The notes below the pieces were generated by a model. That model worked only from the letters and a program-made list of their open reading frames with translations. It did no database searches and had not been told where the DNA came from. This document shows positions 1 to 29,797 of a stretch of 29,797 nucleotides of DNA, in pieces (position 1 is the stretch's first letter; every line of letters begins with the position of its first letter). The position numbers and the translations under genes were made by a program. Source of the stretch: a virus; the IMG/VR virus record IMGVR_UViG_3300017727_005296, positions 1-29,797 of that record; one strand, given 5' to 3'.

Positions 1-197
1 CATCAGTACTTGAGTATCTAGAAGTTAAACACCCAGAATCAATTACAATAGTAACTTTAATCAAACGTAAAACTTCTCCTACACCTCCAGTTCAACAACA
101 TCATGCTTTTATAATAGATGATGAATGGGTAGTTGGTTATGGAATGGATGATGATAAAGGACATTGTCGAAATTACTCACAAATTTACGCTTTATAA
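1..197 (+). CDS. Phosphoribosyltransferase (HPRT-like), C-terminal fragment
   Basis: The reading frame is open from base 3 to a TAA at 195-197, and its start lies outside the window. The last residues read DDEWVVGYGMDDDKGHCRNY. This resembles the C-terminal 'D-x-W/F-VVGYG-D ... RN' segment of type I phosphoribosyltransferases of the hypoxanthine-guanine family, which make IMP or GMP from a purine base and PRPP. Here the gene lies just before GTP cyclohydrolase I and a MazG-like pyrophosphohydrolase, consistent with a nucleotide-metabolism group. The PRPP-binding loop would be upstream and cannot be checked. The assignment rests on the C-terminal motif only, and another PRTase substrate is possible. 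Confidence 0.6.
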   Translation, partial: SVLEYLEVKHPESITIVTLIKRKTSPTPPVQQHHAFIIDDEWVVGYGMDDDKGHCRNYSQIYAL

Positions 198-230
198 TTT
201 GGCTTTAATTAAATTAGTTATTATATTTAC
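198..230 (+). promoter_or_regulatory. Promoter of the shared TTTG-N20-TATATTTAC type, upstream of folE
   Basis: TTTG at 198-201, a 20-base spacer, then TATATTTAC at 222-230, followed by AAAATAA. The same layout occurs before 6423, 17725, 28492 and 29726. It resembles Bacteroidetes -33/-7 promoters (TTTG / TAnnTTTG). It begins directly after the stop codon of the preceding gene and lies about 20 bases before the folE start. Confidence 0.65.
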
Positions 231-249
231 CCAAAATAAGTTATAATAT

Positions 250-945
250 ATGGAAAACAAACGAAGAAAAATCCACGAAGAATTAGAAGTGGTACAAGAA
301 GGTTTTGCTAATGGAGTTGCACCTGGTTTCCCACTTAACAAGGATCAAAAACAAGAAATGATAGATGAAGCTACTGAAGCTTATGGTAAGTTTTTAGATG
401 CTTTAAAATGTGATTGGAGAAATGATCCAAATTCAATGGAAACTCCTCGTCGAGTATCTAAAGCATATGTAAATGATTTATGGTCAGGTCGTTATACAGC
501 AATGTCTCCTATTACTTCATTCCCCTCAGATGGTTATGATGGAGTAGTTATTGAAAGAAATATTCCTCTAACATCAATGTGTTCTCACCACCACCAAACA
601 ATTGGAGGAGTTGTTCATATTGGTTATATTGCTGGAGAAGATGGTCAAGTAATTGGTTTATCAAAACTAAATAGAATTGTAGAATTATTTGGACGTAGAG
701 GTGCTATCCAAGAACAATTAACATCAGCAATACACAATGCTGTATCTAAAATTACAGAAGGTAATTTAGGTGTAATTGTTACTATTGTCGGAACTCATAA
801 TTGTGTTTCGTGTCGCGGAGTAAAACATCAAGGAGCAGCAATGGTTACCACTAAAGCATCAGGAGCATTTAGAGATGATCAAAATAATGCTCGTAAAGAG
901 TTTTTTGATAGTTTAAAAATTAATAACGGAGGACATAACATTTAA
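250..945 (+). CDS. folE: GTP cyclohydrolase I
   Basis: Converts GTP to 7,8-dihydroneopterin triphosphate, the entry step to folate, tetrahydropterin and queuosine or 7-deazaguanine compounds. The 231-residue protein has the family's usual length. The zinc ligands are visible: Cys111 and His114 in SMCSHHHQTIGG and Cys185 in GTHNCVSCRGV. Also present are the VIGLSKLNRIVELFGRR segment (about 134-150), QEQLT, and the C-terminal FRDDQNNARKEF that matches the family's terminal helix. The ATG at 250 follows a promoter and has no Shine-Dalgarno site. The stop codon lies 3 bases before the next gene. No QueD, QueE or QueC homologue is visible here, so whether it feeds folate, thymidylate synthesis or a deazaguanine DNA modification cannot be told. 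Confidence 0.95.
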   Translation: MENKRRKIHEELEVVQEGFANGVAPGFPLNKDQKQEMIDEATEAYGKFLDALKCDWRNDPNSMETPRRVSKAYVNDLWSGRYTAMSPITSFPSDGYDGVVIERNIPLTSMCSHHHQTIGGVVHIGYIAGEDGQVIGLSKLNRIVELFGRRGAIQEQLTSAIHNAVSKITEGNLGVIVTIVGTHNCVSCRGVKHQGAAMVTTKASGAFRDDQNNARKEFFDSLKINNGGHNI

Positions 946-948
946 TTT

Positions 949-1563
949 ATGAATTTTAAAGAAGAAGTAGAATTAGAACTACGTAATAGTTTAGGTTTGC
1001 TAAATTCACTTAGAGACCGAGACCAATTATCAATGACCCCAGAACATGAATGGGCTGAGTTAACAGCACAGCGTATAGCTGATAAATTTAAGGGTAGGTA
1101 CGTTCCTTTTGTAAGCGAAGTAGAAGAATTTAATGCAACAATGGGAAAACCTAATAATTATGAGCCTAATATACCTGAAAACAAAGCTGAATGGATGTTT
1201 GTTTATGACTTCATTCTCGAAGAACTTGAAGAATACAAAGCTGCCTGCGAAGCAGGTGATATTGTTGAGGTACTTGATGCTTTATGTGACATTGCCTACG
1301 TCTCGATTGGTAACGGAACTATGCTTCATGGTCTTAAGGATAAATTATGGGATGCCTATCAAGAAGTACAAGCGTCGAATATGTCTAAAGCTTGCTCAAG
1401 TGAAGAAGAAGCACAAGAAACGGTTAAAGTTCGTTCCAAAGAGCAAAATGAACCATGTCACTACGAAAAGGTTGGAGACTATTATATTGTCTATAGAAGT
1501 CGTGACAAAAAAGTAATGAAGAATATTAATTATTTCAGACCTGATCTAAAACAATTCTTTTAA
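949..1563 (+). CDS. MazG-like nucleotide pyrophosphohydrolase
   Basis: A 204-residue all-alpha NTP-PPase-like protein. The MazG metal-binding pattern is visible as EELEE at about 91-95 and EVLDALCDIAY at about 107-117, the E-x2-E plus E/D-x2-D arrangement that binds Mg2+. Members hydrolyse NTPs or dNTPs to the monophosphate and pyrophosphate. The C-terminal part (about 170-204, with GDYYIVYRSRDKKVMK) resembles the extension of phage phosphoribosyl-ATP-pyrophosphohydrolase-like proteins. It sits between folE and the DNA polymerase, and its stop TAA abuts the polymerase ATG (TAATG). A role in dNTP housekeeping or ppGpp control, as proposed for phage MazG, is inference. Codons here include more C/G third positions than in the glycan genes. 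Confidence 0.8.
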   Translation: MNFKEEVELELRNSLGLLNSLRDRDQLSMTPEHEWAELTAQRIADKFKGRYVPFVSEVEEFNATMGKPNNYEPNIPENKAEWMFVYDFILEELEEYKAACEAGDIVEVLDALCDIAYVSIGNGTMLHGLKDKLWDAYQEVQASNMSKACSSEEEAQETVKVRSKEQNEPCHYEKVGDYYIVYRSRDKKVMKNINYFRPDLKQFF

Positions 1564-3353
1564 TGTATAAAAAATGTTATCAAGGTGAAAAATTAGGCCC
1601 AAACCATTTTGAAATGCATTTATGGGAAAGCGATGGTAAACATCAAGTTGCAGAATATAAAAACACAGCTTATGTTAACTGCCCCAAAAAAGAACACACT
1701 TTAAAAGGTCTAAATGGTGAATTTGTAAAACCTATTACAAATTGGTATTTTACTAAGAATGCTGAATATAAATATAAAAATACTTTAGGTCTCCATTTTC
1801 ACGATATGCCCCCTTATCAAAAATTTCTTATTGAAAGATATGGAATTAATGATGACCCCTCTACAGGACATAAGGAAATATTTTTTGATATAGAGTGTGA
1901 AATGGGAGGTGCACTTACTGAAGAATATATTGAAGATGCTCCTAAACCAATAACTTCTATTGCTTGGTGGGATAAACAAACAGATCTCTGGGCAATCATT
2001 ATTTTAGATAAAAAAGGTCAATTAAATCATACTAAAGCTAAAAACAAAGAAATAATTCCTGTTAAAACTGAAGTAGAATTATTACAAACTTTTGTAAAAC
2101 GTTTTAAAGAATTAAATCCTGATATTATAGTTGGGTGGAATAGTGATTATTTCGATATTCCTTATCTTTACTACAGAATTGAAAGAGTATTATCTAAAAA
2201 AATTGCTACTAGTTTATCTCCTCTTGGGATTGTTAAAACACGTAAATCTGCTAAATATAAAGATCAAGTTACAGGTGAAGTAAAAGCTAGATGGTATAAA
2301 CAAGATATGTATGTAGATATTATAGGTGTAGAATCTTTAGATTATATGCGCTTACATAAAAAGTTTAGCTTTAGAGATGAACCTTCATATAAACTAGATG
2401 TTATTGGTGAAAAATATACGGGGTTAGCAAAGATTGAATATGATGGTAATTTAGATCGATTGTTTGAAGATGATATTCATAAATTTATTCAATATAATTT
2501 TCGTGATGTCGAAATTCTTAAATTATTAGATGAAAAACTAGACTATTTAGCTCTTACTAAAAACTTATCACATAAAGGTAAACATAACTACAGTGAAGTA
2601 TATGCTAATACTAAAACCCAAGATGGTGCTATCTCAGCTTATTTATTAAGTCAAGGAATTGCTCCTCCTGCTCGTGACCCCAACCCAATTAATAAGAAAA
2701 ATTATGCTGGGGGATATTTATTTTGTCCTACAGCAGGTATTTTTAATTATATGTTTGATGAAGATTTAACATCACTCTACCCATCAATTATTATGTCTCT
2801 TAATATTGGTAAAGAAACTTTAGTAGGAAAAATACTATTTTCGGATGAAAAAATAAATGTTGAAGGAAAAGAAATATTTAATTGTAGATATGCTTTAAAT
2901 GATCTAAAAAAAATGGATCAAAACCTACCAGTTTCGGTTCAAAATGCTAAACGTCAAACTACTGAAATTAAAATTAAAGATTTAATTGAGCTAATTGAAA
3001 GTGAAAATCTAGCAATTTCAGCTAATGGTGTAATGTATAGAACTGATTTTGATTCAGTACTATCTACTATTTTGAATAAATGGTTTCAAGAAAGGCTTGT
3101 ATTTAAAAATAAAATGAAAGAAGCTTATAAAGCTGGTAATAAGGAATTAGGAGAATTAATGCATTTAAAACAACATACAATGAAGATCCTTCTTAATTCA
3201 CTTTACGGTGCTACAGCATTAGGTTCATTTAGGTATGGTAATGTAATCCTAAGTGAAAGTATTACCCTTACAGGTCAACGTATTATCCAAGAATCAGCGG
3301 CTTTTGCCAACAAACATATGAACCAAGTAATGAGAGGAGAAATAGAATTATGA
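1563..3353 (+). CDS. 43A: DNA polymerase B family, N-terminal part (exonuclease, palm motif A, fingers motif B)
   Basis: The first part of a gp43-type replicative polymerase, 596 residues. The 3'-5' exonuclease shows Exo I FFDIECE (D109, E111), Exo II GWNSDYFDIP (about 191-200) and Exo III YNFRDVE (Y311, D315). The polymerase region has motif A DEDLTSLYPSII (D401 and SLYPS) and motif B KILLNSLYGA (K541, Y548, G549). The ORF stops with TGA at 3351-3353, before the motif C aspartates, so alone it lacks one catalytic aspartate set and the thumb. Those lie in the ORF at 4175. The two parts sum to about 904 residues, close to T4 gp43. The stop overlaps the next ATG (ATGA). Activity probably needs assembly with the second part. 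Confidence 0.95.
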   Translation: MYKKCYQGEKLGPNHFEMHLWESDGKHQVAEYKNTAYVNCPKKEHTLKGLNGEFVKPITNWYFTKNAEYKYKNTLGLHFHDMPPYQKFLIERYGINDDPSTGHKEIFFDIECEMGGALTEEYIEDAPKPITSIAWWDKQTDLWAIIILDKKGQLNHTKAKNKEIIPVKTEVELLQTFVKRFKELNPDIIVGWNSDYFDIPYLYYRIERVLSKKIATSLSPLGIVKTRKSAKYKDQVTGEVKARWYKQDMYVDIIGVESLDYMRLHKKFSFRDEPSYKLDVIGEKYTGLAKIEYDGNLDRLFEDDIHKFIQYNFRDVEILKLLDEKLDYLALTKNLSHKGKHNYSEVYANTKTQDGAISAYLLSQGIAPPARDPNPINKKNYAGGYLFCPTAGIFNYMFDEDLTSLYPSIIMSLNIGKETLVGKILFSDEKINVEGKEIFNCRYALNDLKKMDQNLPVSVQNAKRQTTEIKIKDLIELIESENLAISANGVMYRTDFDSVLSTILNKWFQERLVFKNKMKEAYKAGNKELGELMHLKQHTMKILLNSLYGATALGSFRYGNVILSESITLTGQRIIQESAAFANKHMNQVMRGEIEL

Positions 3354-3598
3354 TAAAAAAACAAACACTAAGAAGGGGAGTAGTAATTAAATGTGAAGGT
3401 GAACTACTATCTAAAGAAGAAATTATAGCATTAAGTGAAAATTGGAATGAAAACCAAGAAATGTTTTTTAGAAAAATGCTAAAACAAGGTGGAAGATTTA
3501 CTTTAAAAAAACAAAATTTTCATATCACCACTCCAGACTTAATTTATAATAATAAAGGAGAAATTGAAACCACCTTATCTACTAATGATGAAGAATGA
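3350..3598 (+). CDS. Hypothetical protein, 82 aa, inside the split polymerase
   Basis: Not recognised. A mixed-charge small protein with an LLSKEEIIALSENWNE segment likely to be helical, then basic stretches, then an acidic tail (STNDEE). It has no cysteines for zinc binding except one, no membrane segment and no endonuclease motif (no GIY-YIG, LAGLIDADG or HNH). It overlaps the polymerase N-part by ATGA and overlaps the Smr-like gene by ATGA. It is therefore translated within one coupled run from the first to the second polymerase half. It is the first of three genes that separate motif B from motif C. Confidence 0.7.
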   Translation: MIKKQTLRRGVVIKCEGELLSKEEIIALSENWNENQEMFFRKMLKQGGRFTLKKQNFHITTPDLIYNNKGEIETTLSTNDEE

Positions 3599-3810
3599 GC
3601 ACTTTAGATTTACATGGGGTCAAACATGCTGAGGTAGAAGAAAAGTTAACTAGTTATTTTTTCTGGGAACAACCAGGACATAAACAATATACTATTATTA
3701 CTGGAAATTCTACTAAAATGAAAGGTATAGTATTTGAATGGCTCAATAAATATGAATATAATTATTTTATACCATCCCATAATTTAGGTGAAATACAAGT
3801 AAGCGAATGA
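3595..3810 (+). CDS. Minimal Smr-domain-like protein
   Basis: A 71-residue protein beginning STLDLHGVKHAEVEEKL, the LDLHG signature that opens Smr domains, followed by YTIITGNSTKMK at about 43-54, matching the second Smr hallmark (I-x-G-x-G/S). Smr domains are nucleic-acid binding and often nicking or RNA-cleaving modules, found alone or at the C-terminus of MutS2. This one is shorter than usual (about 80-90 residues), and the second motif has TGNST rather than the common TGKG. It is ATGA-coupled on both sides inside the split polymerase. Nuclease activity is not assured; the fold assignment is the firmer claim. Confidence 0.65.
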   Translation: MSTLDLHGVKHAEVEEKLTSYFFWEQPGHKQYTIITGNSTKMKGIVFEWLNKYEYNYFIPSHNLGEIQVSE

Positions 3811-4178
3811 AAAAACCGGACAATTTTGCAGAAAATAAAGCATTACTTCCTTATGGGGATAGTGTTGCTGCTCCTGTAATTCGTCCTGAAAATATAGATG
3901 ATTGGAAACTTAGAGGAGTTGATAAAGTAAATAAACAATTTAAAACTAAGTTTGATGAATTAAAAGAAGAATTCAAACAACTTTTAAAAGAATATCAATG
4001 GAATGAACTTGTATATCAATCTAAATTTAGTTATGAACCTATAATAGGTGAAACTTATCACCTTTACCTTGGGAAGGATGGAAATCCTTTCTTATCTTTA
4101 ATAGCACCAAATGAATGGAATAAAGAACATATTGGTTCATTTAAATTAAATAGTGAACAAAAGTGGATTAAAGTATGA
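3807..4178 (+). CDS. DUF2452-like protein
   Basis: A 123-residue protein of unknown function. The C-terminal half carries the pattern GETYHLYLGKDGNPFLSLI, then PNEWN, then IGSFKLN and a final KWI. This matches my memory of DUF2452, a family of bacterial (notably Bacteroidetes) and animal proteins with 'G-x-x-Y-x-LY ... S-I-I-x-P-x-EW ... G-x-(Y/F)-KL ... W'. A helical, charged segment (about 40-68) precedes it. The N-terminus contains LLPYGDSVAAPVIRPENI. It is the last of the three genes between the polymerase halves and overlaps the second half by ATGA. Its presence supports a Bacteroidetes connection but does not explain the insertion. Confidence 0.7.
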   Translation: MKKPDNFAENKALLPYGDSVAAPVIRPENIDDWKLRGVDKVNKQFKTKFDELKEEFKQLLKEYQWNELVYQSKFSYEPIIGETYHLYLGKDGNPFLSLIAPNEWNKEHIGSFKLNSEQKWIKV

Positions 4179-5101
4179 AGCAATTAGAAAGTACACCTTG
4201 GTTTATCTGTGATAAAGAAGATGAAAATTACTGCGTTTATGTAGATACAGATTCTAATTATTACAATGCAGAACCTATGCTTAGAAAACTCTATCCCAAC
4301 TTTGATAATATGTCAGAGGAAGAAAGAGATGAAAAGTTAGAGGATATTGCTCTTAAATATCAGGATTTAATTACTAAGTCTTACGATACGTTAGCATTAG
4401 AAGCATTTAATGTCCCTAAACATAGACTTGAGATGAAAACAGAGTGTATGATTCGTGCTGGGTATTTTAGAGCTACCCGTAGGTATGCTCAATGGATTAC
4501 TAAAAAAGAAGGTGTACCAACAGATGATTTAGATATTAAAGGATTAGAATTTATGAAATCCAATTATCCTAAAATATTTGGAGACTTTTTTAAAGATGTG
4601 TTGCAAAGAGTTATTAAAGGAGCTCCCCAAAACGAAATAGATACCCTACTAAAAAACTTTAGGACTAAAATCCTTATAGATACTAATATTACTATATTAG
4701 GTAACCCTACTCGTGTAAAAACATTAGATAAATATTTAGCATCATCTCCTCGTCCCGGAGAAATGTTTTCTTCAATCAACCAAGGTGCTCCTGCTCCTGT
4801 AAAAGCAGCAATTAAATATAATGATTTACTTACATTTTGGAAGTTAGATAAACAACATTCTAAAATTACTCAAGGTGATAAAGTTAAATGGATTTATTTT
4901 AAAGAAAATCCATACAAAATTGATGCACTTGCATTTTTAGATTTTGATCTCCCAGAAAAAATTATTACATTACTGGATAAATATGCTGATAAAAATAGAG
5001 CATTTGAGTCTATTTTAGAAAGTAAATTACAAGGGTTTTATAACGATTTAGAATGGGAATTAAATATGAACCCCTACCGAAATCTAATTTTTAGTTTTTA
5101 A
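4175..5101 (+). CDS. 43B: DNA polymerase B family, C-terminal part (palm motif C and thumb)
   Basis: A 308-residue completion of the gp43 polymerase. Motif C is VYVDTDSNYY with D24 and D26, the aspartates that pair with motif A D401 of the first part. A YFRATRRYAQW segment (about 97-107) corresponds to the KxY-type thumb-palm motif (KAKKRYAL in T4). The last residues, YRNLIFSF, form a hydrophobic tail like the clamp-binding C-terminal peptide of T4 gp43 (DFLFG). Compared with T4, the junction adds roughly 18 residues around the break between the helix ending the first part and the beta hairpin of motif C. The ATG overlaps the DUF2452-like gene's stop. The clamp gene follows one base after the stop. 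Confidence 0.95.
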   Translation: MKQLESTPWFICDKEDENYCVYVDTDSNYYNAEPMLRKLYPNFDNMSEEERDEKLEDIALKYQDLITKSYDTLALEAFNVPKHRLEMKTECMIRAGYFRATRRYAQWITKKEGVPTDDLDIKGLEFMKSNYPKIFGDFFKDVLQRVIKGAPQNEIDTLLKNFRTKILIDTNITILGNPTRVKTLDKYLASSPRPGEMFSSINQGAPAPVKAAIKYNDLLTFWKLDKQHSKITQGDKVKWIYFKENPYKIDALAFLDFDLPEKIITLLDKYADKNRAFESILESKLQGFYNDLEWELNMNPYRNLIFSF

Positions 5102-5102
5102 T

Positions 5103-5843
5103 ATGATAAATAAACACGACTTACAATCAGTTATTGGAAAATATCATTTAAATGGATTAGTAGAATCTGTTAAATGGACTATTGAAAATAACGCATTAAA
5201 TATTGATTTCCAATCACCTAATAAGGATATGATTGGACGCGTTAATCACGCAAATTTCCCGTTAGAAAATGGCGAAATGGCGGTATATGATACCTCAAAA
5301 TTAAATAAATTATTAGGGGTTACTAGTGGTGAATTATTTTTAGAGTTAGAAAAAACACAAAAAGTGTTTACTAAACTCATCATCTCAGATATGAATTATA
5401 CTCTGAATTTTTCACTAACAGATTTATTACTTATCTCAAGTGTAGGTGAAATTACAGAATCAGGTGAATATGAAATTATTAGTGAATTAGACTCAGAAAG
5501 TATTAATGCTATTATTAAAGCCCATAACGCACTTGAAAGCGATAATGTAATAATTAATATTGATAAAGATTTAGATTTACAAGATGTGTTAGTTTTATCA
5601 TTTGGTGATGTCTCTAATCACACAAATAAAATCGATTATCAAGTACCTAATACAACATTAAAAGATGTTCCTTATGGAACTGAATTACCCTTCAATTCAT
5701 CAATGTTTAAAACTATCCTTAATAATAATAAAGATGCTACCAAAGCAATTATGAAAGTTAATACTAAAGGGTATGTAAAATTTGAATTTGAAGGTGAAAA
5801 TTGGAGCAGTTATTATTATGTTGTGCGGAAGGCAGATATTTAA
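5103..5843 (+). CDS. 45: Sliding clamp, gp45-like
   Basis: A 246-residue clamp that would trimerise around DNA and tether the polymerase. The match is by overall pattern: an N-terminal helix, an AVYDTSKLNKLLGV segment like T4's AIYDLNGFLGIL, a second-domain start, and a C-terminal VKFEFEGENWSSYYYVV like T4's AAKFEGEHANYVVAL. Length is near T4 gp45 (228). It directly follows the polymerase C-part, whose C-terminal hydrophobic peptide is its probable partner, and is loaded by gp44/gp62 encoded downstream. In T4 the order is 45-44-62-regA-43. Here it is 43-45 with chaperones before 44, so the cluster is rearranged. Confidence 0.85.
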   Translation: MINKHDLQSVIGKYHLNGLVESVKWTIENNALNIDFQSPNKDMIGRVNHANFPLENGEMAVYDTSKLNKLLGVTSGELFLELEKTQKVFTKLIISDMNYTLNFSLTDLLLISSVGEITESGEYEIISELDSESINAIIKAHNALESDNVIINIDKDLDLQDVLVLSFGDVSNHTNKIDYQVPNTTLKDVPYGTELPFNSSMFKTILNNNKDATKAIMKVNTKGYVKFEFEGENWSSYYYVVRKADI

Positions 5844-5863
5844 TATATGTATACTAAAATAAC

Positions 5864-5893
5864 ATTGTAGCTAGGGCGCGCTGTTATATTTTT
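5864..5893 (+). promoter_or_regulatory. Possible promoter variant upstream of hsp20
   Basis: ATTG at 5864-5867, then 17 bases, then TATATTTTT at 5885-5893. The -7-like half resembles the window's promoter motif but the spacer is 17 rather than 20 and the TTCG before it is missing. The gap from 5844 to 5932 is the largest in the window. It also has two related GC-rich elements (5870-5881 and 5907-5918). Low confidence. Confidence 0.35.
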
Positions 5894-5932
5894 AATTAAT
5901 CGAGTAGCTTAGGCACTCACAAAATAAATGAT

Positions 5933-6349
5933 ATGAGTACATTAGAACACTTAGAACGTTCACCGTTCGACATCCTATTTAGGAATTTCTTCAATTCTGA
6001 AGATCAATTCGCTCCGGCGTTAAATTCAAAACAACCACATCCTTTAAACATTTATTACAACGACGAAGGTTTACACTTTGAAGTCGCTTGTACAGGACTT
6101 ACTAAAGAAGATCTTGATATTAGTGTTGAAGGAGATTTACTTAAAATTAGTTATGAAAAACCAAAAGAAGATATAGATCTTTCAGGTTATATTTATCATG
6201 GTTTATCAAAAAAATCATTTGATTTAGGATATAAAATCTCTCCAAAATACAACTTAACTAAAATAAGTGCGGAAATGGAGAATGGGTTATTAAACCTTTT
6301 AATCCCAATTTCAGAAGAATCAAAACCAAAAGCAATAAAAATCAAATAA
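5933..6349 (+). CDS. hsp20: Small heat shock protein, Hsp20/alpha-crystallin family
   Basis: A 138-residue ATP-independent holdase. Features are an N-terminal SPFDILFRNFF segment, an alpha-crystallin domain from about residue 37 (LNIYYNDEGLHFEVACTGL, then EDLDISVEGDLLKISYEKP), and a C-terminal GLLNLLIPISEE followed by a short basic tail. The usual terminal I-x-I oligomerisation motif is represented by AIKIK. Hsp20 genes are frequent in T4-like phages of cyanobacteria, where the role is thought to be folding or protecting phage proteins. Here it stands between the clamp and the GroES/GroEL pair, forming a chaperone block inside the replication cluster. It has its own upstream gap with a possible promoter. 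Confidence 0.9.
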   Translation: MSTLEHLERSPFDILFRNFFNSEDQFAPALNSKQPHPLNIYYNDEGLHFEVACTGLTKEDLDISVEGDLLKISYEKPKEDIDLSGYIYHGLSKKSFDLGYKISPKYNLTKISAEMENGLLNLLIPISEESKPKAIKIK

Positions 6350-6366
6350 AAGTTATATAAAATAAG

Positions 6367-6399
6367 CGTGTCCTAGCGCAATTTTATTCGTATATTTAC
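6367..6399 (+). promoter_or_regulatory. Promoter of the shared type, upstream of the 93-aa gene and groES-groEL
   Basis: TATATTTAC at 6391-6399 preceded by TTCG, then ATTAAATAAA. Twenty bases upstream the -33 position reads CGTG (6367-6370) rather than TTTG, and this lies inside a GCGTGTCCTAGC element. It could drive 6423, groES and groEL. The weak -33 could mean reduced or regulated strength. Confidence 0.55.
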
Positions 6400-6422
6400 A
6401 TTAAATAAATAAAAAAATAGTT

Positions 6423-6700
6423 ATGGCTAAACCCAGCAAATCAAATTTACGTTTTATTAAGGATCCAGCATTAGCTCCTTATTATATTCAATTAGATGAT
6501 CATTGTTACATTGCTCAAAAATCCTCATTTTCTGAGTCAGGTAAGGAATATCAAAACACTATTGGCCATTATGGTAGATTAGGAGCATGTCTTGAAGCAA
6601 TTGCTCGTGATAGTGTTAAATCCAAAAGTTATGATTCATTAAGAGAATTTATAGAACGTTTTGAGGCAAAATCACACGAACTTAAAAATATTATTAAATT

Positions 6701-6704
<4 letters not shown>
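6423..6704 (+). CDS. Hypothetical protein, 93 aa
   Basis: Not recognised at family level. A soluble protein with a predicted beta start (YYIQLDDHCYIAQKSS), a central helix (LGACLEAIARDS) and a C-terminal helix beginning SLREFIERFEAK. Small phage proteins of this shape are common in my recollection, but I cannot name a function. It begins 24 bases after the TATATTTAC promoter, and its stop overlaps the groES start (ATGA), so it is the first gene of the groES-groEL transcript and is probably translated with it. Confidence 0.7.
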
Positions 6705-8612
<1,908 letters not shown>

Positions 8613-8613
<1 letters not shown>

Positions 8614-8870
8614 TGAAAAAAGAAATCAAAGAACATAATGAGCTAATCGCAATTAGAGTTCCACCTGGTGACAGGTGGTCTCTAGTTGATGATTCAACAG
8701 TCCATAAAACAATTACAGATGCTTTAGAAGCTTGGTTTGCTAAAACTGGTGAAAAAGCTGAGTTTAGACTTGCTCCTCTAGAAAGTAAGTTGTATGTTAT
8801 ACGTAATAAAGAGGTAGAAATTAAACCACCTCCAGTTAAAAAATATAACCTATATGGTGACCGCGACTAA
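8613..8870 (+). CDS. Hypothetical protein, 85 aa
   Basis: Not recognised. A soluble protein with a helical centre (TITDALEAWFAKTGEK), beta-like flanks (LIAIRVPPGDRWSLV and SKLYVIRNKEV) and a proline-rich, basic C-terminus (EIKPPPVKKYN). It starts in the stop codon of groEL (TAATG), and its 3' end overlaps the gp44 start by 17 bases. It is therefore tied translationally to both the chaperonin and the clamp loader. No catalytic motif is visible. Confidence 0.65.
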
Positions 8871-9774
8871 AGATCACACTTTATTAGTTGAAAAGTATCG
8901 TTCTAAAGATTTAGATAGTTATGTTGGAAATGAACACATCAAAAAGACCATTAAACAATATCTCGGTCAAAATGATATCCAAAACCTTATTTTCTACGGT
9001 CCCGCTGGTACAGGTAAAACGACTCTGGCTAAGCTTATTGTTAATAACCTTGATTGTGATTACCTTTATATCAACGCAAGTGATGAAAGGGGTATCGAAA
9101 CTATTAGAGACAAGGTTTCCGGGTTTGCTTCAACAGCTTCATTTAAACCACTCAAAGTGGTTATTTTGGATGAGGCAGATTTTCTTACGATACAGGCACA
9201 AGCTTCACTTCGAAATGTAATTGAGACATTTTCACGTACTACACGTTTTATTATGACGTGTAATTATGTTGAGCGTATTATTGATCCACTTCAATCACGT
9301 TGTCAAGTACTTAAAGTTATCCCTCCTAGTAAAAAAGAGGTAGCAGTACACCTCGCTAGTGTAATGACAACTGAAGATACAGCGTATGAAATGGAAGATC
9401 TAAAAACCATTGTAAACCAATACTACCCAGATCTACGTAAATGTCTTAACACAATACAGTTATCGACCCAAAACCAAAAATTAGTTATAGATAAATCAGT
9501 ATTAGTGTCATCTAATTACATGACATCAATACTTAAAGAATTAAGTAATGCAAAACCAAAATGGCGTGAAATTCGTCAAATCATTGCTAACGCAAACGTT
9601 AGTGATTTTGAAGAGCTTTATCGTTATCTTTATGATAACGCTAATGTATATGCAAGTGGTCGTGAAGGAATGGTTGCAATTTATATCAACGAATATAGTT
9701 ACCAATCCAACTTCCGTATTGATAAAGAAATCAACTGTATGGCACTCATACAAAAATTAGTTGAATTAAAATGA
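8854..9774 (+). CDS. 44: Clamp loader ATPase subunit, gp44-like
   Basis: A 306-residue AAA+ protein (T4 gp44 is 319). It has Walker A GPAGTGKTTLA (49-59), Walker B VVILDEADF (102-110), sensor 1 around MTCNY (about 134-138), and the SRC motif DPLQSRCQ with the arginine finger (about 144-151). It opens and loads the gp45-like clamp together with the small subunit encoded at 10170. The start chosen, ATG at 8854, gives the family N-terminus LLVEKYRSKDLDSYVGNE. The gene overlaps its upstream neighbour by 17 bases and the downstream 61-aa gene by ATGA. Codon use has more C/G third positions than the later glycan genes. Confidence 0.93.
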   Translation: MVTATKDHTLLVEKYRSKDLDSYVGNEHIKKTIKQYLGQNDIQNLIFYGPAGTGKTTLAKLIVNNLDCDYLYINASDERGIETIRDKVSGFASTASFKPLKVVILDEADFLTIQAQASLRNVIETFSRTTRFIMTCNYVERIIDPLQSRCQVLKVIPPSKKEVAVHLASVMTTEDTAYEMEDLKTIVNQYYPDLRKCLNTIQLSTQNQKLVIDKSVLVSSNYMTSILKELSNAKPKWREIRQIIANANVSDFEELYRYLYDNANVYASGREGMVAIYINEYSYQSNFRIDKEINCMALIQKLVELK

Positions 9775-9956
9775 AAAAATTCCTAAAATTTCTTATAATT
9801 TGGATTAGTCAAAATATGGCTATACCTTTTTGGATGATAGGACACGTTCATTTAAGTTTAAATATATATCAAGACTTACACGAGATAATCGCTAGTGTAG
9901 GGATGAATATTTTAGTAGCGATTGGATTTTATTTAGATTATAAACAAAACAAATAG
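9771..9956 (+). CDS. Small membrane protein, 61 aa
   Basis: Not recognised. Two hydrophobic segments are visible: residues about 4-24 (FLKFLIIWISQNMAIPFWMI) and about 41-56 (SVGMNILVAIGFYLDY). Between them is a short hydrophilic stretch with His and Asp, and the ends are lysine-rich. This suggests a hairpin inner-membrane protein. It overlaps the clamp-loader gene by ATGA and is separated from the next gene by 2 bases. A holin-like or membrane-anchoring role is possible from size and topology, but nothing in the sequence or neighbourhood supports lysis timing. Confidence 0.6.
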   Translation: MKKFLKFLIIWISQNMAIPFWMIGHVHLSLNIYQDLHEIIASVGMNILVAIGFYLDYKQNK

Positions 9957-9958
9957 TC

Positions 9959-10207
9959 ATGGATCAACAACAAATGCCAAATATTGACCTTAAAAATACA
10001 GAGTCAGTAGAACACAAAAATGGAAAAGTATGGGCTCAAGGGTTCGTTATTAGGAAAATCTCTAAATTCGTAGCAGGTACTCCTGAAGACGCTTTTATGC
10101 CTATCCCAGTCTTTTATAACCCAGCTGATGGTGAAATTTTTCAAGAAACCCTACCAAAAGAATTAAGAGATGAAACAGGTGACAACCCTCTTCGAGTGGT
10201 TGAATGA
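9959..10207 (+). CDS. Hypothetical protein, 82 aa, possibly a degenerate zinc-ribbon relative
   Basis: Residues MPNIDLKNTESV at the N-terminus, then GFVIRKISKFVAGTPED and IPIPVFYNPADGEIFQETLP. From memory this pattern resembles small proteins of marine T4-like phages. Those have paired cysteines (C-x2-C) before the RK-(I/V)-S-x-(F/L) segment and after the PIPVF segment, making a zinc ribbon. Here no cysteines remain, so if related it has lost metal binding. It lies between the two clamp-loader genes, and its 3' end overlaps the gp62-like ORF by 38 bases. Function unknown. Confidence 0.65.
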   Translation: MDQQQMPNIDLKNTESVEHKNGKVWAQGFVIRKISKFVAGTPEDAFMPIPVFYNPADGEIFQETLPKELRDETGDNPLRVVE

Positions 10208-10601
10208 GATAACTCTCTATAAAACAGCTCCTGAAGAAATTTCGCAAGAATCGTGGGATAAATGGAATTCTTACATGATACATAGATATGTATCTATGAA
10301 CATAGGCTACATTGATATAGTAAATTATGTTCAAAAGATTAATCCACAAAACAAAAAACAAATTTATTCCATCTATCGCGAAATGTTACCAAAGAAGAAA
10401 GTTTACCTCAAATATGTAAAAAACCAAAATAAAAAAAATTACCAAGAACTAGCTGAATATGTTGCTGATTATTATGAATGCTCCTTAGGTGAAGCTGATT
10501 ATTATATTGATATTTTAGGCATTAGTGTTAGAAGTATTTTATGGAAAATGGGAGTAGAAGAGGATGAAACTGAAAAATTAATAAAAAAAGCATTATTATA
10601 A
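10170..10601 (+). CDS. 62: Clamp loader small subunit, gp62-like
   Basis: A 143-residue helical protein without Walker motifs. It shows the pattern I associate with gp62 of T4-like phages: LFEWLNEIT near the N-terminus, YMIHRYVSMN (like cyanophage 'F-x-V-N-R-x-L-S'), MLPKKKVYLKYVKN (like T4 'VPRGKRYGKWAK'), then AEYVADYYECSLGEADYY and a final helix. It would complete the gp44 pentameric clamp loader. It is shorter than T4 gp62 (187). The ATG at 10170 lies inside the preceding gene. The next in-frame candidates would cut into the conserved FEWLNE segment. Its position after gp44 supports the call. Confidence 0.75.
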   Translation: MKQVTTLFEWLNEITLYKTAPEEISQESWDKWNSYMIHRYVSMNIGYIDIVNYVQKINPQNKKQIYSIYREMLPKKKVYLKYVKNQNKKNYQELAEYVADYYECSLGEADYYIDILGISVRSILWKMGVEEDETEKLIKKALL

Positions 10602-10610
10602 ACAAGTTAT

Positions 10611-11285
10611 ATGAATTATTTAAATACCCCCAATGGATGGGAAATAGTTAAAGAAGAAGGCTTTAATTGGGGCTCTATAGAAAATATTAACGCTAGACGT
10701 CAGGTATACCAAGAAGTTTGGGTAAATAAATTATATGAAAAAATATTTGAGGTTGAAGAAGGAGATATTGTTATTGATTTAGGTGCTGGTATTGGTGATT
10801 TTACTTGGAGTATTAGAAATAATAAACCCCAAGCTATATACTGTTTTGAACCCGGTGCAGATTCTCAAAAATCTCTTCCTCTCTTAAAAGAGAATACATC
10901 TCAAATTCCAAATTGTTTTATTATTGAAAAATTTATGTCTAGTATTGATAATAAAAATAATATTACTTGGGATACTTTTTTAAAATCTAATCATTTAAAT
11001 AAAATTGATTTTGTAAAAACTGATTGTGAAGGAGGAGAATATGAAATTTTTAAACCTGAAAATATTTTTTGGGTAAAAGAAAATATAAAAAAAATAGTAG
11101 GTGAATGGCATCTATCAACACCAGAATTAAAATCAAAATTTAGGATTTTTAGAGATACATATTTAAGATTATTTCCTAATCATGAGGTTAATTCGGTTAA
11201 TGGTGTAGACATTAAATGGGATTTATGGAATGAACATTTTATTGAATATTATAACGAAGTAATAATTTATATAGATAATAGATAA
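10611..11285 (+). CDS. FkbM-family methyltransferase (first copy)
   Basis: A 224-residue SAM-dependent methyltransferase. Motif I is IVIDLGAGIGDFTWSI (about residues 53-68), the acidic motif II is IYCFEPGAD, and the FkbM-type motif is DFVKTDCEGGEYEIF. FkbM enzymes usually O-methylate sugars or related small molecules, which suits the glycan genes that follow. It is the first gene after the replication block and marks the change of theme. The 9-base gap before it has no promoter motif. The stop overlaps the next start. Substrate unknown. A second FkbM protein with an extra N-terminal domain is at 17725. Confidence 0.85.
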   Translation: MNYLNTPNGWEIVKEEGFNWGSIENINARRQVYQEVWVNKLYEKIFEVEEGDIVIDLGAGIGDFTWSIRNNKPQAIYCFEPGADSQKSLPLLKENTSQIPNCFIIEKFMSSIDNKNNITWDTFLKSNHLNKIDFVKTDCEGGEYEIFKPENIFWVKENIKKIVGEWHLSTPELKSKFRIFRDTYLRLFPNHEVNSVNGVDIKWDLWNEHFIEYYNEVIIYIDNR

Positions 11286-11620
11286 TGATGAAATCAAGTG
11301 AAATTATTAAAAAAGAATATCCTCATATTTACAATGGTTATATGGATATCATGGAAGAGCAGCTGGAGTTATTCAGTAAAAAACATCTGGACTATGGTAT
11401 GGCTAATATCAGTGCTGGGACTTTACTTTCTACTAAAGAAGAAAGGGCTTTTGCTCTTACAGGACTTTGGTATAGAATAAGTGATAAAATTAGTAGATGG
11501 AAAAATTTATTAATTACTAATAAAGTTATTAATAACGAACCTCTAACAGATACTTACCAAGATATTGTAAATTATGGTATCATTGCTCAATTAGTTGAGC
11601 GTGGTTTATGGAAAAAATAA
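11285..11620 (+). CDS. DUF1599-like (nucleotide-modification-associated domain) protein
   Basis: A 111-residue protein with KKHLDYGMANISAGTLLST, then LTGLWYRISDKISRW and TDTYQDIVNYGIIAQLV. This combination (HxDYG, LW-x-R-x-SDK-x-x-R, D-x-x-x-D-x-x-x-Y) fits DUF1599, a small helical family recurrent in phages and linked by comparative genomics to modified-nucleotide pathways; the general shape recalls MazG-like all-alpha pyrophosphatases. It starts in the last codons of the FkbM gene, and its 3' end overlaps the HAD-nucleotidyltransferase fusion by 13 bases. The exact reaction is not known. Confidence 0.7.
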   Translation: MMKSSEIIKKEYPHIYNGYMDIMEEQLELFSKKHLDYGMANISAGTLLSTKEERAFALTGLWYRISDKISRWKNLLITNKVINNEPLTDTYQDIVNYGIIAQLVERGLWKK

Positions 11621-12975
11621 AATTAGTTATATTTGATTTAGATGGTGTTTTAGTTGAAGCTAAAACCATCCATTATGATGCTCTAAACCAGGCGTTAGGT
11701 AAAGACTATACTATTAGTTGGAATGAACATCTATCAGTTTATGATGGGTTAAAGACTAACCAAAAATTAGAAATGCTTACTGAACGTAAGGGTTTACCTA
11801 CAGAATTACATTCTAAAATTTGGGAAAGTAAACAAAAATATACACTTCAAATGCTTAAAGAACTTCAGCCGGATGAAACATTACAATCTGTAATGAATTC
11901 TCTAGTTGAGTGTGGTTATAAAATTGCTGTATGTTCTAATTCAATACGAAAAACTGTATTAACAGTTCTATCTAAATTAGGGATAATGGAGTTTATGGAT
12001 TTAGTTATATCTAATGAAGATGTAAAAAATTCCAAACCTCACCCTGAAATGTACTGGAAAGCAATATCAATGATGAGTTGTTTACCTGAGGAGACATTAA
12101 TCGTAGAAGATTCACCTTATGGTTTGTTAGCAGCATCTCGTTCTAAATCTCATGTATTAAGAGTTACTAAACCTCAGGATGTTACTTATGATAATATTTT
12201 TAATAAATTAACAGAAATAGAAAAAGGCCAAATTATGAAATCCCCAGCATGGAGAGATAATAAACTAAATGTATTAATTCCAATGGCGGGTGCTGGTTCT
12301 AGATTTACGCAAGCAGGGTATACCTTCCCAAAACCTCTTATTGATGTTCAAGGAAAACCAATGATCCAAGTAGTAGCTGAAAATTTAAATATTAAAGCTA
12401 ACTTTATTTACATAGTACAAAAAGAACATAGATTAAAATATAATTTAGATACTTTACTTAATTTAGTTACACCAAATTGTAAAGTTGTAGAAGTTGATGA
12501 ATTAACTGAGGGAGCAGCGTGTACCGCATTATTAGCTAAAAATTTTATTGATAACAATTCACCCTTATTCTTTGCTAACTCAGATCAATTTGTAGAATGG
12601 GATTCAAATGAATTTTTTTATAAAATGAATGAAACTGAAGTTGATGGGGGAATTGTTACATTTAAATCAACTCATCCAAAATGGTCATTTGCCAAAACTG
12701 ATGATCAAGGATTTGTAACAGAAGTTGCAGAAAAAAACCCTATATCTGATTTAGCAACAGTAGGTTTTTATTATTGGAAACATGGTTCTGATTTTGTTAA
12801 ATATGCTGAACAAATGATTAATAATAATATTAGAGTAAATGGTGAATTTTACGTTTGCCCCGTATATAATGAAGCTATTCAAGACAACAAAAAAATTATA
12901 ACCTTTAATATTCCCAAAATGCGGGGATTAGGTACTCCTGAAGATTTAAAGTATTTTTTAGAAAATTATAAATAA
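11608..12975 (+). CDS. HAD phosphatase - sugar nucleotidyltransferase fusion
   Basis: A 455-residue two-domain enzyme. Residues about 1-205 are a HAD-superfamily phosphatase of the beta-phosphoglucomutase/GPH type. They show D10 and D12 in VIFDLDGVLVE, the motif II serine in CSNS (about 109-112), motif III lysine in NSKPHPEMYW, and motif IV IVEDSPYG. Residues about 219-455 are a GT-A-fold nucleotidyltransferase with VLIPMAGAGSRF, FPKPLIDVQGKPM, GAACTALLA and a metal-binding NSDQ (D326). This could dephosphorylate a sugar or polyol phosphate and form an NDP-sugar, or act on consecutive intermediates. A cupin gene and a fusion of reversed domain order follow. Substrate cannot be read from sequence. 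Confidence 0.88.
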   Translation: MEKIKLVIFDLDGVLVEAKTIHYDALNQALGKDYTISWNEHLSVYDGLKTNQKLEMLTERKGLPTELHSKIWESKQKYTLQMLKELQPDETLQSVMNSLVECGYKIAVCSNSIRKTVLTVLSKLGIMEFMDLVISNEDVKNSKPHPEMYWKAISMMSCLPEETLIVEDSPYGLLAASRSKSHVLRVTKPQDVTYDNIFNKLTEIEKGQIMKSPAWRDNKLNVLIPMAGAGSRFTQAGYTFPKPLIDVQGKPMIQVVAENLNIKANFIYIVQKEHRLKYNLDTLLNLVTPNCKVVEVDELTEGAACTALLAKNFIDNNSPLFFANSDQFVEWDSNEFFYKMNETEVDGGIVTFKSTHPKWSFAKTDDQGFVTEVAEKNPISDLATVGFYYWKHGSDFVKYAEQMINNNIRVNGEFYVCPVYNEAIQDNKKIITFNIPKMRGLGTPEDLKYFLENYK

Positions 12976-13298
12976 TGGATATTTTAAAACTAAAAGATAT
13001 GGTTGGTGGTTGGTTTGTAGGTGATTTTGAACCTACAGCTTATAAAACTAAAGATTTTGAAGTAAGTTATAAAACCCACCCTAAAGGAGAAGTATGGGAT
13101 AATCATTATCATAAAATAGCTACAGAAATTAACTATCTAGTTCGCGGTAATATGAATCTAAGTGGGACTCACCTAAAAGAAGGTGATATATTCATACTAC
13201 ACCCAGAGGAAATAGCTGTTCCTGAATTCTTAACAGATTGTGAAATAGTCTGTGTTAAAACAGCAAGTGTAAAAGGAGATAAATATATAGTAGAATGA
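12975..13298 (+). CDS. Cupin-domain protein
   Basis: A 107-residue single cupin. Motif 1 is represented by GEVWDNHYHKIATEINYLVRG (metal ligands His36-type H-x-H in NHYHK and the glutamate in TEINY) and motif 2 by LKEGDIFILHPEEIAVPEFL. Such small cupins act as sugar-nucleotide or sugar isomerases/epimerases, or as sensors. Placed between two HAD/nucleotidyltransferase fusions and overlapping both (A of TAATGG, and ATGA), it probably acts on the same metabolite. Motif 2 retains H in ILHPEE but not the usual G-x5-P-x-G-x2-H spacing exactly, so catalytic competence is uncertain. Confidence 0.8.
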   Translation: MDILKLKDMVGGWFVGDFEPTAYKTKDFEVSYKTHPKGEVWDNHYHKIATEINYLVRGNMNLSGTHLKEGDIFILHPEEIAVPEFLTDCEIVCVKTASVKGDKYIVE

Positions 13299-14380
13299 AT
13301 ATAGTTATACCAATGGCGGGTTTAGGAACTCGATTTTTTAATGAAGGTTTTACATTACCTAAACCATTAATTGAAACTAATGGTAAAACACTTATTGAAC
13401 ATTCAATTTCAACATTAGGGGTTCAAGGAAAATATATTTTTATAACTCGTAAATATGATAACCCTGAGCATAATGTACTTTTAACTAAACGTTTAAATGA
13501 AATTCAACCTAATAGTATTGAAATCCAATTAAACGAACCTACTAAGGGTGCTACTGAAACTGCTTTAGCAGCTAAACAATATATTAATAATAATGAACCT
13601 CTTATTATTACTAATTGTGACCAAATTACAGATTGGGATGCTTCTAAATTTAATGAATTTATTTCTAACCCTACTATTGAAGGAGTAATAGTTACCTACC
13701 CTTCTACTAATCCTAAAAATAGTTTTGCTATAGTAGAAGATGATCAAGTTGTAAAACTAGTTGAAAAGAAAGCAGTATCAGATATAGCTTTAATTGGAGT
13801 CCACTATTGGAGAGAAGGGTATATGTTTGTAGAAACAGCTGAAATGCTCTTAGGGGATTTTGAAGAAGAAGGCAGACCTGAATGTTATATATCAGAAACA
13901 TATAACTACTTACTCTATAAAGGAGCTAATATTAAAAACTATCATATCTCAGCTAATGAATATATTCCATTAGGTACTCCCTATGATCTAAAAATTTATG
14001 AGGGTAAAGTAAAAGAATTCCATACTGAAAAACCTAAAACTATATTCTGTGATATAGATGGTACCTTAGTAAAACACGCTCATAGATTTAGTGATTTAAA
14101 AGATACTAAACCTGTATTACTTCCAGATGTTAGAGAGAAATTTAATCAATGGGATTCTCAAGGCCATAAAATTATTTTGTGTACTGCTCGTAAAGAATCT
14201 GCTCGTGAAATGACTGAATCCCATTTACAAATGTTAGGGTTATGTTGGGACATATTAATTATGGGAGTTACTAGTGGACAACGCGTTTTAATTAACGATA
14301 AATTAAATGTAGCACATACTGATAGAGCAATAGGAATCAACGTTATAACCAACGAAGGTTTTAAAAATATAGAATTATGA
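13295..14380 (+). CDS. Sugar nucleotidyltransferase - HAD phosphatase fusion (reverse order)
   Basis: A 361-residue protein with the domains of the 11608 gene in opposite order. Residues about 1-235 are a nucleotidyltransferase: IVIPMAGLGTRF, LPKPLIETNGKTLIEHS, GATETALAAKQYI and TNCDQITDWD. Residues about 248-361 are a compact HAD phosphatase with FCDIDGTLVKH (D253, D255), the motif II threonine in LCTARKE, and VLINDKLN near the end. The HAD part is smaller than in the first fusion and resembles capsule-locus HADs rather than the beta-PGM type, so the two fusions probably arose separately. The nucleotidyltransferase halves are visibly related to each other. ATGA overlaps tie it to the cupin and to the GDPD-like gene. 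Confidence 0.88.
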   Translation: MNIVIPMAGLGTRFFNEGFTLPKPLIETNGKTLIEHSISTLGVQGKYIFITRKYDNPEHNVLLTKRLNEIQPNSIEIQLNEPTKGATETALAAKQYINNNEPLIITNCDQITDWDASKFNEFISNPTIEGVIVTYPSTNPKNSFAIVEDDQVVKLVEKKAVSDIALIGVHYWREGYMFVETAEMLLGDFEEEGRPECYISETYNYLLYKGANIKNYHISANEYIPLGTPYDLKIYEGKVKEFHTEKPKTIFCDIDGTLVKHAHRFSDLKDTKPVLLPDVREKFNQWDSQGHKIILCTARKESAREMTESHLQMLGLCWDILIMGVTSGQRVLINDKLNVAHTDRAIGINVITNEGFKNIEL

Positions 14381-14817
14381 AATTAATATCACATAGAGGA
14401 AACCTAGAAGGTCCTAACCCAGAAAGAGAAAACCACCCAGATTATATTTATGAAGCTATCCAAGCTGGGTATGACGTAGAAATTGATATTTGGTTTGTAG
14501 ATGGGAAATTTAAATTGGGTCATGATGAACCTCAATATGATTTTCCTTTTGATTTATTTAGTAATTTTTATACTAAACTCTGGATTCATTGTAAAAACTT
14601 AGAATCTCTTTCTCAATTAAATAACTTAGATAGTAATGGCTCTAAATTAAATTATTTTTTTCATGAAGGTGACCTTGGAGTTTTAACTTCAAAAGGGTAT
14701 ATTTGGTCAACAAACCAATGTGAACGAGCGGTTTTAGTAATGCCTGAAACCTTTAATCAAGAACCAAATGAAAAAACATTTGGGGTTTGTAGCGATTATG
14801 TAGTAAACTATAAATAA
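14377..14817 (+). CDS. Minimal GDPD/PLC-like phosphodiesterase
   Basis: A 146-residue protein with the glycerophosphodiester phosphodiesterase signature. SHRGN gives H6 and R7. VEIDIW supplies the metal ligands E35 and D37. LGHDEP gives the second catalytic histidine H49. Later strands WIHCKN and YFFHEGD fit a short TIM-barrel order. Normal GDPD domains are about 240-250 residues, so this is a much reduced version. All four catalytic positions remain, so it may be active. It directly follows the nucleotidyltransferase-HAD fusion (ATGA). That suggests a glycerol-phosphate or phosphodiester-linked glycan, as an inference. It overlaps the next gene by one base. Confidence 0.75.
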   Translation: MKLISHRGNLEGPNPERENHPDYIYEAIQAGYDVEIDIWFVDGKFKLGHDEPQYDFPFDLFSNFYTKLWIHCKNLESLSQLNNLDSNGSKLNYFFHEGDLGVLTSKGYIWSTNQCERAVLVMPETFNQEPNEKTFGVCSDYVVNYK

Positions 14818-15428
14818 TGCCTATAAACCAAAAATATAATTTACTATTTATCCATATTCCTAAAAATGCTGGTACAACTATTGAAAATATTTTCTCTATG
14901 TATAGTAATCCTAGCAGCTTATGGTCAGGAAGTGAATTAGTTTTAGATGAGGGTAATTTTGCCCCCCAACATTTAAATTATAGTTTACTTAATAAGTATT
15001 ATACTAATATAGACTTTTCTAAAATGATTAAGTTTACCTTTGTTAGAAATCCTTATTCTAGAACTATTTCTTTATTTAATTGGAATTTAAAACAGAATTA
15101 TTATAAACCTAAATTTGATAATAAATTTACTAATAGAGAATTTGAAAATTTTTTAGTAAGTTTTATCTCAAAACTAGACTCATCACATAAATTACCTCAA
15201 AGTTTTTATTTTGATTGTGATTATGACTTTATAGGTAAAGTAGAAAACTTTAAAGAAGATTTTACTAACTTTCTAACTAAATATAATATTGCTATAAAAT
15301 ATAAAGGCCAACATGATAATAAAACTAATAGTAACCAAATTTTAAATAATTTATCTTCGAAAAATATTAATCTAATTAATACGTTATATGAAGAAGATTT
15401 TAAAAGGTTTAATTACGATATGATATGA
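14817..15428 (+). CDS. Sulfotransferase family protein (first)
   Basis: A 203-residue P-loop sulfotransferase of the carbohydrate type. The 5'-phosphosulfate loop is FIHIPKNAGTTIENIF (K16, T20, T21), and the 3'-phosphate motif is FTFVRNPYSRTISLFNW (R77, S81). A late VENFKEDFTNFL segment matches the family pattern in which the dimer or substrate region follows. It would transfer sulfate from PAPS to a sugar hydroxyl. No PAPS-synthesis gene is in the window, so the host must supply PAPS. It lies between the GDPD-like gene and a GT2 glycosyltransferase with a 4-base overlap to the latter. Confidence 0.8.
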   Translation: MPINQKYNLLFIHIPKNAGTTIENIFSMYSNPSSLWSGSELVLDEGNFAPQHLNYSLLNKYYTNIDFSKMIKFTFVRNPYSRTISLFNWNLKQNYYKPKFDNKFTNREFENFLVSFISKLDSSHKLPQSFYFDCDYDFIGKVENFKEDFTNFLTKYNIAIKYKGQHDNKTNSNQILNNLSSKNINLINTLYEEDFKRFNYDMI

Positions 15429-16207
15429 AAATAGCAGTTGTAACAGCTACTTATCAACGAGGTGACGGTAATACCCCATTAGTATTAACTCGAGCTATTG
15501 AATCTTTAAAAAAACAAGCCCACACTGATTGGAAGTTTTTCCTTATAGGAGATGCTTATGCAGATCAAAATGAATTTAATTCTTTTTCTAATCTTCTACC
15601 TTCTAATAAAATTTATACAGAAAACCTCCCAGTAAGTATAGAACGTGAAAAATACCCTCCAGGCACTGATAGATGGCATGTTAGTGGAATTACCCCTGTA
15701 AACATAGGTATAGAACGTGCTTTAGAAGAAGGTTTTGATTATATAGCTCTATTAGATCATGATGATCTTTGGTATCCTGACCATTTACAATTAATAAATG
15801 AAGGAATTAAAAAAACTAAATCCCCATTTATCTTTACTAGAGGATTTTATGAAGTTTCTAATGGAATAAGTGTAGGTATACCTTACCATGGGTATGAATC
15901 TGAAAAATTCGAACAATTACGTGTTAATGTAGATAATCCTATTAAATTAAATTATGGTTTTAACGGGTATGCTTGCTTTCCTTATGAATGTATTTTCCTT
16001 AAAACCTCAGTTTGTTTAGATTGTAGGTTAATTAAGTTAAGAATGAGAGATTGTTTAGAAGAAACTGGAAAAAGTTCTGTGGGAGATGCTGATTGGTGGT
16101 TAAGAATTAGAGAAGAAATGATAGAAGGTAAATATAAACCTGCTTTATTTATAGACCATATTACGTGTGCTAATATAGATGAAGGGTATAGTAAAACTAA
16201 CACATAA
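15425..16207 (+). CDS. Glycosyltransferase family 2 (GT-A fold)
   Basis: A 260-residue inverting-type GT2. The N-terminal strand and loop VVTATYQRGDG, the RAIESLKKQAHTDWKFFLIG segment, and the metal- and nucleotide-binding DHDDLWYPDHL (DxD within LLDHDD) are typical. A catalytic-base region is represented by GDADWWLRIREEM near the C-terminus. The protein has no membrane segment. It is part of the tightly overlapping run 10611-17675. Donor and acceptor cannot be predicted. Confidence 0.85.
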   Translation: MKIAVVTATYQRGDGNTPLVLTRAIESLKKQAHTDWKFFLIGDAYADQNEFNSFSNLLPSNKIYTENLPVSIEREKYPPGTDRWHVSGITPVNIGIERALEEGFDYIALLDHDDLWYPDHLQLINEGIKKTKSPFIFTRGFYEVSNGISVGIPYHGYESEKFEQLRVNVDNPIKLNYGFNGYACFPYECIFLKTSVCLDCRLIKLRMRDCLEETGKSSVGDADWWLRIREEMIEGKYKPALFIDHITCANIDEGYSKTNT

Positions 16208-17139
16208 TGAAACCAGCAATTTTAATTACATCTCATCCTAATACAGATGAAAAAGAACAAATTTTACAAAATTTTGGAAACTTTATTTCTCAGTATAAAA
16301 TAGACCATTACTTAGTTACTAACTATCCTCCTAAATCAGATACTCAAAAAAAGTTTAAAGGTTCATTTTTTTATAATAATAATCCACCTGGTCCTTTTTT
16401 AGGTAACGTATGGCTAACCTTTCCCCCAATTAGAAAGACACATCATCAAATTATCCCAAATTGGACTTATTCCTTTATGTTATTATTATTAAACGGTGTT
16501 AAAAACTTAAAAAATTTAGGTTATACCCATTTTATCTATTTAGGATATGATTCTCTCCCAGATTATGATCTTATTAAAAATTATATAGATAAAAGTTTAT
16601 CAATATTAAAAGATAAAAAAGCTACATTTACTGAGTATGAGTTAGGGTGGGAAGATTCTTTAAGTAGTACTAATTGTGCTAGTGAAATAGACTTCTTTAT
16701 AGAAGTATTTGAAAATAGTTTAGAATTATATTTAAAAAGAGAACTTCCTACACTATGTGAACAGTATTGGTACTCATCTTTATCTCTATATTTAAAGCAA
16801 GTCCAAATCCTCCCTAAATCTGATGCAATCCCTACTACATTTGATAGTGCTAGTTCTAACTATAAATTTAAATCTGGAAACTACTATTTAGGGTTTGATA
16901 AATCTTCTAATAATATTCTAATAATCACAGATAACTTAACCTTAAGTATTCAAGATAAAAATTCAAATATAATTCCACATAATTTTTTAAGTTCTAATCT
17001 TAAATCAGAATATTTTCCTAAAGAATTAACTGCATATAAACTTGAATCTATAGAAGATGAAAAATATTATGTAGATGATGAACTTTTATTTATTAATACT
17101 CCTGAATGGAGAAATTTAAATTATTTTGAAGACCTATGA
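16207..17139 (+). CDS. Unrecognised glycosyltransferase-like protein (copy A)
   Basis: A 310-residue protein of no family that I can name. The N-terminus PAILITSHPNTDEKEQI and DHYLVTNYPP look like the start of a Rossmann-like or GT-A sheet, and LGYTHFIYLGYDSLPDY resembles the strand-DxD region of GT-A enzymes (YDSLPD). The C-terminal third is beta-rich and polar (GNYYLGFDKSSNNILIITD). The product of 27448 shows the same layout: I-x-I-x-S-x-x-N-T at the start, YP...TQK, a NP pair, LG(Y)-x6-YD in the middle and a GFD/GWD-x-(S/D)-x-NN element in the last third. They are likely distant paralogues. Its place among sugar genes supports a glycan role. Confidence 0.55.
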   Translation: MKPAILITSHPNTDEKEQILQNFGNFISQYKIDHYLVTNYPPKSDTQKKFKGSFFYNNNPPGPFLGNVWLTFPPIRKTHHQIIPNWTYSFMLLLLNGVKNLKNLGYTHFIYLGYDSLPDYDLIKNYIDKSLSILKDKKATFTEYELGWEDSLSSTNCASEIDFFIEVFENSLELYLKRELPTLCEQYWYSSLSLYLKQVQILPKSDAIPTTFDSASSNYKFKSGNYYLGFDKSSNNILIITDNLTLSIQDKNSNIIPHNFLSSNLKSEYFPKELTAYKLESIEDEKYYVDDELLFINTPEWRNLNYFEDL

Positions 17140-17675
17140 CCTATAATGACTTAATATCCAAATTACATTCCTACTCAAGAATAATAGTCTCAGGACCTCA
17201 AAGATCAGGTACTACTTATGCAGCTTTTACTTTATCTCAAGATTTAGAATATAAACATATTGATGAACAAGAATTTGGTACTCATACTGCAGAAGGATTT
17301 TTAAATGTTCTTTCTCAAGAAAATATTGTAGTACAATGTCCTGCTGTATCCCATGTTTTAGACCAAATCCAATCCCAAAATACTATCATTTTGTGGATGG
17401 ATAGAGATAATGAAGATATTGCTAAAAGTGAAGATAGAATTGATTGGCATCCTCATTGGTTTAATGTTGAAAAAAACAAATACAGAACTATATATGGTGA
17501 TGAAGTTGATAAATTTGAAAGAAATTCATTAATGAAAAAACATTATTGGAATATTCAAAAACAAAATTTAAAAACAGATTATTTAGATATTCCATACTCT
17601 ATTTTAAAAGAAACAAAAGGTTTTATTTCAAAAACTCAAAGAAAAGATTTTGGAGTAAAACAAATACAATTATAA
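17136..17675 (+). CDS. Sulfotransferase-like P-loop protein (second)
   Basis: A 179-residue P-loop protein with RIIVSGPQRSGTTYAAFTL (loop 20-27). GPQRSGTT is typical of sulfotransferases rather than classical Walker A. There is no GKT/S. A candidate for the second phosphate-binding motif is weak: ILWMDRDNEDIAKSEDR contains Arg and Ser but not the standard R-x-P-x-x-R-x-x-S. It may therefore be a divergent sulfotransferase or another P-loop transferase or kinase. It shares an ATGA overlap with copy A upstream and ends the first glycan run. A promoter (17677-17709) follows its stop at once. Confidence 0.6.
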   Translation: MTYNDLISKLHSYSRIIVSGPQRSGTTYAAFTLSQDLEYKHIDEQEFGTHTAEGFLNVLSQENIVVQCPAVSHVLDQIQSQNTIILWMDRDNEDIAKSEDRIDWHPHWFNVEKNKYRTIYGDEVDKFERNSLMKKHYWNIQKQNLKTDYLDIPYSILKETKGFISKTQRKDFGVKQIQL

Positions 17676-17676
17676 A

Positions 17677-17709
17677 TTTGGTTACCCGAGAATCCTTTCG
17701 TATATTTAC
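17677..17709 (+). promoter_or_regulatory. Promoter of the shared TTTG-N20-TATATTTAC type, upstream of the second FkbM gene
   Basis: TTTG at 17677-17680, then GTTACCCGAGAATCCTTTCG (20 bases), then TATATTTAC at 17701-17709 and ATTAAATAA downstream. The GTTACCC and TTCG parts recur in the copy at 29656, beyond what a bare -33/-7 promoter requires. It lies in a 49-base gap and would drive 17725 onward. Confidence 0.75.
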
Positions 17710-17724
17710 CGATTAAATAATTTA

Positions 17725-18561
17725 ATGATTAATATTCAATATAATCACCCAAATATAAGAGTAGAAACTAAACAAGTTTCTATGCTACATAATTTACCTT
17801 TAACTTTAAATGTTAAATCTCATGTTAGTAAAGAAACTACATGGAACTGTCAATTGGGGGACTACAGCTGGGCAACTTTTTCTAATGATTCTATTTTTGA
17901 TATTGAAATAAAGGATTCTAAAGGTAAAATTGTTATTAATAGGGAATTTAATATTTTAGAAGATGGAAGTTATTTAGACAAAGCACTACAGATGTACTGC
18001 CAAAACTTAAATAACCCCCAAGGTTTAGCAATAGGCTCTCATGATGGTGAGTTTGGAGAATGGGTTTTACCTACTTTAGGTAATTTTACTAAAACAACTT
18101 TAGTAGAAGCATCAACCCCTCAATTTAAAAAACTTAAAAAAAATTACCAAAATCTCTCTAACGTAAATTTGATTCAAAATCTAGTTACTACAGATGGTTC
18201 TAAAGTAGAATTTTTTGAAGGAGGTAAGGGTTATACTAATTCTGTTAAAGAAAATGTAATTAGAAGTTGGGAAAAAGAAGAAATTAATTCCAATTTACGT
18301 GACTCTATTTCAATTAATGATTTAATAAATCAAATTACCCCAAATAAAAAATTAGATTGGCTACATTTAGATATTGAAGGGTATGATGCTGAAATACTTA
18401 AAGCAATAAACGTGGAGTTATTACCTAATTTTATTATATTTGAACATAACAACTTATCTAATAAAGATAAAACAAGTATAGAAAAATATTTTACTGATCT
18501 AAATTATACTCTTTATAACGAAGACCCAGTGTCTTATTTAGTAATTAAAGATAATGGCTAA
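17725..18561 (+). CDS. FkbM-family methyltransferase with N-terminal beta domain (second copy)
   Basis: A 278-residue protein. Residues about 1-85 form a polar, beta-rich domain with FDIEIKDSKGKIVINREF. Then comes a methyltransferase fold: GLAIGSHDGEFGEWVLP in the motif I position, TTLVEASTPQF (motif II), and the FkbM motif WLHLDIEGYDAEILKAI. The N-terminal domain is absent from the 10611 protein. Similar strand-rich, non-catalytic segments occur in the C-terminal third of 16207 and 27448, suggesting a shared carbohydrate-binding or assembly module, as an inference. It is led by its own promoter and overlaps the nuclease gene by 8 bases. Substrate probably a sugar hydroxyl. Confidence 0.8.
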   Translation: MINIQYNHPNIRVETKQVSMLHNLPLTLNVKSHVSKETTWNCQLGDYSWATFSNDSIFDIEIKDSKGKIVINREFNILEDGSYLDKALQMYCQNLNNPQGLAIGSHDGEFGEWVLPTLGNFTKTTLVEASTPQFKKLKKNYQNLSNVNLIQNLVTTDGSKVEFFEGGKGYTNSVKENVIRSWEKEEINSNLRDSISINDLINQITPNKKLDWLHLDIEGYDAEILKAINVELLPNFIIFEHNNLSNKDKTSIEKYFTDLNYTLYNEDPVSYLVIKDNG

Positions 18562-19498
18562 GAAAAAAGCTCCTCAAATAGTTAGGAATATAAAAAATAA
18601 TCCACCTAAACCGGTTGATTTTGCTTATGAGAAAAATATCTCATACTCCCAGCTATCAATGTATACACAGTGTCCTAAAAAATGGGCTCTACAATATAGA
18701 GATGGTCATAAAATAAAGGAACAAAGCATTCATATGACTTTTGGGACTGCATTACATGAGACATTGCAAATGTACCTTGATGTTATGTATAATCAAAGTG
18801 CAGTAAAAGCTGATGAGTTAGATTTAGAAACAGATTTTGAAACCCGATTAAGAGATTGTTATGCAGAAGCTTATAAACAAAATAAAGGAGAGCATTTTAC
18901 TGACGCCCAAACACTTCGAGAATTCTATTCCGACGGTGTTGAAATTATAAATTATATTAGAAAAAATAGAAGAAATTATTTTTCTAAACGTGGTTGGTGG
19001 TTAGTAGGTTGTGAAATACCAATTGTATTGGCGCCAAATCCGCATTTACCACGCGTTAAATACATGGGCTTCCTTGATGTCGTGATGTATAATGAAAATA
19101 CAAATAAATTCATTATAATCGATATAAAAACCTCGACACGAGGGTGGAATGATAAAGCTAAAAAAGACAAATCAAAGCAACATCAGTTAGTTCTATATAA
19201 AAAATTCTTTTCTCAACAATATAATATCCCAATAGATGATATTGATATTGAGTTCTTTATTGTAAAACGTAAGTTATATGAATCACAAGATTTTGTAATA
19301 AAACGTATCCAACAATTCAGACCCCCCTCAGGTAAAACTTCAATTAATAGAGCAACAAAATCACTAAATGAATTTTTAGATAATTGTTTTACATCTGAGG
19401 GGTATAATGAGAAGAATATGCCTGCTCTAATTAATAATAATTGTAAATGGTGTTCTTACTTCAAAACACATTTATGTTCTGCGACTTTTGAAGGATAA
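18554..19498 (+). CDS. PD-(D/E)XK nuclease, Cas4/RecB/AddB-like with Fe-S cysteines
   Basis: A 314-residue nuclease. RecB-type features run in order: SYSQLSMYTQCPKKWALQY (C40), FGTALHETLQMYL (H68, E69), GCEIPI (E154), YMGFLDVVMY (D175), FIIIDIKTS (D190, K192) and QHQLVLYKKFF (Q211 region, motif QxxxY). The C-terminus has CKWCSYF then LC (C297, C300, C308). With C40 this gives the four cysteines of a 4Fe-4S cluster, as in Cas4, AddB and Dna2. It probably acts as a single-strand exonuclease in recombination or replication. It is set between glycan genes, not near CRISPR or gp46/47. Its codons are visibly less AT-biased than the flanking sugar genes. Confidence 0.88.
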   Translation: MAKKKAPQIVRNIKNNPPKPVDFAYEKNISYSQLSMYTQCPKKWALQYRDGHKIKEQSIHMTFGTALHETLQMYLDVMYNQSAVKADELDLETDFETRLRDCYAEAYKQNKGEHFTDAQTLREFYSDGVEIINYIRKNRRNYFSKRGWWLVGCEIPIVLAPNPHLPRVKYMGFLDVVMYNENTNKFIIIDIKTSTRGWNDKAKKDKSKQHQLVLYKKFFSQQYNIPIDDIDIEFFIVKRKLYESQDFVIKRIQQFRPPSGKTSINRATKSLNEFLDNCFTSEGYNEKNMPALINNNCKWCSYFKTHLCSATFEG

Positions 19499-19516
19499 TA
19501 ATATACGTATATAAAA
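19487..19516 (+). promoter_or_regulatory. Weak promoter candidate upstream of the RHH gene
   Basis: TTTG at 19487-19490, 17 bases, then TATATAAAA at 19508-19516, followed by TAAATAAC. It sits mostly in the 35-base gap before 19534 and keeps a CG before the TATA and an AAATAA after it. The spacer is 17, as in the hsp20 candidate, and TTT of the -7 element is missing. Low confidence. Confidence 0.3.
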
Positions 19517-19533
19517 ATATAATAAATAACGTT

Positions 19534-19722
19534 ATGGCTAGTACAGATAAAAAAACACTTACAAGTGTTAAAATCAAAAGTGATTTATTCAACGAATTTA
19601 AAATTGAGTGTGTAAAACGTAAGTTCTCTTTCCAGAAACTTGCCGACCGCGCTATTCATTTATATCTTACAAATGAAGATTTTAGAAAAAAAATAAATAA
19701 TCACAACAACTTAGAACTTTAA
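19534..19722 (+). CDS. Ribbon-helix-helix DNA-binding protein, 62 aa
   Basis: A small basic protein with the RHH layout. A beta strand TLTSVKIKSDLFNEFK is followed by helix 1 and a turn at KRKFSF. Helix 2 is FQKLADRAIHLYLTNEDF. Homologous Arc/CopG-type proteins dimerise and use the strand to read the major groove. It follows the nuclease after 35 bases and precedes the two GT4 genes by 4 bases. It may autoregulate this boundary, where a TATACGTATA palindrome (19502-19511) lies just upstream and could be an operator. That last point is inference. Confidence 0.65.
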   Translation: MASTDKKTLTSVKIKSDLFNEFKIECVKRKFSFQKLADRAIHLYLTNEDFRKKINNHNNLEL

Positions 19723-19726
19723 GTAA

Positions 19727-21154
19727 ATGAAAGAAGGTTATATTCCTAAAGAGCAACGGAAAAATATTTTGTTGCTTACTGATGATATCAGATTCCCATC
19801 AGGTGTAGGCAATGTAGGTAAAGAAATAGTTTTACATACATCCCACCGTTATAATTGGTTTAACTTAGGGGCAGCAATGAATCACCCTGATAAAGGTAAA
19901 ATAATTGATATTTCGGAAGAAACTAATAAATTAGCAGGAATTAAAGATGCTAGTGTTAAAATTCAACCAAATGATGGTTATGGGGATCCTAAAATTTTAC
20001 GTAACTTAAGAAAGCAACATAAAATTGATGCTATATTTTTAATTACAGATCCACGTTACTTTGAGTGGTTGTTCCAAATTGAAAATGAGGTTAGAAATGA
20101 AATTCCTATTATCTATTTAAATATTTGGGATGATTTACCTGCTCCTATGTATAATAAGGGATTTTATGAATCCGTTGATACACTATTAGGTATTTCTAAG
20201 CAAACAGTTAACATCAATAAAATGGTTTTGGGGGATAAAGCTAAAACTAAAATTATTGATTATGTACCTCATGGTATGAATACCGAAGTTTTTCATCCTA
20301 TTATAGTAGAAGATTTAGAATTTACTACATTTAAAAAACAATTAAATGTTGAAGATAAAGATTTTATTTTATTCTTTAATTCTAGAAACATCAGACGTAA
20401 AAACATCCCAGATACAATGTTATCTTGGAAGTATTTTTTAGATGAATTACCTAAAGAAAAAGCAGATAAATGTGTATTCATACTTCATACAGAATTAGTT
20501 AGTGATCATGGTACAGATCTTTCTGCAATAGCTAACTTAATTTTTGGAGAGAATAGCCCTCATATTAGATTTTCTACTAATAAATTATCAGCTCAACATC
20601 TAAATTACCTATATAATTTAGCAGATGCTCAGATTTTATTAACCTCAAACGAAGGTTGGGGTTTATCTCTTACTGAAGCCTTACTAACAGGCACTCCTAT
20701 AATTGCTAATGTAACAGGTGGTATGCAAGATCAAATGAGATTTGAAGATAAAAATGGAAATTGGATTGACTTTGATTCTAATTTTCCTTCTAATCATAGA
20801 GGTACTTATAAAAAACATGGTAAATGGGCTTATCCTGTTTACCCCTCATCACGTTCTTTAAAAGGTTCTCCTAAAACTCCTTATATTTGGGATGATACTT
20901 GTGATCCCGAAGATGCTTCTAAACAAATTATGAAGCTTTATAAAATGTCCCCTGAACAACGAAAAAAATCAGGGATGAAAGGTTATAAATGGGCAATAGG
21001 AGATGAAGCAGGTTTTACTGCTAAACATCAAGCTCAACGTGTAATCAAAAGTATTGATAAAACATTTGAAGATTTCCAACCAAGAGAAAAATTTGAATTT
21101 ATTAATACTAATGAGTATAAAATAGAAACTGTTCCACATAAATTATTATATTAA
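19727..21154 (+). CDS. Glycosyltransferase family 4-type (GT-B fold), 475 aa
   Basis: A retaining GT-B glycosyltransferase. The N-terminal domain begins ILLLTDDIRFPSGVGNVG with the glycine-rich donor/acceptor loop. The C-terminal domain has FFNSRNIRRKNIPDTM (domain-start strand and basic residues for phosphate binding) and SNEGWGLSLTEALLTGTP, the E-x7-E motif that holds the nucleotide sugar. HGMNTEVF (about 184-191) is the standard linker motif (HGVD). It is longer than the usual 380-420 residues because of an insertion around 345-385 (HRGTYKKHGKWAYPVYPSS). The stop overlaps the next GT gene by one base. Substrates unknown. Confidence 0.87.
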   Translation: MKEGYIPKEQRKNILLLTDDIRFPSGVGNVGKEIVLHTSHRYNWFNLGAAMNHPDKGKIIDISEETNKLAGIKDASVKIQPNDGYGDPKILRNLRKQHKIDAIFLITDPRYFEWLFQIENEVRNEIPIIYLNIWDDLPAPMYNKGFYESVDTLLGISKQTVNINKMVLGDKAKTKIIDYVPHGMNTEVFHPIIVEDLEFTTFKKQLNVEDKDFILFFNSRNIRRKNIPDTMLSWKYFLDELPKEKADKCVFILHTELVSDHGTDLSAIANLIFGENSPHIRFSTNKLSAQHLNYLYNLADAQILLTSNEGWGLSLTEALLTGTPIIANVTGGMQDQMRFEDKNGNWIDFDSNFPSNHRGTYKKHGKWAYPVYPSSRSLKGSPKTPYIWDDTCDPEDASKQIMKLYKMSPEQRKKSGMKGYKWAIGDEAGFTAKHQAQRVIKSIDKTFEDFQPREKFEFINTNEYKIETVPHKLLY

Positions 21155-22413
21155 TGAAACCCTTATTTTTAATTAGTTGTCCTTTTGATACTTACTCTGG
21201 TTATGGAGCTCGTAGTAGAGATGTTGTTAAAGCTATTATTAAAACAGATAAATATAAAGTTAAATTAATTTCCCAACCTTGGGGAAACACTAGATTTGGA
21301 TTTTGCGATGATCATCCAGAATGGGAATTTTTAAATAACCATATTTTAAATGAAGAATTAATCGATAAACCTGAATTTTGGGCTCAGATAACCGTACCTA
21401 ATGAATTTCAACCTATGGGAAAATTTAATATTGGAATTACAGCAGGTATTGAAACTACATTAGCAAATGGAGCATGGGTTGAAGGTATGAACAGAATGGA
21501 TTTAAATTTGGTATCATCAGAACACTCTAAAACCTCATTTAAGAATGCCGTTTGGGAAAAGAAAGATAAAGCAGGTAAAACTATAAGTTCTATTCGCCTT
21601 GAAAAACCTATTGAAGTGTTATTTGAAGGAGTTAATTTAGACACCTACTTCCCAGATAATAAACCATGTATGATTGATTTTGATATTAAGGAATCATTTG
21701 CTTTCTTATTTGTAGGTCATTGGTTACAAGGGGAAATAGGCCAAGATAGAAAAAATGTTGGGTTATTAGTTAAGGCCTTTTTAGAGACTTTTAAAAATAA
21801 ATCTAAACAACCAGCATTAATTCTTAAAACATCGGGTGCTAATAGTTCTTACATGGATAAAAATGAGATTCTTAGAAAAATTCATGTAATTAAACAGAGT
21901 TGTAAGGGAAATCTTCCTAACATATATTTACTTCACGGTGATTTTACAGATAAAGAAATGAATTCTCTTTATAATCATTCTAAAGTTAAAGCTATGGTTA
22001 GTTTAACTAAAGGTGAGGGATTCGGTAGACCTTTATTAGAATTTACTTTAACTAAAAAACCATTAATTGCAACAAAATGGAGTGGTCATATGGATTTTCT
22101 TAATCCTAAATTTACTACATTAATTAATGGTAAACTAGAAAATGTCCATCCTAGTGCTGCTAACCCAATGTTATTAAAAGAAAGCCAATGGTTCTCCCCA
22201 GACCACAAGGATATTTCAAAATCATTAAAATCTGTATTTGAAAATTATAAAAAATATTCTGAACTAGCAAAACGTCAGGCCCATTATAGTAAAACAAATT
22301 TTGATTGGGAAAGTATGAAAGATAAATTAGATAATCTTCTTACTGCTTTTGCCCCAGAATTCCCAAAACAAATCGAATTAGCAATCCCAGAATTAACCTT
22401 ACCAACATTATGA
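21154..22413 (+). CDS. Glycosyltransferase family 4-type (GT-B fold), 419 aa
   Basis: The second GT-B enzyme, TAATG-coupled to the first. The N-terminus LFLISCPFDTYSGYGARSRD has the acceptor-side glycine loop. VLFEGVNLDTYFPDN is the linker motif. FVGHWLQGEIGQDRKNVGLL starts the second domain. LTKGEGFGRPLLEFTLTKKP is the E-x7-E nucleotide-sugar site. It ends with a proline-rich tail (LAIPELTLPTL). Its relation to the 19727 protein is at family level only, so the pair probably adds different sugars. It overlaps the zinc-ribbon gene by ATGA. Confidence 0.87.
   Translation: MKPLFLISCPFDTYSGYGARSRDVVKAIIKTDKYKVKLISQPWGNTRFGFCDDHPEWEFLNNHILNEELIDKPEFWAQITVPNEFQPMGKFNIGITAGIETTLANGAWVEGMNRMDLNLVSSEHSKTSFKNAVWEKKDKAGKTISSIRLEKPIEVLFEGVNLDTYFPDNKPCMIDFDIKESFAFLFVGHWLQGEIGQDRKNVGLLVKAFLETFKNKSKQPALILKTSGANSSYMDKNEILRKIHVIKQSCKGNLPNIYLLHGDFTDKEMNSLYNHSKVKAMVSLTKGEGFGRPLLEFTLTKKPLIATKWSGHMDFLNPKFTTLINGKLENVHPSAANPMLLKESQWFSPDHKDISKSLKSVFENYKKYSELAKRQAHYSKTNFDWESMKDKLDNLLTAFAPEFPKQIELAIPELTLPTL
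21899..21931 (+). promoter_or_regulatory. Possible internal promoter inside the second GT4 gene
   Basis: GTTG at 21899-21902, exactly 20 bases, then TATATTTAC at 21923-21931. The spacing fits the other copies but TTCG before and AAATAA after are absent, and the position is within a coding region. It could serve 22410 onward. Chance in AT-rich coding sequence is a serious alternative. Confidence 0.2.
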
Positions 22414-22865
22414 GTGTAGATAATTTAACAATATGTGATAGATGTGGAAGTGACGCATGCTATGTACAAGAAGTAAATAATGAGATTAAAAACTATATGT
22501 GTTATGGTTGTGGTTTCATTACAAATTCATTAATGAAAAAAGATGAACAATTTTTTGAAGAACAATTTGCTCTTTTACCTAAACTTTATAAAGAAATATC
22601 AGGTGAAGATGAAAAAACAGGTTTAATTTGGATGCCCAATACTGTAAATATCCCAAATAAGGGAATGGTATTTGCTGAGGGTCAAAGTGCTGAAAAGTGG
22701 ATGTGGTCCGCTGTAAAAGCAGTTCCTATGCCTAAAGAAGAGAAAGAATCATTTAAAGCTAAAGGTAAAGATTATGAATTTAAAATGGATATGACTACTA
22801 TAAAATATTACCCTGAAAGTGATTTTATGGATGCTTTAGAATATATTGGTGTTTTTGAAAATTAA
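22410..22865 (+). CDS. Zinc-ribbon protein, 151 aa
   Basis: The N-terminus carries paired cysteines: C9 and C12 in ICDRCGSDACY and C31 and C34 in MCYGCGF, a rubredoxin-like zinc ribbon. The remainder is a soluble domain with GLIWMPNTVNIPNKGMVFAEG and a tryptophan-rich AEKWMWSAVKAVP segment, ending in DFMDALEYIGVFEN. Unnamed proteins of this design occur in marine phages in my recollection, but the function is unknown. It lies between GT4 and GT2 genes in one overlapping run. Nucleic-acid binding or protein-protein contact is possible. Confidence 0.7.
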   Translation: MSVDNLTICDRCGSDACYVQEVNNEIKNYMCYGCGFITNSLMKKDEQFFEEQFALLPKLYKEISGEDEKTGLIWMPNTVNIPNKGMVFAEGQSAEKWMWSAVKAVPMPKEEKESFKAKGKDYEFKMDMTTIKYYPESDFMDALEYIGVFEN

Positions 22866-22868
22866 AAT

Positions 22869-23495
22869 ATGAAATTAAGTTATGCAATCCCTGTTTGTAA
22901 TGAATTAGTAGAAATTCAACATTTAATTAAATTTTTACTAGATAACAAACGCCCCGAAGATGAAATTGTAGTATTATATGATTCAAAAAATGGAGATCCT
23001 GGAGTAGAAACTTATTTACGTAAAATGAATGTTGAAAGGACCTTATTTAGATGGAAACCTTTTAAATTCAATGGCAATTTTTCAGACATGAAAAATCGTT
23101 TAAATGGAATGTGTGAAGGCGATTACATATTCCAGATTGATGCTGACGAAATGCTTAATGAATACATGATAAAGATAATCCCTCAAGTGTTAGAGATTAA
23201 TCAAGGGGTAGATTTAATGAGAGTTCCACGTATTAATAAAGTAGAAGGATTGACTGAGGCCCATATTCAAAAATGGGGTTGGAAAGTTGATGAAAAAGGT
23301 AGAGTAAATTGGCCTGATATGCAGTGGAGATTATATAGAAATGATCCACGTATTAGATGGCATGGTGAGGTACATGAAAAAATTATTGGGCATGCTACAC
23401 ATGCTGTTTTACCTATAAAAGAAGATTTTGCTTTAATTCATAATAAAACAATCGAACGCCAAGAAAAACAAAATGCTTACTACGATACTTTATGA
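22869..23495 (+). CDS. Glycosyltransferase family 2, 208 aa
   Basis: A short GT-A enzyme. SYAIPVCNELVEIQHLIKFL is the N-terminal strand-helix. EIVVLYDSKNGD is the second strand, and YIFQIDADEMLNEYM contains the DxD metal site (IDADE). RNDPRIRWHGEVHEKI is typical of the acceptor-side motif in a GT2 subgroup that includes lipopolysaccharide core transferases (waaE-like 'R-W-x-G-x-x-H-E'). Resemblance to WaaE/KdtX-like beta-1,4-glucosyltransferases is suggestive only. Its last codons overlap the following GT2 gene by ATGA. Confidence 0.85.
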   Translation: MKLSYAIPVCNELVEIQHLIKFLLDNKRPEDEIVVLYDSKNGDPGVETYLRKMNVERTLFRWKPFKFNGNFSDMKNRLNGMCEGDYIFQIDADEMLNEYMIKIIPQVLEINQGVDLMRVPRINKVEGLTEAHIQKWGWKVDEKGRVNWPDMQWRLYRNDPRIRWHGEVHEKIIGHATHAVLPIKEDFALIHNKTIERQEKQNAYYDTL

Positions 23496-24265
23496 TTTCA
23501 GTTATAATCCCAACATATAAAGAACCAGATGTACTTGATATTTGTTTAAATTCAATATTTAAGGGTCAAGATGGTGATAATGAAATTATTGTGGTAGTTG
23601 ATGGATTTAAAGATTTAAACCAACAAGTATTAGATAAATACCCTAAAACTAAAATAGTAAATTTTAATGATAATAAGGGTGCTATTACATCCACAAATTG
23701 GGGAGTTTATAATGCATCTAATGATTTTATTTTAATAGTAAATGATGATAATGTTTTTCCTGAACATTGGGATACAAAATTAAAACCATATTGTCAAAAA
23801 GGTAAAGTAATTACAATCAACCAGATTGAAGCTCAACCTTCAATGTTTAAACAAACCCATATTAAAAATTTAGGGACTCCAGAATCTTTCAATTTAAAAA
23901 CTTTCTGGGAATACGAAGCATCACTTCCTATCCCACCTCATGAAAAATCAGGATCACAATGGCCTTTCTTAATGTATAAACCTGATTATATGGCTGTTGG
24001 GGGGTTAGATGTTTATTATCCTTCACCTCATGTTGTTGATTGGGATTTTATGTTAAAGTGTGAATATGTAGGTTTTGAAATGGTTAGAGTTTATGATTTA
24101 CATTTATATCATTTTGGTAGTATAGCAACTAGAAGAGATCCTTTAATGAATCAAATTAGTAGTGAAAAAGAAAAACAAGCACATTACTTTTTTTCAAATA
24201 AATGGGGTCAAACAATAGAACATGATCCACAAACCAATTCTAAATTATTAACTAAATTTAAATGA
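23492..24265 (+). CDS. Glycosyltransferase family 2, 257 aa
   Basis: A canonical GT2 enzyme. MISVIIPTYKEPDVLDICL and EIIVVVDGFKD are the first strands. NKGAITSTNWGVYNASNDFI is the usual 'N-x-G-x(3-6)-N-x-G' region. LIVNDDNVFPEHW is the metal-binding acidic pair. VDWDFMLKCEYVG supplies the later ED/D acidic motif. It is not clearly a duplicate of the adjacent 22869 gene. ATGA overlaps on both sides suggest co-translation. It is the last glycosyltransferase in this run. Confidence 0.87.
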   Translation: MISVIIPTYKEPDVLDICLNSIFKGQDGDNEIIVVVDGFKDLNQQVLDKYPKTKIVNFNDNKGAITSTNWGVYNASNDFILIVNDDNVFPEHWDTKLKPYCQKGKVITINQIEAQPSMFKQTHIKNLGTPESFNLKTFWEYEASLPIPPHEKSGSQWPFLMYKPDYMAVGGLDVYYPSPHVVDWDFMLKCEYVGFEMVRVYDLHLYHFGSIATRRDPLMNQISSEKEKQAHYFFSNKWGQTIEHDPQTNSKLLTKFK

Positions 24266-24630
24266 AAAAAATCCTTCAAAATAAATATGGAAATGGTTTA
24301 AATATAAAAGAATCACCTAAAACCGAAGCTGAACGTGAAATAACATTATTTATTGACACAATAGAAACGTTAGAACATATTTGGCATGCTGAGCATGAAT
24401 TGAATAATGATTATGGAGTTGATTTAATTAGTTTTAGTCAATATTATTATCATGCAATAGAAAATTTAATTATAGCTAAATATGGTTATAATAAAGCTGA
24501 TATAATTTGGTGGTGGGTTTTAGACAGATTTGCTGAAGATGGTAAGTTATTAGGAGTAGAAGATAAAAATGGAAAAGTTTATACATTAAAAACCCCTCTA
24601 GATTTGTGGAAGTTTTTACAAAAATTGTGA
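24262..24630 (+). CDS. Hypothetical protein, 122 aa
   Basis: Not recognised. A predicted alpha-helical protein rich in aromatic residues, with TIETLEHIWHAEHELNNDYG, YYYHAIENLI and DIIWWWVLDRF. A beta hairpin DKNGKVYTL precedes a final helix LDLWKFLQKL. No cysteines and no obvious membrane segment. It overlaps the preceding GT2 gene by ATGA and is followed by a 29-base gap without a recognisable promoter. Its tie to the glycan run is positional only. Confidence 0.65.
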   Translation: MKKILQNKYGNGLNIKESPKTEAEREITLFIDTIETLEHIWHAEHELNNDYGVDLISFSQYYYHAIENLIIAKYGYNKADIIWWWVLDRFAEDGKLLGVEDKNGKVYTLKTPLDLWKFLQKL

Positions 24631-24659
24631 TATGTATTGAGTAACCAATAAAACTCGAT

Positions 24660-24842
24660 ATGAAAGACATAAAATATATAAATTGTTCGGTTTGTCAAGA
24701 ACCAATGCCTGAACTTAGACTAACTAAGTTTAATTATAGTTTTTGTGTTAACTGTAGTGAAACTAAACCTAAAAAAGCAATTAATGCTCAATTTGGAGAA
24801 GGTGATCACACATTTAATGAAATAGTATTTATTGAAGATTAA
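24660..24842 (+). CDS. Small zinc-finger protein, 60 aa
   Basis: C9 and C12 in NCSVCQEPMP and C29 and C32 in FCVNCSE give a four-cysteine finger with a 16-residue loop. The loop carries MPELRLTKFNYSF, which is reminiscent of the zinc finger of DksA/TraR-like small regulators, but the coiled-coil region of those proteins is not present. The C-terminal part is acidic (FNEIVFIED). The stop TAA overlaps the next ATG. Function unknown; a transcription-modulating or structural role is conjecture. Confidence 0.6.
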   Translation: MKDIKYINCSVCQEPMPELRLTKFNYSFCVNCSETKPKKAINAQFGEGDHTFNEIVFIED

Positions 24843-25480
24843 TGCCAAGCGCGAAACCACTTAATAAAGAATTAATATTGGCAGCTATGTCTCAAACATT
24901 GAGTAATAAAGCTGCTGCTCGCTATTTGCATGTTTCTTATACACACTATAAAAAATGGGCTAAAACATATGATGCAACGGAAGAGGGTTACAGTAATTTA
25001 TTTGACCAACATTTAAATCAGGCAGGTAAAGGTATACCTAAATTTTTAAGAGCAGATGGACCCGAACCTGCTTTATTAGATATTATTGAAGGCAGAATAG
25101 ATGCTTCATCATTTAGTCCTGATAAATTAAAATATAGATTAATAACTGAGGGATATTTAAAAGAAGAATGTTCAGTATGTGGTTTTCATGAACGTAGAGT
25201 AAACGATTATAAGATACCATTATTACTTAATTTTAAAGATAATAATAAAAATAATTATCGAAAAGAAAACATAGAATTACTTTGTTACAATCATTATTTC
25301 CTACAAGTAGGAGATATATTTAGCGACAAACAGATTAAGGGTATAGAAGACCATGTCCCAACATATCAAAGTGAGGTAGAATGGGAATTAGATGATTACC
25401 AAAAACAACAATTAGAAAAACTAGGTTTAAGCGATCAAGATGAAAGCGATGACCCTTATTCCTTAGTATCCAGACGATGA
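24842..25480 (+). CDS. HTH plus HNH-like zinc-binding protein, catalytic His apparently lost
   Basis: A 212-residue protein. The N-terminal part SNKAAARYLHVSYTHYKKWA (about 21-40) has helix-turn-helix character, like AraC/resolvase-type 'AA-R-x-L-x-V-S-x-x-x-x-x-x-W'. The middle has ECSVCGF (C110, C113) and ELLCYNHYFLQVG (C148, N150, H151), with FKDNNKNNYRKENIELLC between, as in HNH nucleases ('HH-x-D-G-x-x-x-NN-x-x-x-NL-x-x-LC-x-x-CH'). The histidine that should precede the D-x-N-x-x-NN stretch is replaced by LLLNF. The fold may be kept while nuclease activity is lost, turning it into a DNA-binding regulator. It overlaps its neighbours at both ends. Confidence 0.65.
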   Translation: MPSAKPLNKELILAAMSQTLSNKAAARYLHVSYTHYKKWAKTYDATEEGYSNLFDQHLNQAGKGIPKFLRADGPEPALLDIIEGRIDASSFSPDKLKYRLITEGYLKEECSVCGFHERRVNDYKIPLLLNFKDNNKNNYRKENIELLCYNHYFLQVGDIFSDKQIKGIEDHVPTYQSEVEWELDDYQKQQLEKLGLSDQDESDDPYSLVSRR

Positions 25481-25659
25481 AAAAACGTAAAAGTAAATTA
25501 GCACGTAAAAAACGTAAACATGATAAGTTAGTTAATGATTATGACAATCAAAAGTCTAAACATTTAGAAAAACTAGCTGATAAAATGTTGGAAGACCAAG
25601 AAAAACTTAGTAAATTACGGGATAAGAAATCAGACGGTAAATTTTTAGACCTATTTTAA
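25477..25659 (+). CDS. Small lysine-rich protein, 60 aa
   Basis: Not recognised. Residues 1-16 are almost all Lys and Arg (KKRKSKLARKKRKHDK). They are followed by a charged helix with a heptad-like pattern (LEKLADKMLEDQEKLSKL), probably a coiled coil, and a short hydrophobic end (FLDLF). It may bind nucleic acid or bridge proteins. It overlaps the preceding gene by ATGA and abuts the next start. Confidence 0.6.
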   Translation: MKKRKSKLARKKRKHDKLVNDYDNQKSKHLEKLADKMLEDQEKLSKLRDKKSDGKFLDLF

Positions 25660-25956
25660 ATGGTAAAACGAATTAGAATAAAAAGTATAGAAGAATTTGA
25701 AATGATGCTTCAAGATCAAGATCTTAAAATTTCCAAAGCTATAACTGAAGTGGCATTAAAAAATTTAAAAAGTAAAAAACGTTTTATACCTGTTTTAGAA
25801 ATTCATGTTGAAGAAGAAGGACAAATTTTTGATATAACCTTGGATAGGCGAGATATTCTTAGTACATTACAGCAGAATTTAGAAATTCATGAGCGTAACG
25901 AAGATTATGAAGGTTGTGCTCGAATTGCTAAAGCAATACAAGAATTAAAAAAATAA
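25660..25956 (+). CDS. Hypothetical protein, 98 aa, with UVR-like C-terminal helix pair
   Basis: The first 60 residues have beta-type segments (FIPVLEIHVEEEGQIFDITL). The C-terminal 30 residues, ending NEDYEGCARIAKAIQEL, resemble the UVR motif found in UvrB, UvrC and Clp-associated proteins ('A-x-x-x-x-x-(F/Y)-E-x-A-A-x-x-R-D-x-I-x-x-L'), which mediates protein-protein contact. The similarity is short and may be coincidental. It begins directly after the stop of the basic 60-aa protein. Function unknown. Confidence 0.6.
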   Translation: MVKRIRIKSIEEFEMMLQDQDLKISKAITEVALKNLKSKKRFIPVLEIHVEEEGQIFDITLDRRDILSTLQQNLEIHERNEDYEGCARIAKAIQELKK

Positions 25957-25960
25957 TTGT

Positions 25961-26446
25961 ATGAAAAAGGTTATGTTATTAAGTCTCTTACCATTATTTA
26001 TTAATAGTGGTAATATAGAAACATTAGAAGTATGTTATGAAGAAACTATTATCGAAATTAAGCCTAAGAACATTCAACCTGTTATTACAGATGGAGACCT
26101 TCTCAATGCCCTTATTTTTGTTGAGTCTAATGGTGATGATTCTGCTATTGGCGACAGGCATCTTATAGGAAATGAAGCCATAGGTGTATTACAAATTAGA
26201 CCTATAATGGTTAGAGAAGTTAATAGAATCTTAAAAATTCAAGGTAAAACAAACCTATTCAATTTAAAAGATAGGTTTGATCGTCAACAATCAATACGTA
26301 TGTTTATGGTTTGGAAAAATTTCCATCATAAAGATAGTAATAATGAAGTTATTGCTCGTAATTGGAATGGTGGTCCTAAAGGTTATAAAATAAAAAGAAC
26401 CGAAAAATATTGGAATAAAATAGAAAAACAATTAAATAATGAGTAA
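25961..26446 (+). CDS. Secreted lytic-transglycosylase/lysozyme-like protein
   Basis: A 161-residue protein with an N-terminal signal-like segment (KKVMLLSLLPLFINSG) and an SLT-type fold from about residue 45. LLNALIFVESNGDDSAIGD has the catalytic glutamate E55 followed by S, as in transglycosylases (ESS/ESG). EAIGVLQIRPIMVREVN matches 'G-x-x-Q-(I/L)-x-P'. IARNWNGGPKGY corresponds to the family's 'A-Y-N-x-G' motif. It would cut peptidoglycan between MurNAc and GlcNAc. A signal sequence suits release to the periplasm, either for lysis or for local wall opening. It is 4 bases downstream of 25660, and its end overlaps a small ORF. Confidence 0.75.
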   Translation: MKKVMLLSLLPLFINSGNIETLEVCYEETIIEIKPKNIQPVITDGDLLNALIFVESNGDDSAIGDRHLIGNEAIGVLQIRPIMVREVNRILKIQGKTNLFNLKDRFDRQQSIRMFMVWKNFHHKDSNNEVIARNWNGGPKGYKIKRTEKYWNKIEKQLNNE

Positions 26447-26579
26447 TACAAGCGCAAAACAACGTTACGAAACATTTATGGAATGGCATAGTTGGGCTAA
26501 ATCTAACTATCCAAACTTTAAAAATGCTGTTAAAAAGAAAAAGCCCTCACAGCCACGTTTTAGTGACTATGGTAAGTAA
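26439..26579 (+). CDS. Small ORF, 46 aa
   Basis: A 46-codon frame starting ATGAGTAATACAAGC, overlapping the transglycosylase-like gene by 8 bases and the next small gene by 11. The product is tryptophan- and lysine-rich (ETFMEWHSWAKSNYPNF, then KKKKPSQPRFSDYGK). It fills what would otherwise be an unoccupied stretch of about 120 bases in an otherwise gapless operon, which supports it being real. No family recognised. Confidence 0.55.
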   Translation: MSNTSAKQRYETFMEWHSWAKSNYPNFKNAVKKKKPSQPRFSDYGK

Positions 26580-26742
26580 ATTATCTGTCCTACAAGTAAT
26601 GCAGATTATGTCAGATAATGACTTTGTTTATATGATGGAGTATGAACCTGGTACTATAATATCATTATGTAATGCTTTAAGTATTGAACTTCAAGAATCA
26701 AAAGAAAATGAAAGTATTAGTAATAGGAGAAACTTGTGTTGA
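26569..26742 (+). CDS. Hypothetical protein, 57 aa
   Basis: The ATG at 26569 (MVSKLSVLQVMQIM) is preferred over the in-frame alternative at 26524, because the 26524 start would lie entirely inside the preceding 46-aa ORF. The product has a hydrophobic helix SVLQVMQIM, an acidic centre (SDNDFVYMMEYEPGTI) and a helix ISLCNALSIELQ. The 3' end overlaps the sugar kinase by 35 bases. No family recognised. Confidence 0.5.
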   Translation: MVSKLSVLQVMQIMSDNDFVYMMEYEPGTIISLCNALSIELQESKENESISNRRNLC

Positions 26743-27451
26743 TGAATTCGTTTACTGCGATGCTAAACGATTATCACCAGAGGCACCAGTACCTGTTTTA
26801 AACCCAATTAAATCGACTGAAAACCCAGGAATGGCAGGTAATACATTTGCTAATGTGAAAGCATTATCACCTGAAGCTATAATGGCTAATATTACTCAAA
26901 AGAAAAAAATTGTTAAAACACGCTACGTAGAAGAAAAATCAAATCATATGTTTCTTAGAGTAGATAAGGGTGAAAAATTTGATGACCATCTCCAATGGAG
27001 TATGTTTATTGATTCTTCTATTGCTGAAGCTGATATTGTAATAGTTAGTGATTATAATAAGGGGTTTTTATCAAACGCTGATTTAAAAGAAATTGCTCGT
27101 AAATCAACTTTATCTATTCTAGATAGTAAACGTAAGTTAACTGATGATATTATTGAAGGTTTTACATTTGTTAAATTAAACGAATCTGAAAAATTAAATA
27201 ACCCAAATTTAACTAAAGATAATATTATTACTACTTTAGGTAAAAAAGGTGCTGAATATAAAAATATATTATTTGAATCACCTAACCCCCAAGATACTAT
27301 TGATGTTTCAGGTGCTGGTGATACATTTACAGCTGCTTTTATAGTAAAATACTATCAATTAAAAGATGAAAGCGCAGCAATTAAATTTGCTAATCGTAAG
27401 TCCTCAGAAGTAGTCTCACAAAGAGGTGTAGTAACCCCAGAATTCGAATGA
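26708..27451 (+). CDS. PfkB-family sugar kinase, HldE/RfaE N-domain-like, shortened
   Basis: The ATG at 26708 gives a 247-residue protein starting MKVLVIGETCVDEFVYCDAK. A TTG at 26684 would add eight residues without family support. LSPEAPVPVLNP is the signature of the heptose-phosphate kinase HldE (RfaE domain I). NPGMAGNTFANVKAL is the substrate-binding glycine motif. TIDVSGAGDTFTAAFIVKYY is the PfkB ATP site with catalytic aspartate. Normal HldE kinase domains are about 310-320 residues. Roughly 60-70 are missing, mainly between the two motifs. It would phosphorylate a heptose- or hexose-phosphate for nucleotide activation, for which the nucleotidyltransferase fusions are candidate partners. 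It is coupled by ATGA to 27448. Confidence 0.85.
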   Translation: MKVLVIGETCVDEFVYCDAKRLSPEAPVPVLNPIKSTENPGMAGNTFANVKALSPEAIMANITQKKKIVKTRYVEEKSNHMFLRVDKGEKFDDHLQWSMFIDSSIAEADIVIVSDYNKGFLSNADLKEIARKSTLSILDSKRKLTDDIIEGFTFVKLNESEKLNNPNLTKDNIITTLGKKGAEYKNILFESPNPQDTIDVSGAGDTFTAAFIVKYYQLKDESAAIKFANRKSSEVVSQRGVVTPEFE

Positions 27452-28434
27452 AAGAAATAGTTATATTTGGTTCATATTGTAATACAAAAGCTAAATTAAA
27501 TGCTTTAGAAACTAGTATTAAAAAAGCAAAAAAATTAGGATTAGATGTTTTAGTATTTGGTAGATATCCTATCCCAGAGTCAACACAAAAAATGTGTGAT
27601 TATTGGATTTATGATAAATCAAACCCAATTATACAAGAACGAACATTAAATCATTGGTCAATAGCTGAAGGGAAATATATTTCAAATTGGTTTCCTGATT
27701 ATGGGTATGCTGCTTTAGAACAAATAGTAAAATCATTAGGTTTTGTTAGAAATTTAGGTTATGAAATAGCTTATTGGTTAGTTTATGATGTAGATTTAAC
27801 TAATTTTCAACCATTTAGAGAAGTATGTTTAGATAAATTAATTGACCACGAAGTAATATGTCATAAATTTACTCCTGTTAAACATCAACCTGAAAAAGGG
27901 CTTGATGGAACTTCTATAGGTTTTAAAATTAATCCTAGTTTTACCAAATTAAAGGGTGTAATGACAGAAACTTTTTATCGTGACTTAATTACTAGGCGTG
28001 ATAATTTTATTTCTGAAGATTTTATGCAAGAATGTTTTAAAGTAAGTGAATTAAACTATCATATCTTAAAAACCAAACCCAACCTACCAGCTACCTTAAC
28101 ATCAACAGGGTTAAGAAAACATGGTGATATACCAAAAGATTTTCCAAAAACTTTACAATATATAACATATTGTAATATTGGTTGGGACGAAGATAATAAT
28201 AATGTTAACGTATTTATTTGGGAATTAAAACAACATATCTATAGTATAACATTTAATTTTGGAAATAATAAACATATAATATTAGATAAAGCTTCAACCT
28301 TTGAATTTAACTTAGATTATAAACCTACTAAATGTGAAATAGTTGAAATTAATGGTGAGGTTATTAATGAAGTATTAGATCCTGAATTTACGGATTTATA
28401 TTGGGGAGTATTTAAAATAAGAAATATGCCATAA
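27448..28434 (+). CDS. Unrecognised glycosyltransferase-like protein (copy B)
   Basis: A 328-residue protein of no family that I can name. The N-terminus EIVIFGSYCNTKAKL and LDVLVFGRYPIPESTQK, the DYWIYDKSNP segment, and NLGYEIAYWLVYDVDL parallel the 16207 protein in order and spacing. YDVDL could be a DxD metal site on a GT-A-like sheet. KGLDGTSIGFKINP follows. The C-terminal third is beta-rich, with CNIGWDEDNNNVNVFIWEL and repeated strand-turn segments. Directly coupled to the HldE-like kinase, it may use the kinase's product after activation. Function inferred from position. Confidence 0.55.
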   Translation: MKEIVIFGSYCNTKAKLNALETSIKKAKKLGLDVLVFGRYPIPESTQKMCDYWIYDKSNPIIQERTLNHWSIAEGKYISNWFPDYGYAALEQIVKSLGFVRNLGYEIAYWLVYDVDLTNFQPFREVCLDKLIDHEVICHKFTPVKHQPEKGLDGTSIGFKINPSFTKLKGVMTETFYRDLITRRDNFISEDFMQECFKVSELNYHILKTKPNLPATLTSTGLRKHGDIPKDFPKTLQYITYCNIGWDEDNNNVNVFIWELKQHIYSITFNFGNNKHIILDKASTFEFNLDYKPTKCEIVEINGEVINEVLDPEFTDLYWGVFKIRNMP

Positions 28435-28436
28435 TA

Positions 28437-28469
28437 TTTGGTTATTCCAAAAATTGTTCGTATATTTAC
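28437..28469 (+). promoter_or_regulatory. Promoter of the shared TTTG-N20-TATATTTAC type, upstream of the SWIM gene
   Basis: TTTG at 28437-28440, GTTATTCCAAAAATTGTTCG (20 bases), TATATTTAC at 28461-28469, then ATTATAAATAA. TTTG, GTTA, TTCG and AAATAA are all retained. It starts 3 bases after the stop of 27448, in a 57-base gap, and drives 28492 onward. Confidence 0.75.
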
Positions 28470-28491
28470 ATTATAAATAAAGGTTATACAT

Positions 28492-28956
28492 ATGCCACTT
28501 TGGAAATTTAAAAATTTAAATAAATACGGTCATCTTAGAACCCGTATTATGTACACTGAAGATTCACAATTTACATACAAGCCTAAAGGATTAGGTTCAT
28601 TTGTAGGTGTAAGTAGATTCCATTATGAATCAAGAACCCCATATCATGGCTTAATGACATCTCCAGCAGATGGTAAAACATATCTTACACCAGATTGGAT
28701 TGAAGTATTACCACAAACTACTCTTGCTGATATTAAGGTAGCTGAAGAGGAAACTCGTGGGAGAAAAAAAGGTAGTACTAAAATTGAAAATCCAAGAGAA
28801 TGGAAATTTGAATCAAAATCAGATCCAGATAGCTGGTATGTAGTAAAGCAGGTTAGTGAATTTAAAGTAACTTGTAATTGTATGGGTCAATATAGAGCAA
28901 AAGACCGTAAATGCCGTCACATGAAAGAAGTGATGGAAGAATTAAATATTAAATAA
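28492..28956 (+). CDS. SWIM zinc-finger protein with AT-hook-like motif
   Basis: A 154-residue protein. The C-terminus has TCNCMGQYRAKDRKCRHMKE: C128 and C130, a 10-residue gap, then C141 and H143. This C-x-C-x(n)-C-x-H arrangement is the SWIM zinc finger, which binds DNA or protein partners. Upstream, ETRGRKKGST (about 87-96) resembles an AT-hook (GR-x-x-G). The N-terminal 85 residues form an unassigned domain starting PLWKFKNLNKYGHLRTRI. A DNA-binding regulatory or replication-accessory role is plausible. Its own promoter starts a new operon, with the next gene 3 bases after. Confidence 0.75.
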   Translation: MPLWKFKNLNKYGHLRTRIMYTEDSQFTYKPKGLGSFVGVSRFHYESRTPYHGLMTSPADGKTYLTPDWIEVLPQTTLADIKVAEEETRGRKKGSTKIENPREWKFESKSDPDSWYVVKQVSEFKVTCNCMGQYRAKDRKCRHMKEVMEELNIK

Positions 28957-28959
28957 ATT

Positions 28960-29328
28960 ATGCATAGATTAGAATTAGAAATAGAAATCAAACGTTTAAG
29001 AGTATTAATGAATCAAGCATTTGATGATGGTGATGAAGTTACTGGAGATCATTATATTGATGAAATTGATGTATTAGCTAAAATATTAAATAGTGGTATG
29101 AGTCAAGAAGAATACGCTAAATGGTTAAATTCAACAGAACACGAACGTGAAAATCATCACTTACCAATTGAAATTAGAGGTGCTGTTATTGATGCTATTA
29201 ATAATGCCAATTTAAGCAAACGGATGGTAGATGAATGGAATTCATATCTTGATTTTGATTTACATGAAAAACTACAAACATATGGTTTTGTAGGTAGTGC
29301 TCGTTTAAATAAAATATTTGCAGTATAA
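28960..29328 (+). CDS. Hypothetical protein, 122 aa
   Basis: Not recognised. Nearly all helical: an N-terminal amphipathic helix (LELEIEIKRLRVLMNQAF), an acidic turn DDGDEVTGDHYIDEID, a helix VLAKILNSGMSQEEYAKW, and a C-terminal half with IRGAVIDAINNANLSKRM. No catalytic or metal-binding pattern, no membrane segment. It ends 1 base before the GIY-YIG gene's ATG and shares its promoter with the SWIM gene. Confidence 0.65.
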   Translation: MHRLELEIEIKRLRVLMNQAFDDGDEVTGDHYIDEIDVLAKILNSGMSQEEYAKWLNSTEHERENHHLPIEIRGAVIDAINNANLSKRMVDEWNSYLDFDLHEKLQTYGFVGSARLNKIFAV

Positions 29329-29329
29329 T

Positions 29330-29644
29330 ATGAATGGTATCTACAAGTGTATTACTGAAAACGGAGAAATAGCCTACATAGGTTCATCAGGTGTTACTAT
29401 AGATAGATTAGAATCCAATCATAGAAATTATTTCAAATATGAAAATGGATACGAAAGTGTATTTAGAAAAACCCTAAGAGAAGAAGGTAGCAATTGGACA
29501 TTTAAGTGGGTTATAAAACCTTTTAATTGTGATAAAAAAACAATTGAAACAATTGAGGGAGCATTTATCAATGAATTAACCCCACTATATAACATAGATA
29601 AAAACCCTGTACGCTCATCTATTAAATATAAAAGATATAAATAA
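29330..29644 (+). CDS. GIY-YIG nuclease-domain protein
   Basis: A 104-residue stand-alone GIY-YIG domain from the ATG at 29330; an upstream TTG at 29318 would add residues before the conserved start. NGIYKCI (GIY at 3-5), AYIGSS (YIG at 16-18), the catalytic arginine region DRLESNHR (R25), and ETIEGAFINELTPLYN with the conserved glutamate and asparagine are all present. There is no DNA-binding extension as in I-TevI, so this is closer to small phage Seg-type or UvrC-like nucleases reduced to one domain. It may be a homing or a repair/defence nuclease. The surrounding genes show no intron. The gap that follows contains a promoter. Confidence 0.8.
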   Translation: MNGIYKCITENGEIAYIGSSGVTIDRLESNHRNYFKYENGYESVFRKTLREEGSNWTFKWVIKPFNCDKKTIETIEGAFINELTPLYNIDKNPVRSSIKYKRYK

Positions 29645-29655
29645 TCAATAAAATG

Positions 29656-29688
29656 CTTGGTTACCCAAGATAGGGTTCGTATATTCAC
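29656..29688 (+). promoter_or_regulatory. Promoter of the shared type, near the window end
   Basis: CTTG at 29656-29659, GTTACCCAAGATAGGGTTCG (20 bases), TATATTCAC at 29680-29688, then TTGAATAAGG. It shares GTTACCC and TTCG with the 17677 copy. It lies in the 81-base gap before the last gene. Confidence 0.7.
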
Positions 29689-29725
29689 GGTGTTGAATAA
29701 GGCAAGAAGCCGTAAAATAAGAGTT

Positions 29726-29797
29726 ATGTTAGATAATATTGATGTGCTAAAAATGTTAAAAAGGCTTACTGAAATATCAAATGAGTTTGAGGTATTA
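29726..29797 (+). CDS. Partial gene, N-terminal 24 residues
   Basis: An ATG at 29726 opens a frame that runs to the window end: MLDNIDVLKMLKRL, then TEISNEFEVL, an amphipathic helix start. It follows a strong promoter match by 37 bases. No SD sequence precedes it. Too short to assign. Confidence 0.5.
   Translation, partial: MLDNIDVLKMLKRLTEISNEFEVL

Follow-up and report, generated by a model that had tools for sequence, protein, structure and literature searches.

A T4-type replicative DNA polymerase cut between motifs B and C in a clade of uncultured phages, and its probable operation as two chains

The replicative DNA polymerase of an uncultured phage, known from a 29,797-nucleotide stretch of DNA (IMG/VR record IMGVR_UViG_3300017727_005296; hereafter the window), is a T4 gp43-type enzyme encoded by two separate genes, which lie 821 bases apart on the plus strand. 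Chain A (596 aa, 1563-3353) comprises the N-terminal and exonuclease domains, the first part of the palm with motif A, and the fingers with motif B, and chain B (308 aa, 4175-5101) comprises the second part of the palm with motif C and the thumb. The polymerase is split at this same point in 110 of the 112 distinct loci in which both sides of the junction are visible. The replicase of this clade is very probably an obligate, non-covalent heterodimer of A and B; the break has a single origin in the clade, and the junction between the two genes acts as a slot for gene exchange.

The assignment of domains to the two chains, first proposed in a sequence-only reading of this DNA, was borne out by family searches and structural comparison. 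Chain A has matches in Pfam (DNA_pol_B, 6e-20; DNA_pol_B_exo1, 2e-17), PHROG and the PDB, and chain B by itself gives nothing in Pfam beyond a weak divDNApol match. On PHROG 262, which represents full gp43 in 856 positions, A covers positions 20-566 (4e-114) and B positions 565-842 (3e-42); A contains motif B (KILLNSLYG) and B contains motif C (YVDTDS), and the domains of B are further identified by conservation and an AlphaFold model. Taken together, the two chains hold all the features of the T4-gp43 type of family B polymerases, namely the 3'-5' exonuclease, motifs A, B and C, and the thumb, and the single polypeptide of that type is replaced by two open reading frames (ORFs).

Three genes occupy the gap, as had been read from the sequence. 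The first, F1 (82 aa, 3350-3598), is of unassigned function and has no Pfam match; it is followed by two cargo genes, the Smr-like F2 (71 aa, 3595-3810), whose Smr match (2.6e-4) is below the Pfam cut-off, and the DUF2452-like F4 (123 aa, 3807-4178; 4.5e-11). Both ORF calling and the raw sequence show that each neighbouring pair among the five ORFs (1563-5101), from A and F1 (3350-3353) to F4 and B (4175-4178), overlaps by a four-nucleotide ATGA stop/start, which also agrees with that reading. The identical five-gene order occurs in three further IMG/VR records (L002-L004), and the split in the window is thus no assembly chimera, an objection that had been raised at the outset.

Alignment with RB69 gp43 places A residue 592 at RB69 residue 611 and B residue 11 at RB69 residue 608, and the cut therefore falls in the loop that leads from the palm helix after motif B to the motif C hairpin. 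Chain A terminates in ...NKHMNQVMRGEIEL, its last residues being QVMRGEIEL, and chain B starts with MKQLESTPWF. In AlphaFold models, which were made of single chains, B (pLDDT 82) resembles the palm and thumb of RB69 gp43 (TM 0.72, E 9e-11), its first 18 residues being placed with low confidence. The new N-terminus of B is conserved in the form M-x-x-L-E-x-T-P-W-(F/W)-I-C, with near invariance at M, L, E, T, P, W, I and C.

Both halves are under strong purifying selection, with pairwise omega values against relatives of 0.09-0.22 for A and 0.05-0.15 for B. In 120 of 125 distinct sequences, B starts on the upstream stop or at most 3 nt from it (83 by ATGA, 9 by TAATG, and 28 with gaps of 0-3 nt). 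An intact polymerase elsewhere in the genome would have been an objection to a two-chain enzyme; no second PF00136 polymerase was found in the phage records searched, including a 75-kb near-identical record and relatives of 130 kb and, as the largest, 170 kb, and the extra PF00136 hits of three records come from B itself. Since these records are classed as linear and are possibly fragments, another polymerase outside them is formally possible.

The search for the same break in related genomes, which the sequence-only reading had proposed as a check, comprised a first scan of which 80 relatives were kept and a second scan that gave at least 501 matching places in IMG/VR. The two intact loci, L301 and L302, come from genome bins, and their A parts show 59% and 56% identity. 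No re-fused gene was found among the 110 distinct loci of the split clade, in which the divergence reaches about 60% identity. Maximum likelihood applied to 38 sequences gave a tree with a monophyletic split clade (support 100/99) and with L301 and L302 as its sister pair (100/98); the whole tree requires a minimum of three changes between the split and intact states. With its closest intact relatives forming a sister pair outside it, the clade acquired the break a single time, and no reversion is seen. The bins with split relatives are chiefly labelled Flavobacteriales or Flavobacteriaceae; one is labelled Pelagibacter and is the same bin as that of an intact relative. Binning being weak evidence, a Bacteroidota host is tentative.

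What lies between the halves varies widely across the clade. No gene separates A from B in 17 of the 110 distinct loci, where the two mostly abut by a shared ATGA, and the other 93 have at least one gap gene, drawn from 17 families or more. Across the 69 loci of the first set, 17 families occur in 19 arrangements and include, besides F1, the Smr-like and the DUF2452-like genes, DUF4254/DUF6165-like genes, members of the DAHP synthase and transaldolase families, and a dTDP-sugar epimerase. The interval between A and B can be as short as -4 nt or as long as 2687 nt and holds unrelated contents; its median is 461 nt, whereas B and the conserved gene after it are a median of 2 nt apart, as counted over loci not reduced for relatedness. 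In the window the latter gene (246 aa, 5103-5843, plus strand) sits in what would be, by gene order alone, the place of the sliding clamp; its sequence gave no match to a sliding clamp. F4 is located downstream of B in several relatives without inserts. Given the loci without any gap gene and the variety of contents in the others, the gap genes do not hold the split in place; the earlier idea that the split was stabilised around host-like genes is thus not supported, although the break, the coupled ATGA junctions and the probable two-chain enzyme of the same proposal are.

The commonest gap gene is F1, present in 66 of the 69 loci of the first set. It has at most one copy per record searched, always at the A-B junction, which rules it out as a mobile multi-copy gene, and it did not turn up in genomes with an intact gene or without inserts. 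Its AlphaFold model (pLDDT 78) has no match in the PDB, which counts against a known fold. The insertion of F1 might quite plausibly, if somewhat short of probably, have been the event that split gp43, the lineages without gap genes having lost it later: F1 is found in the basal split clade (L086, L100-L102) as well as in most other members, and its absence from intact and no-insert genomes would fit such a history. However, several losses would be required, and intact L301 and the split genes have much the same number of residues across the junction, which is what one would expect after a simple frameshift in the loop. A small frameshift there is itself a possible origin.

A third account of the origin, which we regard as plausible but tentative, is that the break is the relic of a homing endonuclease or a fractured intein, a mobile gene having broken gp43 and then been lost while the two chains stayed. 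Possible stages of such a process are found in relatives that are broken at or near the same loop. In one scan, 47 of 50 Mel-JY01-like loci were intact. In L230, L244, L287 and L288 the halves, split at this loop, flank a gene for a zinc-finger candidate endonuclease. The gp43 relative in L202 (4001-8084) is interrupted at motif C by a split intein (HYGDTDS|C... and ...ILIHN|S), and its gap holds a ROS/MUCR-zinc-finger candidate endonuclease gene that is a distant relative of that of the L230 group. In the 484-kb huge phage LR756508 (L216, 24364-32288), the gene is split at the same loop, with intein-like inserts at motifs B and C, and other genes fill the roughly 3 kb that separate the halves; A and B are separated at this loop in L217 as well, and neither gap has such an endonuclease gene. 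These other splits make a mobile-element origin plausible for the window clade, though unproven. Against it, no endonuclease gene occurs in the gap of the window, among the 17 gap families or, by search, in the clade, and these other lineages represent separate splits on the tree. An intein relic at the cut of the window itself was rejected, since intein motifs are missing and inteins in the relatives sit about 15 residues further downstream, at the DTDS motif. A relic origin is compatible with the two-chain mechanism.

These relatives have further peculiarities. The A halves of L217, L230 and L216 have similar tails of 40-50 aa (..LENGKTIQMGGNAVVKLTNGLTKKVSELTENDDVLI in L230) that recall a Hint-type fragment and are absent from the window clade, and the clamp loader ORF of LR756508 (33679-35073) seems to hold an intein-like insert. 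The B half of several Mel-JY01-like loci (L230, L287 and L288, 5128-6030 in each; L244, 942-1844; L323-L328) reads ...YTDT and then ACC/ACG/ACT-TAACT-GAT/GAC-TC, that is, with a stop and five extra nucleotides within motif C. Directly before TAACT lies a hairpin of 12 bp, whose pairing is preserved through compensating changes in three lineages; its folding energy is -17 to -23 kcal/mol versus about -3 to -4 for shuffled sequences, and a skip from the Thr codon to ACT would yield exactly YTDTDSV. A candidate endonuclease gene lies just upstream of this segment, and the close relative L253 is without both. The segment looks like a programmed five-nucleotide translational hop linked to a mobile gene, and may be likened to T4 gene 60 and mobA, in which a programmed translational hop is linked to a mobile gene.

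Since the break is conserved, both halves are conserved and the gap is a slot, the enzyme of the window clade most likely works as two chains, as the sequence-only reading had anticipated; the heterodimer and its polymerase activity are predicted from sequence. Chain A would supply the exonuclease, the first catalytic aspartate in motif A and the fingers, while the thumb and the motif C aspartates would come from chain B. The two would be made from one mRNA by stop-start coupling, and they would fold together along the original palm interface into a single gp43-like active site. The break happened once, in the ancestor of the clade; the loop that it hit is also a long one in the intact sisters, and the split has persisted while cargo genes were gained and lost at the junction. 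Cargo is presumably tolerated there because extra genes at a junction that is already broken do the polymerase no further damage. An extended version, in which the lineage depends on this palm-cut heterodimeric replicase, F1 acts as a partner in assembly or regulation, and the cut is a standing landing site for genes coexpressed with the replisome, appears improbable.

Joining of the halves by RNA splicing, protein trans-splicing or ribosomal frameshifting is very unlikely in the window clade, even though such systems occur in relatives, as in the split intein of L202 and the inteins of LR756508. An Rfam search of window positions 1400-5400, at E up to 1, gave no match, and thus no group I or II self-splicing intron between the halves; no intein motif was found at the end of A or the start of B in the window, the clade has no split intein with its N part ending A and its C part starting B, and the variable length and unrelated contents of the gap also argue against joining. 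The Pfam and Rfam results agree with the initial description of the gap as free of introns and endonucleases, and they weigh against spliced mRNA, which had been considered as an objection. It is likewise very improbable that the chains are no longer a polymerase, A being kept as a nuclease while the host polymerase copies the phage, since the palm, fingers and thumb motifs are conserved across both chains and a gp44-like AAA clamp loader large subunit, identified by Pfam, is encoded nearby (8854-9774, plus strand). A pseudogene or an assembly artefact, for which nothing speaks beyond the split itself, can be dismissed, as the arrangement is identical in other records and kept in 110 loci, with low dN/dS.

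Elsewhere in the window, genes for a phage Hsp20, a GroES-like protein and GroEL (Cpn60) adjoin the replication genes (5933-8613), and a long run of sugar-nucleotide and surface-sugar genes (10611-28434) includes FkbM methyltransferase, HAD/nucleotidyl transferase, PfkB-like and glycosyltransferase-looking genes. Two ORFs might be freestanding endonucleases, one HNH-like by eye with a weak HTH match in Pfam (24842-25480), the other GIY-YIG-like (29318-29644; PF20815, 1.6e-5).

Two-chain replicases have precedents in the Aeromonas phage 43A/43B proteins and the archaeal split PolB, from which the window clade differs in the break site and in clade-wide fixation. Aeromonas phages 25 and 44RR similarly have a T4-type replicase in two adjacent genes, and the halves of phage 25 co-purify and are active (PMC2988022). 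The cut of 44RR (43A, 498 aa; 43B, 391 aa) precedes motif B, whereas that of the window follows it rather than falling between motifs A and B; the sequence-only reading had rightly suspected that the two splits differ. The gap holds a seg endonuclease in phage 25 and an untranslated spacer in 44RR, in contrast to the varied cargo of the window clade, where the split, unlike the Aeromonas one, is fixed across a large clade. In the split PolB of Nanoarchaeum equitans and in fractured genes with split inteins, a polymerase gene is also in two pieces, and the protein pieces are joined by trans-splicing; the window clade is without intein parts. The PolB3 of Methanobacteriales, reportedly described as split by Kelman and colleagues in 1999, is likewise a natural two-polypeptide family B polymerase. 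In Methanobrevibacter loci, the large chain holds motif C (ADTDG) and ends about 14 residues past it, so that the cut in these loci comes after motif C and is not at the same site. Intein loss has been proposed as the origin of the Methanobacteriales split (PMC4104785). The OM43 phages MEP401 and MEP402, which belong to a different phage group, have a split DNA polymerase with a small ORF between the parts (PMC10580990). A text search of a limited literature library found no report of the split of the window clade.

In replicative family B polymerases, the catalytic core is normally a single chain. Here the palm is broken, with its catalytic aspartates on separate chains, and this state has lasted to about 60% identity in an abundant clade of uncultured phages. 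Together with their intact sisters, these phages offer a natural experiment on the fixation of a fragmented essential enzyme, and they raise the further questions of the junction as a tolerated site of gene gain and of the independent splits of the same loop as a structural weak point.

Follow-up and report, generated by a model that had tools for sequence, protein, structure and literature searches.

A pair of mirrored fusion genes lies in a phage glycan island

The window analysed here, a 29,797-nucleotide stretch of the viral record IMGVR_UViG_3300017727_005296, is a marine, T4-like phage contig that carries replication genes (a clamp loader and a DNA polymerase in two ORFs) together with GroEL. 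On its plus strand, ORFs and domain profile matches defined a 455-aa fusion at 11608-12975, hereafter HAD-NTase, in which a beta-phosphoglucomutase-like HAD part of subfamily IA (residues 1-205, about 11608-12222) precedes an RmlA-like nucleotidyltransferase (NTase) part (residues 220-455, about 12265-12972). Next on this strand come a small cupin of 107 aa with an HYH...E metal motif (12975-13298; phrog_24762, E 3e-34) and, at 13295-14380, a second ORF with matching domain profiles, the 361-aa NTase-HAD. Here the NTase part comes first (residues 1-236, about 13295-14002) and is followed by a capless, PNKP-like HAD part (residues 245-361, about 14027-14377). The original prediction had described exactly this series of overlapping genes, and the ORFs, the domain matches and the junctions confirmed it: HAD-NTase and the cupin share 1 base (TAATG), and the cupin and NTase-HAD share 4 bases (ATGA).

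The genes upstream and downstream of this triad overlap as well. One of these, at 14377-14817 on the plus strand, encodes a 146-aa protein that resembles glycerophosphodiester phosphodiesterases (GDPD-like), as judged by an invariant motif and a PDB profile match. It is a fourth member of the set, which the original prediction had overlooked, and neighbour counts in viruses (see below) showed that its linkage to the fusions is at least as tight as that of the cupin to HAD-NTase.

The wider neighbourhood, again all on the plus strand, includes FkbM-type methyltransferases at 10611-11285 (PF05050, E 1e-8) and 17725-18561 (PF05050, E 4e-6), a sulfotransferase at 14817-15428 (PF03567, E 2e-16) and a family 2 glycosyltransferase at 15425-16207 (PF00535, E 2e-6). 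The stretch from 19727 to 24265 holds two phrog_2170 glycosyltransferases, a GT2 and a match to GtrB-like O-antigen conversion proteins. Given this company, the region is a glycan-tailoring (surface-glycan) island. Beside the triad genes we found no kinase or oxidoreductase that would complete a textbook pathway.

Catalytic motifs are intact in both fusion proteins

In HAD-NTase, both halves scored well above the thresholds of their Pfam models: HAD_2 (PF13419) matched residues 7-184 (E 3e-31, 109.3 bits against a gathering score of 23.8) and NTP_transferase (PF00483) matched residues 226-393 (E 8e-11, 42.4 bits against a cut-off of 21.2). Among relatives of this protein, the HAD catalytic residues D10, D12, K143, E167 and D168 were invariant, as were the NTase motifs GxGxRF, K242, D326 and E375-K376. 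The N-terminal HAD includes a cap region, its top NCBIfam models were TIGR02009 and TIGR01990, and its best solved relatives were beta-phosphoglucomutases. Neither model reached the score needed to name it a beta-phosphoglucomutase (TIGR01990, 91.4 against 189.4; TIGR02009, 101.8 against 153.35). Specific names for the NTase half, namely RmlA, GlmU, MurU and GalU, were likewise rejected, with best scores of 41-50 bits against equivalog cut-offs of 250-658.

The NTase-like domain of NTase-HAD (residues 1-236) was recognised by rmlA_long with an E-value of 2e-13, under that model's cut-off; PF00483 was not listed and PF12804 was missed by 0.2 bits. Its C-terminal HAD is short and capless, matched HAD_PNKP (PF25109) at residues 247-312 with 30.9 bits against a gathering cut-off of 27.6, and had PDB matches to Pnkp1 and polynucleotide kinase; its DxD, T, R and D motif residues were invariant among relatives. 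The EcbF-BcbF capsule phosphatase model TIGR01689 was not listed for this protein at E 0.01. The same model did recognise a protein of a Campylobacter jejuni locus (L138, positions 4827-5222).

Pairwise comparison bore out two further features of the original prediction, that the NTase halves resemble each other while the HADs belong to different subfamilies. The NTase halves share 38% identity over 230 residues, with an alignment score of 414, where the best of 200 shuffled alignments reached 60, whereas the HAD halves scored 41 against a shuffle maximum of 45 and thus gave no alignment above shuffled sequences. Catalytic motif residues were invariant among relatives in all four catalytic domains of the two fusions, and the GxGxR, PK, metal-binding Asp and EK motifs of the NTases were 100% intact in 19 HAD-NTase rows and 8 NTase-HAD rows.

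The cupin had a weak Pfam match (Cupin_7, 14.9 bits against a cut-off of 27), and its profile matched PDB cupins at an E-value of about 1e-4. Cupin motif 1, G(X)5HXH(X)3-4E(X)6G, was present with H44, H46 and E51 in 18/18 rows. No conserved histidine followed G70/P77 in the alignment, and catalysis by the cupin is uncertain because this motif 2 histidine is missing. The Pfam GDPD model gave no match to the 14377-14817 protein; its catalytic residues, HR..EN..E.D..HD..H.K, were invariant in 22/22 rows, and its profile matched the PDB GDPD 7e0v (E 4e-5).

The fusions belong to two separable modules in viruses

To place these genes in a wider context, we collected phage relatives and counted neighbours with domain profiles made from phage sequences. 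A cupin directly adjoined NTase-HAD in 53 of 58 distinct viral loci (47 after it, 6 before it), and a GDPD-like gene lay on the retrieved stretch in 48 of them. HAD-NTase was nearby in only 7/58, in three gene orders. Around the 80 distinct viral HAD-NTase genes, a GDPD-like gene was found within 3 kb in 51 cases, directly after the fusion in 22, while a cupin lay within 3 kb in 17 and NTase-HAD in 7. The remaining 63 of these loci had no detected cupin within 3 kb, a count that, like every absence here, is an upper bound, since some viral contigs are short and many bacterial loci come from MAG contigs. On this count the cupin is dispensable for some versions of the system. Approached from the cupin, 59 of 63 distinct viral cupins lay no more than 3 kb from a member of this NTase family.

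The order of the triad in the window recurred only in near-identical contigs and in one relative with 79% identity (L014). A domain-level homology search for the triad, as the original prediction had proposed, found the two fusions mostly apart, and the viral neighbour counts ruled out an obligate triad. These counts instead indicate that the real units are NTase-HAD with a cupin and a GDPD-like gene, and HAD-NTase with a GDPD-like gene; the 'mirror triad' is both modules side by side in the window.

NTases of the same family have acquired other partners elsewhere. They are fused to RpiB in Bellamy, SynMITS9220M01 and the locus L338, and to RibB in S-SKS1. Among these cyanophages, Bellamy and SynMITS9220M01 carry NTase-RpiB together with a cupin, and so differ from the window, as does S-SKS1, in the partner domain. 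Other cyanophages (S-CAM9, S-PRM1, S-8S55 and B23) encode a HAD-NTase of about 59% identity in T4-like phage glycan islands. None of the cyanophage isolates examined combined HAD-NTase with NTase-HAD and a cupin.

The same protein families form an unfused cassette in bacteria

We scanned bacterial and archaeal genomes by the NTase alone and took the best 80 loci. Using phage-derived profiles, which diverged bacterial members may escape, a HAD of the same profile was found within about 8 kb in 69 of the best 80 bacterial NTase loci and a cupin in 52. All three families occurred together in 49 of the 80, in every one of these (49/49) on one strand and with a median span of 2.5 kb. The commonest order was HAD-NTase-cupin-NTase (25 loci), and a rotation of that order accounted for another 12. 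Cassettes were found in Pseudomonadota, Bacteroidota, Bacillota, cyanobacteria, Campylobacterota, Spirochaetota and others, frequently beside a gene that codes for a GDPD-like protein of about 208 aa. The cupin itself is rare, with one strong match, in the cassette genome itself, among 299 genomes of a phylum, and it was single-copy in 5/6 cassette genomes tested; chance co-occurrence is therefore negligible. Together, these observations provide strong evidence for a functional link among HAD, NTase and cupin. The original prediction that the three genes form one route was thus upheld in part: HAD, NTase and cupin are one functional set, as the 49 bacterial loci show, and the fused triad is not an obligate one, as the 7/58 viral loci show.

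The bacterial cassette, which in full reads GDPD-like - HAD - NTase_a - cupin - NTase_b and lies in LPS/capsule-type loci, comprises the same four protein families as the window. Examples are found in Pseudomonas peli (L152), Flavobacterium stagni (L168), Pseudanabaena (L166) and C. jejuni GP013 (L138). The two arrangements are alike in their tight same-strand linkage and in the order HAD-NTase-cupin-NTase. In contrast to the phage copies, the bacterial genes are unfused, and the second phage NTase is joined to a different HAD. In addition, NTase_a of the bacterial cassette lacks the catalytic motif, whereas the second phage NTase keeps it.

Fusions do occur in bacteria. HAD and NTase are fused in SAR11 (Pelagibacter), and a Rickettsiales MAG has a separate fusion of this pair; HAD and cupin are fused in two bacteria, and two NTases in one. 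In SAR11 (L130, L140, L142 and L145) the HAD-NTase fusion is 48-52% identical to that of the window and likewise adjoins a GDPD-like gene, which here lies before the fusion rather than after it; a cupin or NTase-HAD was not seen beside this pair. Full-length HAD-NTase was found in 3/118 sampled genomes of the Pelagibacter family, indicating that it is an accessory gene there and not part of the core. An NTase-HAD fusion was absent from the bacterial matches listed in the NTase genome scan.

The two NTase domains belong to different lineages

We further examined the origin of the two fusions in an NTase tree of 59 rows. The phage HAD-NTase domains grouped with SAR11 proteins (bootstrap/SH-aLRT 98/93), while the phage NTase-HAD domains shared a deep-branching clade with the sequence of a single-cell genome from an alphaproteobacterium (100/96). 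A single clade of both phage NTase groups was rejected (p-AU 1.6e-5). A clade of phage, SAR11 and alphaproteobacterial NTases set against all other bacteria was not rejected (p-AU 0.14), and the tree is compatible with a possible old split or deep duplication within that clade.

The original prediction derived both fusions from a single, duplicated activating enzyme. That history is contradicted by this topology, by the closer relationship of SAR11 to HAD-NTase and by the occurrence of each fusion alone in most phages. Duplication of one NTase gene inside this phage, followed by fusion to two different HADs, would account for the 38% identity of the NTase halves. Since SAR11 HAD-NTase groups with its phage counterpart, the joint phage clade is rejected and phages with one fusion only are the majority, we reject such a history as a local event and regard it as very improbable.

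A proposed route to a nucleotide-activated donor

The analysis shows which domains are present, that their catalytic motifs are intact, how the genes are linked and fused, where they come from and that they lie in a glycan island; all the reactions, as well as the nucleotide used, the product and the target in the envelope, are inferred. On this basis we propose that the phage carries, in a partly fused and shortened form, a nucleotide-activation cassette known from bacterial surface-polysaccharide loci, whose donor would change a host envelope glycan. We put the probability of this reading at roughly two in three. The product is most likely a nucleotide-activated sugar or polyol for host envelope modification; the set would probably couple a nucleotide to an uncommon sugar or sugar alcohol and so allow the surface of the infected cell to be altered.

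In the proposed route, a HAD domain would act on a small phosphorylated sugar or polyol, taking off the phosphate or shifting it, and the cupin may isomerise or epimerise an intermediate. The NTase domain would then join the resulting phosphate to an NTP, with CTP as our first guess, to give an NDP-activated donor. The GDPD-like protein could hydrolyse a phosphodiester and thereby supply or recycle a phosphorylated building block. Finally, the glycosyltransferases, methyltransferases and sulfotransferase of the island would use and decorate this unit, and the altered envelope glycan might, for example, exclude other phages. The window would hold two such modules, a SAR11-type one (HAD-NTase with the GDPD-like protein) and a phage-type one (NTase-HAD with the cupin and the GDPD-like protein), which probably make two donors or serve one pathway fed from two ends.

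Several known systems resemble parts of this scheme. The isomerase of ManC/AlgA-type enzymes has a cupin fold. In type II mannose-6-phosphate isomerase / GDP-mannose pyrophosphorylase (ManC/AlgA), the isomerase domain is paired with a sugar-nucleotide pyrophosphorylase (PMC9602691). There the two activities lie in one chain, whereas the cupin of the window is separate, small and without a match to the ManC/AlgA family, and the HAD and GDPD-like parts are additional in the window. The NTases described here can also be likened to that of the CDP-6-D-glucitol pathway of C. jejuni HS:5, which loads fructose-6-P, a non-anomeric sugar phosphate, with CTP for capsule synthesis (PMC10918830). The HS:5 system consists of a PF01128 NTase and a PF01370 reductase; no protein scanned here reached the threshold of either model. 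By analogy, the HS5.18 precedent of CTP loaded onto a ketose-6-phosphate (PMC10918830) offers a weak hint at the substrate. A second weak hint comes from RpiB and RibB, the partners of this NTase family in other phages, both of which use ribulose-5-phosphate.

Alternative readings differ mainly in what the HAD domains do and in how many products are made. The main rival, which we consider rather unlikely, holds that the HAD of HAD-NTase is a phosphomutase converting sugar-6-P to sugar-1-P, from which the NTase makes an NDP-sugar, so that this fusion alone would be a two-step enzyme without any dephosphorylation. Its DxD and H22, which aligns with H20 of beta-phosphoglucomutase, were kept in 20/20 rows, in line with the closest solved relatives and the top NCBIfam models named above. 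However, all scores lay under the beta-phosphoglucomutase cut-offs (91 against 189 bits), and phosphatases such as TM_1254 scored equal to mutases. Moreover, mutase activity in beta-phosphoglucomutase is set by the cap residues K45 and R49, which by our reading of the alignment are replaced by D46 and T50, both invariant in the HAD-NTase family. A repair-like role, in which the substrates of the PNKP-like HAD and its NTase would be nucleic acids or nucleotides and not glycans, draws on the top Pfam model and the PDB matches of the second HAD. We judge it highly unlikely, given that the partner NTase is RmlA/MobA-like, the kinase domain is absent and glycan genes make up both the neighbourhood and the relatives; small HADs also adjoin NTases in polysaccharide loci, as does the EcbF-BcbF capsule phosphatase of C. 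jejuni.

It is nearly an even question whether the window encodes two unrelated donors, with the cupin and NTase-HAD as one unit, HAD-NTase and the GDPD-like gene as the other, and their adjacency incidental. This is a sub-hypothesis of the proposed cassette and is compatible with it. The rarity and the three orders of the joint viral loci speak for it, as do the frequent occurrence of each pair alone and the different lineages of the NTases. Conversely, the fusions of the window, and of its close relatives, adjoin directly and overlap; two NTases are also a regular feature of unfused bacterial cassettes, although the second of the pair is there a degenerate paralogue. A bolder extension of the cassette reading, which we hold to be unlikely, is that a widespread, as yet undescribed bacterial pathway, also phage-borne, leads to an unrecorded type of donor, with an active and a degenerate NTase working as a pair, and that phages compress it into fusions that rewrite host envelope glycans. 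Such a donor is perhaps a C4/C5 ketose or polyol, a guess that follows from the shared action of RibB and RpiB on ribulose-5-phosphate.

The protein families themselves and phage sugar genes in general are already known, and modification of the host O-chain has been suggested as a task of pelagimyophage glycosyltransferases (PMC7029224). In the literature searched, we found no description of a GDPD-HAD-NTase-cupin cassette, of the degenerate NTase partner in bacteria or of the fused phage forms.

Taken together, our results assign one recurrent part of phage glycan islands, which are large, variable and mostly unannotated, as the fused form of a multi-phylum bacterial cassette. Through domain fusion, phages combine one NTase family with changing partners, namely two kinds of HAD, RpiB, RibB and GT61. 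The HAD, NTase, cupin and GDPD-like proteins constitute a small, concrete set for assay, and if their product is found, a change of the cell surface during infection becomes testable.

Results

The T4-type DNA polymerase of the window lies in two pieces, with the ORF at 1563-3353 covering positions 20-566 of the phrog_262 profile and the ORF at 4175-5101 covering positions 565-842. A DUF2452 ORF (3807-4178) sits between them, and no Rfam intron match was found within window positions 3000-5000. At the start of the contig, a GTP cyclohydrolase adjoins a PRA-PH/MazG-like pyrophosphohydrolase (250-1563). We additionally identified a phage-encoded GroEL (6988-8613), whose closest match is in Flavobacterium phage immuto (60.8%). 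The region immediately before it encodes a chaperone of the HSP20-like type (5933-6349).

Among the phage loci compared (L numbers), three encode fusions of RpiB to the same nucleotidyltransferase (NTase) family, with a cupin adjoining (L001:7835-8989, L002:7835-8989 and L338:10241-11392). Other fusion partners are RibB/DHBP synthase in phage S-SKS1 (L006:8001-9425) and a GT61 glycosyltransferase (L046:4356-6011). Two S-SM2 proteins of ~105 aa (L005:11306-11617 and L005:12947-13276) are annotated 'phosphoheptose isomerase', a label that is probably wrong, because both read as small HADs weakly matching the profile of the C-terminal HAD of the NTase-HAD fusion.

In the bacterial cassette, we observed a SnoaL-like protein as an additional member. 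It is encoded by a separate gene in Campylobacter jejuni GP013 (L138:3318-3716; PF12680, E 3e-14). In Thalassolituus the SnoaL-like part appears, from inspection of the sequence, to be fused to NTase_a, the first NTase of the cassette (L143:10032-11108).

NTase_a itself is degenerate. In 40 loci among the best bacterial loci (L130-L209), the GxGxR arginine was gone in every case (40/40) and ~97% lacked the terminal Asp. NTase_a forms a single clade (support 100/100), exemplified by Pseudomonas peli (L152:10011-10736), C. jejuni GP013 (L138:2666-3388) and Flavobacterium stagni (L168:6944-7666), and an intact NTase paralogue adjoins it in the cassette. Judged by sequence, NTase_a is probably a conserved non-catalytic nucleotidyltransferase partner.
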